A DNA stretch of 64,000 nucleotides, from positions 620,001 to 684,000 of the forward strand of contig BPKO01000001.1 of NCBI GenBank assembly GCA_026005175.1. Reading direction: 5' to 3'. Source of the DNA: Candidatus Tectimicrobiota bacterium. Its GTDB lineage: Bacteria > Tectomicrobia > Entotheonellia > Entotheonellales > Entotheonellaceae. The notes beneath the pieces were generated by a model. It worked only from the letters and a program-made list of their open reading frames with translations, had not been told where the DNA came from and did not search any database. A program made the position numbers and the translations under genes. How positions within the stretch are numbered: position 1 is the stretch's first letter; each line of letters opens with the position of its first letter. Below, piece by piece: positions 1 through 64,000 of the stretch.

Positions 1-2
1 CC

Positions 3-353
3 AAAGCGCACTTGATGCAGGAGCTGGCCAAGATGCGGCGCGTCATTGCCCGTGCCTTGCCCGGCGCGCCCCACGAGGTGTGGCTGGTGCTTGACGCCAC
101 CACCGGCCAGAACGGCCTCGTGCAAGCGCAGCAGTTTCACGAGCAGCTGGGCCTCACCGGCCTCGTGCTGACCAAGCTCGACGGCACCGCCAAAGGCGGC
201 ATCGTGGTCCACATCGCCGAGCAGCTGCGCCTGCCCATTCGCTACCTTGGGGTTGGCGAAGGCCTCGACGATTTGCGGCCTTTTGACGCGCAAGCCTTTG
301 CCGAAGCGCTTTTGGAATACGAACCCATCCCTGAACGAGGAAGCACGCGATGA
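3..353 (+). CDS. ftsY: Signal recognition particle receptor FtsY (3' part)
   Basis: C-terminal part of the SRP receptor GTPase, which docks ribosome-SRP complexes at the inner membrane. The frame is open from base 3, so the gene begins outside the window. Visible landmarks are the region after the G3 box ([11 protein letters not shown]), the conserved DATTGQNG segment, and the G4 box [10 protein letters not shown] that reads guanine. The tail [22 protein letters not shown] is the usual FtsY ending, so the C-terminus is complete. Its TGA overlaps the ATG of prfB by two bases, so the two are probably co-transcribed and translationally coupled. Family assignment is firm. Confidence 0.95.
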
Positions 354-1481
354 CCCTTGAAGAACTGAAACTGCACGCCGCCCGCCTCCAGGAGCGACTT
401 GACGCGTTGCGAGGGCATCTTTGAGCTCGCCCGCAAGCAAGAAGCGCTGGCAGCTCTCGAAGCCCAGATGGCCAAAAGCGACTTCTGGACAGACGTCGAC
501 AAGGCCCAGGAAGTAATGAAGCGGCGGGCGCAGCTCCAGGCTCCTGTAGAGCGCTGGCAGGCGCTGGCCCAGCGGCTGCAAGAGGCCACCCTGTGGCTCG
601 CGTTAGCCGAAGAAGAGCAGGATCCCGAGGTATTGCGCGAAGTTGCCGGCGACCTGCAGCGGCTGGAAGCCGAGCTCGAGCGCTTTGAGCTCGAAACCTT
701 GATGCACGGGGAGCTCGACGCCAACAATGCCCTCCTCAGCATCCATCCCGGGGCCGGCGGCACCGAGTCGCAGGACTGGGCCCAGATGCTCATGCGCATG
801 TACTTGCGCTGGGCAGAAACGCACGGCTATCGCGCCGAGGTGCTGGACGTGCAGCCGGCCGAGGAAGCAGGGATCAAAAGCGCCACCCTGCGCATCGCAG
901 GCCCCTATGCCTACGGCTACCTCAAAGGCGAAACCGGAGTGCACCGCCTGGTGCGCATCTCGCCTTTTGACGCGGCCCGGCGGCGCCACACTTCTTTTGC
1001 CGCGGTGCTGGTGACCCCGGAGCTCGACGACACCGTGGAAGTGGAAATCGACGAGTCGCGCCTGCGCGTTGATACCTATCGCTCTAGCGGCGCTGGCGGC
1101 CAGCACGTCAACGTCACCGACTCGGCGGTGCGCCTCACCTACGAAGTCGATGAGCACACCAAAATCGTCGTGCAGTGCCAAAACGAGCGCTCGCAGCACA
1201 AAAACCGCGCCATTGCCATGAGCATCCTGCGCTCGCGGCTCTACGCTCTGCAGCAGCAGCGCCAGCGCGAGAAGCTGGCCGCTCTGCAAGGCGAAAAGAA
1301 AGAAATTGCTTGGGGCAACCAGATCCGCTCCTACGTGCTGGCCCCCTACCAGCTGGTCAAAGATCACCGCACCGGCGTCGAAGTGGGCAACGTCGAAGCC
1401 GTCTTCGACGGCGGCCTCGATCCCTTCATTCACGCCTACTTGCTGGCACAGCGCGAGGCGCGGGAGACGAGCCGGTCGTGA
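350..1481 (+). CDS. prfB: Peptide chain release factor 2, expressed by programmed +1 frameshift
   Basis: Recognises UAA/UGA stop codons and triggers peptide release. Translation starts at ATG 350, reads 24 codons, meets an in-frame TGA at 422-424, and continues in the +1 frame from GAG 423 to the TGA ending at 1481, giving about 376 aa, normal for RF2. The protein shows the SPF tripeptide (in ISPFDAARR) that reads UGA, and the GGQ motif (SGAGGQHVN) that catalyses hydrolysis. The frameshift is autoregulatory in known RF2 genes: scarce RF2 makes the ribosome slip at the weakly terminated UGA. The 3' end overlaps the GTG of the next gene. An internal start near 399 would lose the N-terminus and is not preferred. 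Confidence 0.96.
409..425 (+). promoter_or_regulatory. RF2 programmed +1 frameshift signal
   Basis: The sequence is CGAGGGCATCTTTGAGC. A Shine-Dalgarno-like GAGGG lies just upstream of a CTT codon (419-421) followed by the TGA stop. This is the same arrangement as the Escherichia coli prfB shift site (AGGGGGTATCTTTGAC), where the SD-like stretch pairs with 16S rRNA and pushes the P-site tRNA from CUU to UUU. Seen in the sequence; the mechanism is established for the family. Confidence 0.95.
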
Positions 1482-2749
1482 GGTACGAGCTCACCGTCAG
1501 CCTGCGCTACCTCCTTTCCAAACGCCGCCAGACCTTTGTTTCGCTCATTACCCTCATCTCCACCGGCGGCGTTGCCGTGGGGGTGATGGTGCTCATCGTG
1601 GTGCTGGCGGTGATGAGCGGGTTTGAGGCCAGCCTTAAGGAAAAGATCCTAGGCATCAACGCACATTTGTGGATTCTGCCGCAAACGACGACGGGCATCG
1701 CCAACTACCGCGAGGTCGTCCGCCAGGTGCGCGCCCTGCCCCATGTGGTCTCCGCCACTCCCTTCACCACCCACGAGGTGATGCTCATGGCCGAGGGCCG
1801 CGTGGCCGGGGCCTTGGTGCGCGGCGTTGATCCGCACGAGGCCGAGCGCCTGGCAGAGTGGCGCCGCTACGTCCACGGCGAGGACCTGACGCGCTTGCTG
1901 CAGCCGCCGGCGCCGTCGGACACCGCGCCGCCGGTGCGCGGCATCGTCCTTGGGCAGGAGCTGGCCCGCACCTTGCTGGTGTTTCCGGGCCAAGAGTTGA
2001 TCGTCAACGCGCCCCTTGGCTTGCTCACCCCCGCCGGGCTGCTGCCCAACATGCGCAAGTTCACCGTCACCGGCACCTTTGCTACCGGCATGTACGAGTA
2101 CGATGCCAAGCTGGCCCTCATTGCCCTCTCGGAAGCCCAGGCGCTGTTCGACATGGGCGACACCGTGCACGGCATCGAGGTAAGGGTCGACGACATTTAC
2201 CGGGTGCGCGACGTTGCCCCGGCCATCCGCGCTGCGCTCGGCCCTCAGTTCTGGACCCGCGACTGGATGCAAATGAACCGCACGCTCTTTGCGGCGCTGC
2301 GGCAAGAAAAAGTCATCATGTTTATTATTTTGGTGCTCATCATCCTGGTTGCCGCGTTCAACATCGTCAGCACCCTCATGATGATGGTGATGGAACGCGG
2401 CGCCGACATTGCCATCCTCAAAGCAATGGGAGCGCGCAACGCCAGCATTCGCCGCATTTTTGTCCTTGAAGGCCTAATCATTGGCACCGCAGGTACGGTG
2501 CTGGGGGGCATAGCCGGCCTCGTCTTTACCTGGAACCTTCAGACGATTGCCGGGGCGGTCGAGCGGCTGCTGGGCATCCAGTTTTTCCCGCCCGACGTCT
2601 ACTTCCTCGATCAGCTGCCGGCGCGCATCGAAGCCCTCGACGTGGGGCTTATTGCCCTGACGGCCTTGGGGGTGAGTTTTCTGGCCACGCTCTATCCGGC
2701 CTGGAATGCCTCGCGTCTTGACCCGGTGGTCGCCTTGCGCTATGAATAG
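1478..2749 (+). CDS. lolC: Lipoprotein-releasing ABC transporter permease LolC/LolE family
   Basis: Inner-membrane subunit that extracts outer-membrane lipoproteins from the inner membrane and hands them to LolA. 423 aa from GTG 1478, which overlaps the prfB stop; the open frame extends further upstream only inside prfB. The first transmembrane helix follows the RYLLSKRRQTFVSLITLIS start typical of LolC/E, then comes a large periplasmic MacB-like domain (about residues 50-260), and a three-helix FtsX-type core at the C-terminus, ending in the usual YPAWNASRLDPVVALRYE. LolC and LolE cannot be told apart here; one permease with one LolD is common outside gammaproteobacteria and probably works as a homodimer. 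Confidence 0.93.
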   Translation: MRYELTVSLRYLLSKRRQTFVSLITLISTGGVAVGVMVLIVVLAVMSGFEASLKEKILGINAHLWILPQTTTGIANYREVVRQVRALPHVVSATPFTTHEVMLMAEGRVAGALVRGVDPHEAERLAEWRRYVHGEDLTRLLQPPAPSDTAPPVRGIVLGQELARTLLVFPGQELIVNAPLGLLTPAGLLPNMRKFTVTGTFATGMYEYDAKLALIALSEAQALFDMGDTVHGIEVRVDDIYRVRDVAPAIRAALGPQFWTRDWMQMNRTLFAALRQEKVIMFIILVLIILVAAFNIVSTLMMMVMERGADIAILKAMGARNASIRRIFVLEGLIIGTAGTVLGGIAGLVFTWNLQTIAGAVERLLGIQFFPPDVYFLDQLPARIEALDVGLIALTALGVSFLATLYPAWNASRLDPVVALRYE

Positions 2750-2813
2750 TTCATGCTATGATTAAGGAGACACGTGGCACTCAGAGGAGGCGGCACGGAG
2801 GCGGCAGGGAGGC

Positions 2814-3485
2814 ATGCTGATCGAGGCGGAAGACGTGCACAAGCACTTTGTCCTCCACAAGACGCGCGTTGACGTCTTGCGGGGCGTGTCGCTTCAGGTG
2901 GCAGCCGGCGAGATGGTGGCCATTCTGGGCCCGTCTGGCGCAGGGAAAAGCACGTTGCTGCATCTGCTCGGCGGGCTGGATCGGCCCAGCCGCGGCACCA
3001 TCCGCTTCGGGGGCGTGGACCTCTTCCAGCTCAGCGACGAAGAGCTGGCAGATTTCCGCAACCGGCGTATTGGCTTCGTCTTCCAGTTCCACCACCTGTT
3101 GCCGGAGTTTTCCGCGCTGGAAAACACGATGATGCCTGCGCTCATTCAGCGTCGACCCCGACACGAAGCCCTGCATGCCGCCCGGCAGCTGCTCACCAAC
3201 GTCGGCTTGGGAGACCGACTCCACCATCGGCCCGGGGAGCTCTCTGGGGGCGAGCAACAGCGGGTCGCCGTGGCCCGGGCGCTCATCAACCGGCCCGATG
3301 TGGTGATTGCCGACGAGCCCACGGGCAACCTCGACCGGGCGACCGGGCAGGCGATGCAGAAGCTGCTGCGCCGACTGAACGAAGAGCTTGGGCAGACGTT
3401 TGTGATTGCCACGCACGATCAAGAATTTGCTGCGCACATGGACCGCGCCATCGTCCTTGTGGACGGGCAGGTCAGCGCAGCATAA
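2814..3485 (+). CDS. lolD: Lipoprotein-releasing ABC transporter ATPase LolD
   Basis: ATPase that powers LolC/E. 223 aa, normal length. Walker A is GPSGAGKST, the ABC signature LSGGEQQRVAVARAL and Walker B VVIADEPTGNLD, where the EPTGNLD form is characteristic of the LolD/MacB/FtsE group. The start ATG at 2814 follows a GGGAGG ribosome site. It lies 64 bases after the permease and 14 bases before clpC, so one transcript is likely. Confidence 0.95.
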   Translation: MLIEAEDVHKHFVLHKTRVDVLRGVSLQVAAGEMVAILGPSGAGKSTLLHLLGGLDRPSRGTIRFGGVDLFQLSDEELADFRNRRIGFVFQFHHLLPEFSALENTMMPALIQRRPRHEALHAARQLLTNVGLGDRLHHRPGELSGGEQQRVAVARALINRPDVVIADEPTGNLDRATGQAMQKLLRRLNEELGQTFVIATHDQEFAAHMDRAIVLVDGQVSAA

Positions 3486-3499
3486 GGAGGAAGTGTTCT

Positions 3500-5941
3500 A
3501 TGTTCAAGCGTTTCACGGAACGGGCCAGGCGCGTCATCATTCTCGCCAGAGAAGAGGCGGAACGGCATCATCACGAATATCTCGGCACCGAACACATTCT
3601 GCTCGGTATGCTCAAGGACGGCGGCGGCATTGCCATCACCGTTTTGCAGAAGTCAGGCCTGAGCATCGACCAGATCCGGCTCGAGGTGGAGCGCCACTTG
3701 CCGCGTAACGTCAACTCGCTGGTGGTGGGCGAGATTCCCTTTACCCCCAAGGCCAAGAAGGTCTTGGAATACGCCGTGGAAGAAGCCCGCCTCATGGGCC
3801 ACAACTACATCGGTACCGAGCACCTGCTGCTGGGCCTGCTGAAAGAAAAGGAGGGCATTGCCGCCAAGGTGCTCAACAGCCTGGGCATCCGCCTGGTGGA
3901 AACGCGCGAGAAGATCCTCAACTTGCTGCAAGAGCCAGCCACCAAGACAAAAGAGAAGACCAAGACGCCGGCGCTGGACGAGTTCGGGCGCGACCTGACG
4001 GAGCTGGCGCAGAGCGGCAAGCTGGATCCGGTGATCGGGCGCGAGACCGAGATCGAGCGTGTCATCCAGATTCTGTGCCGCCGCACCAAGAACAACCCGG
4101 TGCTGATTGGCGAGCCCGGGGTGGGGAAAACGGCCATTGTCGAGGGGCTGGCGCAGCGCATCGTCAACCGTGAGGTGCCGCAGCTCCTCTTTGACAAGCG
4201 CATCGTGGCCCTCGACTTGGGCGCCCTGGTGGCCGGCACCAAGTACCGCGGCCAGTTCGAGGCCCGCATGAAAGCCATCATGAAGGAAATCGTGCAGGCC
4301 GAAAACGTGGTGATTTTCATCGACGAGCTGCACACCCTGGTGGGGGCTGGGGCGGCCGAGGGCTCGGTGGACGCTTCCAACATGCTGAAGCCGGCGCTGT
4401 CGCGCGGCGAGATCCAGTGCATCGGCGCCACGACGCTCGACGAGTACCGCAAGTACATCGAGAAAAACGGCGCGCTGGAGCGGCGCTTCCAGCCCATCAT
4501 CGTCGATCCGCCCAGCATCGAAGAGAGCATCGAGATTCTCAAAGGGCTGCGCGACCGCTACGAAGCGCACCACGGCCTGCGCATCCCCGATGCCTCTATC
4601 GAGCAGGCAGTGAAGCTCTCGGCGCGCTATGTCACCGACCGCTTCTTGCCCGACAAGGCCATTGACGTGATGGACGAAGCAGCAGCCCGGGTGCGCCTGC
4701 GGCGCATCACGCCGCCGCCGACGGTGCGCGACTTGCAGCGCAAAGTCAACGAGCTGGTGCGGCTCAAGAAAGAGAAAATCGAAAACCAGGAGTTCGAAAA
4801 GGCGGTGGAACTGCGCGATCAGGAAGAGGAGCTCCGCCACCAGATCGAGCTGCTCAAGCGCGAGTGGGAGGAGACCCAAGGCGAGGCCGACTTGGTGGTA
4901 ACCGAAGAGGACATCGCTTACGTGGTGTCGCGCATGACCGGCATCCCCATCTCGAAGATCGAGGAGGCGGAGTCGCGCCGGCTGCTGAACATGGAAGCGG
5001 AGCTGCACAAGCGCGTCATCGGCCAGGACGAGGCCATTGCCGTGGTGACGCGGGCCATCCGGCGCTCGCGTGCCGGCCTCAAGGATCCGCGGCGTCCGGT
5101 GGGCACGTTTATTTTCCTGGGCCCCACCGGAGTGGGCAAAACCGAGCTGGCGCGCGCCTTGGCCGAGTTCCTCTTCGGTGACGAAAGCGCCCTCATCCGC
5201 GTCGACATGTCGGAGTACATGGAGCGCTTCAACGTGTCGCGCCTCACCGGCGCCCCGCCGGGCTACATCGGCTACGACGAGGGTGGCCAGCTCACCGAGC
5301 AGGTGCGGCGCAAGCCCTACTCGGTGGTGCTGCTGGACGAAATTGAGAAAGCGCACCCCGACGTCTTCAACATCCTGCTTCAAGTGATGGACGACGGGCA
5401 CCTCACCGACAGCTTTGGGCGCAAGGTGGACTTCAAGAACACCGTGATCATCATGACGTCGAACCTCAGTGCCCGGACCATCGAGAAGAACATGGCGATT
5501 GGCTTCCAGAAGGAGGACGAAACGACCACCTTCGAAAAGATGAAAGCCAACGTCATGAACGAGCTCAAGCGCACCTTCAATCCCGAGTTCCTCAACCGCA
5601 TCGACGAAGTGGTGATGTTCCATCCGCTCAACCTGGAGCATATCAAGCAGATCGTCGACATCATGCTGGCTCGCCTCAACAAGCAGATGGCGGAGCAGGG
5701 CATCACCCTCGAGATCGACGAGGCGGCCAAGACCTGGCTGGCCCAGAAGGGCTATGACCCGGCCTACGGGGCGCGGCCTTTGCGGCGGGCCATCCGGCGT
5801 TACATCGAGGATCCGCTCTCGGAAGAGGTGCTGCGCGGCGAATTTGCCGGTGGCGGCGTGGTGCAGATCCGGCTGGCCGGCGAAGAGCTGGTGTTCGTCG
5901 CCAAGCAGGCCGACACGGTGGAGACGCTCTCCGACGGTTAA
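3500..5941 (+). CDS. clpC: AAA+ unfoldase ClpC
   Basis: Hexameric unfoldase that feeds substrates to ClpP. 813 aa. Order: duplicated Clp N domain (about 1-145), first AAA+ module with Walker A GEPGVGKT at 204-211, a UVR motif in the middle segment ([18 protein letters not shown]), second AAA+ module with [11 protein letters not shown], and the C-terminal D2-small domain. The UVR motif and the missing long ClpB coiled coil make it ClpC rather than ClpA or ClpB. The start ATG follows AAGGAGG. Gram-negative ClpC is less universal than ClpA; a ClpS-like candidate adaptor lies at 19589. No clpP is visible in the window. Confidence 0.95.
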
Positions 5942-5970
5942 CGCCCACGCGTTCCATTCTTCGCTTCAGC

Positions 5971-5999
5971 AGCCCGATGGAGCCTTCCATCGGGCTTTG
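5971..5999 (+). terminator. Hairpin between clpC and bamA, probable terminator
   Basis: A perfect 11-bp inverted repeat, AGCCCGATGGA (5971-5981) and TCCATCGGGCT (5986-5996) with a four-base loop, is followed by TTGC. The U-tract is short, so it may be a weak or attenuating terminator that separates the lolCD-clpC transcript from the bamA-lpx transcript. Confidence 0.7.
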
Positions 6000-6031
6000 C
6001 TGTGTCTGGCGCCGGACAGGGAGCAGGGGAG

Positions 6032-8329
6032 GTGAGCGCGCACGGTTACGCAGCCAGGGATGCCGCGCGCGTCGCACACAACGGGCTGCTACGCCTGCTC
6101 CTCGTGCTCTCTCTGGGTCTACTTTGCCTCCGCGGCTACGCCGCGGCCGCCGTGCCGCCTGGGACTATCGTGCGGGACATTGAGATCCGCGGCCACCGCC
6201 GTACGCAGGAGGCGACGATTCGCTTCTACCTCAAAACCGAGGTGGGCAAGCCTTTCTCTCCGCAAGTGCTGCGCGAGGACATCCGGCGGCTTTACGCGCT
6301 GGGCGTCTTCGACAACATCATGGTCACTGCAGAACCGATAGCTGATGGAGTACGACTAGTTTTTATCGTCTCCGAAAAACCAACAGTCAGAAATGTCACG
6401 TTTAGCGGCAATCGCTTCGTGAATGACGACGAGATCCGCCAGCGCCTGCGGCTGCGCCCCCGCGATACCTTTGACCGCCATCGCCTGCGCGAAACGGTCA
6501 GCAGCCTGCGCAGCTACTACCGCGAGCAGGGATACTACTTCGCCCACGTCAGCCCTGAAGTGACCGCAGTGGCAGACAACCAGGTCGACGTGCACCTGCG
6601 CATCACCGAGGGGAAAAAAGTCCGCATCGCAAGTATCCGCTTCACGGGCAACGCCCACTTTACCAGCGCCGAGCTGCGCCGGCAGTTGCAGCTCAAGGAA
6701 TTCGTGCTGCCCGTACTCAGCAGCACCTCTTCTCTGTATCGTCCGGAGCTGCTGCGCGTCGACTTGCAGCTGGTGGAGAATTTCTATCAGAACCACGGCT
6801 TTGTCGACGTGCAGCTGGGCGAGCCGCTGGTAGAAATCAACCGCGAAGCCGGCGCCGTCACCATCACCGTCCCTATTGCCAGCGAGGGCGAGCAGTACAA
6901 GCTCGGCCGCCTCGACGTGCAAGGCGACGAGGTCTTCAGTGCCGAAGCGCTGCGGCAGCAGCTGCGCCTTGCCACGGGCGAAATCTACAGCCGCGAGGCG
7001 GTGCGCCGCACCATCCTCGCTCTGACCGAAGCGTACACCGACAAAGGCTACGCCTTTGCCGACGTGACCCCGACGGTTACCGTGGACCGCGAGGCGCGCC
7101 TCATTCACCTGCGCTTTACCACCCGTCCTGGTCCCCGCGTCTACATCGGCCGCATCGACATCGTCGGCAACGAGCGCACCCGCGACTGGGTGATCCGGCG
7201 CGAGCTGCGCTTTCACGAAGGCGAACTCTACAGCGGTAGCAAGCTGCGGCGGTCGCGGCAGCGTCTGCTCAACTTGCAGTACTTCGAAGAAGTCAAAATC
7301 GACACCAAGCGCCGCGCCGACGAAGCGCTGCTCGACGTCGAGGTCGAGGTGCGCGAGCAGTCCACGGGGCAGTTCACCGCCGGGCTGGGCTTCAGCTCGA
7401 TTGAGGCGGTGGTCTTTACCGCCGCGGTGACCCAGCGCAACCTCTTTGGCCGCGGGCAGTCGATCACCGCCAGTGCCCGCATCGGCGGCCTCTCCCAGGA
7501 CTTTCTGCTCGACTTCCGCGAGCCCTGGCTCTTTGGCCGTCCCATTATTGCCGGCTTTAGCGTCTTTCGTCGCTCTCTAGACTTTTTCACTTTTGACGTG
7601 CGGCGCACCGGCTTTAACCTCAGCTTGGGGCGCCACTTTGGCGAGTTCACCCGCCTCACCACGACATATAACTTCGAGATCCTAGAAATCAGCGATCTCG
7701 ACCCCAGCGCCTCGCAGTTCCTGCAGGAGCAGGAAGGAACGTCGATCGTCAGCAGCATCACGCCGCGCCTGGTCTACGACTCGCGGGACAACGTCTTCGA
7801 CCCGAGCGGTGGAGCGCTTCATTCTTTCGAAGTTGAGCTGGCCGGCCTCAGCGGCGCGCGCTTTTTCAAAGTCCTTGGAGACTCCACCTGGTACTTCCCG
7901 CTGCCGGCGGGCCTCACGGGCTTCGTGCGCGGCCGCTTTGGCCTTGGCGACGGCTACGGCGGCGACGTCATGCCGGCTTCGGAGCGCTTCTTTCTTGGCG
8001 GCGTGACCACCATCCGCGGCTTTGACTTCCGTGAGATCGGACCGCAAGACGCCGAAGGCAATCCCCTGGGGGGTACCGCCTTCGTACAGTTCAACCTCGA
8101 AGTCGGCCGCAGCTTCGGGCGCCTGCTGCGGCTGGTGGCGTTTGTTGACGCCGGCAACGTCTATCCCTCGTTGTCCCGCTTTGACCTTGGCGAGTTGCGG
8201 CGCAGTGCCGGCTTTGGTATACGCTTGCTCACCCCGGTGGGGCCGATCCGGCTCGACTGGGGCTTCAAGCTCGACCGGCGCCCTGGCGAGAGCATCGGCG
8301 AGCTGGGCTTTTTACTGGGCTCGTTTTAG
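6032..8329 (+). CDS. bamA: Outer membrane protein assembly factor BamA
   Basis: Central pore of the BAM complex, inserting beta-barrels into the outer membrane. About 765 aa from GTG 6032, chosen because AGGGAG lies eight bases upstream; an alternative GTG at 6002 sits almost on the clpC hairpin. A signal peptide (LLRLLLVLSLGLL, cleavage near the alanine run) is followed by five POTRA domains (IEIRGHRRTQEATIRFYL starts the first) and a C-terminal 16-strand barrel. The final residue is Phe, the BAM recognition signature. It is followed by skp and the lpx genes, the usual arrangement. Confidence 0.95.
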   Translation: MSAHGYAARDAARVAHNGLLRLLLVLSLGLLCLRGYAAAAVPPGTIVRDIEIRGHRRTQEATIRFYLKTEVGKPFSPQVLREDIRRLYALGVFDNIMVTAEPIADGVRLVFIVSEKPTVRNVTFSGNRFVNDDEIRQRLRLRPRDTFDRHRLRETVSSLRSYYREQGYYFAHVSPEVTAVADNQVDVHLRITEGKKVRIASIRFTGNAHFTSAELRRQLQLKEFVLPVLSSTSSLYRPELLRVDLQLVENFYQNHGFVDVQLGEPLVEINREAGAVTITVPIASEGEQYKLGRLDVQGDEVFSAEALRQQLRLATGEIYSREAVRRTILALTEAYTDKGYAFADVTPTVTVDREARLIHLRFTTRPGPRVYIGRIDIVGNERTRDWVIRRELRFHEGELYSGSKLRRSRQRLLNLQYFEEVKIDTKRRADEALLDVEVEVREQSTGQFTAGLGFSSIEAVVFTAAVTQRNLFGRGQSITASARIGGLSQDFLLDFREPWLFGRPIIAGFSVFRRSLDFFTFDVRRTGFNLSLGRHFGEFTRLTTTYNFEILEISDLDPSASQFLQEQEGTSIVSSITPRLVYDSRDNVFDPSGGALHSFEVELAGLSGARFFKVLGDSTWYFPLPAGLTGFVRGRFGLGDGYGGDVMPASERFFLGGVTTIRGFDFREIGPQDAEGNPLGGTAFVQFNLEVGRSFGRLLRLVAFVDAGNVYPSLSRFDLGELRRSAGFGIRLLTPVGPIRLDWGFKLDRRPGESIGELGFLLGSF

Positions 8330-8350
8330 CCTCAAGGGAGGAGTCAGTCT

Positions 8351-8929
8351 ATGCAGCAGCGATGGCGGTGGGGAGGGCTTCTCGGGTGTCTCCTGATCTT
8401 GGGCTTTTGGGGAACTGCCGAAGCGCAGCTCAAAATCGGGGTGGTGGACTTGCAGGCGGTCTTGGATAACTCGATCCGCGGCAAGGCAGCCAAAGAGCAG
8501 CTGCGCGAGCTGGGCCGCAAGCTACAAGAGGAAATCCAGACCAAGCGCGAATTCAAAGAGCAACGCGAAAAAGAGCTGGAAAAGTTGCGTTCGGAGATCC
8601 GCAGCCAGGGGCTGGTGCTGAGCGAGCAGGCTCGCCTGGCCAAAGAAGAGGAGTTTCGCAGACAGGTGCGGGAACTCAAGCGCTTCATCGCCGACACCAA
8701 CCGCTTCATCGAAGACGCCCTCCAAGAATTCCGCGAGAAAGAGGCGCGGGAGACCCAGCGCCTGATTGCCGAAATCCGCCAAGTGGTGCAGGACCTGGGC
8801 AAGCGCGAAGGCTACAGCCTCATCCTCGAGGGCAACGAGACCACCGCCGTGGTGCTCTATTACGGCAAGGCGGTGGACCTGACGCAGAAAGTGATCCAGC
8901 TCTACGACCGTGCCTCGGCCAAACGTTAG
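8351..8929 (+). CDS. skp: Periplasmic chaperone Skp/OmpH family
   Basis: Holdase chaperone that escorts unfolded outer-membrane proteins to BamA. 192 aa from ATG 8351 with a GGGAGGAGT ribosome site. A signal peptide ([18 protein letters not shown]) precedes the characteristic [11 protein letters not shown] strand, then a long charged helical region rich in E, K, R and Q forming the tentacle coiled coil, and a C-terminal strand ([17 protein letters not shown]). Its place between bamA and lpxD is highly conserved. Confidence 0.93.
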
Positions 8930-8948
8930 CCTAGCGAAAGGGCACGCC

Positions 8949-9983
8949 ATGCAGGCCACGCTTGCCGACCTGGCCCGCTTGCTCGCCGCCGAGGTGGAGG
9001 GAGAAGCACAGACGCGCATCACCGGCATTGCCCCCCTGGAGCAGGCCGGGCCGGGCGACTTGACGTTTATTACCCAGCGGCGCTACGCGGCACGCCTGGC
9101 CGCTTGCCGGGCCAGTGCGGTGCTCGTCGACCGCCACTTGCCCGTCGACCGCCCTGCCCTGCGCGTTGCCGACCCCCTGCATGCCCTCATCGTCCTGCTC
9201 GAGCACTTCTTTCCGCTGCGCCATCCCCGCTGGGGCATCGACCCCCGCGCCGTGCTCCACCCCAGCGTCACGGTGGGCGCCGATGTCAGCATCGCTCCCT
9301 ACGTGGTGATCGAGGCTGGCGCTCGCCTGGGCGACCGGGTGGTGGTCTATCCCGGCACGTACATCGGCGCGGAGTGCGTCATCGGCGATGAGTGCGTCCT
9401 CTATGCCAACGTCAGCCTGTACGCGCGCGTTCACCTCGGCCGCGGGGTCATTGTCCACAGCGGCGCGGTGATCGGCGCCGACGGCTTTGGCTTTCAGCGG
9501 CAAGCCGACGGCTCGTACCGCAAGATCCCGCAAGTGGGACGCGTGGTCATCGGCGACGGGGTGGAAATTGGCGCCAACACGTGCATCGACCGTGCCACCG
9601 TGGGTGACACCACCATTGCGGCAGGGACGAAAATCGACAACCTGGTGCAAATCGGCCACAACGTCACCATCGGCGCGCACACCGTGCTGGCCGGTCAGGT
9701 GGGCCTGGCCGGCAGCGTGCGGGTGGGGGCGCACGTGCGCATGGCCGGACAGGTAGGGGTAGCCGACCACGTCACCATTGGCGACCACAGCGCCATCGGC
9801 GCGCAGGCTGGCGTGGCTCAGGACGTGCCCCCGGGCGCGGCGGTGTGGGGCACCCCGGCCATGCCGCTGACCGCCTGCAAGCGGCTGCACGTCTACACCT
9901 CGCGGCTGGGCGAGCTGTTCCAGCAAGTCAGGCAGCTGCAGCAGCGCGTTGCGCAGCTCGAGGCCCGGGAGAGACGGTCATGA
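8949..9983 (+). CDS. lpxD: UDP-3-O-acylglucosamine N-acyltransferase LpxD
   Basis: Third step of lipid A synthesis: adds an R-3-hydroxyacyl chain from ACP to the amino group of UDP-3-O-acylglucosamine. 344 aa from ATG 8949. An N-terminal uridine-binding domain (about 1-100, [17 protein letters not shown]) leads into left-handed beta-helix hexapeptide repeats; the catalytic His lies in [11 protein letters not shown], and the C-terminal helix ([17 protein letters not shown]) is present. The stop overlaps the fabZ start in ATGA fashion, so coupling is likely. Confidence 0.95.
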
Positions 9984-10447
9984 CTGCCCTGGGACCCGAA
10001 GCCATCGTGGCTCTCCTGCCGCACCGCTATCCTTTCCTGCTCGTCGACCGCATTCTGGAAGTGGTGCGCCACAAGTACGCCATTGGCCTCAAAAACGTCA
10101 CCCTCAATGAGCCCTTCTTCCAGGGACACTTCCCTGCCTACCGCGTGATGCCCGGCGTGCTGGTCATCGAGGCCATGGCCCAGGTGGGCGGCATCCTGGT
10201 GTACTATTCGGCCAACGAGGACACCACGCGCGGCAAGCTGCCGCTGTTTACCGGCATCGACCGCTGCAAGTTCCGGCGGCAGGTGGTGCCCGGCGATCAG
10301 CTGCGCCTGCACGTAGAAGTCCAGCGACGCCGCGGCGCCCTGTGGCGCTTGCGAGGCCGCGCTTTTGTCGAAGACGCCCTGGCCGCCGAGGCCGAGCTGC
10401 AGGCCTTTCTCGCCGACATGCCGGGAGAAGGAGCCCTCTTGCCATGA
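9980..10447 (+). CDS. fabZ: 3-hydroxyacyl-ACP dehydratase FabZ
   Basis: Dehydrates 3-hydroxyacyl-ACP in fatty acid elongation and so competes with LpxA/LpxD for the same acyl-ACP pool. 155 aa from ATG 9980. The hot-dog fold signature [13 protein letters not shown] is at the N-terminus, with the catalytic His in GHFP and the catalytic Glu in [12 protein letters not shown]. It overlaps lpxD and lpxA by four bases on each side, a tightly coupled arrangement seen in many diderms. Confidence 0.96.
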
Positions 10448-11220
10448 CGCAACACATCGATCCCCGCGCCATCATCCACCCTACGGCCAAAATTGCCGAT
10501 AACGTGACGATCGGACCGTTTGCCATCATCGGAGAGGAAGTCACCATCGGCGAGGGAACGGTGATTGGCCCGCACGTGGTGATTGAGCGCTGGACGAGCA
10601 TCGGCGCCCGCTGCCGCATCGGCGCCGGGGCAGTCCTGGGCGGCGCGCCCCAGCACGTGCAGTACGACGGCGCGCCGAGCTATTTGCGCATCGGCGACGA
10701 CAACGACATCCGCGAGCTGGCCGTCATCCAGCGCAGCGCTTTCCCAGAGGGCAGCACGGTCATTGGCTCGCACAACTTCATCATGTCGCAGGCCCACGTG
10801 GCCCACGACTGCGTCATCGGCAACCACGTGGTGCTGGCGAGCCTTGCCGCCCTGGCCGGCCACGTCGAGGTCGAAGATGGCGTCATGGTAGGCGGCGTCA
10901 CCGGCGTGCACCAGTTCGTGCGCCTCGGCACCTACAGCATGGTGGGCGGCAGCTCGCGCATCAGCCAGGACGTCCCCCCCTACATGCTCGTCGCCGGCAA
11001 CCCGGCCGCCGTTTACGGGCTCAACGTCGTGGGCCTGCGCCGCGCCGGCTTTGACGCCAACTTGCGGCGTGAACTCAAGGCGGCCTACCGGCTTCTTTAC
11101 CGCTCTGGCTTGAACGTCAGCCAGGCCCTTGCTACAATCAAGCGCCAGCCACACCTGAGTGCACCGGTGGCACACCTGGTCGACTTTATCGAGCGTTCAA
11201 AACGAGGCATCTGTTCGTAA
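10444..11220 (+). CDS. lpxA: UDP-N-acetylglucosamine acyltransferase LpxA
   Basis: First step of lipid A synthesis. 258 aa from ATG 10444. Hexapeptide repeats (I-G-x-x-x) fill residues about 5-190, the catalytic His sits in [12 protein letters not shown], and the C-terminal helical domain follows ([20 protein letters not shown]). Length and motifs match the family. The next gene begins 63 bases downstream after a short palindrome (GTGCTGCAGCAC near 11227). Confidence 0.96.
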
Positions 11221-11283
11221 TTTCCTGGTGCTGCAGCACTGATGCCATAATCCTTCTAACCGTCCAGCAGACAGGAACCGACG

Positions 11284-12249
11284 ATGCACAAAGTGCGGGC
11301 CGGTGTCGTAGGCGTCGGGCAAATGGGGCAGTACCACGTTGGGATTTACAGCGAGCTCTTTGACGTCGAGCTGGTGGGCATTGCCGATATCGACCGCGCC
11401 CGCGTCGTCGCCCTGGCCGAAAAGTACAACACCACTCCGTATACCGACTACCGCGAGCTTCTGGGCCGAGTCGACGTGGTGAGCATTGCCGTGCCGACGT
11501 CGCTTCACTACCCGGTGGCACGCGACTTTCTCAAAGCCGGCGTCCACGTCCTGCTTGAAAAACCCATTGCGCCGACGCTCGAAGAAGCCCGCGAGCTCTT
11601 CCGCCTGGCCGAAGCCAACGGTGTCGTCCTCCACATCGGCCATGTGGAACGCTTCAACGGCGCGGTGCAGGAGCTCAAAAAAATCGTCCACGACCCCTGG
11701 CTCATCGAGTGCCGGCGCCTGGGGCCTTTCGTGCCCCGCATCAAAGAAGACGGGGTCGTCCTCGACCTCATGATTCACGACATCGACATCATCCTCAGCC
11801 TGGTCAACTCTCCCCTGCGCCAGATTCAGGCGCTGGGCAAATCGATCGTCTCGCCTCACGAGGACTTGGCCAGCGTCCAGCTTTGCTTCCAAAACGGCTG
11901 CATCGCCAACATCGTGGCTTCCCGGGTGACCGAAATCAAAGTTCGCACCATGGCCATTACCCAGCGCGACGCTTATATCGTGCTCGATTACACCAATCAG
12001 GACATTCAGATCCACCGCCAAGCCGCTTCGGAACACCTGGTGACGCGCGGCGCCCTGCGCTACAAGCAGGAGTCGTTCATCGAACGCATCTTTGTCCACA
12101 AGGACAACCCCCTCAAGCTTGAGATTCGCCACCTCCTCGACTGCGCCCAAAACGGCGCCCCGCGTGCCGTGGCGGTGGAGGAGGAGCTGCGCTCCTTGCA
12201 GGTCGCCTTGCAGGTCTTGGACATCCTCGACAAAGACGGCTTGGTTTGA
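11284..12249 (+). CDS. Gfo/Idh/MocA family oxidoreductase in the lipid A operon
   Basis: NAD(P)-dependent sugar dehydrogenase-like protein of 321 aa. It has an N-terminal Rossmann start (VRAGVVGVGQMGQYHVGIYS), the conserved LLEKPIAPT segment (EKP motif), and the alpha/beta substrate domain with HDIDIILSL. A member of this family next to lpxA/lpxI/lpxB recurs in deltaproteobacterial gene orders. Some relatives make amino sugars for modified lipid A, such as GnnA, which needs an aminotransferase partner; none is adjacent here. The true substrate is unknown. Confidence 0.8.
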   Translation: MHKVRAGVVGVGQMGQYHVGIYSELFDVELVGIADIDRARVVALAEKYNTTPYTDYRELLGRVDVVSIAVPTSLHYPVARDFLKAGVHVLLEKPIAPTLEEARELFRLAEANGVVLHIGHVERFNGAVQELKKIVHDPWLIECRRLGPFVPRIKEDGVVLDLMIHDIDIILSLVNSPLRQIQALGKSIVSPHEDLASVQLCFQNGCIANIVASRVTEIKVRTMAITQRDAYIVLDYTNQDIQIHRQAASEHLVTRGALRYKQESFIERIFVHKDNPLKLEIRHLLDCAQNGAPRAVAVEEELRSLQVALQVLDILDKDGLV

Positions 12250-12262
12250 GGCGAGGTGCCCT

Positions 12263-13097
12263 GTGGCGCAGCTGGGCTTGATTGCCGGCGCCGGAGAGCT
12301 GCCTCGCCTGGCGGCCCAGCACGCCTGGCGCCAGGGGCAGCGTTTGCCCGCGGTGGCGCTCTCGCCGCCCATTGCCGAAGCCCTTGCGCCTTACTGCGCG
12401 CCCGTGCTGCAGTACCATCCAGGAGAGCTGGGGAAGATCCTGCAAGCGCTGCGCCGCTGCGGCGTGCAGCAGGTGGTGATGGCAGGGACGGTGCCCAAAG
12501 CCCCGCTGTGGCAGGCACCGCGCCTGGACCTGCGGGCGCTACGCGTGCTGCGCCGTGCCCGCGCCTACCGCGACATGACCCTATGGCAGGCCCTGAGCGC
12601 CGAATTTGCCCGCGAGGGCCTGGAAGTCGTCGAGCAGACGCGCCTCCTTGGCCATCTCCTGGCTCCCGAGGGGGTGCTGACGCCCCGGCATCCCACGCGC
12701 CGGGAATGGGAAGACATCCGCTACGGCTTTGCCCAGGCCAAGCGGCTGGCCAGCCTCGACATTGGCCAGACGGTGGTCGTCTACCGGGGTACGGTGCTGG
12801 CGGTGGAAGCCGTGGAAGGAACGGACGCCGCCATTGCGCGGGGCTGCCGCTACGGCCGCCGCGGAACGGTGGTGGTCAAGGTGGCCCGCCAGCACCAGGA
12901 CATGCGCTTTGACGTGCCCGCCGTGGGACCTGACACCCTGCGTACCTTGGCTGCTGGGCACGGCAGCGTGCTTGCCGTGGAGGCCGGGAAGGTCTTCATG
13001 CTCCATCGTGAGGAATTGCTTGCCACCGCCAGGGGCCCAGCGCATCGCCCTGGTGGGGGTGGCTGCGGCCCCGATGCCGCGCGGCGAGGAGGCGTGA
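12263..13097 (+). CDS. lpxI: UDP-2,3-diacylglucosamine pyrophosphatase LpxI (frame disrupted)
   Basis: Cleaves UDP-2,3-diacylglucosamine to lipid X, replacing LpxH in many alpha- and deltaproteobacteria. Start GTG 12263 after GAGG, about 277 aa once repaired. The GLIAGAGELP N-terminus, the AGTVPK segment and the C-terminal DUF1009 domain (LDIGQTVVVYRGTVLAVEAVEGTD) are clear. After EELLATA (around 13030) the expected ending AQRIALVGV is found in the next frame, finishing at TGA 13095-13097. One extra base at about 13031 (in CCAGGGG) explains this. As printed, the frame instead reads through into lpxB. Confidence 0.88.
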
Positions 13098-14278
13098 TGG
13101 CGGCCGCCTCCAGCCTGCTAGTGGTCGCCGGGGATGCCTCTGGCGACCAGCACGGGGCAGAACTCAGCCGCGCACTACAGGCGCGCTTGCCCCACGTGCA
13201 CCTCTACGGCATAGGGGGAGCAGCGATGCGCGCCGCCGGCGTGGAGACCCTGTTTGACACCGCCGCGCTCAACGTCGTCGGGCTTGTGGAAGCCGGACGC
13301 AAGCTTCTCCCCGGCCTGCGCATGGCGCGCGGCCTGGTGCGCGAAGCCCAGCGGCGCCGCACCCCGGTGGCGGTGCTCATCGATGCCCCAGGCTTTAACC
13401 TTCCCCTGGCGTGCCGGCTCAGGCGGGCCGGCGTGCGTGTCGTTTACTACGTCAGCCCGCAGGTCTGGGCCTGGCGGCGCCGCCGCGTGCACACCCTGGC
13501 GCGCTGCGTCGACCTCATGCTCACCCTTTTCCCGTTCGAGGTCCCGTTTTATAGGGCTGCCGGCGTCCACGCTGTCTGCGTCGGCCATCCCCTGCTCGAC
13601 CGCATCGCGTCTCTGCCTCCTCCGGAAGCGGCCAGGGTTCAGCTGGGCCTCGGGCCGGCTCGCCCCACGGTGGCCTTGCTGCCGGGCAGCCGCGACCACG
13701 AGGTGCGGCGTTTACTTCCCCCCTTGCGCGCTGCCTTCTGCCACCTCGCGGCGCACCTTCCAGAAGTGCAAGGGGTTCTGCCCCTGGCCCCTACCCTTAA
13801 CCGGCAGGCCCTTTCTTCTTTGCTGGCTTCCCTCCCCGCGGCGGTCAAGGTGGTCGAAGGCCAGAGCTTGCTGGCCCTGCGGGCTGCCCACTACGCCATG
13901 GTGGCCTCGGGCACCGCCACCCTGGAAGCTGCCTTGCTGCAAGTGCCCATGGTGGTCGTCTATCGCCTGCACCCGCTGACGGCCCTGCTTGCCCGCCTGC
14001 TGGTTCGCGTTCCCTATATCAGCCTCGTCAACCTCATTCTTGGCCAGCCAGTGGTCCCCGAGCTGCTGCAGCGCCGCGTCAAGCCACGCACCCTGGCAGC
14101 CTTGGCCTTACGCTTCCTCACCCAGCCCGCAGAAGCGGCGCGCCTGCGCGCCGCCCTGGCCGCGGTGCGTCCTGCCCTGGGGGAACCCGGAGCGGCGCAG
14201 CGCGCCGCTGCCCACGTGCAGGCGTTTTTGACCAGCCCCGCCGCTGCGGCGACCCTAAATCAAGGCCCCACCCGATAG
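13097..14278 (+). CDS. lpxB: Lipid A disaccharide synthase LpxB
   Basis: Joins lipid X and UDP-2,3-diacylglucosamine into the tetra-acyl disaccharide. 393 aa from ATG 13097, which overlaps the lpxI TGA. Family features: VVAGDASGDQHGAELSRAL at the N-terminus, IDAPGFNLPLACRLR, YYVSPQVWAWRRRRV, GHPLLD and LLPGSRDHEVRRLLP, with VASGTATLEAALL near the C-terminal nucleotide site. A GT-B inverting transferase of the inner-membrane face. The last bases overlap the convergent exchanger gene by 19 bases. Confidence 0.95.
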   Translation: MAAASSLLVVAGDASGDQHGAELSRALQARLPHVHLYGIGGAAMRAAGVETLFDTAALNVVGLVEAGRKLLPGLRMARGLVREAQRRRTPVAVLIDAPGFNLPLACRLRRAGVRVVYYVSPQVWAWRRRRVHTLARCVDLMLTLFPFEVPFYRAAGVHAVCVGHPLLDRIASLPPPEAARVQLGLGPARPTVALLPGSRDHEVRRLLPPLRAAFCHLAAHLPEVQGVLPLAPTLNRQALSSLLASLPAAVKVVEGQSLLALRAAHYAMVASGTATLEAALLQVPMVVVYRLHPLTALLARLLVRVPYISLVNLILGQPVVPELLQRRVKPRTLAALALRFLTQPAEAARLRAALAAVRPALGEPGAAQRAAAHVQAFLTSPAAAATLNQGPTR

Positions 14279-15292
14279 GCGTAGCTGAGAACGGTGACCA
14301 GCACGTAGGTGGCCAGCAGCACCACGCCAAACGGACGCTTCAGCGAGGTGCCCGAGACCAGAATGCCGAGGCGGAACACCACCAGGACAAAAAGCATAGC
14401 CGGAAAGAGGACGCGGAAGAAGTGGCCAGAAACGAGCAGTCCCCCCTCGGTGACGGCAGCCGCGGCGCCGGAAACGAAAAGGACGTTGAGGATGTCGGCG
14501 CCGATGACGTTGCCCACTGCCAAGTCGCCGTGCCGCTTCAGCGAGGCGGTCACGGCGGTCACCAGCTCGGGCAGCGAAGTCCCAAAAGCCACCAGCGTCG
14601 CGGCAATGATCCCTGGGGGCACGCCCAGGCGGGTCGCCGTTTCGCGCACCGCCGGGATCAGGACCCACGACGAGCCCACCACCAAAGCAAGCCCTCCGCA
14701 CAGCTTGAGGAGGATCAGCGCGGGAGAAGCCCCGGGCTGCTCCAGGGCTTCTGCGTCGCTGCCGCTGATTTCCTGGCGTGACCAGGCAATGGTCTTCCAC
14801 AGGTAAAGAGCGAGCAGGATGAGGAAGACGACGCCCATGCTCTGCGGCAGCCGGCCGCCCTCCGTCCAGGCGGTGTTAAGGGCGCCGTAGGGGAGGCTGG
14901 CCAGCACCAGCAAGAAGCCGGCCCCCCAGCTGGATCCAGCCCTGGCGGTTGACCACGCTGCGCTCTAGCGGCGGCGGAGCAATAAGCGTGGCCAGGCCGA
15001 GAATGAGGCCGGTGTCGCAGATCACCGAGCCGACGGCGTTGCCCAGGGCGAGGTCTGGGCTGCCCTTGAGGGCGGCCAGGACAGAAACCGCTGCTTCCGG
15101 CGTCGTGGTGCCCAAACTGACGATGGTGGCCCCAATAACCACTTTGGGTATCCCCCAGCGCACCGACAGCGCTACGGTCTCCTCGACCAAGATGTCCGCA
15201 CCCTTGCCGAGGGTGTAAAACATCGCGGCAATCAGCGGGAAAAGCCCCCACAGGGGGAGAAGGCGCATCAGGTGTTCAAGCCACTGTTCCAT
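14260..15292 (-). CDS. Calcium/sodium (CaCA) exchanger, YrbG family (frame disrupted)
   Basis: Inner-membrane cation exchanger of about 343 aa after repair. It has two inverted repeats, each with the alpha motif: VIGATIVSLGTTTPEAAVS in the N-terminal half and IIAATLVAFGTSLPELVTA in the C-terminal half, each followed by a G-N-x-x-G-[AS] segment (ALGNAVGSVICD and AVGNVIGADILN). About ten hydrophobic helices are visible. The halves are in different frames; a C6 run at 14922-14927 (+ strand) probably has one extra base. It is divergent from mlaE; Escherichia coli yrbG also adjoins mla, a shared but unexplained linkage. Confidence 0.87.
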
Positions 15293-15406
15293 ACGCGTCT
15301 ACTGTCTCCTTGAGGCCCTTGGGTTGGCCATGCCGCGCGCCCTGCGCCGGCAGCCTGCGGCGTATTGTAATTCATCGCGGGGGCCAGTGCACCAAGTGGA
15401 GAACCC

Positions 15407-15435
15407 TTGCAGGCCAGGCAGCTTTCGGCGACAAT
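15407..15435 (+). promoter_or_regulatory. Candidate promoter for the mla operon
   Basis: TTGCAG (15407-15412), 17 bases, then GACAAT (15430-15435) lies 65 bases upstream of the mlaE ATG, in the 207-base divergent region between the exchanger and mlaE. Matches to sigma-70 consensus are 3/6 and 4/6, so support is modest. Confidence 0.4.
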
Positions 15436-15499
15436 AGAAAAACAGCATCGCGGCGAGAACGCGACCGGGTTTTCCTGCCAGGAGCCGATATCACACCGT

Positions 15500-16270
15500 A
15501 TGCTCACCCTGCTGGCAAGGCTTGGCGAAGCGACGTTAGGGCTGCTGGCCTATCTGGGCCGTCTGGGCCTTTTCTTGCTGCAAGCGGTGGTGTATGTGTT
15601 CACCCCACCCCTTAAAGTCGGGCGGGTGGTGCGGCAGATCCACTTCATCGGGGCGCGCTCGCTGCTGGTGATCGCCCTGACCGGGCTCTTCACGGGTATG
15701 GTGCTCGGCCTGCAAGGCTACTACACGCTATCACGCTACGGTTCCGAAGCGTTTCTAGGGTCGGCGGTGGCGCTAAGCTTGATTACCGAGCTGGGGCCCG
15801 TCTTGTCGGCCCTCATGGTGACGGGCAGAGCCGGCTCGGCGCTCACCTCCGAAATCGGCATCATGCGCATCACCGAGCAGATCGATGCCCTCGAAGTCAT
15901 GGCCCTTAACCCGATTCGCTACCTGGTGGTGCCCAACTTGCTAGCCGGGGTGCTGGTGATGCCGCTGCTGGCCGCCCTCTTTGACGTCGTCGGCATTTAC
16001 GGCGGCTTTCTCGTCGGCGTCGAGCTGCTGGGGCTCAGCAGCGGCACGTACTTCAGCAGCATGACCGAAGCGGTGACCTTTGCCGACATCAAGACCGGGC
16101 TTTACAAGTCGCTGAGCTTTGGCCTCATCATGAGCCTGATTTGCTGCTTCAAAGGCTACCACGCCGGTTTTGGGGCGGCCGGAGTAAGCCGCGCTACCAC
16201 CGATGCAGTGGTGTTTTCGTCGGTCAGTGTGTTGGTGCTCGACTACTTTCTGAACTCGGTGCTGCTGTGA
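15500..16270 (+). CDS. mlaE: Phospholipid transport permease MlaE
   Basis: Inner-membrane permease of the Mla ABC system that moves phospholipids between inner and outer membrane. 256 aa from ATG 15500. The family core is visible: FTGMVLGLQGYYTLSRYGSE, ELGPVLSALMVTGRAGSALTSEIGIMRITEQIDALEVM, and the C-terminal helices ending FSSVSVLVLDYFLNSVLL. The stop overlaps mlaF. It forms a complex with MlaF and MlaD, both downstream. Confidence 0.94.
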   Translation: MLTLLARLGEATLGLLAYLGRLGLFLLQAVVYVFTPPLKVGRVVRQIHFIGARSLLVIALTGLFTGMVLGLQGYYTLSRYGSEAFLGSAVALSLITELGPVLSALMVTGRAGSALTSEIGIMRITEQIDALEVMALNPIRYLVVPNLLAGVLVMPLLAALFDVVGIYGGFLVGVELLGLSSGTYFSSMTEAVTFADIKTGLYKSLSFGLIMSLICCFKGYHAGFGAAGVSRATTDAVVFSSVSVLVLDYFLNSVLL

Positions 16271-17031
16271 GCGCAGAACTTCCGATTATTCAAGCGCAGC
16301 AGTTGCGTAAGTGCTTCGGCCCGCAGGTGGTGCTGGACGGCCTGAGCCTGGAGGTACGGCGAGGTGAAATCCTCGCCATCGTCGGCCGCAGCGGCACGGG
16401 GAAAAGCGTGCTGCTCAAGCACCTCATCGGGTTGCTTGCCCCCGACAGCGGCCGCGTTCTGGTGGCTGGCGAAGACATTCACCGCGCCCGCGGGCGGCAC
16501 CTGGAGCGGTTGCGCGAGCGCTTCGGCATGCTCTTTCAGGGCGGGGCGCTCTTTGACTCCCTCACCGTGGAAGAGAACGTGGCCTTTCCGCTGCGGGAAA
16601 AAACCCGCATGACGGCAGCGCAGATCCGTGAAGCGGTGCACCACTGCCTCAAAGGCGTGGGGCTCGAAGGGGTAGAGCACAAGTATCCGGCGCAGCTCAG
16701 CGGTGGCATGCGCAAGCGGGTGGCGCTGGCCCGCGCTCTGGTGCGCCAGCCCGAGATCGTTCTCTTCGATGAGCCCACCACCGGCCTCGACCCCATCCTG
16801 GTGCGGGCGATGCATCAACTTATCTTCGACACGCACGTGCAGTTTGGCTACACGGCGGTGATCGTCAGCCACGAGATCCCGCAGATCTTCGAGATTGCCT
16901 CGCGGGTGGCCATGCTCCACGAAGGAACGATCATCGCCATCGACACGCCGGAAGGCTTCCAGCGCTCGCCCAACCCGGTGGTGCAGCAGTTTATTACCGG
17001 CAGCCTCGAAGGCCCCCTTGAGCCCGTCTGA
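16267..17031 (+). CDS. mlaF: Phospholipid transport ATPase MlaF
   Basis: ATPase of the Mla transporter, 254 aa from GTG 16267 (overlapping the mlaE stop; the frame upstream lies inside mlaE). Walker A GRSGTGKSVL, signature LSGGMRKRVALARAL, Walker B VLFDEPTTGLDP, and H-loop VIVSHE. The SGGMRKR form is diagnostic of the Mla/Ttg2A group. The C-terminal segment PEGFQRSPNPVVQQFITG is also typical. Confidence 0.95.
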   Translation: MSAELPIIQAQQLRKCFGPQVVLDGLSLEVRRGEILAIVGRSGTGKSVLLKHLIGLLAPDSGRVLVAGEDIHRARGRHLERLRERFGMLFQGGALFDSLTVEENVAFPLREKTRMTAAQIREAVHHCLKGVGLEGVEHKYPAQLSGGMRKRVALARALVRQPEIVLFDEPTTGLDPILVRAMHQLIFDTHVQFGYTAVIVSHEIPQIFEIASRVAMLHEGTIIAIDTPEGFQRSPNPVVQQFITGSLEGPLEPV

Positions 17032-17043
17032 ACGGGAGGCGCC

Positions 17044-17484
17044 ATGCAGCGTTTCAACTTGGAGGTGACGGTTGGTCTCTTCGTGGCCTTAGGACTCCTG
17101 GCGCTTGGCTATCTCTCGATCAAGCTGGGCGGCGTCCAGATCGGTGGGGGCAGCAGCTATACTCTCACCGCTGTTTTTCCCACGGTAGCCGGACTCAAAC
17201 CGGGGGCGCCGGTGGAAATTGCCGGCGTCCAGGTGGGACGCGTCGAGCGCATTCGCCTGCAAAACTACGAGGCCGTGGTTACCTTGCGCCTCGACGCCGC
17301 GGTGCCGGTGCAGGAAGACGCCATCGTGTCCATTAAAACCCGGGGTCTCATTGGGGAAAAGTACGTGCGTATCACCCCTGGAGCCGCAGAGCGTACCCTC
17401 CCGCCGGGGGGGCGCATCCGGGAGGTGGAGACCCCGCTGGACTTCGAAGACATTATCGCCCAGTTCATCCAGGGCAAACTGTAA
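17044..17484 (+). CDS. mlaD: Phospholipid-binding MCE-domain protein MlaD
   Basis: Periplasm-facing MCE protein, anchored by one N-terminal helix (LEVTVGLFVALGLLALGYL), which forms a hexameric ring on MlaFE and passes lipids. 146 aa. The MCE domain covers about residues 37-115 (LTAVFPTVAGLKPGAPVEIAG, then VRITPG). Shorter than the enterobacterial protein because the C-terminal tail is brief. Start ATG 17044 follows GGGAGGC. Confidence 0.93.
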   Translation: MQRFNLEVTVGLFVALGLLALGYLSIKLGGVQIGGGSSYTLTAVFPTVAGLKPGAPVEIAGVQVGRVERIRLQNYEAVVTLRLDAAVPVQEDAIVSIKTRGLIGEKYVRITPGAAERTLPPGGRIREVETPLDFEDIIAQFIQGKL

Positions 17485-17534
17485 CCTCCGGCGCCCGGTG
17501 TGGCGCGGGTGCCACGGGCAGGGGAGAAGGCAGC

Positions 17535-18912
17535 ATGCACAACGGCACGCGCTGGCTGGTGCTGAGTCTGTGCCTGTGGATTGGTGTGTTCTCCGGCTGG
17601 CAGGTGGCGGCGCAGCCCCCGCGGGTCCTCACCCTCGAGGAGGCGGTTACCCTGGCGGTGCAGCACAGCCCGCAAGTCAAAGAGGAGCAGTTTGCCGTCC
17701 TGGTGCGGCAGAGTCAGAAAGCGCAGGGCCGACGCCGCCCGCTTTGCCCAACTTGAGCTTACCGTGGTCGGCGGTCCCTCGCCGCGCGCCCGCGGCAACC
17801 AGCTCAGCTCGCCCGATTCCAAGCTCGACCCGGAAATCACCGGCGTCTTTGGCCAGGTCTCTTTTAGCCTCGTCCAGCCCCTGTTTATGTTTGGCAAGCT
17901 GCGCAGCCTGCGTGAAGCGGCCAGCCACGGCATTGCCGCCAGCAAAGCCAAAGTGCAGCAAACGGCCACCGAAGTCGCCCTTCTCGTCTATCAAGCCTAC
18001 TACGGCTACTTGCTGGCCACTTCCCTGGAAGACCTGGCGCTGGAAATTGACGAGCAGCTCACCAAGACCCTGGAGAAAGTGCAGCGCCAGCTGGAAGCCG
18101 GGGCGCCTGGCGTGGACAACGTCGATCTTTACAAGCTGCAGACTTTCCGCGGCGAGCTGGAAAAGCAGCTCAACGACATCCGCCAAGGCAAAGCGCTGGC
18201 ACTCACCAGCCTGCGTACCCTGCTCGGTCTTGACCCCGAACTGCCCCTGACCCTGGCCGAGACCAAGCTGGAGCCGCTGCCGCGGGAGCCGGCCCCGCTG
18301 GCGCAATACCTCGCTGACGCCCGGCAGCGGCGCCCGGAATTTGCCCAGGCCGAAGCGGGCATCAAAGCCTTCACGGCGCTGGTGCGGGCCGCCAAAGCCG
18401 ACTACTACCCGACGCTCTTCCTCGGCGTCTTTGGCAGCCTGGCCGAAGCCACCAACCGCGACACCTTCACCAACCCCTTTGTTTTCGATCCCCTCAACGA
18501 CGACGTCATCGCTCCCGTACTGGGCTTGCGCTGGAAGCTCGACCTCGGCATTACGGCGGCCAAAGTCGACGAAGCCGAGGCCAAGCTGGGGCAGATCCAG
18601 CAAAAGCAGGCCCTGGCCGAAGACGGCATTCCTTTTCAGGTGCGCCAGGCCTACCTGGAGCTCCTCCAGCACCGGGCCAACATCGAGGCGACGCGCAAAG
18701 GCTTCCGCAGCGCCCGGCAGTGGCTGGTGGCGGCAATGGCCAACTTTGACCTCGGCGTCGGCGAAGGCAAAGACGTCGCCGACGCTGCCGTGGCCTATGC
18801 CAAACTGCGCGCCGCTTACTTCCAGGCCGTGTACAATTACAACGTGGGCTGGGCCAAACTGGAGCACGCCGCGGGGCACGACGTGGCCACGGTGCAGGCC
18901 GTGCTCCGCTAA
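17535..18912 (+). CDS. TolC-family outer membrane channel protein (frame disrupted)
   Basis: Outer-membrane efflux protein of about 458 aa after repair. A signal peptide (RWLVLSLCLWIGVFSG, cleavage near VAA-QPP) starts at ATG 17535 with GGGGAGAAGG upstream. Then LTLEEAVTLAVQHSPQVK, the classic repeat start, and two OEP repeats with long coiled-coil helices, the second beginning near LADARQRRPEFAQAEAGI. One extra G in CAGGG at about 17727 shifts the frame after residue 64; the expected continuation (ADAARFAQLELT) is in the next frame. It sits between mlaD and mlaC, so it may form an envelope-spanning partner of this Mla system. Confidence 0.87.
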
Positions 18913-18938
18913 GGCCGCCTGCGGCAAGGAGAGAAGCA

Positions 18939-19575
18939 ATGCAGCGGTGGCGTAAACGGCTCCTGAGCTGGACCCTCCTGAGTGTCCTTGACCGTTGCGG
19001 CGATGCTCGCCGTGGCCTCGGCAGGCGAACCGCTGGAGCGCATCCGGCAAACCATCCAGGATGTCCTGGCCGTGCTGCGTGACGAGGCGCTGCGGGCGCC
19101 GGAGCGCACCCAGGAGCGGCGGGCCAAGATTCGGCAGGCGGTCTTCCAGCGCTTTGGTTTTGAAGAAATGGCCCGCCGTGCCTTGGGGGTCCACTGGCGC
19201 AAGCTGACGCCGGCGCAGCAGCGCGAATTCGTTGCCCTCTTCAGCGACCTCCTGGAGCGCTCCTACATCGGCAAAATCGAAAGCTACGGCGGTGAGGCGG
19301 AGATCCGCTACGTCAAAGAGACCATCGACAACGGCTACGCCTCGGTGCGCACCGAAATTGTTACCCAGCGCGACCTGAGCGCCGAAGTGGAATACCGCCT
19401 GCTGCGCCGCGGCGGGGAGTGGGAAGTGTACGACGTGGTCATCGAAGGCGTGAGCCTGGTAAATAACTATCGCGTCCAGTTTAACAAAGTGATCAGCCAG
19501 GAATCATATGACGCTCTGGTCAAGAAACTTAAGCTTAAACTCGAACAGGAAAAGGCAGCAGAAACCAGCAGCTAA
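18939..19575 (+). CDS. mlaC: Phospholipid shuttle MlaC (frame disrupted in signal peptide)
   Basis: Soluble periplasmic lipid carrier between the MlaFEDB complex and the outer membrane, about 211 aa. ATG 18939 follows AAGGAGAGAAGC and gives a good signal peptide (RWRKRLLSWTLLSV then LTVAAMLAVASA) only if one C in GTCC (18986-18987) is ignored. A GTG at 18982 would avoid the shift but gives an export signal lacking positive charge. The mature part shows RRAKIRQAVFQRFGFEEMAR, TPAQQREFVALFSDLLERSY and GEWEVYDVVIEGVSLV, all characteristic of MlaC/Ttg2D. Confidence 0.88.
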
Positions 19576-19588
19576 CAAGGAGGATACA

Positions 19589-19888
19589 ATGGCTACTGGC
19601 GCTCTGCCCGAGGTGTTTACCACTGAGGAGCTAGAAATTGAATTTGACAGCGGCCTTGATGTACCCTGGCAGGCCGTGCTCTATAACTGTGACTGTCATA
19701 CCTACGAAGAGGTAATCCGGCAGCTCATGCTGGCCCTTGGCTGCTCGCGCGAGGAGGCCTACGAGCTGGCCTGGATCGTCGACCATCACGGCCGGGCGGC
19801 GGTATACACGGGAGAAAAGCCGGCGTGTGAGCGCGTGGTGCATATCCTGCGCGACATTGGCCTGCGCGCCGAAGTCGAGCAGACTTAA
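19589..19888 (+). CDS. ClpS-like adaptor protein
   Basis: 99 aa, start ATG 19589 with AAGGAGG upstream. The fold pattern matches ClpS, the adaptor that delivers N-degron substrates to ClpA/ClpC: VLYNCDCHTYEEVIRQL, then GCSREEAYELAWIVDHHGRA, then a strand ending VHILRDIGLRAEV. In canonical ClpS the substrate pocket uses an N-D-D segment and a His in the VHxxG helix. Here the segment reads N33-C34-D35-C36, so the first pocket Asp is Cys, while H66/H67 are kept. It may recognise a different signal or bind metal. The partner is plausibly the ClpC encoded at 3500. Confidence 0.75.
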   Translation: MATGALPEVFTTEELEIEFDSGLDVPWQAVLYNCDCHTYEEVIRQLMLALGCSREEAYELAWIVDHHGRAAVYTGEKPACERVVHILRDIGLRAEVEQT

Positions 19889-19916
19889 TCCTCCCGGTTC
19901 CCTTCCTAAGAACAAC

Positions 19917-19944
19917 TTGACTTGGGGGCTACGTATGCCATACT
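19917..19944 (+). promoter_or_regulatory. Candidate promoter for the hcr-like operon
   Basis: TTGACT (19917-19922), 16 bases, CATACT (19939-19944) lies about 96 bases before the GTG of the first hydroxylase gene, in a 152-base gap that otherwise holds no gene. Matches are 5/6 and 4/6 to sigma-70 consensus. Confidence 0.5.
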
Positions 19945-20040
19945 GCCCTTGTCGCACGGAAGCGGGACTTGCGAGGAGCGCGGTCTTGGTGTGCAAGGGC
20001 AAGGGGTGAGCCGGCGGGGCCTTCCCAGAGGAAACCAACC

Positions 20041-20529
20041 GTGAAAACAGTGGTGCGGCTGCGCGTCAACGGCGACGAGGTGGAGGTGTGGGTTCCCGTC
20101 CACAAGACCCTGCTAGAAGTGCTGCGCGAAGACCTTCAGCTGACGGGAACCAAGCACGGCTGCGAGCTGGGGGAGTGCGGCACCTGTACCGTGCTCCTCG
20201 ACGGCCAGCCGGTGCTCTCCTGCCTGGTCTTGCCTATTGAGGTGCAGGGGCAGGAGATCGTCACCATCGAAGGCGTGGCTGCCGGCAGCGAACTGCATGC
20301 GCTGCAGGCCGCCTTTGCCGAGTTGGGCGCGGCGCAGTGTGGCTACTGCACCCCGGGCATGATCCTGACCGCCTTGGCGCTGCTGCGCACCAACCCTGCC
20401 CCAACGCGGCAGGAAGTGAAAGAGGCGCTGGCCGGCAACCTCTGCCGCTGTACCGGCTACCTCAAGATCCTCGACGCCGTTGCGCGCGCCGCGGCTTCTC
20501 TGAAGGATGGCTCCTCCTATGGCGGCTGA
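20041..20529 (+). CDS. hcrC: Molybdenum hydroxylase [2Fe-2S] subunit, 4-hydroxybenzoyl-CoA reductase gamma type
   Basis: Iron-sulfur subunit of a xanthine oxidase-family enzyme; it relays electrons between the FAD and molybdenum subunits. 162 aa from GTG 20041. The plant-type ferredoxin cluster is at CELGECGTC plus a later Cys (LSCLV), and the second cluster at CGYCTPGM and CRCTGY. Length equals that of HcrC of Thauera. The 3' end overlaps the large subunit gene. The specific substrate is inferred mainly from the companion HcrB-like subunit. Confidence 0.88.
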   Translation: MKTVVRLRVNGDEVEVWVPVHKTLLEVLREDLQLTGTKHGCELGECGTCTVLLDGQPVLSCLVLPIEVQGQEIVTIEGVAAGSELHALQAAFAELGAAQCGYCTPGMILTALALLRTNPAPTRQEVKEALAGNLCRCTGYLKILDAVARAAASLKDGSSYGG

Positions 20530-22927
20530 CGACTATACCCTGATAGGCCGGCCCATTCCGGCGCGGGTGGATGGCGCCGGCAAAGTAACGGGACTGACGC
20601 GCTACGCCGACGACCTCTTCCCTGCTCGCTTGCTTTATGGCAAGTTGCTGCGCAGCCCCTACCCCCATGCCAGGATTCTCCGCATCGATACCTGCAAAGC
20701 CGCCGCCCTACCTGGCGTCAAGGCGGTGATCACCGGTGCCGACTTGCCCAGGCCATTTAGCATCATGCCGGTAAATCAGGACGAGCACGCCTTGGCCATC
20801 GACAAAGTGCGCTATGTCGGCGAGCCGGTAGCGGCAGTAGCGGCAGTTGATGAGGAAACGGCAGAAGCGGCCCTGCACTTGATTGAGGTCGCGTACGAGC
20901 CGTTGCCGCCGGTGATGTCGATTGAAGAAGCCCTGGCGCAGCCCGACAACCGCATCCACACCTACAACCGCGTCGGCAACGTGCACCGGGTGGTGGCGCT
21001 GGAGTTTGGCGACGTGGAAGCGGGTTTTGCCGAGGCCGATTACATTCGCGAAGATACCTTTTTCTTCCAAGGCAATACCCACTTGCCCATGGAGCAGCAC
21101 GCGGCCGTCGCCCACTGTACTCCGGATGGCCAGATTACCCTGTGGAGCGCCACCCAGACGCCGCACTACGTGCACCGCGCCCTGGCCGCGGTGCTCGATA
21201 TCCCTCCCAGCCGCATTCGCGTTATTGCCACGCCCGTGGGGGGCGGCTTCGGGGGCAAGAGTGACCCCTTCGCGCACGAGTTCTGTGCGGTCAAGCTCTC
21301 CATGCTCACCGGTCGTCCGGTGAAGATCTGCCTCACCCGCGAAGAGGTCTTCTACGCCCACCGGGGCCGCCACCCGGTGCTCATGTGGATCCGCACCGGC
21401 GTCAAGCGCAATGGGGCGATCACCGCCATGCACTTTAAGTCCTTTATCGATGGCGGGGCGTACAGCAGCTACGGGGTGGCCACCACGTACTACACCGGCG
21501 CCCTGCAAACGGTGACGTACCGGGTGCCCAATTACCGCTTCGAAGGGCTGCGGGTGTTTACCAATAAGCCGCCGTGCGGCCCCAAGCGCGGCCACGGGAC
21601 GCCCCAGCCGCGCTACGCCCTGGAAGTGCACCTGGACAAAATCGCCGAGGACCTGGGCTTGGACCCCGTGCAGATTCGCCGCCCGCACCTGGCCAAGCCC
21701 TTTTCCATGACCGTCAACCACCTGCGCATCACCAGCTGCGCCTTGGACGAATGCCTGGACGCGGTGGTGAAGCGCTCAGAGTTCCTCCAGAAACACCGCC
21801 GCTTGCCTTTTGGCAAAGGGGTGGGGCTGGCGTGCAGCGCCTACCTCAGCGGGGCGGGCTTGCCCATTTACTGGAACGAGATGCCCCATTCGGGGGTTAC
21901 CCTCCAGCTCGACCGCAGCGGCAGCGTGTGCGTTTTTTGCGGCGCCGTCGACATCGGCCAGGGCTCTGACTCGGTGCTGGCGTTTACCGTGGCCGAAGAG
22001 CTGGGAATCGACCCGCGTGACGTGCGCCTGGTTACCGCCGATACCGGAATCACCCCAGTGGATCTGGGGAGCTACTCGAGCCGCGTTACGTTCATGGCTG
22101 GCAACGCGGCCATTGTTGCGGCGCGCCAGCTGCGCGAGCGCCTCTTTGCGGCGGTGGCCGAGCACTGGGGCATTCCCGCACGTCACCTGCGGGCGGCGCA
22201 GGGGCGCATTTTTGCCGTCACGGATCCGTCGCGCAGCATGCCGTTTGCCGAAGCCGTGCAGCGCGCTGAAGCGAAGTTCGGTACTCTGAGCGCCTCTGGC
22301 AGCTATACCCCGCCGCCTCTAGCAGGAAAGTACAAAGGGCACGGCGTGGGCCCCTCCCCGGCGTACAGCTACACGGCGGCGGTGGCGCAGGTGGACGTGG
22401 ATCCCGATACCGGTTGGGTGACGGTGGAAAAAGTCTGGATTGCCCATGACATCGGCAAAGCCCTGAACCCCTACCTGGTGGAGGGGCAAATCGAGGGCAG
22501 CGTCTACATGGCCCTGGGCGAGGTGCTGATGGAGGAGCAAGTCTTCCGCCGCGGCGTACACAAGTTTCCCTCCATGCTCGAGTACAAAAGCCCCACCTTT
22601 CTCGAGATGCCGGAGGTCGAGACGATTCTCATCGAAAGCCTTGACCCCGAAGGCCCTTACGGCGCCAAAGAGGCAGGGCAGGGGCCGCTGCTGCCGGTCA
22701 TCCCGGCGGTGGCCAACGCCGTTTACGATGCCATCGGGGTGCGCCTCGACGAGATCCCCATCACCCCGGAGAAAGTGCTCAAGGGGCTAGAGCTGCGCGC
22801 CAAGGGGCAAGTGGCCCGCCTTGGCCCGCGGGGCATTCCCGCCTTTGCCTTTCCGCCACCGCGCTGCGTAGAGGTCCCGGAGGAATGGCTGGTTCACCTG
22901 CCTGATGCCAAGACGCGACGCCCATGA
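20519..22927 (+). CDS. hcrA: Molybdenum hydroxylase large subunit, 4-hydroxybenzoyl-CoA reductase alpha type
   Basis: Catalytic subunit binding the molybdopterin cofactor, 802 aa from ATG 20519 (AAGGA 11 bases upstream; ATG 20507 is also possible). Landmarks: GRPIPARVDGAGKVTG at the start, the cofactor loop PVGGGFGGKSDPFAHE, the segment NKPPCGPKRGHGTPQPRYA, GQGSDSVLAFTVAEELG, and the C-terminal YGAKEAGQGPLLPVIPA, where Glu of GAKEAG is the expected active-site base. These last segments match HcrA more closely than xanthine or CO dehydrogenase from memory. In 4-hydroxybenzoyl-CoA reductase the reaction is reductive removal of the para hydroxyl. Confidence 0.85.
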   Translation: MAADDYTLIGRPIPARVDGAGKVTGLTRYADDLFPARLLYGKLLRSPYPHARILRIDTCKAAALPGVKAVITGADLPRPFSIMPVNQDEHALAIDKVRYVGEPVAAVAAVDEETAEAALHLIEVAYEPLPPVMSIEEALAQPDNRIHTYNRVGNVHRVVALEFGDVEAGFAEADYIREDTFFFQGNTHLPMEQHAAVAHCTPDGQITLWSATQTPHYVHRALAAVLDIPPSRIRVIATPVGGGFGGKSDPFAHEFCAVKLSMLTGRPVKICLTREEVFYAHRGRHPVLMWIRTGVKRNGAITAMHFKSFIDGGAYSSYGVATTYYTGALQTVTYRVPNYRFEGLRVFTNKPPCGPKRGHGTPQPRYALEVHLDKIAEDLGLDPVQIRRPHLAKPFSMTVNHLRITSCALDECLDAVVKRSEFLQKHRRLPFGKGVGLACSAYLSGAGLPIYWNEMPHSGVTLQLDRSGSVCVFCGAVDIGQGSDSVLAFTVAEELGIDPRDVRLVTADTGITPVDLGSYSSRVTFMAGNAAIVAARQLRERLFAAVAEHWGIPARHLRAAQGRIFAVTDPSRSMPFAEAVQRAEAKFGTLSASGSYTPPPLAGKYKGHGVGPSPAYSYTAAVAQVDVDPDTGWVTVEKVWIAHDIGKALNPYLVEGQIEGSVYMALGEVLMEEQVFRRGVHKFPSMLEYKSPTFLEMPEVETILIESLDPEGPYGAKEAGQGPLLPVIPAVANAVYDAIGVRLDEIPITPEKVLKGLELRAKGQVARLGPRGIPAFAFPPPRCVEVPEEWLVHLPDAKTRRP

Positions 22928-22937
22928 GGAGAGAGCG

Positions 22938-23945
22938 ATGCTCCGCCTGCCGCCGTTTACGTACCTGCAGCCGCGTACCCTGGGCGAAGCCGTGCGCCTG
23001 CTTGCCGAGCAGCCTCCGGGAGAAGCGATGGCGGTAGCCGGCGGCACGGACCTTTACCCCAACATGAAGCGGCGCCAGTTCGAGCCCAAGTACCTCGTCG
23101 GGCTGCGCCGGCTGCCAGAGCTCCGTTTCCTGCACGGCGATGCGCGACAGGGACTGACCATCGGTGCCGGCATGACGCTCACGGAAGTGAGCACGCACCC
23201 GCAAGTGCGCCAGGGCTATCCGGCGCTGGCCACCGCCGCCGGCCTTGTCTCCACGCCGCAGCTGCGCAACATGGGAACCATTGGCGGCAACCTCTGCCTC
23301 GATACGCGGTGCAACTACTATAACCAGACGTACTGGTGGCGCCAGGCCATTGGCTTTTGCCTGAAAAAAGACGGCGACACCTGCTGGGTGGCCCCTGGCA
23401 GCCGCCGCTGCTGGGCGGTGGCCTCCTCCGATACGGCGCCGGTGTTGCTGGCCCTGCAGGCACAGGTGACTTTGCTCGGCCCGCAGGGCGAGCGCACCCT
23501 GCCGCTGGCCGCCCTCTACCGTGACGACGGCATCGCTTACCTGAACAAGGGCCATGCCGAAATCCTCACCCGCATCACCGTTCCCCCGGCCGAGGGCCTG
23601 CGTATGGCTTACGTCAAGCTGCGGCGGCGAGGTGCTTTTGACTTTCCCGTCCTTGGTGTTGCTGTGGCCTTGCGCCTGGCCGATGACGGCACCTGCACGG
23701 AGGCACGTCTTGCCTTGGGCGCGGTGGCTTCAGCCCCGCTGTTGGCGACCGAGGCCGCTGCCCTGCTGCAGGGCAACCGCCTCACCCCAGAAGTCATCGA
23801 GGCAGCGGCCGCGGCCGCTTTTCGCCCAGCGCGGCCCCTGGACAACACCGACCTGACGCTGGCGTACCGCAAGAAAATGGTGCGCGTGCACGTGGCACGT
23901 ACCCTGTACCAGCTGGCGGGGCTGGCGGCGCCTGCCGCCTTGTAG
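22938..23945 (+). CDS. hcrB: FAD/[4Fe-4S] subunit, 4-hydroxybenzoyl-CoA reductase beta type
   Basis: 335 aa from ATG 22938 (GAGGAGAGAGCG upstream). FAD-binding segments are present (AVAGGTDLYPNMK and TIGGNLC). The decisive feature is an insertion absent from xanthine dehydrogenase and CO dehydrogenase: Cys125, Cys141, Cys149 and Cys158 with spacing 16-8-9, in CLDTRCNYYNQTYWWRQA and the following residues. This spacing equals that of the extra [4Fe-4S] cluster of Thauera HcrB (Cys122/138/146/155). The cluster is the signature that lets the enzyme run as a reductase with ferredoxin. Order here is gamma-alpha-beta. Confidence 0.9.
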   Translation: MLRLPPFTYLQPRTLGEAVRLLAEQPPGEAMAVAGGTDLYPNMKRRQFEPKYLVGLRRLPELRFLHGDARQGLTIGAGMTLTEVSTHPQVRQGYPALATAAGLVSTPQLRNMGTIGGNLCLDTRCNYYNQTYWWRQAIGFCLKKDGDTCWVAPGSRRCWAVASSDTAPVLLALQAQVTLLGPQGERTLPLAALYRDDGIAYLNKGHAEILTRITVPPAEGLRMAYVKLRRRGAFDFPVLGVAVALRLADDGTCTEARLALGAVASAPLLATEAAALLQGNRLTPEVIEAAAAAAFRPARPLDNTDLTLAYRKKMVRVHVARTLYQLAGLAAPAAL

Positions 23946-23990
23946 GACCGGGACGCCCAGCAGCGAACGGGTCAAGAAGGGCGGTGCAGG

Positions 23991-24866
23991 GTGGCCATCA
24001 GAGTCTTGATCGTCGACGACGAACCGACCATCTGCCGCCTCCTGGCGGAAATGCTCAAGCAGTTCGAGGGATATCAGGTGATGACCGAGGCCGACGGCCG
24101 CCGCGTGCTGCCCTTGCTGCAGCAGGAGGCCTTTGACGTGGTGCTGCTCGACTTGATAATGCCCAACCCCGACGGGATGACGCTACTGCGGGAAGTCAAA
24201 AAGCGCCATCCCGAGCTCCCGGTGATCGTCGTTACGGGTTACGGCAGCATCGAAACTGCCGTTGCCGCTATGCAGGCGGGAGCGGCCGACTTTATGACCA
24301 AGCCGGTGCAGGCCTCAGTGCTCGACATTCGCATCAAAAAAGCCCTCGAGCACGTACATGCTTGGCGCTTGGCTCACACCGATGGCCTCACTGGTCTTTT
24401 CAACCGCCGCGCCTTGCAAGAGCGGCTGCAGCAGGAAGTGGAGCGGGCCAATCGCTACCGTCGGCCTTTGTCGCTGGTGATGATCGACATCGACTTTTTT
24501 AAGCACTACAACGATACCCACGGGCACCTGCAAGGCGACACCGTCCTGGTGGAGGTCGCCCTGCTGCTGCGGCAGCGCAGTCGGGCTGCAGATTTCGTCG
24601 CCCGCTACGGTGGGGAAGAGTTCGCGATTATCCTGCCCGAGACCGCTTGCCCCAACGCGGTACGCTTTGGCGAGCGGCTGCGGGCGGCGGTGGCGCGCCG
24701 CCGCTTTCCCGGAGAAGACTGCCTACCAGGGGGGAGGCTAACCATCAGCGTGGGGGTGGCCAGCCACCGCCCGCTTGGCACCCGGGAAGCCTTGTTGCAA
24801 GCCGCCGACGCAGCCCTGTACCAGGCCAAACGCCAGGGACGCAACCGGGTCTGCCTGGCTCCCTGA
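23991..24866 (+). CDS. Response regulator with diguanylate cyclase (REC-GGDEF)
   Basis: 291 aa from GTG 23991. The receiver domain (1-120) has acidic residues DDE at 9-11, phospho-acceptor Asp54 (VVLLDLIMP), Thr82 and Lys104 (TKP). The GGDEF domain (about 125-288) has an intact active site GGEEF (207-211) and an inhibitory I-site RAAD (198-201) five residues before it. So it should make cyclic di-GMP when phosphorylated and be feedback-inhibited. No histidine kinase is adjacent. It follows hcrB by 45 bases and may be co-transcribed. Confidence 0.93.
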   Translation: MAIRVLIVDDEPTICRLLAEMLKQFEGYQVMTEADGRRVLPLLQQEAFDVVLLDLIMPNPDGMTLLREVKKRHPELPVIVVTGYGSIETAVAAMQAGAADFMTKPVQASVLDIRIKKALEHVHAWRLAHTDGLTGLFNRRALQERLQQEVERANRYRRPLSLVMIDIDFFKHYNDTHGHLQGDTVLVEVALLLRQRSRAADFVARYGGEEFAIILPETACPNAVRFGERLRAAVARRRFPGEDCLPGGRLTISVGVASHRPLGTREALLQAADAALYQAKRQGRNRVCLAP

Positions 24867-24868
24867 GT

Positions 24869-24897
24869 TTGTGTTGTGGCTGCGGCTCTGGCACAAT
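24869..24897 (+). promoter_or_regulatory. Candidate promoter for the UGSC gene pair
   Basis: TTGTGT (24869-24874), 17 bases, CACAAT (24892-24897) sits 33 bases before the ATG at 24931 and just after the preceding stop. The -10-like box ACAAT recurs before mlaE and katG. Confidence 0.4.
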
Positions 24898-24930
24898 CGC
24901 TCTATCGATACTTGCCAAGAGGAGGGGGGC

Positions 24931-25974
24931 ATGCCATCTGCCGCGTTGCAGTCGACCCGCTACGAAGTCAGCGATACGGTTGAAGCTATCGAGTTTTACT
25001 ATGCCAAGGGGTGGACCGATGGGCTGCCGGTGGTGCCACCCACCGAACACCGCGTGCGGGCGATGCTCGACGCTGCGGGACTGGAGCCTGGCGAGGAGAT
25101 CACCTTTATCGAACACCGCCAGGTGTCGGTGACAGCCGAAAAAGTGGCCATTAACGCCGTAATGGCCGGCTGCAAGCCAGAGTATATGCCGGTGGTGGTT
25201 GCTGCGGTGGCGGCGCTTGGCGACCCGCGCTGGAGCTACCACGGGCCGGCCACCAGCACCGGCGGCGCGGCGGTCTTCATGCTCGTCAACGGGCCGATTG
25301 CCCGCGAACTGGGCCTCAACTGCGGCGACAACCTGTTTGGCCCGGGCTGGCGCCCCAACGCCACCATTGGCCGAGCGGTGCGCCTGGTGATGCGCAACGT
25401 CATCGGCACCCTGCCCGGCCGCCTTGACCGCAGCACCCTGGGACATCCTGGCAAGTACACGTTTTGCGTTGCCGAAAACGAGGAAGAAAGCCCGTGGCCG
25501 CCGGTGCACGTGGAGCGCGGCTTTCGTCCCGAGCAGAGTGCGGTCACCGTCTTTGCCGCCCTGGCGCCGCAGCAGTTCTACAACCAGCTGAGCAACACGG
25601 CCGCGGGCATCCTGACCACCGCCTGTGCCCACATGCGCATTTCCGCTGGCGTGGGCGCCCAACCCCAGTACGTGCTGGTCATTGCTGGCGAGCACATGCA
25701 GGTGATGGCCAAAGAGGGATGGACCAAGGAAGACATCCGGCAGTTTTGCTATGCCCATACTCAAACGTCGCTGGCAGAACTCAAGCGCATTCACGTCCTG
25801 CCCGGTCCCATCCGCCCGGAAGACGAAACCACCCTCCAGCCCCTGGTGCCGACGCCGGACGACTTCATCGTCGTGGCCGCCGGCAGCCGGGCAGGGGCCT
25901 TTTCGGCCTTTATTCCAGGGTGGGGGAGCAAGCGGATTTCGGAAAGCGTGACGCGGGAAATCCGCCGCCCCTAG
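24931..25974 (+). CDS. Conserved protein of unknown function paired with the UGSC selenoprotein
   Basis: 347 aa from ATG 24931 after a strong GAGGAGGGGGG site. I do not recognise a characterised family. Visible features: no signal peptide, no membrane span, an N-terminal segment EFYYAKGWTDGLPVVPPTEHRV, several Gly/Pro-rich loops (GPGWRPNATIGRAVRLVMRN, YHGPATSTGGAAVFMLVNGP), and scattered Cys residues in LNCGDNLFG, TTACAHMR and QFCYAHT. The gene ends 29 bases before the UGSC start, so the two are likely one operon, and a shared reaction or complex is the natural guess. A soluble redox or ligase-type enzyme is possible but not shown. Confidence 0.6.
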   Translation: MPSAALQSTRYEVSDTVEAIEFYYAKGWTDGLPVVPPTEHRVRAMLDAAGLEPGEEITFIEHRQVSVTAEKVAINAVMAGCKPEYMPVVVAAVAALGDPRWSYHGPATSTGGAAVFMLVNGPIARELGLNCGDNLFGPGWRPNATIGRAVRLVMRNVIGTLPGRLDRSTLGHPGKYTFCVAENEEESPWPPVHVERGFRPEQSAVTVFAALAPQQFYNQLSNTAAGILTTACAHMRISAGVGAQPQYVLVIAGEHMQVMAKEGWTKEDIRQFCYAHTQTSLAELKRIHVLPGPIRPEDETTLQPLVPTPDDFIVVAAGSRAGAFSAFIPGWGSKRISESVTREIRRP

Positions 25975-26003
25975 CGAGGGTATTCAGCAGAGGAGAGCGC
26001 CTG

Positions 26004-26540
26004 ATGGCCAAATTGCAGGTCTTTGACCCCACCACCGAAGTCAAGGAACGGCCGCTGGTGTTTGCCCCACGGCCCGACTCGCTGCGCAACGCGCGCATCG
26101 GCCTGGTAGAAAACACCAAGTTCAACTCCGACAAGCTGCTCTTGAAGATCGCCGCTATCCTCGAGCAGGAGTACGGCGCCCGCGGGCACGTCTTGCGCCG
26201 CAAGCGCAACGCCAGCGTGCCGGTGGATGCCGAGACCCTCCAGGAGCTCAAAGCCACCTGCGACGTGGTCATTGCCGGCATCGGCGATTGAGGTTCGTGC
26301 AGCTCGGGCAGTGTGCTCGACGGCATTCTTTTTGAACAGCACGGCGTTCCGGCTGCGGCGATCGTCACCGATGTGTTCGTCGAAACGGGACGAGCCATGG
26401 CCCAGACATGGGGCGTGCCGCAGTACCAATTCCTCAGCATGCCGCATCCCATTGCCAACCTTACGGAAGCCGAGCTCGACCAGCGGGCACGTGACATTGC
26501 GCCTCGTGTGGTCCAGCTCTTGCTCGAAGGACAGGCCTAG
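26004..26540 (+). CDS. UGSC-family selenoprotein with in-frame UGA (Sec96)
   Basis: 178 aa from ATG 26004 (GAGGAGAGCG upstream). Codon 96 is TGA (26289-26291), in the same frame as both flanks, and gives GIGD-U-GSC-SSGS. This is the U/C-G-S-C motif of the UGSC family, which occurs in selenocysteine and cysteine forms. The N-terminal part has ARIGLVENTKFNSDKLL, and the C-terminal part FEQHGVPAAAIVTDVF and QFLSMPHPIANLT. Function is unknown; U96 and Cys99 form a C-x-x-C-like redox pair. Reading through as Sec needs SelB, tRNA-Sec and a SECIS just after the UGA; none of the sel genes is in this window. A nonsense-mutated gene is the weaker alternative. Confidence 0.82.
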
Positions 26541-26546
26541 CTACCC

Positions 26547-26580
26547 GGTCCGTGGCCGTGCCGAGGCAGGGCCACGGACC
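26547..26580 (+). repeat. Perfect 11-bp inverted repeat downstream of the UGSC gene
   Basis: GGTCCGTGGCC (26547-26557) and GGCCACGGACC (26570-26580) enclose a 12-base loop. A smaller hairpin CCTGCC/GGCAGG follows at 26592-26605. Neither has a T-run, so intrinsic termination is uncertain; mRNA stabilisation or Rho-assisted ending is possible. Confidence 0.6.
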
Positions 26581-26621
26581 ACTGCCCTGGCCCTGCCCCG
26601 GCAGGAAAGGAGGCGGCACCG

Positions 26622-26948
26622 ATGAGCTGCGTGTTCTGTCGCATCGTGGCCAAGAGCCAACCGGCCGACATCCTGCACGAGGACGACGACCTCATTGTCT
26701 TCAAAGACATCAACCCCAGGGCACCGGTACACGTGCTCCTGGTGCCCAAGGCGCACCTGGCCACCTTGAACGAAGTCGACGCGTCGCACTTGCCCTTGCT
26801 AGGGAAACTGCTGCTCACTGCCAAGCAGCTGGCCGCGCAGTGGGGCCTTGCCGACAAAGGCTATCGCCTGGTGATGAACGTGGGCCGCGGCGGCGGCCAG
26901 GTGATAGACCACCTGCACCTGCACTTTCTGGGCGGCTGGCAACGGTAA
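26622..26948 (+). CDS. HIT (histidine triad) family protein, HinT-like
   Basis: Small purine nucleoside phosphoramidase-type hydrolase, 108 aa from ATG 26622 with AAAGGAGGC upstream. It has the N-terminal CVFCRIVAK (possible zinc cysteines), the KDINPRAPVHVLLVPKAH segment, and the triad HLHLHFLGG near the C-terminus. Full length for HinT. It converges on amt with only eight bases between stops. Confidence 0.94.
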   Translation: MSCVFCRIVAKSQPADILHEDDDLIVFKDINPRAPVHVLLVPKAHLATLNEVDASHLPLLGKLLLTAKQLAAQWGLADKGYRLVMNVGRGGGQVIDHLHLHFLGGWQR

Positions 26949-26956
26949 AGCCCCTC

Positions 26957-28285
26957 TCACATGGTATAGCCCGCCTCGTTGTGCTGGCTCAGGTCGAGTC
27001 CCATCTGCTCTTCTTCGTCCGAGACGCGCAAGCCCATGGTGGTATCGAGGATCTTCAAGATGATCCACGTGCCTGCCCCCGCGTACACCCAGGTGGCCAG
27101 AATGGACAGGATCTGGGCACCCAGCAAGGCCGCGTTCCCGGCAAAGAGGCCATCAGCGCCGCCGGCGTTGATTGCTGTAGAGGCAAATAGGCCGGTGGCC
27201 AAGGCGCCCCAGGTGCCTCCGACGCCGTGGACGCCAACCACGTCCAGCGAGTCGTCGTAGCCAAAGCGCAGTTTCATGATCACCCCAAAGTAGCACAGCA
27301 CGCCGGCCACCGCCCCGATGAGGATGGCCGCCAGGGGGCTGACAAAGCCGGCGGCGGGGGTAATCGCTACCAAGCCGGCCACCGCGCCCGTCGCTGCGCC
27401 GAGCATGGTGGGGCGCCCGCCGCGCGACCACTCCACAAAGACCCAGGCCAGTGCAGCGGCTGCCGCGGCCGTGTTGGTAGTGACAAACGCCACGGCGGCA
27501 ATGCCGTTGGCGGCAAGCGCACTGCCGGCATTGAAACCAAACCACCCCACCCACAACAAGGCCGCGCCGGTGACCGCAAGCGGCAGGTTGTGCGGCGCCA
27601 TGTACTCGGTGGGAAAGCCGCGGCGCTTGCCGATGACGATGGCACACACCAGCGCCGAGACGCCCGAGCTGATGTGCACTACTGTGCCCCCGGCAAAGTC
27701 CAAAGCGCCAAGCTTGCCAATCCACCCCCCGCCCCACACCCAGTGGGCCAGCGGGTCGTAGATAAACGTGGCCCACAGCAGGCCGAAAACGAGAAAAGTC
27801 TTGAACTTCATGCGCTCAGCGAAGGCGCCGGTGATCAGCGCCGGGGTGATGGCCGCAAACATACCCTGAAAAGTCATGAAGGCCAGGTGGGGAATGGTTT
27901 CCGCGTATGGTCCTGGCTCTGGCCCCACCCCCACCAGCCCCAGGTAGCGCAGGCTGCCGAACAAGCCGGCCACGTCGGGTCCAAAGGCCAAGCTGTACCC
28001 CCACAGTACCCACTGCACGCTGACCATCGCCAAGAGCATGAACGACTGCATCAGGGTGCCCAGAACGTTCTTGCGCCGCACCAGGCCCCCGTAAAACAAG
28101 GCCAGCCCGGGGGCGGTCATCATCAGCACCAGCGCTGCAGCCACCAAGACCCAGGCCGTGTCGCCGGCATTGATGGCCGTTGCCTCCTGCGCCCACCCCC
28201 CGCCTGGCCACAGCCACGCCGCTCCCCCTAACACGCCGCCCATGATTGCCGCGCGTCGTGTGCGTTGCTCTGCCGCCTCGTGCAT
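26957..28285 (-). CDS. amt: Ammonium transporter Amt
   Basis: Trimeric ammonium channel of the inner membrane, 442 aa from ATG 28285 (GGGGAGAGAG upstream). A cleavable signal peptide (AIMGGVLGGAAWLWPGGGWA) is followed by eleven predicted helices. The twin pore histidines lie in GGTVVHISSG and VVGVHGVGGTWGA, and the Phe gate region in FMTFQGMFAAITPALI. Usually paired with the PII gene glnK; none is adjacent here. A frameshift-free frame. Confidence 0.94.
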   Translation of the reverse strand: MHEAAEQRTRRAAIMGGVLGGAAWLWPGGGWAQEATAINAGDTAWVLVAAALVLMMTAPGLALFYGGLVRRKNVLGTLMQSFMLLAMVSVQWVLWGYSLAFGPDVAGLFGSLRYLGLVGVGPEPGPYAETIPHLAFMTFQGMFAAITPALITGAFAERMKFKTFLVFGLLWATFIYDPLAHWVWGGGWIGKLGALDFAGGTVVHISSGVSALVCAIVIGKRRGFPTEYMAPHNLPLAVTGAALLWVGWFGFNAGSALAANGIAAVAFVTTNTAAAAAALAWVFVEWSRGGRPTMLGAATGAVAGLVAITPAAGFVSPLAAILIGAVAGVLCYFGVIMKLRFGYDDSLDVVGVHGVGGTWGALATGLFASTAINAGGADGLFAGNAALLGAQILSILATWVYAGAGTWIILKILDTTMGLRVSDEEEQMGLDLSQHNEAGYTM

Positions 28286-28399
28286 GGACTCTCTCCCCTC
28301 GCACCAGGAACCCCTCAACCCTCACGAGGCGTCAGGAGTACCATGCCCCTTGGCGGCTGTCAAGCAATTCAACAAGACGATGGCGTGGACAAGAAGGCA

Positions 28400-28436
28400 G
28401 GGCGCGCGGCACCTCGGTGCAGGGTGCCGCGCGCCC
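28400..28436 (-). terminator. Terminator hairpin for metK
   Basis: A perfect 14-bp inverted repeat (GGGCGCGCGGCACC at 28400-28413, GGTGCCGCGCGCCC at 28423-28436) with a nine-base loop lies 25 bases past the metK stop. On the minus strand the stem is followed by CTGCCTTCTTGTCC, a pyrimidine-rich but imperfect U-tract. Confidence 0.75.
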
Positions 28437-28460
28437 CACTGTAGGGGAAAGCACGAGGGA

Positions 28461-29663
<1,203 letters not shown>

Positions 29664-29791
29664 GGGTGCTCCTTCCTCCAAGTGGTCAACCCGAACGGCA
29701 AGGACCTGCTGTGGTGAGGACGGTTTGTCTCTCCTTATCGGCTGTGGTGCCGACGGGCCTGAGAGATCCTTCCCACAAAACCACCGCCGCG
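29664..29791 (-). promoter_or_regulatory. Structured leader upstream of metK
   Basis: The minus-strand gap between engB and metK contains a nested inverted repeat: CTCTC, then TCGGC, loop ACCACA, GCCGA, and GAGAG, read from about 29766 to 29726. SAM synthetase genes are often controlled by SAM riboswitches, but I cannot match this to the SAM-I, II, III, IV or SAH consensus by eye. It may be a transcription control element or simply a hairpin. Confidence 0.4.
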
Positions 29792-30397
29792 TCAAGCCGA
29801 TGATGGCCTGACGGGAGCCAGCAGCGCCAGCAAGTGCCGCCACAGCTGGGGACATCCAACACCGGTGCGTGCCGAAACGCACCACAGGGGTTCTGCTTCA
29901 GGGAGGGCCAGCACGCTGCGGATCGTCTGCAGGTGTGCTGCCTGCCGGCTCCGCGCCACTTTGTCTGCCTTGGTGGCTACGGTCACCACCGGCAGCCCCT
30001 GACTTAGCAGCCAGGCGCGCAGCTGGCAGTCCTGCGGCGTCGGCGGGTGGCGCACGTCGACAACGTGCACCACTGCCCGCAGGGTCGGCCGCTGCCGCAA
30101 GTACGTCTCAACCATGGGCCGCCAGCCCGCTTGGATCGCGCGCGGCACCTCGGCGTAGCCGTAACCGGGCAAGTCGACGAGCAAAAACCGCTCGTAAACC
30201 AGATAAAAGTTCAGCGTCTGCGTTTTCCCCGGCGTGGCGCTGGTCTTGGCCAACCCGCGGTGTCGCACCAGGGCGTTGATCAACGAGGACTTCCCCACGT
30301 TGGAGCGACCGGCAAAGGCAAGCTCGGGCACCCGCAGGCGCGGATACTGCTGCGGAGAAGTGGCGCTGACCAGAAAGCGGGCTCCCTGGCCTCTCAT
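29792..30397 (-). CDS. engB: Ribosome biogenesis GTPase EngB/YsxC
   Basis: Essential GTPase in 50S subunit assembly, 201 aa from ATG 30397, which overlaps the stop of the preceding gene (ATGA). G boxes: G1 [11 protein letters not shown]2 [11 protein letters not shown]3 [11 protein letters not shown]4 TKADKV, G5 VSARTG. Complete and normal in length. Confidence 0.96.
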
Positions 30398-31725
30398 GAG
30401 TCGAAGCAATAAAGAACCAGACCGCACGGCAGCTTGGGATAGAAATAAGTGCTTTTGGGCGGCAGGCGCTCTCCACCCTGGGCAATGGCCATCAAACGCC
30501 CTAGAGGCGTTGGCCGCATCAGCACGGCCAGATCGTAAGTGCCCTGTGCCACGGCCCCGAGCACGTCGCTGCCCGCCTTGGCGTAATCGATTACCATGTC
30601 TTCCGCCGCCAGGGCCTGCCGCAGGGCTGGCAACAAGGCGTAGTGAAGAACGCTCACGTCAAGCTGCTTCCAGGCCTCGGAAACGCCGGCTTGCCGCACC
30701 TGGAGGCGCGCCGTGGCGGCAGGCACGGCGACAAGGAAGCAGCGGTCGCCGCCGCTGTAGAGGATTAACACGCTTTCTTCCTCACCCCGCCAGGTGCGCA
30801 GCTGGGTTTCCAGGTGGTGTTGCCACGCCTGCCAGGTGGTGGCCGTGGCAGGCCGGGGCTGCTCTTCGACGCGGGCCCAGGCACGCAGCCGGTCCAGGGC
30901 GTCTTCTGGCCGCCGGCGCGGCGCGAACCGCACCAGGCGGTGCGTCGGCAGCGCCACCAGGCCAGGATCGGCCGTGTTGACGAAGCACATCAGCACGTAG
31001 TCATAGAGAGCGGCCTCCTGCGAGCCTCCATGCTGCTGCCGCAAGGTGTCGCGCAGGGCCAGCGCCGTCTCGTAGCGGTGATGGCCATCGGCAATGACCA
31101 GGACCTTGTCGTGCAGGGCGTGCTGGAGGCGAGCAATACGGGCCGCGTCGGTCACCACCCACAGGCGATGGTCCATCCCTCCCCACTGGGTAGCGACTTG
31201 GGGGGGCTGGGCCAGAACCGGAGCCAACAGGGCCTCCACGCGGCGGGAAGGATCGTCGTAGAGAGCAAAAATGGGGCTCAAGTTGGCGTGGCAAGCCAAC
31301 CACAGCCGCAAAAGATCGGCCTTAGGACCGGCCAGGGTTTGCTCGTGGGGGAAAATCACCCCGTTGCGATAGTCTTCGAGGCGTGCAAGGCCAAAGATGC
31401 CGGTGCGCGTCAGGGAGGTGCCGCCGAGGGTAAAGTCCTGCTGGTAGACGTAAAGCGCCGGGCTGCTTTCGCAAACGAGCACACCGTCGCGGCGCCACCG
31501 CTGCAGGAGCGCTGCCGCGCGCGTGAAGCGGTTGTTCGTTTCAGTATCCTCGGCGTATTCAGCGCCCAGGATGAGATGGACCATGTTATACGGGCTTTGC
31601 TGCAAGTACGCCTGCCGCTCGGCAGCATCGATCACGTCGTAAGGCGGCGACATCACCTCACTGAGGTCTGGAACCACCTTGAGATGAAAGCGCCAGCCAC
31701 GAAAGGGCATCAGTTGCAGGGGCAT
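30394..31725 (-). CDS. DUF1015 family protein
   Basis: 443 aa from ATG 31725 (ATG 31710 is an alternative). Matches the DUF1015 pattern: PFRGWRFHLKVVPDLSEVMSPPYDVID at the start, and the conserved ADGHHRYETAL segment, which resembles a serine-kinase/ParB-like active loop. Function in this group is unsettled; some relatives are annotated as SerK-like ADP-dependent serine kinases. Its coupling to engB is by four-base overlap. Confidence 0.85.
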   Translation of the reverse strand: MPLQLMPFRGWRFHLKVVPDLSEVMSPPYDVIDAAERQAYLQQSPYNMVHLILGAEYAEDTETNNRFTRAAALLQRWRRDGVLVCESSPALYVYQQDFTLGGTSLTRTGIFGLARLEDYRNGVIFPHEQTLAGPKADLLRLWLACHANLSPIFALYDDPSRRVEALLAPVLAQPPQVATQWGGMDHRLWVVTDAARIARLQHALHDKVLVIADGHHRYETALALRDTLRQQHGGSQEAALYDYVLMCFVNTADPGLVALPTHRLVRFAPRRRPEDALDRLRAWARVEEQPRPATATTWQAWQHHLETQLRTWRGEEESVLILYSGGDRCFLVAVPAATARLQVRQAGVSEAWKQLDVSVLHYALLPALRQALAAEDMVIDYAKAGSDVLGAVAQGTYDLAVLMRPTPLGRLMAIAQGGERLPPKSTYFYPKLPCGLVLYCFDS

Positions 31726-31771
31726 GTCGCTGTCCGCACCCGTTGGAAACGCGTCGTAGAGGGGGAGGCCG

Positions 31772-34520
31772 TCAGGACCGCCGCCAGCGGCGGCGGTCCG
31801 CCGTACGCCGGTGGACAACCTCCATGAGCGCAGGGTAAGTATACCCCGCGGCGGGTTCGGATGACGATCCTGGTGCCTCTTCTCCCCGCGTGGCCATGAT
31901 CACTTGACGCACGACGATCTCCGCGATGAAGAAGCCGAGCGCCACCAGGACCAGCCACGGCCAGAGATCCTGCAAGGTCGTGAAGTCTTGACCGCTAGAG
32001 GCAAAGAGCACGGCGGCCGCTTCCTGTGGTGCGTCGAGGCGCAGCACTTGTCCCCCCGTACGTTCGGCCAGGCGGTTGAGCAAGCCGTAGTTGGTATCCA
32101 GCCCAAGGTACTCGGGCGAATAGGGCACGGCAACCCCCACGGTTTTGGGCCCCAGGGTGGTGCCGTTGTGCGTGCCCACCAAGGTGAGCAGGTAATCCCC
32201 GTTGCCGCGCAGGGGAAACTGGCCACGGTAGCGGCCGGGAGCGACCTGGGTAAAGGCCACCGGCAGGGTCTCGTGCTGCGGCGTCAGCAGGCGTCCCTGG
32301 AGTTGCAAGTGGTTGACAAAGCGGTTCGCTGCATCGTAGACATCGGCCTGCACCACCCCGTGGCCCTCGCGCACGTCAACCCGCACCTCAAAGCTCTCCG
32401 TGGTGACTTTGCGCTGCAGCCAGCGCACCAGCTGGGCCGCAAACCGCGGGAACTGGGGCCAGCGCACCCATTCCCGCCCCCAGCGGGCCGACAAGTCGGC
32501 GGTAAAAGCCGCGGTGCGCCCCAGCCCGTAGCGCTGCACGGCAAGCAGCGGATCGCCCTTGGGCGTGGCCAGCAGAATTTCGGCGGCCGGTTTGCCATAG
32601 GTGACGATGTAGCCATAGAGGGGAGGCAGTTGGGCCAGCGCTAGGCCCTGCAAGATCTCGTGCTCGCGTTGCAGCACGGGCTGGAAGGGCTGCTCCTCAA
32701 TGAGTTCGCGGGCCACGAGCATCGTCTCCGCAGTAAAAATACGCGGGATGTGGAGAGGGTCGTCGGTATAGTAGCTGCGCCCGTTGCCCCAGTGGGCAAT
32801 GGCCGCCATCAGCGTGCGGTCTGCGTCTTTGCCCACAGCCACCGTGGTCACCGTGATGTGGTGCGCCGCCGCATCGCGCAGCAATGCCTCGAAGTCCATG
32901 TTGGGGGTAAGGCCGTCGGAGAGGGCAATCAGGTGCTTCTTGACCGCCTGCACTTCCTTAAGTGCCCGGATCCCCTCTGCCAGCGCCTTGTAAAGGTCGG
33001 TGCCACCACCGTGGGTCAGCGCCGAGAGCCGCCCGGCGATCTGCTCGCGCCTGCCGGCCCTCGCTGATGGGCACCGTCCACTCCCAGTCGGCGTTGAAGG
33101 CCAGCAACCCCACCTGGTCAAAGGGGTTGAGGAGCTTCAGGGCGGAGAAGGCGGCAATTTTGGCCACCTCCAGCTTCGTGGTGCGGTCGTCGAAGCGCCG
33201 CACCCCGTTGCCGCCGTCCACGCTCCCGCCCATGCTGTCGGAGCGGTCGATGACCATCACCAGGCATAGGCTGGGAATGGACATTTTGGTGGGGACGTCC
33301 ATGTCCACCGGCAGCACTTTCTCTAGGGGGGTGCGGTAGTAACCGCCAGCGCCAAAGCTCTTTTCACCCCCCACCATGAGCAGTCCGCCGCCCATATCGC
33401 GCACATAGCGCTCGAGGATTTCCATCTGGGACACGGAGATGCCAAAGCCGGGGACGTTGTCGAAAATGAGGGCGTCATAACGCAGGTAGCCGCTCAAGGC
33501 GTGGGGCAGATCGCTCCAGGGGCGGGTCTCCACGGCCAGCCCCTGCTGGCGCAAGGCCTCGACCAGATACCCGGCGTGCTCGGGCTGTTCGTAAAGCACG
33601 AGTACCTTGGGCGGGCCCACCACCTCAGTAAACGCCTGCCAGCGGTTGTTGTCGGCCACAGTGTCGCGGGCGCTGTTGACGACGAGCTCGAAAAGGTGTA
33701 CTCCCTCCTCGTCCGTCTGCTGGCGAAAGCTGAAGCGATTCTTCCCCGGTTGCAGCACTACCTCGTGGCGCCCGACAAAGACCCCGCCGCGAAAGAGCTC
33801 CAGCGAGGCCGGGGTCTCGTGGGTGCTCGACACCACCGCTTCTACCTGGTAGGGCGCCCCCGCGGCCACCTGCGGTGGCACCACCAGTTTTTCCGCCCGC
33901 ACTTCGGCGTCGCCGGCCAGGGGGGCGAGGGGCACCGGAAACACGGGCGCGCCCAGCGATCCGGCAACCACCGCGGCCTCCAGGGCAGACTCCACATTCT
34001 CGTTGCCGTCACTGAGCAGCACCAGGCGTCGCGCGCCGCGGGGAGGAAAACTGGCCAGCCCCAAACGAAGCGCGGCGGCGATGTTGGTGCTCGTGCCTTC
34101 AACCTCCGAGGCCACTTCGGTGAAATGCGCGCTGTGCGACACGGCGTGCTCCAGGGCCGCCTCGGCACCAAAGACCACCAGTCCCACGCCGTCCCGGGGC
34201 CGCTTGGCGCGACTGACGGCGCGGATAAATTCCAAGGCCTGCTCCCGGACTGCCGTGGCCACGCTGTGTGACATGTCGAGCAAAAAGACGACGTTGGCCT
34301 GGTCAGCCGCCTGTGCCAGCACGAGGCGCAGCAAAGCGGCAACGAGCAGCACGAAGGTGGCCAGCCGCAAGCCCAGCAGGAGGCGGCGCCAGCGGGGGGG
34401 GAGGCGCCGCGGCGAGCGGGCAAGCCAGTAAAAGAGGAGCGGGGCGAGGAGCAGCAGCCCCAGAAAGTAAGGGAAAAAAAGCCGCAGTTGCACGCCTTCG
34501 GCTACCCCTGGCGGCACCAT
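31772..34520 (-). CDS. Membrane protein with two VWA domains and a glutamine amidotransferase-like domain (frame disrupted)
   Basis: About 915 aa after repair, from ATG 34520 (AGGAG upstream; overlaps the previous stop). Two N-terminal helices (FFPYFLGLLLLAPLLFYW, LATFVLLVAALL) are followed by a first VWA domain with MIDAS LLDMSHS and LLSDGNENVES. Then come an Ig-like region and a GATase-1-like domain (VLVLYEQPEHAG to GGGLLMVGGEKSFGAGGYY). A second VWA domain has VIDRSDSMGGS and ALSDGLTPN, and there is one C-terminal helix (LVLVALGFFIAEIVV). The frame breaks at about 33058-33060, where one extra C in GGCCC explains it. Probably a metal-ion-dependent scaffold of the MoxR cluster. Confidence 0.83.
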
Positions 34521-36349
34521 ACCAGCCACTCTCCTAGCAAGATCCCTACTGCCCCAAGCAAAAGGTATGGCCAAAGGGGAGCCGTGGCCATGCTATCGTG
34601 CGGCAGGGCTGAGGCCTTCTCTGGCCCGAGCGGGGGCACCTTGTTGGCCGGGTTGATGTCTGATTCGGCGGCGTCGAGCAAGTTGACGGCCAGGTAGCGC
34701 TTCTGCTCTCCGGCTCGGAAAATATACACCCCCACGCGCTCCGCCTCGGTAAACCACCACGGATTTCCCGATACCGTATAGTCACGCCGCTTGCCCTGCG
34801 GGTCCTGAACTTCCACCTGCCGCACCGGCAAATCGAAAAACACCGGGTAAGGCATGCCGGCTTGAATTTGTCCCGCTGCCGCCTCCTCCTGCTGGGGCCG
34901 TACCCAGCGCAGCACGTTGCGCATGAACACCGGAAAGGCCACCCGCAGGGGAAAGTCTGACTGCAGCAGATCGAAGCCGAGCACCGCCAGCCGCAGGGAG
35001 GGGGTCTCCAGCACACTGAGTAGCGCCGTTCCTTCTGCATCGACCAGGCTGCGGGCTTCCCCTTGCGGCCGGATGGCCAGCGCCCGCTCGACCTGTACTT
35101 CGCTGAAGTCGACAAACTGCAAGAGCGGATGCTGGCTGTCCCAGTCCAGAATGCGGGGCTTGCGCACCTGGCCAACGGTGGCGAAGCGGGCGTCTGGGGG
35201 CACCGTGTTGATGAGCAGGAAATTGCCTTGGTGTAAAGGCGGTGGCGGCACGCCGTTGAAAATCAGCAGCTGATTGGCCTCGAGCAGGCGTGGCAAGGCC
35301 TCGGCCGTTACCCCCGGCACCACGTTCACCAGCACCCCAGGGGTGGCGGCAAGCAGCTTCTCCAGGAAGAAGTTGCTCTCGCCCACCAGCAGCACCCACG
35401 TCTGGGCCGGCGCCGCCAGCACCCCATAGGCCCGGTTGTCGAGCGCAAAGTCGTCATCGACTTCGATTTCTGCCGTTGCCACGCCACGGCGTTCTGCCGC
35501 CACCGTGGCCACCAGCGTCTCTTGCTGCCCGGGGGCAAGTTGCAAAACGCGCTCCAGAAGCCGGTAGCGCCACAGAGTCACGCGCAGGGGCACCGTCATG
35601 GGGTGTGCAGAAAAGTTCTGCACGGTGACCAGCATCTCATAGTCGGTGTCCGCGTCGAGGACTTTGCGAAAGGCCAGACGGGTGATGCCCACGTTGGTGT
35701 CGCCTCCCTCGATGCGCAGGTGGCGAATTCCGTGCTGGCGCAGGTCGAGGTCTCCCAGATGCGGGTAGGCGCCATCGCCAATGACCACCACCTCGCGGCG
35801 GCTGCTGCCCTGGGTGAAGGAAAGGGCCAGCAGCAAGGCTTCCCGCATGTTGCCCGGGGCATCGCTGGCGCGCAGGGCGGTGATGGCCTGCCGCAGCAGC
35901 GCCTTGTCCTCGGTGAAAAATGTCACCACCCGCGGCTGCCGGCCGGCGGCAATGACCGCCATCTGCCGCCCGTGGGGCAGCTGGTCCAGAAGGCGAAGGG
36001 CTTGCTGCTGCGCAAGGGCGAAGCGCGTTCCTTGGGGTGTCCGCGCCTGCATGCTGGCGCTGACGTCGAGCACCAGCACTACGTCTTTGCTTGCCGCCAC
36101 CGGATACGTGCGCACCGGGCGGGCCAGTCCGGCCGTTAGCAGCAGCACGAGAAGGATCTGCAGGAGCAGCGGCAAATTCTGCACCAGGCGGTGGAATCCC
36201 AGGGTGCCGTGGGCTTCCCGCGCCACGCTTTCCCACAAGAAAAGGGTGCTCACCTGCACGTCGCGGCGGCGCCGGCGCAGCGTGTGCAATATGATGAGAA
36301 GGGGAATCAAGGCGAGGAGTGCGAAAGCCGTTGGATAGAGCCAGAGCAC
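34502..36349 (-). CDS. BatA-like VWA membrane protein
   Basis: 615 aa from GTG 36349 (GGAGGGAGGCG upstream). An N-terminal BatA-type membrane region (LIPLLIILHTLRRRRRDVQVSTLFLW, the aerotolerance N-domain) and second helix (LPLLLQILLVLLLTAGLA) lead to a VWA domain with MIDAS motif LDVSASMQA. After it lies a GATase/ThuA-like region (VPGVTAEALPRLLEANQLLIF) and a C-terminal helix. It overlaps the next gene by 19 bases. Known BatA-type proteins act with MoxR ATPases, probably in maturing or checking envelope proteins. Confidence 0.85.
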   Translation of the reverse strand: MLWLYPTAFALLALIPLLIILHTLRRRRRDVQVSTLFLWESVAREAHGTLGFHRLVQNLPLLLQILLVLLLTAGLARPVRTYPVAASKDVVLVLDVSASMQARTPQGTRFALAQQQALRLLDQLPHGRQMAVIAAGRQPRVVTFFTEDKALLRQAITALRASDAPGNMREALLLALSFTQGSSRREVVVIGDGAYPHLGDLDLRQHGIRHLRIEGGDTNVGITRLAFRKVLDADTDYEMLVTVQNFSAHPMTVPLRVTLWRYRLLERVLQLAPGQQETLVATVAAERRGVATAEIEVDDDFALDNRAYGVLAAPAQTWVLLVGESNFFLEKLLAATPGVLVNVVPGVTAEALPRLLEANQLLIFNGVPPPPLHQGNFLLINTVPPDARFATVGQVRKPRILDWDSQHPLLQFVDFSEVQVERALAIRPQGEARSLVDAEGTALLSVLETPSLRLAVLGFDLLQSDFPLRVAFPVFMRNVLRWVRPQQEEAAAGQIQAGMPYPVFFDLPVRQVEVQDPQGKRRDYTVSGNPWWFTEAERVGVYIFRAGEQKRYLAVNLLDAAESDINPANKVPPLGPEKASALPHDSMATAPLWPYLLLGAVGILLGEWLVWCRQG

Positions 36350-36367
36350 CGGCGCGCCTCCCTCCGG

Positions 36368-37249
36368 CTAGTGGAGGTAAAATCCGCGTCGCAAGTAGCG
36401 CAGCACCAGGTCTTCGAAAGGCACTGCCGTGGTGGTCCGCAAGTACTCGATGTGGCGCTGGGCACAGAACGCCTCGAGCTGTGCAAAGTAGTCGGCCAGC
36501 TTCTGGTGGTACAGCTCGAGCAAGCGCCGGTTCACGGTGAGTTTACGCTGGCGCGTTCCCTCGATGTCGCACAAGCGTACCGCGCCGCTGAAGCGGGGCG
36601 CGATCTCGGCAGGGTCGACGAGGTGAATCGCCAGCACGTCGAAGCGGGCCATGACCAGGGCTTCGAGCCCGCGCTTGTAGCCGCCGGCATCGAAAAAGTC
36701 GCTGATGACCACTGCCAGGCCGGCACGCCCGCTCTGCCGGGCGTAGGTGCTGAGCACGCGGTTGAGGTCCGTCCCGCCCTCGCAGGAGAGCGCCTCAAAA
36801 TAGCGCAGCAGCGCGAGGATCTGCGCCTTTCCCCGCTGCGGCGGCAACGGGGTGCCTAGTTCATCGGCAAAGGCGACGGCCCCCACCCGATCGAGGGCGT
36901 GCAGGCCGATATAGCCCAGAGCCGCCGCTACCCGCCTGGCCACATCCAGCTTGGGCGGTTGTCCCAGGCGCATCGACTGGCTGGTATCGACCAGCAAGTG
37001 GACCGTGAGGTCCTCCTCGGCGGTGAACACCTTGACAAAGAGGCGATCCAGGCGCCCGTAGACGTTCCAGTCGATGTAGCGAAAGTCGTCACCGGGGTCA
37101 TAGCGGCGGTAATCGCTAAACTCCAGGCTCAGGCCGCGGCGGGGCGTCCGCTGCTCTCCTGGCTGGCGGCTGCGAAAGGCTCGGCGAGCAAGCAGGCGGA
37201 GCGTTTCCAGCTTGCGCAAGAAGTCAGCATCAAACAGCGTGCTGGCCAT
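36368..37249 (-). CDS. DUF58 domain protein
   Basis: 293 aa from ATG 37249. The DUF58 signature is GLSLEFSDYRRYDPGDD followed by FRYIDWNVYGRLDRLFVKVF, and a VWA-like fold carries VDTSQSM. This protein regularly lies between moxR and the VWA genes and is thought to bridge the ATPase and membrane partners. Soluble as predicted from sequence. It starts nine bases after the moxR stop. Confidence 0.93.
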   Translation of the reverse strand: MASTLFDADFLRKLETLRLLARRAFRSRQPGEQRTPRRGLSLEFSDYRRYDPGDDFRYIDWNVYGRLDRLFVKVFTAEEDLTVHLLVDTSQSMRLGQPPKLDVARRVAAALGYIGLHALDRVGAVAFADELGTPLPPQRGKAQILALLRYFEALSCEGGTDLNRVLSTYARQSGRAGLAVVISDFFDAGGYKRGLEALVMARFDVLAIHLVDPAEIAPRFSGAVRLCDIEGTRQRKLTVNRRLLELYHQKLADYFAQLEAFCAQRHIEYLRTTTAVPFEDLVLRYLRRGFYLH

Positions 37250-37257
37250 CCCACCTC

Positions 37258-38271
<1,014 letters not shown>

Positions 38272-38284
38272 TGCGCTGCCTCCT

Positions 38285-39811
38285 TCAACGCGCCGCGGGT
38301 TCATGGATAACACCAATGGCCAGAAAATAGTCACGCACCTGCTCGCGGTAGGCGCGCGGGATGCGTTCCTGTGTCAAGACGTCTTCGGCGGCTCGGCGAT
38401 AGTGTACGCTCACCGCCTCAGGGGACACGTTGGCCTGGTTGAGCACCGGCAAATAGCGAATGTAGCTCAGTCGCATCGCCCCTTCGCCACTGGGCACCGG
38501 AACCTCAGAGAGCGGGGCTGAGGACTCACGCAGGGGCGAGGGCGTTCCTTGCTGCGCATACCGTGAGAAGCCAAAACTCTCGTCCATGCCGGGCGCCGTG
38601 AAGTCTTCCAGGGCCGGCATGTCTTCAGAGAACATGGCCTCGTCTTCTCCGCCAGCCGCCTCCCCTTGTTCGGGTCGCGTCCGCGTGTGGGTCTGGCTGG
38701 CTGTGGCGTCACTGGCAGCCTTGCCCTGCAGGGCACGCGCCGTGTACTCGAGGGCTTGCCGGGCTCGCTCCAAGTGTTCCAGTTCTTCCAGGACTTGCTG
38801 CCGCTGCACGATTTCTTCGAGCAAGCGCCGCGCCGCCGCAAGGTTCCCGGCACGCAAGTCCTCAAGCAGCCGCTCGAACTCGGCACTGTGCTCTCCTGCC
38901 TGGCGACTCAGGCGCAGGATACCCTGCTCGGCCACCGAAAGCACTTCACGGGGCAGCGTCTCATGCTGCAGCAGCTGCAAGAGCTGCTGCAGCTCTTGCT
39001 TGAGGCTCTGCCGCGACACAAACACCTCCTGGGCAACCACCGCGCCAGGGCTGCTGAGCAGGGCGCGCTGGCGCAGCTCGTGCTGCATGCGCTCCAGGTA
39101 CTGCTGCAGCGAGGACACGCGTTCGGTCGCTGCCGCTTTGGATTCTCCCTCCTGCTGCTGCAGGCCCCGGCCGAGCTGCTGCAGGTGGCGGGCCAGCAAC
39201 AGACTGCGCTCGAGCTGCTCGCGCCGCGCTAGCTCCTCTAGGCGCCGCCCCCAGCGCTCCAGCCGCTGGCCCTCACGTACTACCTCTTGCGCCGCTTGCT
39301 CTGCCGCCAAGTTGTCAAAAAACCGTACTGGGCCGATGGGCAAGACGGCGAGCGCGACGAGGGCACCCAGGCACGGCACCACCCCCCAAGCGCGACGGGG
39401 CACGCGCAACGGGAACACCAGTCTCGGATCGACTTGCGCCGCCTGGCGATTGGCTTCGGCAAGCAGCGCCGTCAGAAAGGGGTGGGCAGGCGCCCGCTGC
39501 AAATACTCGTACGCCGTGCTCAAGCGCTCATGCAGGCGCAACACGCAGTCGGCACGGGCTAGAACCGGCAGGGCGTCAGCGCGCATGCGCCAGGCCAGCC
39601 CCAGAAACACTAGCCCTGCCAGCCCCAGCAGGCCGCCGTAAACAAGAAGCGGGGACAGCGGCCAGCCCGCCAGAACCATCCCCGCAGTCACCACTACCCC
39701 CGCGCCGCTCCCTGCCAGCAGCACATCTAGAGCACAGGCCACGCGCCGCACCAAAAGGGCACGCCGCCGCAGCCGCCGCGCCGCACGCTCTAAGGGCTCA
39801 TGGGTAGACAC
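38285..39811 (-). CDS. Membrane-anchored coiled-coil protein of unknown function
   Basis: 508 aa from GTG 39811 (GGGAGGATAAG upstream). Two adjacent N-terminal helices (LLAGSGAGVVVTAGMVLAGW and LLGLAGLVFLGLAW) and a third near residue 150 (LGALVALAVLPIGPV) precede a long Glu/Gln/Arg/Leu-rich region (about 180-370) likely to form coiled coils. An acidic linker and a C-terminal helical segment (AAEDVLTQERIPRAYREQVRDYFLAI) follow; that last segment resembles tails of DUF4175-type proteins. No enzyme motif is seen. Operon position links it to MoxR. Confidence 0.6.
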   Translation of the reverse strand: MSTHEPLERAARRLRRRALLVRRVACALDVLLAGSGAGVVVTAGMVLAGWPLSPLLVYGGLLGLAGLVFLGLAWRMRADALPVLARADCVLRLHERLSTAYEYLQRAPAHPFLTALLAEANRQAAQVDPRLVFPLRVPRRAWGVVPCLGALVALAVLPIGPVRFFDNLAAEQAAQEVVREGQRLERWGRRLEELARREQLERSLLLARHLQQLGRGLQQQEGESKAAATERVSSLQQYLERMQHELRQRALLSSPGAVVAQEVFVSRQSLKQELQQLLQLLQHETLPREVLSVAEQGILRLSRQAGEHSAEFERLLEDLRAGNLAAARRLLEEIVQRQQVLEELEHLERARQALEYTARALQGKAASDATASQTHTRTRPEQGEAAGGEDEAMFSEDMPALEDFTAPGMDESFGFSRYAQQGTPSPLRESSAPLSEVPVPSGEGAMRLSYIRYLPVLNQANVSPEAVSVHYRRAAEDVLTQERIPRAYREQVRDYFLAIGVIHEPAAR

Positions 39812-39814
39812 GGC

Positions 39815-40600
39815 TTATCCTCCCTCGGCAGCGGCGGCAGCCCGTTGCAGCCGCCGCGCTCGAACGGTAGCGATTATAAGCGAGGCTAGCACAAGAAGCA
39901 AATGGAGCGCAACCGTCGCACGCCAGCCACGCAGGGTTAGGCCGGCAATAGCGATACTGCCCAGGCGCTGTGGCCAGATGCTGGTGTCGACAAAGGCGAG
40001 GACCGGATTGCCCAGGGGCACAATAAACCCGCTGCCCAGAAGGAAAAAGACGTAACACAGCCGCACCAGAATGTAGAGAAGGAATTCGTCCCGCTCGAGC
40101 CACAGCAGAAGCGTCACGCCCAGCACGCGATAGCTCCCCGCACACACCCCCACGGTAAGCATGCCATACGCCACGTGGGCAAGGGATTCGCCGGCAACCC
40201 CGGCCGCCAGCAGCAACAAGGGCAGCGAGATCCCGGCAAAGAGCACGAGGTCCAGAAGTCCTGCTGCCACGTAGCCACGCACGAACGCTGCGGCCGGCAA
40301 GGGCGTCACCGCCAGCCAGTCCCGCAGCAGCGCATACGAGGCACCAAACTGCTTTCGTGCGCCCTGCGTGAAGTTGAGATACGTCAAGATGATGACCATC
40401 GTGCCGCCCAAGGCATTGTAGGTAAACGGCAGATCGCGCAGGCTCACCAGGCCTTCCTTGGGCCAAGTGATAAACAGCACAATGGCCAGCACGATGAGAT
40501 AATTGAAGGCATGCGACCAGCGTGGCCCCGGCGCCAGGAATTCGCGGAGTCCGTCGCGAAAGACCGGGTTGGCCAGAGCACGCCGCAAGGGAACCCACAT
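39815..40600 (-). CDS. Multi-span membrane protein, ABC-2 permease-like
   Basis: 261 aa from ATG 40600, which overlaps the previous stop (TAATG). About six or seven hydrophobic helices (for example NYLIVLAIVLFITW, LLDLVLFAGISLPLLLLAAG, LLYILVRLCYVFFLLGSGF). The loop DWLAVTPLPAAAFVRGYVAAG recalls ABC-2 type permeases, which need a separate ATPase; none is encoded nearby. Function is not known. Confidence 0.55.
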   Translation of the reverse strand: MWVPLRRALANPVFRDGLREFLAPGPRWSHAFNYLIVLAIVLFITWPKEGLVSLRDLPFTYNALGGTMVIILTYLNFTQGARKQFGASYALLRDWLAVTPLPAAAFVRGYVAAGLLDLVLFAGISLPLLLLAAGVAGESLAHVAYGMLTVGVCAGSYRVLGVTLLLWLERDEFLLYILVRLCYVFFLLGSGFIVPLGNPVLAFVDTSIWPQRLGSIAIAGLTLRGWRATVALHLLLVLASLIIATVRARRLQRAAAAAEGG

Positions 40601-42501
40601 TATCCCGGCAGCTCGCTGATGACCAAAGCCACTGCCCGCACCGGCAGCCTGCCCGGGGCCAGCGTGGCCGGGGCCAGGCTCCAGGCCACCAGTAGGGGCG
40701 AATGCTGCGCTTCGGTCAGGCGCCGATCCCCGAAGTAGTGCTGCAACAGCACCTCCTGCAGGGTGGCAAGGCGGGTGTCGGCGGTGGTCGGATGGCGCCT
40801 GAGCAGCGCTTGCCACAGTGCTTCCTGGGGACGCTCGGCAGGCTGCAGCTCGGGGTAAATGTCTTCGTCGATTTCTTGTCCCGGCGCCAAGCTTCCCAAA
40901 GGAAAGAGCTTGCCCCGGTACACTAGCGTGGCGCCCTCCAGCGGGAAAGGCCCTTGGTTGCGCAGCCGCAGGCTCAGGCCGAGCGGATGGGGCGTGGCCG
41001 TTACTTGCAGCGGGGCCGAGGTCAGGCTCTCCACGCTGAAGACGCGCAGCGTCCAGGCGCCAAGCCCCAAGTGGCGAATGGTGGCGGTCTCGGCGATACC
41101 GAACTCGAGCTGTGTCCCCGCTGTGCCGACGCCGCGGGCAAACGTGTGGTGCATCACCGCTGTGGGGGAGCGCAAGGCAAGGGCATACTCGCCGCCGCGC
41201 ACGGCAAACAACCCCAGGTAGCCGCGCACGTGGGCGTAGCCGGTATCGGACAGCACTTCCACCGTGGACAGATCAAAAAGCACCGCCGCGTGCTGCAAGG
41301 TCCGCTCCGCCGGCAGCTGCACGGCAGCCAGGCTGAACCCCACGATGCCCGCCCCCACAATACTCACGTACGCGCGCCGCCGTCCTCGCTTTTTGCCCAG
41401 CTGCCAGAAGCACACGCCCAGCGTGCCGCCGTAAGCCAGGAGGAATAGGCCCAGCGTGAGGTGCGACGGATAGGTAAAAAGCGGTCGATTCAGCGCCTTA
41501 AGCACCGGGTGCGCTTCGTCGAGCAGCCCCAGTTCGGCGAAGAGGCGGCCGTAATCGACCGACTCGTCAAGCTGCAGGAGGTCTCGCCACAGGGCACGGT
41601 TGCCTTGCCATCCGGCCAGCGCGGCATAGTCGATGGCGAGGAAGACCACCCGCCCTTTGCCAAATGGCCGCTGGGCCAGCAGCGGCTGCTCCGGGGTGCC
41701 CACGGTCACTGCCCCCGCAACCAGGTGCGAGGTCACCACCATCAGCGGCACAGGGGGCAAGGGAACGCCGTAGTGGGTTGCCAGGGCCGGCAAGCCTTGA
41801 CGGCGCTGCAATCCCACCACCTGGACCGGGAGCAGGGCCTGCAGGCGAGGCTCCTGCAGCAAGCGAAACTGGGCATCGGCGGCCACGATCAGGGTGCCGC
41901 CGCGGGCCAACCACTGGCGGAGTGCCGTAAACTGTGCCTCGCTTAGGGCCTGCAACGAGACCCCTTTGAGCACCACCGCCGTCACGCTGTCGTAGCCGCT
42001 CCACTGCCGTGGCAGGGCCTGCGGCATCACGTAAACGATGCGGGTGTGACGGTGAGCCAGCGGGGCCAGAAACTCAAGATCGGGGGTACGGGTCACCCCA
42101 AGGATGAGGTGCTCGGCGTGCAAGGCCCGCCGCAGATCAAGGCGTTTCTGGGCAACCAGACCGGCAGGGGTAGACAGGGAAACTTCAACGGGGTGGCTGA
42201 TGCTGGCAACGGGGACGGTAAAGACGTACCGCTTGCGGGCGCGGTGGGGAAGCTCGACTTGGCGCGTAAAGGTAACCACGTGCAGGTCGCCGCGGAACTC
42301 GCTGCCCCGCCACACCCGCACGCCCAGCGTTCCTACCAGGGGCGGCCCCAGGTTGTGGACGGTCACCGTGACCGGGTTCCACTTCTCCAGGCGCACCGTC
42401 CCCTGCAGTCCCAGGGTGGCTTCGAGGGTGACCCGCGCCGCCGCAAGGGCCGGCCACAGCCCTAGCAGCAGCACCACCACTGCCCACCCGTCCCGTCTCA
42501 T
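40600..42501 (-). CDS. Exported membrane protein of unknown function, first gene of the MoxR cluster
   Basis: 633 aa from ATG 42501 (GTGGAGC upstream). A signal peptide (GWAVVVLLLGLWPALAAA) leads to a beta-rich periplasmic domain (VTLEATLGLQGTVRLEKWNPVTVTV), then a GATase/ThuA-like segment (QWLARGGTLIVAADAQF, then FGKGRVVFLAIDY). Two helices lie near 385-440 (LTLGLFLLAYGGTLGVCFW), followed by a second beta domain. The overall plan (Ig-like, GATase-like, membrane) resembles the VWA proteins of the same cluster but lacks a MIDAS motif. Probably a structural partner; no catalytic residue is evident. Confidence 0.6.
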   Translation of the reverse strand: MRRDGWAVVVLLLGLWPALAAARVTLEATLGLQGTVRLEKWNPVTVTVHNLGPPLVGTLGVRVWRGSEFRGDLHVVTFTRQVELPHRARKRYVFTVPVASISHPVEVSLSTPAGLVAQKRLDLRRALHAEHLILGVTRTPDLEFLAPLAHRHTRIVYVMPQALPRQWSGYDSVTAVVLKGVSLQALSEAQFTALRQWLARGGTLIVAADAQFRLLQEPRLQALLPVQVVGLQRRQGLPALATHYGVPLPPVPLMVVTSHLVAGAVTVGTPEQPLLAQRPFGKGRVVFLAIDYAALAGWQGNRALWRDLLQLDESVDYGRLFAELGLLDEAHPVLKALNRPLFTYPSHLTLGLFLLAYGGTLGVCFWQLGKKRGRRRAYVSIVGAGIVGFSLAAVQLPAERTLQHAAVLFDLSTVEVLSDTGYAHVRGYLGLFAVRGGEYALALRSPTAVMHHTFARGVGTAGTQLEFGIAETATIRHLGLGAWTLRVFSVESLTSAPLQVTATPHPLGLSLRLRNQGPFPLEGATLVYRGKLFPLGSLAPGQEIDEDIYPELQPAERPQEALWQALLRRHPTTADTRLATLQEVLLQHYFGDRRLTEAQHSPLLVAWSLAPATLAPGRLPVRAVALVISELPG

Positions 42502-42581
42502 GGGTTGCTCCACCTCTACACTACGCGGCGGCAGCTTACCGATCCCAGCCCACCTTGTCAACGACGATTCGGCTTGCCGGC

Positions 42582-43559
42582 TCAGGGGTTGGCTTGCGGG
42601 GCATCGCCCAGCCCGGGGACCCCGCCAGCGCTGCGCGCTGCCCGCACGGCGCGGACCAGGCAAGCGGCGACCAAATCGGCTGCCACCACGCCCAGTCGGG
42701 TGAGGTCGGCCGGCTGCGAGCCGGTCGACACGGCAAACAGCAAGTCGCCATCAAAGAGGGTGTGGGCCGGGGAGAGGGCCCGCGTTACCCCCTGGTGGGC
42801 CAATTGCGCCAGTTTCTGGGCCTGCGGCTTGCTCAGGCGGGCGTTGGTGGCCACCACGCCCAGCGTCGTACTGGTGCCTTGCGGCAGCTGGGACGTCTTG
42901 CCCAGGCGGATCTGCTGGGCGCTGTCCGCCAGCACCAGGCTGTCGGGCGCCAGGCGCGCCCCGGCAAGCAGCCGCCCGCTGCGGACATCGACGACGTCGC
43001 CAAAGGCATTGCAAACCACGAGGGCGCCCAGCCACACGGCCTCGTCGAGGCAGACACTGGCGGTTCCCACCCCGCCTTTCATGGCGCAGCGCATGCCAAA
43101 GAGCTTGCCCACCGTGGCGCCGGTGCCGGCGCCGGCATTGCCTTCGGCCACCGCACCCGCTGTTGCGGCGCGGCAGGCGGCATAGCCCATGGCGGCGTCT
43201 GGCCGGCGCGTGGCCGAGCCGAGGCCAAGGTCAAAGAGAATGGCGGCCGGCACCAGGGGCACGCGCGCTGCCGGCATGGGAAACCCGATGCCCATCTCTT
43301 CTAGGGCGCGCATCACCCCGCTGGCCGCCTCCAGCCCATAAGCGCTGCCGCCCGCCAGGGTGATGGCGTGAATGCGGGGTGCCAGATGCAAGGCACTCAG
43401 GGTTTCGAGCTCGCGCGTGCCAGGGGCCGAGCCGCGGATGTCCACCCCACCCACGGCCCCCGCGGGGAAAACGAGCACGGTACAGCCGGTAAGGGCCTGC
43501 GCGTCGCTTTCCTGGCCGACCAGCACGCCGGGGACATCGGTGATGGCATGCCAGACCAT
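42582..43559 (-). CDS. P1 family (S58) peptidase, DmpA-like aminopeptidase
   Basis: 325 aa from ATG 43559 (AAGGAGGGGCT upstream). N-terminal nucleophile-type hydrolase that self-cleaves. Family marks: TDVPGVLVGQ at the start, ITLAGGSAYGLEAASGVM, EGNAGAGTGATVGKL, and VVATNARLSKPQAQKLA near the expected cleavage site, where the Thr of VVATNA is a possible nucleophile in place of the usual Ser. The group includes D-/beta-aminopeptidases. Physiological substrate unknown. Confidence 0.86.
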   Translation of the reverse strand: MVWHAITDVPGVLVGQESDAQALTGCTVLVFPAGAVGGVDIRGSAPGTRELETLSALHLAPRIHAITLAGGSAYGLEAASGVMRALEEMGIGFPMPAARVPLVPAAILFDLGLGSATRRPDAAMGYAACRAATAGAVAEGNAGAGTGATVGKLFGMRCAMKGGVGTASVCLDEAVWLGALVVCNAFGDVVDVRSGRLLAGARLAPDSLVLADSAQQIRLGKTSQLPQGTSTTLGVVATNARLSKPQAQKLAQLAHQGVTRALSPAHTLFDGDLLFAVSTGSQPADLTRLGVVAADLVAACLVRAVRAARSAGGVPGLGDAPQANP

Positions 43560-43580
43560 AGCCCCTCCTTCGCTTCAAGC

Positions 43581-44582
43581 TCAGGACTGTGCGGCCCCGT
43601 CCGCCGGCGGGAAGTCGGGTGCCCCCGCGTACGCTTGTTGCAGCAGGGCGATAAGGGCCGCCAGATCTTCGGGCAAAGGGGCACTGAACTCCAGCCACGC
43701 CCCGCTGCTTGGGTGCTGGAAGCGGATCCACTCGGCGTGCAGGGCCTGCCGCTTCCATGCGCGCAGTGCCCGCTCGACCTCGGGATGCTGGGGACAGCGC
43801 AAGCTGCCGCCGCCGTACAAGGGATCCCCCAGCACCGGATGCCCGAGGTGGGCGAGGTGCACGCGGATCTGGTGCGTGCGGCCCGTCTCCAGGGTTAATT
43901 GCAGCATGCTGACCGGTCCCCAGGTGGCCAGCACCTGGTAGTGCGTGCGCGCCGGCCGCCCCCCGGGCACCACGGCCATTTTGTGCCGCTGCCGGGGATG
44001 GCGGGCAATGGGGGCATCGATGGTGCCCTGAGGCGCCGGGGGCCGCCCGCGCACCAGCGCCACGTAGCGCCGCTGCAGCCGGCGGGCTTTGAGCTGCGCC
44101 GCCAGGTGGCGGTGGCTGCGGTCGTGCTTGGCCACCAGCAGCAGGCCAGAGGTGTCTTTATCCAGCCGGTGCACGATGCCCGGCCGCAGCTCCCCGCCAA
44201 TGCCGGACAGCGTGCGGCAGTGGTAGAGGAGCGCATTGACCAGCGTATCCTGGGCGTGGCCGGGTGCCGGATGCACCACCAGGCCGGGGGGTTTGTTGAC
44301 CACCAGCAGGTCGGCATCCTCGTAAAGCACCTGTAAGGGGAGGGGCTGCGGCGTTAGGGCCGGGGGGCGCGGCGGCGGCAGCTGCACCACGATCACTTCC
44401 CCTCCGCGCAGGCGATAGCTGGCCTCGGCCCGCCCGCGTTCTACCTGCACATGCCCTTGCTGGATGAGCCGCTGGGCTTGGGTGCGCGAGAGGGAGGCAA
44501 GCCGGCGGGCAAGGTAAGCGTCGAGTCGCGAGCCCGCTTCCTGGGGGGAAACTGGCAACCTGTAGACCTCAGGGCCGCTCAT
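43581..44582 (-). CDS. rluD: Ribosomal large subunit pseudouridine synthase, RluD family
   Basis: 333 aa from ATG 44582, which overlaps the lspA stop by 14 bases. An S4 RNA-binding domain ([23 protein letters not shown]) is followed by the catalytic domain with [15 protein letters not shown], whose Asp is the nucleophile, and the conserved [25 protein letters not shown]. RluD modifies 23S rRNA helix 69. Pairing with lspA is a widespread gene order. Confidence 0.93.
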
Positions 44583-45083
44583 CCTGTGGCCGCTCCAACC
44601 GCCGCGGGGAGCGCCGCAGGGCATCGAGAAGCAAACACCCCACGCCAAGGCAGATGGCGCTGTCGGCGAAGTTAAACGCCGGCCAGTGGTAACGGTGGTA
44701 CCAGTGCACGTCGAGGAAGTCGATCACCTCTCCCAGCCACAGGCGGTCGATGCCGTTGCCCAGCGCCCCGCCCACGATCAGCCCGATGCCCCCAGCGGCT
44801 CAGCGGCCGCTGGCTGGCCCCCGCGGTGGTAGTAGGCCACCAGCACCGCCACCGCCACGGCGGTAATGACGGCAAAGAAAAGGCGCAGAAACGCCGGGTC
44901 TTGCCGGGCCAGCAGGCCAAACGCCGCTCCGGGGTTGCGCACGTAGGTCAGGGCAAAGAAGTTGGGAATTACCGGCCGCGACTCGTGTAGGGCAAAGGTG
45001 GCGTGCACGTAGAGCTTGCTTCCCTGGTCGAGAAGCACCACCAGGGCCACCAGGCTCAGAAAAAGGCGCCAGCGCGGTTGCAT
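44569..45083 (-). CDS. lspA: Lipoprotein signal peptidase LspA (frame disrupted)
   Basis: Aspartyl peptidase of the inner membrane that removes the signal peptide of diacylated prolipoproteins, about 171 aa after repair. Start ATG 45083 overlaps the ileS stop. Motifs: [26 protein letters not shown], then in the next frame [16 protein letters not shown] and FNFADSAI, which carry the two catalytic Asp residues. The shift lies in the C5 run at 44789-44793 (+ strand); here one base appears to be missing. Four helices are expected and seen. Confidence 0.9.
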
Positions 45084-47876
45084 CACAGGCTCTGGAGGCA
45101 AGCGGCGCAGCGTCCGCACACCGTGGGATGGGCGTCCCAGCAGCCCACATCCTCTTGATAGCGCCAGCATCGCGCGCACTTTTGCCCCGGGGCGCGGCTA
45201 ACCAAGACGTGCAGCCCGGGGATCTCCTCGCTGGCAAAGGCCGCCGCCGGGGCAGGTCCGGTAGCCAGCGACACTTTGGAGACGATGAACAGGGTGTCGA
45301 GGGTATCGGCATAGGCGGTGACCAGCGCCTGCCAGGCTTCAGGCACGTAGAGGGTGACGTGGGCGTCAAGGGACTGGCCGATCTGCTTGGCCTGGCGGAC
45401 GATTTCCAGGGCCTTGGCTACTTCCCGCCGCAGGGTGAGCAGGCGCTCCCAGCGGGCGCCGAGCTCGGGCTGCAGCCACTCCGCCGGCATGTCGGCAAAG
45501 GTGGTCAGGTGTACGCTGGGGGCCAAGGCGAGGGCCCCAGGCAGGTGCCGCCAGATCTCCTCGGCAGTAAAGGCCAGCACCGGCGCCATGAGGCGCACCA
45601 TGGCCATCATGATATCGTAGAGCACGGTCTGCGCCGCACGCCGCTCCCGCGAGCGCGGCGCCAGGGTGTAGAGGCGGTCCTTGAGCACGTCGAGATAAAA
45701 GGCGCTGAGATCAACGGCGCAGAAGTTGTGCAGGGTGTGATAAACCACGTGATAGGCGTAGTCGCGGTAAGCCTGCCGGATGCGCGCCGCCACCACCGCC
45801 AGGCGGTGCAGCAGGTACTGGTCGATCTCCAGCAAGTCCTCGTAGGCCACGCGGTCGGTGGCCGGGTCGAAGTCATAGAGGTTGCCGAGGATAAAGCGGC
45901 TGGTGTTGCGAATGCGCCGGTAGGCTTCGGTGAGGCGCGTCAGAATTTCGTGGGAGAGGCGAATGTCCTCGCGGTAATCGACGTGCGCCACCCACAGGCG
46001 CAGGATTTCGGCGCCGTAGCGGCTGATGAGCTGCTGGGGCTCGATGACGTTGCCGAGTGACTTGGACATCTTGCGCCCTTCCCCATCGACGACAAAGCCG
46101 TGGGTGAGGACGGTGCGGTATGGGGGGGCATGGCGCGTGGCCACCGCTTCCAGCAGCGAGCTGTGGAACCAGCCCCGGTGCTGGTCGCTTCCCTCCAGGT
46201 ACATGTCTGCCGGCCAGCGCAAGTCGGGGCGGCGCTCGAGCACCGCCGCGTGGCTAACTCCCGAGTCGAACCATACGTCGAGGATGTCCTCTTCTTTTCG
46301 AAAGTCGCTGCCGCCGCAGCGAGAGCAGCGAAAGCCCGGTGGCACCAGCTCCGCTGCCGGGCCGCTCGAACCACACGTCGGCGCCTTCGCGTTCGACCAG
46401 AGCCGCCACGTGCTCGGCCACCTCCTGCGACAGCAGGAACGTCTCGCAGGCGGTGCACTGCACCACGGTGATTGGCACGCCCCAGGCGCGCTGGCGCGAA
46501 ATACACCAGTCGGGGCGGTGGCGGATCATGTCGTAGATGCGGTTCTCGCCGCGCGCCGGGATCCACTCTACCTGGCGAATGGCCTCCAGAGCGCGCTGAC
46601 GCAGGTTGTTGGCTTCCAGGGAGATGAACCACTGCGCCGTGGCGCGGAAAATGACGGGATTCTTACAGCGCCAGCAGTGCGGGTAGCTGTGCGTGTAGTC
46701 CTCAGCCAGCAGCAAGCGGCCGCGGCGGCGCAGCTCGTCGAGGATCACCGCGTTGGCCGAAAAGACGTCCAGACCCGCCACCAGAGGCGTTCCCGGCACG
46801 AAGCGGCCGTGGTCGTCGACGGGATTCTCCACCGGCAGACCGTAACGCTCGCCCACCTCGAAGTCTTCTTGGCCGTGGGCCGGTGCCGTGTGCACGGCCC
46901 CCGTGCCGTACTCGAGCGTCACGTGCGTGCCCAAAACGAGCAGCGAGGGGCGTGCCAGGAAGGGATGCTCGGCTTTGAGGCCCTCGAGCTCTTTGCCCTT
47001 GCACGTACACAAGGGACGGTAGTGGGACATCCCCAGCTTGGCAAAGACCTGCGGCGCCAGTTCGGCCGCCACCAGGTAGACCCAGTCTCCAACCTCGGCA
47101 GCCAGATAGTCAAAGTCCGGATGCAGCGCGACGGCCTGGTTGGCCAGCAGCGTCCAGGGGGTCGTCGTCCAGACCAGCACCGCCACGCGCTTGTCCTGTA
47201 GCGCCGGGAACTTGCCGGCCGCGCCTTCCTGCAAGGGAAAAGCAACGTAAATCGAGGGCGAGCAGTGCGCTTCGTACTCCACTTCGGCTTCGGCCAGCGC
47301 CGTGACACAGGAAATGCACCAGTAAACCGGCTTCAGCCCACGGTACACGCCGCCGTTGCCGAGGAACTTGCCCAGCTCGCGGACAATCACCGCCTCGTAG
47401 TCATAAGACATGGTGAGGTAGGGGTGTTCCCAGTCCCCGATGACTCCGAGCCGCTTGAACTCCTCGCGCTGAATGGCGATGAAGCGCTCGGCATAGGCCC
47501 GGCAGTGCTGCCGGATGGCCGTCTTGCTCAGCTGGTGGCGCTTGGGTCCAAGCTCAAGATCGACCTGGTGCTCGATGGGCAAGCCGTGGCAGTCCCAGCC
47601 CGGCACATAGACGGCATCGAAGCCTTCCATTTGCTTTGTCTTCACCACGAGATCCTTGAGGATCTTGTTGAGCGCCGTGCCCATGTGGATATGGCCGTTG
47701 GCGTAAGGCGGCCCGTCGTGCAGGATGTACTTGGGCCGGCCCTGGGCCTGGCGGCGCAGGGCCTGGTAGAGCCCCATCTCCTCCCACAGGCGCAAAAACT
47801 CCGGCTCGCGCTGGGGCAGGTTGGCCTTCATGGGGAAGGCGGTTTGCGGCAGGTTCAGCGTCGCCTTGTAATCCAT
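45083..47876 (-). CDS. ileS: Isoleucyl-tRNA synthetase (frame disrupted)
   Basis: Class I synthetase charging tRNA-Ile, about 930 aa after repair, start ATG 47876. HIGH-type motif [12 protein letters not shown], editing domain (about 200-390), KMSKS motif [10 protein letters not shown], and a C-terminal zinc finger ([17 protein letters not shown]). After ADVWFERP the expected CP segment ([16 protein letters not shown]) is in the next frame; one extra C or G at 46357-46361 explains it. As printed, its first part is in frame with the damaged trpS tail, which mimics a fusion. Confidence 0.92.
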
Positions 47877-47890
47877 ACGGGGGTCTCCGC

Positions 47891-48879
47891 TTAGACGTGC
47901 ATCGTCTCGCGAACTTCCGCCATGGTTGCCTGGGCGATCTGCCGGGCACGCGCGCTGCCTTCGACGAACACCTCCATGGCTTCGGCCGGGTGGGGCCGCG
48001 TAGTAAGCCCGTCTTTCGTGCAGCGGCTGCAGCTGCTCGAGCATGTTGTTAATCAGTACCCCCTTGCAGTCCAGGCAGCCAATGCCGGCGGTGCGGCAGC
48101 CATGGGCCACTTCTTGCCGCTGGGCTTCAGAGCTGTAGACGCGGTGGTAGGCAAAGACCGGGCAAATTTCAGGGTTACCAGGGTCACTGCGGCGCTTGCG
48201 CGCCGGGTCGGTGACCATGACTTTGACTTTCTGGGTCAGCTCCGCCGCGCTGTCGGACAAATAAATCACATTGTCGTAGCTCTTGCTCATCTTGCGGCCG
48301 TCGAGTCCTGGCAACTTGGGCACCTCGGTGAGCAAGGGCTGGGGTTCGGGGAAGAGCTCGACGCCGTAGAGATGGTGAAAGCGCCTGACCACTTCGCGCG
48401 TGAACTCGATATGCGGTACCTGGTCGATCCCTACCGGCACCCAGTGGGGCCTTGTAGATGATGATGTCAGCCGCTTGCAGCAGCGGGTAGCCCAGAAACC
48501 CGTAGGTGTTGAGGTCGCGGTCCCGGAGCTCTTGCTGCTGCTCTTTGTACGTGGGCACCCGCTCCAGCCAGGGCAGGGGCGTGATCATCGACAGCAGCAA
48601 GTGCAGCTCGGCGTGCTCGGGCACGCGCGACTGAATAAAGAGGACGCTCTTGGCCGGATCGAGCCCGGCGCTCAGGTAGTCGATGGCAATCTCCTGAACC
48701 CAAGTGCGCAGCTGCGCCGTGTCGGCATAGCCCGTGGTCAGGGCGTGCCAGTCGGCGATGAAGTAAAAGCACGCATAGCGGTCCTGTAGCTGCACCCAGT
48801 TGCGCAGCGCCCCAAGCAGGTTGCCCAAGTGCAGCTTGCCCGACGCCCGCATGCCGCTGAGAACGCGCTCTTTCGTCAT
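47891..48879 (-). CDS. trpS: Tryptophanyl-tRNA synthetase (two frame disruptions)
   Basis: Class I synthetase charging tRNA-Trp, about 328 aa after repair, start ATG 48879 (GGTGGAGGAGT upstream). HIGH motif [18 protein letters not shown] motif [13 protein letters not shown]. Two extra G bases (G runs at 48446-48449 and 47992-47995, both in GTGGGGCC) shift the frame before [10 protein letters not shown] and after RRAYYAA. The true C-terminus [20 protein letters not shown] is in the last frame, ending at TAA 47891. Lies 14 bases from ileS. Confidence 0.9.
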
Positions 48880-49177
48880 ACTCCTCCACCCTGTCCGTTA
48901 ACCCGTGAGCCGGCCCCCCTGCTGCGTGCACGACGTTGCCCACCTCATGCGCTCTGATGCCTGCGGAGGAATCAAAGGCGAGGCGCCTAAGGGGAGTAGG
49001 GTGTCTGTCCTGACAGAAGAACAAATGTAGTCAATCTTCTTCTGCCTCGTCAAGCCTCGCGTACCGCATCGCACCACGGCAGCACAATCGCTATTGCCTC
49101 GAGGGCGGCAACGATAGTACACTGCTAGAGGAAACCGTACAACCGCACGTCGTGAGCGGCTTTTTGGCAGGTGGTCT
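48880..49177. promoter_or_regulatory. Divergent intergenic region between trpS and nfeD
   Basis: 298 bases without a convincing gene. It contains a 6-bp AGAAGA/TCTTCT inverted repeat (49015-49040) and, on the plus strand, TTGCCT (49094-49099), 18 bases, TACACT (49118-49123), a weak promoter candidate for nfeD. No Trp-specific leader peptide or T-box was recognised for trpS. Confidence 0.35.
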
Positions 49178-50473
49178 ATGCGCATACGAATTTTGGCAGT
49201 CGGCACGGGGTTCTTCCTTCTCTGGCTGGGCGTGACGTCGGCCAGGGCGCTCACCCACGTCGACGTGCTGACCGTCGAAGGGGTCATCAATCCGGTGGTG
49301 GTCGAGTACATGACGGCGGGGATCGCGCGGGCCGAGGAGGAAGGCGCCCGGGCGGTGATTTTCCAGCTCGACACTCCAGGGGGGCTGGTCGAATCGACGC
49401 GCCTCATTGTGAAGGCCTTGCTCAACGCCAATGTGCCAACGGTGGTCTACGTGGCTCCCAGCGGAGCACGGGCCGCCTCGGCCGGCACGTTTATCACTAT
49501 GGCGGCGCACGTGGCGGCCATGGCGCCGGGAACCAACATCGGGGCGGCGCATCCGGTAGCGGGTGGGGGGCAGGACATCGAAGGCGACATGCGTAAAAAA
49601 ATCGAGAACGATCTGGCGGCCTTTGCGCGCTCGATTGCCGAGCAACGCGGCCGCAACGCCGATTGGGCCGAGCAAGCGGTGCGCGAGAGCGTCTCGGTCA
49701 CAGAGAGCGAAGCCCTGAAGCTTAACGTCATCGATCTTATCGCCGAAGACGTGGCCGATTTGCTGGCCAAGCTCGACGGCCGCCAGGTGACGGTGGCCGG
49801 CAAAGAAGTGACGCTGCAAACGGGCAAGGCGGTGGTGCAGTACCGCGAGATGAGCTGGCGGCAGCGCCTCCTGGCAGCCCTTTCGCACCCGCAAATCGCC
49901 CTCATCTTGCTCAGCCTTGGCTCCATTGGCCTGCTCATCGAGCTGTACAATCCCGGCCTCATCTTCCCCGGCGTGGTGGGGGCTATTTCCCTGCTGCTGG
50001 CGTTTTACTCCCTGCAGACGCTGCCCATCAACTACGCCGGCCTCCTCCTCATCGGCCTGGCCCTGGTGCTGTTTATTCTGGAAACCCAGATCCCCAGCTT
50101 TGGCATGCTCACCGTGGGAGGCATCGTGTCGATGTTCCTGGGCTCGCTGATGCTGGTGGACTCCCCTGAAGAGTACCTGCGTATTCCCCTGTCGACGATC
50201 ATCGCCGTGGTGGGCACCACCGCGGCGCTGTTCACGTTTGTCATCGGGGCGGCCGTGCGCAGCGTCAAGCGCCGGCCGGTAAGCGGCCAGGAAGGGCTAA
50301 TTGGCGAGCGCGGTAAAGTGGTACGGCGCATCGATCCGGAAGGGACGGTTTTTGTGCGCGGCTCGCTATGGACGGCGCGCAGCACGACGCCACTCGAGGA
50401 AGGAACCCCCATCCGGGTGGTGCGGGTCGAGGGACTGAAGCTCATCGTGGAAAAGGCCACAGAGGAGACCTAA
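49178..50473 (+). CDS. NfeD-type membrane serine protease (ClpP class)
   Basis: 431 aa from ATG 49178. A signal peptide (LAVGTGFFLLWLGVTSARA) precedes an N-terminal ClpP/SppA-like domain with the catalytic Ser in PSGARAASAGTFI and Lys in MRKKIEND. A multi-helix region (about 235-340, including IALILLSLGSIGLLIEL) and the C-terminal NfeD OB-fold (GLIGERGKVVRRIDPEGTVFVRG) follow. Such proteins pair with an SPFH protein and cleave stomatin-type hydrophobic tails; the partner is three bases downstream. Confidence 0.94.
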   Translation: MRIRILAVGTGFFLLWLGVTSARALTHVDVLTVEGVINPVVVEYMTAGIARAEEEGARAVIFQLDTPGGLVESTRLIVKALLNANVPTVVYVAPSGARAASAGTFITMAAHVAAMAPGTNIGAAHPVAGGGQDIEGDMRKKIENDLAAFARSIAEQRGRNADWAEQAVRESVSVTESEALKLNVIDLIAEDVADLLAKLDGRQVTVAGKEVTLQTGKAVVQYREMSWRQRLLAALSHPQIALILLSLGSIGLLIELYNPGLIFPGVVGAISLLLAFYSLQTLPINYAGLLLIGLALVLFILETQIPSFGMLTVGGIVSMFLGSLMLVDSPEEYLRIPLSTIIAVVGTTAALFTFVIGAAVRSVKRRPVSGQEGLIGERGKVVRRIDPEGTVFVRGSLWTARSTTPLEEGTPIRVVRVEGLKLIVEKATEET

Positions 50474-50475
50474 CC

Positions 50476-51298
50476 ATGCCAGGCATTGGATTTATCCTCC
50501 TCGTTGTCTTGCTCATCCTGGCCAACGCCATCAAGATCCTGCGCGAGTGGGAACGCGGCGTCGTGCTGCGCCTGGGGAAGTTTCAGGCGGTGCGGGGGCC
50601 GGGCATCACCTTTGTGATTCCCATGATCGAGCGCATGTACCGCATCAACACGCGCGTCATCACCGTCGACGTGCCTCCCCAGGACGTCATCACCAAGGAC
50701 AACGTCACCCTCAAGGTGAACGCGGTGGTGTTTTTCCGCATCTTGAGCCCCAAAGAGGCGGTGATCAACGTCGAGGACTACTACGCCGCCACCTACCAGA
50801 AGGCGCAGACGGTGCTGCGCAACGTCCTCGGGCAGTTCGAGCTCGACGAGCTGCCTCTCCGAGCGCGACCGCATCAATCACCGCCTGCAGTCGATTCTCG
50901 ACTCGGAAACCGACCAGTGGGGCATCAAGGTCGATGCGGTGGAAATCAAGCATGTCGACTTGCCCCAGGAAATGCAGCGGGCCATGGCCCGCCAGGCGGA
51001 AGCCGAACGCGAGCGCCGCTCCAAAATCATCGCTGCCGAAGGCGAGTACCAGGCTTCCAGGCGCCTTGCCGAAGCGGCCGACATCATGGGCCGGCATCCT
51101 ATTGCCGTGCAGCTGCGCTTCTTGCAAACCCTCTCCGAGGTGGCCACGGAGAACAACTCGACGATCATCTTCCCCATTCCTATCGACCTCCTCAGGCCGC
51201 TCCTGGAGCTCGAGAACCGCACCCAGCAGCCGGTGGGCGGCCCGGCGCCGGGCTCGCTGCCGGTAGCGGATCCGGCGGGTGCGCCTGCCGCACAATAG
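50476..51298 (+). CDS. SPFH/band 7 slipin (stomatin homologue; frame disrupted)
   Basis: About 273 aa after repair, from ATG 50476. One N-terminal hydrophobic hairpin ([15 protein letters not shown]), then the band 7 domain ([42 protein letters not shown]). After FELDEL, one extra C in CTGCC (50854-50855) shifts the frame; the continuation [16 protein letters not shown] is in the next frame through [15 protein letters not shown]. Membrane microdomain scaffold working with NfeD. The proline-rich tail overlaps kdsA on the other strand. Confidence 0.92.
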
Positions 51299-52109
51299 CG
51301 TCGATGGCGCATACCTGCGCCAGCAGCGCCGGCAAGTCGGCCAGCCGGAGCATGTTGGGCCCATCCGAGGGAGCGCGGTCGGGATCGGGATGCACTTCCA
51401 TGAAGAGAGCATCGACGCCCACCGCTACCGCCGCCCGGGCCAGCGGGGCCACGAACTGGCGCTGGCCGCTGGAGGCTCCCCCTGCCCCGCCGGGCAGTTG
51501 CACGCTGTGCGTGGCATCGAAGACGACGGGGTAACCAAAGCCGCGCATGATGGCTAGAGCGCGCAGGTCGGCAACCAAGTTGTTGTAACCAAAGGTGGCC
51601 CCGCGTTCGGTGAGCAGAATCTGCTCGTTGCCGGTGCTGGCCAGCTTGCGCGCCACGTACTGCATGTCCCAGGGGGCAAGGAACTGCCCTTTTTTGACGT
51701 TGACCGGCTTCCCCGTATGCCCTACCGCCAAGAGCAGGTCGGTCTGCCGGCACAGAAAGGCCGGCACCTGGAGCAGGTCGAGCACCTCGGCCGCCGGGGC
51801 CACCTGCGCCACCTCATGCACGTCCGAGGTCACCGGCACCCCGACGTCCTGGCGCACCCGCTGCAGGATCGCCAGCCCGGCGTGCAGCCCGGGGCCGCGG
51901 TAGCTGGTGTGAGAGGTGCGGTTGGCTTTGTCAAACGACGATTTGTAAATGAAGGGCACTCCGGCAGCAGCAGCGATTTCCTTAAGGGCAAAGGCGGTCT
52001 CGAGCGCATGTTGCGGGCTCTCGATGGCACAGGGCCCGGCGATGAGGGCCAGCGGCGCGCCCCCGCCAATGACGACTCCCGACCCGATGCAGACCTGTCG
52101 CGTCTTCAT
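51192..52109 (-). CDS. kdsA: 3-deoxy-manno-octulosonate-8-phosphate synthase KdsA
   Basis: Condenses phosphoenolpyruvate with arabinose-5-phosphate to Kdo-8-phosphate. 305 aa from ATG 52109, overlapping kdsB by four bases. Motifs: [59 protein letters not shown], and [12 protein letters not shown]. The family usually ends near CAIDAIVRQ; here about 30 further residues, Pro/Ala-rich, run antisense to the slipin gene. The tail is odd and may reflect a lost stop or simple overlap. Confidence 0.94.
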
Positions 52110-52897
52110 AAAGACAGTCCTTCGCCAGCAGAAACGGTTTGAGAGGCCAGCAAGCGCTCGGCGCGTGCCAGGTCTTCCGGCGTGTCGACGCCGATGCTGG
52201 CAAACTCGCCGATGACCACGCGGATGCGGTAGCCGTGCTCGAGAGCCCGCAGCTGCTCGAGCGCCTCGACGCGCTCAAGGGGCGTCTGCGGCAGCTGCGC
52301 CAGGCGCAGCAGGCAGTCGCGGCGGTAGGCATACAGCCCCACGTGGCGGTAGCAGCCCGGCGGCACCGCCACGGCCGGCAGCAGGTGCGGCGCCTGCGGC
52401 CAGGCCTCGCGGTGATAGGGAATTGGCGCGCGGGAGAAGTAAAGGGCATTGCTGGCCAGGTCGACGACCACCTTGACCACATGGGGGGTAAGCAGCTCTT
52501 CGGGGCTGCGCAGCGGGTGTGCCAGGGTGGTCATGGCCAGCGCAGGGTCGGCCAGCAGCGGCTTGATGAGGGCATCGATGGCCGGGGGCGCGATGCAGGG
52601 CTCGTCGCCTTGCACGTTGACCACCACCTCACAGGGCAGCTGAGCGACCACTTCGGCGATACGGTCGGTGCCAGAGGGATGCGCCGGCGAGGTGAGGATG
52701 GCCTGGCCGCCAAAGGCTTCGACGGCAGCCACGATGCGGCGGTCGTCGGTGGCCACCAGGACACGGTCAACAAGGCGGGCCTGCTGCGCCCGCTCGTAGA
52801 CGTGCTGGATCATGGGACGGCCGGCAAGGCGGGCCAGCGGTTTGCCGGGAAAGCGCGAGGAGCCGTAGCGGGCAGGAATGACGACAAGACACCGCAT
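52106..52897 (-). CDS. kdsB: 3-deoxy-manno-octulosonate cytidylyltransferase KdsB
   Basis: Activates Kdo as CMP-Kdo for transfer to lipid A. 263 aa from ATG 52897. Motifs: [18 protein letters not shown] (nucleotide loop), [27 protein letters not shown] and GVDTPEDL at the C-terminus. Complete. ATGA overlap with kdsA. Confidence 0.96.
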
Positions 52898-52921
52898 GCC
52901 TTCTTCCCCTGAGTCGAGGTG

Positions 52922-54008
52922 TCAGCGAAGCCGGGCCACGAGTCCCAGGCTGCCGGCGGCCAGGCAGCCGTTGGCGCTCCAGGCGGCGAGCGCGGGCGCC
53001 AGGTAGCCATGATACCCCAGCGCCGTGGCCAGCGCATGCACCACCCAGTAAGCAAACCCGCACAGCAGGGAAAGCCCGATGGCCTGCAGCAGGCTGCCGC
53101 GGCGGTTGACCCGCAGCGTCAAGGGCAGGCCGAAGCCGGCCAAAAGCACGCAGGCCGCAGCAAACGCCACGTCGCCGTGCGCCGCCACCAGGTAGTCAAC
53201 CGCCGCGATGCCCCGCTGGCGGAGCCGGCGGGCCTGGGCCAGCGCGGCGCGAATGCCCATCTCCTCGGGCTCGCGGCGCAGGGCGCTGATTGCCGCCGGC
53301 GTCTCGTCGGCCGGCGAGACGCCGCTCGGCAAAGCGCTCCGGGGGGCCGGCAAAGCCCCCCTCGGCGGTAAAGGCGTGCAGGGTGCCCTGGCGCAGAAGC
53401 CAGCCGCCACCCTGCCAGCGGGCTTCGGCCGCATCGTAGCGGCGGCGAAGGGTGCCCTCGGCGTCGAGCTCGTAAATGGTGACGCCAAGCAGCCGCCCTT
53501 CCAGGGGCTGGCTGTGCTGCACGTGCCACACCCGATTGCCGGCCCGGTACCAGATCTGGCCTTGGCGGAAGAGCCCCAGACGCACGTCGAGCTTCTCGTG
53601 GCGAATGCGCGTCCGCCACAAAAGCCGCGAGGCCTGGTTGGCTGCCGGCAGCAGGGCCTCGCGGGCCACCAGCATGGCCAGGCACCCCATGCCGCCCAGG
53701 ACAAGCAGCGGCCTCACCAGGCGCAGCGGCGCCACGCCGGCCGCCTGCATGGCCAGCAGCTCGCGGTGCTTGCTCAAGGCGCCAAAGGTCAGCACCGACG
53801 CCAGTAAAAAAGCCGCCGGGGTCATCTGCCAGGCGCTCTGCGGCAGGCGCAATACCACGTACAACGCGGCGTCCTGCCACAGGACGTGGCGCTCGAGGAA
53901 CTCGTCCATGCGGTCCAGCACGGTGATCAGCACCATCAGGCCCGTGCACGCCCCCAGGGCCAAGGAGAAAAAGCGCACGAAGTGACGGCGCACGTAGCGC
54001 GAAAGCAC
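52922..54008 (-). CDS. lptG: LPS export permease LptF/LptG family (frame disrupted)
   Basis: Permease subunit of the LptB2FG transporter that extracts LPS from the inner membrane, about 361 aa after repair, GTG 54008 preceded by GAGGG. N-terminal helices (FFSLALGACTGLMVLITVL, MTPAAFLLASVLTFG), a periplasmic beta-jellyroll (about 130-260), and C-terminal helices (VAFAAACVLLAGFGLPL, IGLSLLCGFAYWVVHALATALGYHG). One extra base at 53322-53325 shifts the frame after PPERFAE. Whether it is F or G is not decidable; only one such gene is here. Confidence 0.88.
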
Positions 54009-54018
54009 GCAAGAGCCC

Positions 54019-55787
54019 TCACCGCGGCGCGGCGTCCGCACCGCCCTGCTGGCCCTGAAACTGCAAGCGATACAGGCGGCTGTAAAGGCCGCCCCGCGCC
54101 AGCAGCTCCTCGTGGCGCCCGCACTCCACGATCCGGCCGCCTTCGAGCACAACAATGCGATCGGCGCGGCGCACCGTGGAGAGGCGGTGGGCGATGACAA
54201 AGGTGGTGCGATCTTTCATCAGGTTGTCCAGGGCATGCTGCACCATTTGCTCGGAAGCGCTGTCGAGAGCAGAGGTGGCCTCGTCGAGAATGAGAATCGG
54301 CGGGTTGCGCAGCAGCGCCCGCGCAATGGCCAGGCGCTGTTTTTCCCCGCCAGAGAGCCGCACTCCCCCGCTCGCCAATACGCGTCTCGTAGCCGGCAGG
54401 CAGCCGCATGATGAAGTCGTGCGCGTACGCCGCTTGCGCTGCCGCCACCACCTCGTCGTCGCTGGCCTGCAGCCTGCCGTAGCGAATGTTCTGGGCCACG
54501 GTGTCGTCAAAGAGCACCACCTCTTGCGAGACAATACCGATTTGCGCCCGCAGCGAGGCCAGCGACACGCGGCGCAGGTCGATGCCGTCGATGGTGATCA
54601 TGCCGCTGCTCGGGTCATAAAAACGGGGGATCAGCTGCACCAGCGAGGTCTTGCCTGCGCCGCTGGCCCCCACCAGGGCCACCACCTCGCCGGCGCGCAC
54701 GCGCAAGGTGATGTGCCGCAGCACCAGCGGCCCTCCCGGGTGGTAGCGAAAGGAAACGTCGTGAAAAGCCAGCTCGCGGCGCATGGGGGGCAGGGCCGGC
54801 TTCTCGCCGTCTTCTGCCTCCTCGCGGGCCTGGTCGAGGAGGGCAAAGACCCGGCTGGCCGCGGCCAGGGCTCCCTTGCAGGGTGGCGTTGACCCGGCTC
54901 AGCTTGCGCAGCGGCTCGTAGAGCATGAAAAGGGCGGCCAGAAAAGAAAAGAAGGTGCCAGGAGTGGCCTGCCCGGCAATGACGCGATGGCCACCGTAGA
55001 GGATCACCGCGGCCACGCCCAGAGCTGCCAGTCCCTCCATGAGCGGCGCGTGCAGCTCGGCGGTGCGCACCGCCCGCATGCTGATGCGATAGTAAGCGGT
55101 GTTGCGCTGCTGGAAGCGCTCCTCTTCGTACGTCTCGCGGCCAAAGCCCTTCACGATGCGAATGCCGGCACAGACCTCCTGCACCAGCGCTCCCAGTTCG
55201 GCCATGCGCGCCTGGCTCATCAGGCTCAACCGCCGCAGCCGCCGCCCCAGCAGGGCGGTCAGCCCTCCCCCCAGCGGCAGGACCACCAGGGCACAGCTGG
55301 CCAGCAGCCAGTCGCGGTAAAACGCAACGCCAATAAGCCCCAGCATCGTCAGCCCCTGGCGCAGCAGGTCGTTGACCGCCCCGCTTACCGCCCGCTCCAG
55401 CAAGGCCACGTCGTGGGTAAAGCGCGCCACGAGGGCCCCCGAGGGGTGGTGGTGAAAAAAGGCCAGCGGCAGGCGCTGCAGGTGGGCAAAGAGCCGCTGG
55501 CGCATGTCGCGCAACACCCGCTGGCCAATGGAGCGCATCAGGTAGACGTGGCCGTAGTGCAGCAGGCCGCGCAGCCCGTAAAGCAGCATGAGCAGAGGCG
55601 GCAGCAGCCAGAGCTGGCGCACGTCGCGGGCGACGAAAATGCCGTCGAGCAGCGGCTTTACCAAAAGCGCCGCCGCGCTGGTCACTGCCGATACCAGGAC
55701 CCCGCAGACGATGGCTACCGCCAGGCGCCGCCGGTAAGGGGCCACGTAGGTGCCCAGGCGCCGCCAGGTGGGCCGTTTTGCGCTCAC
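54019..55787 (-). CDS. msbA: Lipid A-core flippase MsbA (two frame disruptions)
   Basis: ABC exporter flipping lipid A-core across the inner membrane, about 588 aa after repair, GTG 55787 (AAGGAG upstream). Six helices in the N-terminal half, [17 protein letters not shown], then an ATPase domain with Walker [12 protein letters not shown]-loop SQEVVLFDD, signature [15 protein letters not shown], Walker [13 protein letters not shown] and H-loop VIAHRLSTV. One extra base in the C3 run 54873-54875 and one in the C5 run 54365-54369 (+ strand) explain the broken frame. Third gene upstream of kdsA in the LPS operon. Confidence 0.92.
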
Positions 55788-55790
55788 GTC

Positions 55791-56603
55791 TTACTCCTTG
55801 TGCCAGTGCTGCACGCCGTACCACGCCGCCTCTGCCGGCAACTCGGGTGCGGTGGCATAGCCCTGCTGCAGCTCCCACAGCTTGGCGTACTTGACAAAAG
55901 TGGCGTAGGCCGTCATGGCAGCGATCACCAGCCCCGGCGGGCCGTCCCGAAACCCCTGGCAGAGCCCGTACTTCTTGAGGAAGGTGAAGAGGGGGCGCAG
56001 CGTCAAGTCATACCAGTGGGCACGGCGGCCGCGGGCGTGGAGCTGCTGCGCCCCCAGGGTGCTGTAGCGGTTGATGGTGTGCACGTTGTGCGCCAGGTCG
56101 CGGTAAGGGTAGTGGAGCAGCGGGTGGCGCAAGTAAGCCAGGCGGCCTTGCACGCGCAGGGACTCGTGTACTTCTCCGCCTTGCCAGACGCTGCAGCTCT
56201 TGCGAAAGAGCCGGATCTTGTAGTTGGGATACCAGCCCGAGTGGCGGATCCAGCGGCCCAGGAAAAACGACAGCCGCGGCACGTAGTACGCATCGGCTTG
56301 CATGCCGGTGGCGCATAGCTGCCGGATCTCCGCCTGCAGCGCCGGCGAGAGGCGCTCGTCGGCGTCGAGGCTCAAGACCCACTCGTGGCGCGCCTGCGCA
56401 AGGGCGAGGTTGCGCTGGGCGACAAAGCCTTGCCAGGGGTGCACGACGACGCGCGCCCCGCAGGCCGTCGCAATGGCTACTGTGCCGTCGGTGCTGCCGG
56501 CGTCGACCACCACGATGTCGTCGGCCCACTGGACGCTTTCGAGGGCCTCGCGCAGCCGCGCCTCCTCGTTGTACGTGATCATGGCTACGGAGAGGGGCGG
56601 CAT
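55791..56603 (-). CDS. Family 2 glycosyltransferase, WaaE-like LPS core transferase
   Basis: 270 aa from ATG 56603. GT-A fold with SVAMITYNEEARLREALESV, WADDIVVVDAGSTDGTVAIA and the DxD-like LSLDADERLSP; this N-terminus is typical of WaaE/KdtX core beta-1,4-glucosyltransferases. The rest (YNYKIR-type segment SGWYPNYKIRLFRK, then VHESLRVQG) also fits that group. It lies between msbA and the heptose genes, so core assembly is the likely job. Donor and acceptor are inferred. Confidence 0.82.
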   Translation of the reverse strand: MPPLSVAMITYNEEARLREALESVQWADDIVVVDAGSTDGTVAIATACGARVVVHPWQGFVAQRNLALAQARHEWVLSLDADERLSPALQAEIRQLCATGMQADAYYVPRLSFFLGRWIRHSGWYPNYKIRLFRKSCSVWQGGEVHESLRVQGRLAYLRHPLLHYPYRDLAHNVHTINRYSTLGAQQLHARGRRAHWYDLTLRPLFTFLKKYGLCQGFRDGPPGLVIAAMTAYATFVKYAKLWELQQGYATAPELPAEAAWYGVQHWHKE

Positions 56604-57574
56604 GACTCGCTCTCCTCTTCGCCGAGCGCCTCGACCAGCAGGGTATAAAGCAGGGGCAGCAGGATCTCGTGGTGCCCGAGCAGGGTGTAGCCGGCGCCGC
56701 CGTCCTGCGTCGGCCGCCGCACCACGTTGTGCTCTGGCCGGTAGTGCTGCAGCATGTCGAGGTTGACGGTGACGAAGCGCTCCACGCGGTAGCCGACGTT
56801 GCGGCACAGGGTCAGGGCTTTGAGAAACACTTCGGGCAGCAGCACCGCCGAGCCGATGTTCCAGTAGCACCCTCCGTCGTGCAAGCCGCGCAGCAGCAGC
56901 GTCAAGCGCTGGAAGTCGCGGTAAGTGGCGGCCCCGAGCAGGCCGGGATCGGTGCTCGGGTGCATGTGCACGGTGTCGGTACCAATGGCCACGTGCACCG
57001 TCACCGGCACCCCGTACGCGGCCGCGGCAGCCAGCAGGCTGTAAGCCCGGTAAGGGTAGTCCCCGCGGGCCAGTTCCTGGGCCAGCGCCTGCCCCATGCC
57101 CTGGCGCGCCGCATCGTAGCGCCGCAGCGCTTCGTTGAGGCGCCGGGGCGTCTCTTCGACCATGCCAAAGCGTCCCGCGGGCAGATTCTGGGCCACGTCT
57201 TCTGAGGTGGCGCCAATGAGGGCGATTTCGAGGTCATGGATGACCCCGGCGCCGTTGAGCACCAGGCCGCTGAGCCAGCCGCGGCGCATCATGTCGATAA
57301 GCAGGGGGCTGAGGCCGCACTTGATGACGTGCGCCCCCAGGGCAAACAGCACCGCCCGCCCGCGCCGCCGCGCCGCCACAAAGGCATCCACCACAGCGCG
57401 CACCTCTTGCCCCTTGAGCAGGCGCGGCAGCAAAGCCCGCAGCGACTTCTGCCGCTGCCAGGCCGCCAGGTCGGCAAAGTCAGCCACGTGCACTTTGTGC
57501 TGCCGCGCGCCCAGCGGCAAGGTGTGCACCTGCTGCAAGGCGGCCAGCTCCTCTGCGCTCGGCTCCCACGCCAT
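56585..57574 (-). CDS. Uncharacterised conserved protein in the LPS operon, possibly deoxyhypusine synthase-like
   Basis: 329 aa from ATG 57574, between hldE and the glycosyltransferase. Landmarks: ALGAHVIKCGLSPLLIDMMRRG, LVLNGAGVIHDLEIALIGATSEDVA, VTVHVAIGTDTVHMHPSTDPGLLG, GGCYWNIGSAVLLPEVFLKAL, and TVNLDMLQHYRPEHNVVRRPT. The alternating Gly-rich strands suggest a Rossmann-like fold; the NIGSAVLLPE segment recalls deoxyhypusine synthase-type NAD sites, but eIF5A is not expected in bacteria. No signal peptide. Position suggests a role in core sugar or envelope chemistry. Function unassigned. Confidence 0.6.
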   Translation of the reverse strand: MAWEPSAEELAALQQVHTLPLGARQHKVHVADFADLAAWQRQKSLRALLPRLLKGQEVRAVVDAFVAARRRGRAVLFALGAHVIKCGLSPLLIDMMRRGWLSGLVLNGAGVIHDLEIALIGATSEDVAQNLPAGRFGMVEETPRRLNEALRRYDAARQGMGQALAQELARGDYPYRAYSLLAAAAAYGVPVTVHVAIGTDTVHMHPSTDPGLLGAATYRDFQRLTLLLRGLHDGGCYWNIGSAVLLPEVFLKALTLCRNVGYRVERFVTVNLDMLQHYRPEHNVVRRPTQDGGAGYTLLGHHEILLPLLYTLLVEALGEEESESCRPSP

Positions 57575-57577
57575 GGC

Positions 57578-59059
57578 TCAGCGGCTCCTTTGCGACGGCA
57601 GGCCCGCAGCGCCGTAGCGGGCACAAATGCTCTCGATGAGGGCGGTGGTCGACACGCCGGCCACGTAAGGCACGATACACACCTTGCCGCCGTAGGCTTC
57701 CACTTCTTGCCGGCCCACCACCGTCTCCGGCGTGTAATCTCCTCCCTTGACCAGCACGTCGGGGCGCAGCAGGGTGATCAGCGTCAGGGGGGTGTCCTCG
57801 CTAAAGAGGGTGACGTAGTCGACGCAGGCCAGCGCCGCCAGCAGGCGGGCGCGCTGCTCCTGGGGCAGCAGCGGGCGCTCCTTGCCCTTGAGGCGGCGCA
57901 CGGAAGCGTCGTCGTTGAGGCCTACTACGAGCACGTCGCCCAGGGCCCGCGCCTGCTGCAGGTAGTGAGTGTGGCCCACGTGCAGCAAGTCAAAGCAGCC
58001 GTTGGTAAAGACGATGCGCTCGCCGCGCTGGCGGTGCGCCTGCAGCACCCGCACCAGCTCCTCGCGGGTCAGCACCTTGCGCGGCCCGGCGGCGCGCGCG
58101 CGCTGCAGCGCGTCTTGCAGCTCTTCCCAGGTCACCACCGCCGTCCCCAGCTTGCCCACCACGATGCCGGCGGCGAGGTTGGCCAGCCGTGCCGCTTCGG
58201 GCAGGGACAAGCCGCACAGCACTCCCATACACAGGGCGGCAATCACCGTGTCGCCGGCGCCGGTGACGTCGAACACCTCGCGCGCCTGGGCCGGGAAGTG
58301 CAGCGGCGGCTGCCCGGACTCAAAGAGCGTCGCGCCGTCCTTGCCGCGGGTGACCAGGAGGGCCTGGGCCTGGCTCTGCGCGAGCAGCGTGGCTGCTGCC
58401 CGTGCCAGCGCCGCTTCGTCCTCAGGGACAATGCCGCTGGCTTGCTCGACTTCGGCGAGGTTGGGGGTGAGGACCGTTGCCCCGCGATAGAGGGTAAAGT
58501 CGCGGGCCTTGGGGTCGACAAACACCGGCCGGCCGGCGGTGCGGGCGCGAGCCAGCAGCGGCGGCAGCAGCGCCGGCGTACACACGCCTTTCTGGTAATC
58601 GGCGCACACCACGGCGTCGACTTGCGCGAGCAGGGCGCTCGCTTGCGCCAAAAGCTGGGCGCTCAGCGCCGGCGCCAGGGGCTGGCGGCTCTCGCGGTCG
58701 AGGCGCAGCACGTGCTGCTGGCGGGCCACCAGGCGCGTCTTTTCGGTGGTGGGCCGCGAGGCGTCGACGAGCAGCCCGCTGTCGGCAATACCTTGCTGGT
58801 GCAGCAGCGCGCGCACTTCTTCGCCTGTGGCATCGGCGCCCACCACCCCTGCCAGGAAGACCTCGCAGCCCAGGGCGCGCAGGTTGGCCGCCACGTTTGC
58901 CGCCCCGCCCAGCACCCGGTACTGCCCCTGGCTTTCGAACACCGGCACCGGCGCCTCGGGGGAGATGCGCCGCACCGTGCCGCTGAGGTAGACGTCGCAC
59001 ATGACATCCCCCACCACCAGCACCCTGGGCGGCGACGCCGGGAGCCCCAGCCGCGTCAT
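57578..59059 (-). CDS. hldE: Bifunctional heptose kinase/adenylyltransferase HldE
   Basis: Makes ADP-heptose for LPS core: phosphorylates heptose-7-phosphate at C1, then adds AMP. 493 aa from ATG 59059. The N-terminal PfkB kinase domain (about 1-325) shows GDVMCDVYLSGTVRRISPEAP, VLGGAANVAANL and the catalytic FDVTGAGDTVIAA. The C-terminal cytidylyltransferase-like domain has FTNGCFDLLHVGHTHYLQQA with the HVGH motif. Complete in one frame; ATGA overlap with gmhA. Confidence 0.96.
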   Translation of the reverse strand: MTRLGLPASPPRVLVVGDVMCDVYLSGTVRRISPEAPVPVFESQGQYRVLGGAANVAANLRALGCEVFLAGVVGADATGEEVRALLHQQGIADSGLLVDASRPTTEKTRLVARQQHVLRLDRESRQPLAPALSAQLLAQASALLAQVDAVVCADYQKGVCTPALLPPLLARARTAGRPVFVDPKARDFTLYRGATVLTPNLAEVEQASGIVPEDEAALARAAATLLAQSQAQALLVTRGKDGATLFESGQPPLHFPAQAREVFDVTGAGDTVIAALCMGVLCGLSLPEAARLANLAAGIVVGKLGTAVVTWEELQDALQRARAAGPRKVLTREELVRVLQAHRQRGERIVFTNGCFDLLHVGHTHYLQQARALGDVLVVGLNDDASVRRLKGKERPLLPQEQRARLLAALACVDYVTLFSEDTPLTLITLLRPDVLVKGGDYTPETVVGRQEVEAYGGKVCIVPYVAGVSTTALIESICARYGAAGLPSQRSR

Positions 59060-59666
59060 GGCTTTTCTCCCCACGGGGCGGCCTGCACCCGCTGCTCGAG
59101 CGCCTCGCACAGGAGGTGCCCGAGGGTGAGATGCACTTCCTGAATGCGCTGCGGATTGGTCGAGGGAACCACCAGGGCCAGGTCGACCAGCGGGCGTACG
59201 TCTCCCCCGTCGTGCCCGAGCAGCGCCAGGGTGTGCAGGCCGCCGCGCCGCGCCTCTTCGACGGCCCGCACCACGTTGCGCGAGCGCCCGCTGGTGCTCA
59301 GGACGAGCAGCACGTCGCCGCGGCGCCCCAAGGCGGCCACTTGCCTCGCAAACACGGTGTCAAAGCCCCAGTCGTTGCTTGCTGCGGTGAGAATCGAGGT
59401 GTCGGTGGTCAGTGCAATGGCCGGCAGCGGCCGGCGCCAGGCATGGAGGCGCACCACGCACTCGGCAGCCAGGTGCTGCGCTTCGGCCGCGCTCCCCCCG
59501 TTGCCGCAAAGCAAGAGCTTGCCTCCCTGCTGCAGGCTTGCCCAGATGCACTCGAGCATGGCCTGCAAGATGGCCCCCTGGGTTGCCGCGACCTGCAGCT
59601 GGAGGGCAGCGCTGTCGCGCAGGGGCCCTGCGTCAGATCCGCTTCCCCTTCAGGGGCAGTGGGCAT
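59056..59666 (-). CDS. gmhA: Phosphoheptose isomerase GmhA (frame disrupted at N-terminus)
   Basis: Converts sedoheptulose-7-phosphate to heptose-7-phosphate, first step of ADP-heptose synthesis. About 203 aa if started at ATG 59666, which lies inside the preceding gene. The SIS domain begins LCGNGGSAAEAQHLAAE; STSGRSRNVVRA and the C-terminal VHLTLGHLLCEALE are also standard. The N-terminal helix (LRDSAALQLQV) has no start codon in its own frame; one missing base in the G4 run 59622-59625 (+ strand) would join it to MPTAPEGEAD. Without repair only a 170-residue version from TTG 59568 is possible. Confidence 0.88.
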
Positions 59667-60756
59667 GTCCGCCTTCCTCCAGCAAGCGCTCGATGGTCTG
59701 CTTGACGCGCAGCGAGGCGTTTCCGTCCAGCCGGTAAAAAAAGTAGTCTCTATAGCGGCGCAAGGCCTGCAGCCGTGCCGGGTCGGGGCGCAGCGCTTCG
59801 GCGATGGCCGCCCGCAGGTCACGGGGGTGGTCGACGTGCACGCAAGCCCCGGCCAGGAACTGCCGCGGGTCCTCGCTCAGCAGCGGCTCCCCGTCGTGGT
59901 GGCGAAGCGCGGCGTGCGGCAGCACAAAGATGACCCCGATCTTGTCGAAGGCGACAAAGTCGAACAGGGTGCTCGACGCCTCGCTCACCAGGGTATCCGC
60001 TGCATAAAGATACGGCAGAATGTTGTACGCATCCACGCCCAGCAGCACGGCGTGCCGGTATTTGCCCACCGCCCGCTCGTACAGGGTGTGGTGCCAGTGC
60101 GGGGCGTACTTGCCGCGCCAGCTGTACTGGTGCAGCTTGATGATGAGGTTGTAGTCCTGCGTCGCTTCCAGGATGTGCTCGCCCACCACGTCGATGCAGG
60201 TGGGCTTGTAGGTTGGGGCAAAGAGCACCGTGGGGCGCGCCGGGTCGAGCCCGAGGCGGCTGAGGATGGTCTCGCGGCTGGGAAACCCCGGCCAGAAGAG
60301 CGGATCGAGCTTGGGCAAGCCGACCTTGTGCAGCGTCGAAGCGCCCTGCACCCCGGCTTGGCGGATCTTGTCGAGGCGGTAGTCGCCCTCGACGAAGATC
60401 TGGTAGCGCACCGTGGGCTGTGCCCGCAGGTGGCGGTAGAGGATGGTCTTGATGCCGGTGCCGTGGTTGACGAAGCACAGCAAGGTCTTGCCGTAGCGGC
60501 GCGGCTCGCGCACCGTGTCGCCGACGATGACCACGTCAAAGCCGCGCGTGTCGCGGGCCACCGTCAGCCCCTCGGCGCGCAGGCGCGCCTCCAGCTCGGG
60601 CTTGAGCGAGCGGTTCCAGAACCCGTAGCGGCGCTCGGCATCGTAGGAGCAGGCAAAGGCGATGTCGTAGCGCGGATCCTGCCGCAGCACCTGGTAGAGG
60701 GGGTCAAGGGCAGCGCGGTGGTAAAGGTGGCCGATTTCAAACAGGACGCGAATCAT
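59650..60756 (-). CDS. CDP-glycerol glycerophosphotransferase-like (TagF/TarF group) transferase
   Basis: 368 aa from ATG 60756 (GAGGCACCC upstream). Features: VLFEIGHLYHRAALDPLY, FVNHGTGIKT, VLFAPTYKPT, LIIKLHQYSW and the terminal ADTLVSEASSTLFDFVAFD, which matches the two-domain pattern of teichoic-acid-type glycerophosphotransferases (GT-B-like). In Gram-negatives such enzymes can modify surface polysaccharides with glycerol-phosphate. It heads the heptose/LPS operon. Substrate not proven. Confidence 0.8.
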   Translation of the reverse strand: MIRVLFEIGHLYHRAALDPLYQVLRQDPRYDIAFACSYDAERRYGFWNRSLKPELEARLRAEGLTVARDTRGFDVVIVGDTVREPRRYGKTLLCFVNHGTGIKTILYRHLRAQPTVRYQIFVEGDYRLDKIRQAGVQGASTLHKVGLPKLDPLFWPGFPSRETILSRLGLDPARPTVLFAPTYKPTCIDVVGEHILEATQDYNLIIKLHQYSWRGKYAPHWHHTLYERAVGKYRHAVLLGVDAYNILPYLYAADTLVSEASSTLFDFVAFDKIGVIFVLPHAALRHHDGEPLLSEDPRQFLAGACVHVDHPRDLRAAIAEALRPDPARLQALRRYRDYFFYRLDGNASLRVKQTIERLLEEGGHAHCP

Positions 60757-60879
60757 GGGTGCCTCACCAGCACAGGCCAGAGCCAGAAGGAACGGCAAGC
60801 GGCAGCCCCGAGGCGTTGGTGCCGGCTCTGGGCCAAAGGATTGACGACGTCAAGGCGCTTTCAGGCCGAATCTGCTCCT

Positions 60880-61833
60880 TCATCCCTCGCTCTCCTTGTG
60901 ACAGGGCACCGCAGCGCTTGGAGCCGGATAGGCCTGGCGGATCGTGGCCGCGAGGTGACGCAAGGCGGCCTCAAAAGGATACCCTTTTCGCCAGACCAGG
61001 GCGATGGTGCGCGCGGGCGCTGGCTCGGCAAAAGCACGGAGGCACAGCTGGGGGTTGGTGGCTTCGTAAGGCACGGCCAGCGCAGGAAGCAAGGTCACGC
61101 CCTCGCCCGCGGCCACGACCTGGACGAGCGTCGTCAGGCTGGTGGCCCGCAAGGCGTCCACGCGGGCGCTCGTGTCCGAGCAAAAGGCGGCGGCCTGCTT
61201 CCCAAAGCAGTGCTCGTCTTGGAGCACAAAGACGGTGGCCCCGCGCAGCTCGGCTACCGTGACGTTGGCATGGCTTGCCGCGAGGGCATGACCCTGCGGC
61301 GCCACGAGCACAAAGGGGTCGCGGGCAATGACTTCCCGCTCTACCTCGCCGAGCTCTGCTTCCAGCGCCAGCAGCGCCCCGTCCAGCGAGCCGGCGTGCA
61401 AGTCCCGCACGAGAACCTCGGTTTTGTCCTCGCGCCAGCGAAGGCGCAGGCGCGGGTAGGCCGCGTGCAGCACCGGGGTCAAGCGCGGCAGCAAGTAAGG
61501 AGAAATCGTCGGGATAACCCCAAGGCACAGGGTGCCCGCGAAGGGATCGGCAGCCCGGCGGGCAAGCTCCAAAAGGTCGCCGGCCTCGCGCAGGACCAGC
61601 CGCGCGCGCTCGATGACTTCGCGCCCGGCCGCCGTGACGAAGACCCGCCGCCGATCGCGCTCAAAAAGGCGCACGCCCAAGGCGGCCTCCAGCTGCGCCA
61701 GCTGCGCACTGAGGGACGGCTGCGAGACGCGGCAGCGCTCGGCCGCTTTCTTAAAGCTGAGCGCCTCGGCCACCGCAACGGCATACTGGAGCTGCCGCAG
61801 CGTAAACGGAGGCGGTGGAAAGTCCATAGCCAT
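60880..61833 (-). CDS. oxyR: Hydrogen peroxide sensor OxyR
   Basis: LysR-type regulator, 317 aa from ATG 61833 (ATG 61827 is an alternative). The N-terminal winged helix is TLRQLQYAVAVAEALSFKKAAERCRVSQPSLSAQLAQLE. The redox pair Cys209 and Cys218 lies in EHCFGKQAAAFC with nine-residue spacing, exactly as Cys199/Cys208 of Escherichia coli OxyR, so it should form a disulfide on peroxide exposure. Divergent from katG, its classical target. A good operator overlaps its start codons (see 61826-61862), implying autoregulation. Confidence 0.94.
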   Translation of the reverse strand: MAMDFPPPPFTLRQLQYAVAVAEALSFKKAAERCRVSQPSLSAQLAQLEAALGVRLFERDRRRVFVTAAGREVIERARLVLREAGDLLELARRAADPFAGTLCLGVIPTISPYLLPRLTPVLHAAYPRLRLRWREDKTEVLVRDLHAGSLDGALLALEAELGEVEREVIARDPFVLVAPQGHALAASHANVTVAELRGATVFVLQDEHCFGKQAAAFCSDTSARVDALRATSLTTLVQVVAAGEGVTLLPALAVPYEATNPQLCLRAFAEPAPARTIALVWRKGYPFEAALRHLAATIRQAYPAPSAAVPCHKESEG

Positions 61834-61862
61834 ATCCTATCACAGTGATGGAAAACATGTCT
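61826..61862 (+). promoter_or_regulatory. OxyR operator between oxyR and katG
   Basis: ATAG-N7-CTAT is exact at 61826-61840, then seven bases, then ATGG-N7-GTCT at 61848-61862. The Escherichia coli consensus is ATAG-N7-CTAT repeated with a seven-base spacer; the first half is perfect, the second partial (3/4 and 2/4). It overlaps the oxyR initiation codons. Confidence 0.75.
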
Positions 61863-61891
61863 TGGACGGCTCGTTCCGAACCTGTCACAAT
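61862..61891 (+). promoter_or_regulatory. Candidate katG promoter
   Basis: TTGGAC (61862-61867), 18 bases, CACAAT (61886-61891). The -35 box abuts the OxyR operator, the geometry expected for OxyR activation. The -10 box is 43 bases before the katG ATG. Confidence 0.55.
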
Positions 61892-61910
61892 GAGCCACGT
61901 AAGCAGGTGA

Positions 61911-64000
<2,090 letters not shown>

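Follow-up and report, generated by a model that had tools for sequence, protein, structure and literature searches.

In glycine reductase and D-proline reductase, a selenocysteine (Sec) is thought to attack the substrate carbon that bears the amine leaving group while the substrate is held through a carbonyl (pyruvoyl) group, and the resulting C-Se bond is then cleaved by a thiol (PMC10298544). The Sec residue of glycine reductase lies in GrdB (selenoprotein B, PF07355), which works with GrdE (PF09338), and that of D-proline reductase in PrdB, a small selenoprotein subunit whose substrate-binding counterpart is the pyruvoyl proprotein PrdA. A related pair from Cloacibacillus, FarB/FarE, combines a GrdB-type Sec subunit with a GrdE-homologous binding subunit that is described as lacking the pyruvoyl-forming cysteines, and has been proposed to act as a fluoroacetate reductase that attacks the fluorine-bearing carbon and cleaves the C-F bond (PMC10838667). 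The UGSC family, published as a selenoprotein family by Zhang and Gladyshev in 2008, was among the most abundant selenoproteins of a large aquatic metagenome survey; it was reported without a function, with a thioredoxin-like fold proposed (PMC2398784), and was still listed without a function in 2026 (PMC13188914).

Here we analyzed a UGSC gene and its upstream neighbor in a 64,000-nucleotide stretch of bacterial DNA (the window; Table 1). A sequence-only reading had described a TGA that splits an otherwise intact 178-residue protein precisely at the U of its UGSC motif (GIGD-U-GSC), preceded by a 347-residue gene that ends 29 bases before the UGSC start codon, and in all these respects its coordinates proved exact. 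When the TGA, which is the sole interruption of the reading frame, is read as Sec, the product is a full-length match to the Pfam UGSC model and to no other Pfam model (PF24696, E 1.3e-59, 201.6 bits against a cut-off of 25), and it also matches the NCBIfam 'UGSC family (seleno)protein' model (NF041046, 144.9 bits against a cut-off of 125). It thus belongs to the family described in PMC2398784, with Sec in the UGSC motif. The same reading had placed the pair beside a CoA-ester reductase operon; the upstream genes match 4-hydroxybenzoyl-CoA reductase models well, but none of the three subunits reaches its curated cut-off and a response regulator-GGDEF gene lies in between. This molybdenum hydroxylase is possibly a pathway neighbor that stands outside the UGSC-partner module.

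Table 1. Features of the UGSC locus, in window coordinates
Feature	Position	Strand	Remarks
Three-subunit molybdenum hydroxylase resembling 4-hydroxybenzoyl-CoA reductase (matches below curated cut-offs)	19969..23945	+	
Response regulator-GGDEF protein	23991..24866	+	Between the molybdenum hydroxylase genes and the UGSC-partner pair
Partner protein gene	24931..25974	+	347 aa; good Shine-Dalgarno sequence (gaggagg) just 5'
Ribosome-binding site of the UGSC gene	25991..25995	+	AGGAG; inside the 29-base intergenic gap
UGSC-family selenoprotein gene	26004..26540	+	178 aa with Sec96 and Cys99
Selenocysteine codon TGA (U96)	26289..26291	+	Retained as TGA in 80 of 81 homologues
Cys99 codon TGC, second residue of the UxxC motif	26298..26300	+	Invariant
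SECIS hairpin	26304..26320	+	7-bp stem; apical loop GTG at 26311-26313; about 20 nt 3' of the UGA

The genome that contains the window, a metagenome-assembled genome (MAG) of 77% completeness, carries the machinery for Sec insertion whose presence the sequence-only reading had made a point of: selA (E 8.8e-192), selB (E 4.5e-117) and a tRNA-Sec with anticodon TCA. It also holds seven UGSC genes, each with exactly one in-frame TGA, located at the motif codon, which excludes a chance event or a sequencing error as the origin of the TGA. To follow this codon more widely, we used 80 loci gathered from named genomes by a partner-profile search, the genome's own copies included; these yielded 82 UGSC matches corresponding to 81 genes, since one match is the second fragment of a frameshifted copy. 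The motif codon is TGA in 80 of the 81 genes and TGC in one, so that Sec is kept across homologues. Similarly, in a separate sample of 386 genomes, every full-length UGSC match listed contains one TGA, except for a Cys-bearing protein in one genome (G274), and a strong tRNA-Sec match (E below 1e-12) was found in 21 of the 23 UGSC-containing genomes, the exceptions being G143 and the same G274. Sec coding is further supported by a Chloroflexi (Dehalococcoidia) MAG in which a tRNA-Sec gene (L068:10467-10564) lies less than 1 kb from a UGSC gene.

Bacterial Sec insertion was further examined at the RNA level, in an alignment of the 54 bases starting at the UGA, which is free of gaps in 77 sequences. 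A 7-bp stem (columns 16-22 with 26-32) closed by a three-base loop, mostly GTN, occurs about 20 bases past the UGA, with 92.6% of its cells paired compared with 80.9% in shuffles and a covariation of 0.259 compared with 0.087, where cells are counts of sequences and not of independent events. At pair 21:27, 60 of the 77 sequences have C-G and the other 17 have G-C, with no exceptions, and pair 19:29 alternates among U-A, G-U, A-U and U-G. The switch in pair 21:27 occurs at third codon positions, in varying codons for Val, Leu, Ile and Phe (GTG/GTC, CTG/CTC, TTG/TTC, ATC), so the encoded peptide alone does not explain it. Folded as a single sequence, the corresponding region of the window is no more stable than its shuffles, and the hairpin with compensatory changes that was sought after 26291 is visible in the alignment only. 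The opposite view, in which the TGA is a genuine terminator or stems from a sequencing error or an alternative code, leaving a truncated or artefactual protein, could draw on the incompleteness of the MAG and on the frameshifts in two other UGSC/partner copies of this genome; it is refuted, and in our view virtually untenable, given a TGA conserved at one codon in homologues from many phyla, the covarying SECIS, the Sec machinery of the genome, and the use of TGA as a terminator in other genes of the same genome, two UGSC paralogues among them. That the UGSC gene of the window encodes a selenoprotein, with the TGA as its Sec codon, is thus well supported.

The upstream gene is a near-obligate companion of UGSC, a conclusion that is likewise well supported. 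In the genome of the window, seven UGSC and seven partner genes occur, all of them in adjacent pairs, and two of these pairs (C1c and C9) form one fused protein each, in which UGSC precedes the partner; four more fusions were found in other genomes. Among the loci gathered with the partner as query, a same-strand partner gene lies no more than 1 kb away for 77 of the 82 UGSC matches, several of which share one open reading frame with it. The search that started from UGSC instead gave the same picture: 23 of the 386 sampled genomes contain UGSC, 23 contain the partner and 22 contain both, and of the two genomes with one member alone, G077 has a short fragment close to where a contig starts and G367 a partner fragment of 47 residues. 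The co-occurrence that the sequence-only reading had marked out for mapping is therefore almost perfect, with a partner in 22 of the 23 UGSC genomes. Moreover, the pairwise distances of UGSC and of the partner correlate (r=0.87 for 74 pairs, against at most 0.16 in permutations), indicating inheritance of the pair as one unit. Its gene order is not fixed: the partner mostly comes first, and sometimes UGSC does.

Several partner loci with no UGSC in reach stop at contig ends; some from Poribacteria, together with L096, L106 and L109, do not, and their UGSC genes may lie elsewhere in those genomes. The two frameshifted copies in the genome of the window, on contigs C2 (L023:8876-9920) and C6 (L027:9840-10465), represent either assembly indels or decaying copies. 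On one betaproteobacterial contig (L061), three UGSC and three partner genes are found within 17 kb.

The partner represents a new family, absent from Pfam and NCBIfam: neither the 347-residue protein nor 75 of its relatives gave a convincing match in these collections, and no convincing match to the protein was found among PDB sequences. Plausibly, it corresponds to the unnamed 'Unknown_1' domain to which UGSC was reported to be fused (PMC2398784), as matched by description only. Eight residues are invariant in the family (D30, G31, P33, N143, R148, N156, E182 and W189) and two cysteines, C81 and C179, nearly so; Cys81 is replaced by Ala in the partner domains of two fused proteins (L035:2931-3956 and L042:6938-7957). 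The predicted structure is confident (pLDDT 94.3) and has weak matches only, headed by alpha subunits of class I fumarase (Foldseek E 2e-4, yet with an rmsd of 16 and a query TM-score of 0.27; VIA Z 5.3). An assignment to this fumarase family (PF05681), prompted by these matches, found no support in a profile comparison (E 0.24). Profiles also revealed no relation of the partner to GrdE or PrdA (E 0.57 against the GrdE set), and the genome of the window contains no match to PF09338, the GrdE/PrdA model. A TTAC stretch near Cys232, considered as a mark of a pyruvoyl proprotein, is not conserved and was rejected as a family feature.

A profile-profile comparison aligned UGSC with the Sec domain of GrdB and PrdB, Sec on Sec, with an E of 4.7e-9 and a probability of 96%, and with the motif masked the E was still 4.7e-7; with a smaller GrdB set, for which the true value was 4.9e-8, none of 30 column-shuffled controls fell below 0.069. 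Independently, the Pfam UGSC model matches GrdB at residues 326-422, directly after the GRDB domain, with an E of 7.6e-5 and a score just below the curated cut-off (23.3 against 25 bits). When GrdB and PrdB-like genes are read through their TGA, the C-terminal domain consists of a strand, the UxxC motif, a helix ending in E..G(I/V)P and a further strand, followed in GrdB by a (P)HP motif, a layout like that of UGSC. On the strength of these sequence comparisons, homology of UGSC to the Sec domain at the C-terminus of GrdB (glycine/betaine/sarcosine reductase) and PrdB (D-proline reductase) is well supported. A search of solved structures by sequence gave no convincing match for UGSC, the partner, GrdB or GrdE.

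UGSC also differs from these proteins. In GrdB, about 345 residues, which form the GRDB domain (PF07355), precede the Sec, and GrdE is the companion subunit, whereas in UGSC the Sec follows only about 95 residues and there is no GrdE; PrdB-like proteins of environmental bacteria, at least those seen here, carry UPxC in place of UGSC and differ in their N-terminal part; and the UGSC partner shows no relation to PrdA or to GrdE, of which FarE is a homologue. Short PrdB-like UPxC selenoproteins are present in many bacteria. Three genomes of the same family as that of the window (G001-G003) also contain GrdB and GrdE genes, with a TGA at the Sec site in those GrdB genes that were read through it. 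Matches of the Pfam GRDB model, at L110-L129 and L205-L227, miss the Sec domain because the model goes no further than the Sec codon.

Combined with the pairing, this homology leads us to favor, by a modest measure, a model in which UGSC and its partner are two subunits of one selenium-dependent enzyme that cleaves C-X bonds; complex, chemistry and substrates are all inferred here. The UGA would be read as Sec through the hairpin downstream of it and the SelA, SelB and tRNA-Sec of the genome, giving a small alpha/beta protein whose homologue in GrdB and PrdB is the Sec-bearing C-terminal domain. The partner would hold the substrate, an organic acid or CoA ester, thereby taking the role of GrdE or PrdA with no detectable relation to either. 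The selenolate of Sec96 would be the nucleophile that attacks the substrate carbon bearing the leaving group, by analogy with C-N cleavage in GrdB and PrdB and with the C-F cleavage proposed for the GrdB relative; Cys99 would serve as the resolving thiol, closing a selenenylsulfide that a cellular dithiol resets, for a net reductive cleavage of the C-X bond. Some observations speak against this model. With no large N-terminal GRDB domain in UGSC, and a partner that shows no relation to GrdE and PrdA, the same pyruvoyl activation of the substrate is unlikely; furthermore, homologous Sec domains can catalyze different reactions, and the neighboring genes are too variable to name a substrate.

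A plain thiol-oxidoreductase role would fit the UxxC motif equally well. Following the suggestion made in PMC2398784, UGSC would then be a thioredoxin-like thiol/selenol oxidoreductase that reduces disulfides or peroxides and feeds electrons to the partner, the actual catalyst, whose conserved Cys81 and Cys179 would suit such a role. We consider this unlikely, as UGSC is instead homologous to GrdB and PrdB, its Sec is almost never replaced by Cys, unlike in the thioredoxin-like families tabulated in PMC2398784, and its AlphaFold2 model (pLDDT 94.7) alternates strand and helix units, with flavodoxin- and Rossmann-like folds among the matches listed; as a prediction, this model does not favor a thioredoxin-like fold. 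Sec could also act as a covalent nucleophile in a non-reductive reaction, such as acyl, alkyl or sulfur transfer between CoA esters, a role to which the CoA-related neighbors of several copies and the nucleophilic Sec implied by the GrdB relation would lend themselves. Yet the invariant resolving Cys of UxxC suggests redox turnover and the GrdB and PrdB reactions are themselves reductive, making this option quite improbable in our estimation.

Under the C-X cleavage model, the surroundings of the individual copies bear on the substrates. Copy C12 lies directly 3' of an acyl-CoA ligase gene, copy C6 lies 3' of an enoyl-CoA hydratase gene and 5' of branched-chain-type ABC transporter genes, copy C9 lies beside hydantoinase genes, the copy in the window is one gene downstream of the hydroxylase resembling 4-hydroxybenzoyl-CoA reductase, and many Burkholderiales copies are near binding proteins of the tripartite type, as named from sequence. 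The placement of seven diverged copies beside acyl-CoA ligase, enoyl-CoA hydratase, hydantoinase or organic-acid transport genes suggests that they act on different organic acids or CoA thioesters, and we infer that the substrates are probably carboxylic acids or CoA thioesters. No constant third gene was found among the neighbors across loci; recurrent in a minority of loci, with names again judged from sequence, are an SDR dehydrogenase, a luciferase-like monooxygenase, a Bug-type binding protein, an NHL-repeat protein and ABC genes.

Compared with the earlier description of UGSC, which offered a proposed fold and no function (PMC2398784), the analysis adds a near-obligate second gene family, as many as seven pairs in one genome, the Sec-on-Sec homology to GrdB and PrdB, and the finding that the partner shows no relation to the pyruvoyl subunits GrdE and PrdA. 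These points are new: our literature search, which left most subscription journals outside, found no paper that links UGSC to GrdB or PrdB or presents the partner as a second gene; PMC2398784 does mention a fusion to an unnamed domain. The GrdB/PrdB link and the near-obligate partner give this long-unexplained family a first testable reaction type. We tentatively raise the broader possibility that UGSC-partner pairs constitute a large unrecognized class of selenium-dependent reductases, which would cleave the C-X bonds of many different organic acids or CoA esters with no pyruvoyl cofactor and extend Stickland-type selenium chemistry to environmental bacteria (Dehalococcoidia/SAR202, Rokubacteria, Binatia, Tectomicrobia and Burkholderiales). 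If the model is true, bacteria of soil, groundwater and sea would possess a varied set of selenium-based reactions with which to break bonds that are otherwise stable.

One further locus touches on both Sec and the reductant. Sheuella amnicola (L078), an isolate, has the pair between selB and the gene for a putative binding protein of a selenate transporter (TIGR04553), within a selenium island at 799-13700 that comprises this putative ABC binding protein, the partner, UGSC, a LysR regulator, a thioredoxin-reductase-like flavoprotein and selB. The grouping of the pair with the selenate-transport protein, the flavoprotein and selB supports the presence of Sec and suggests a reductant.
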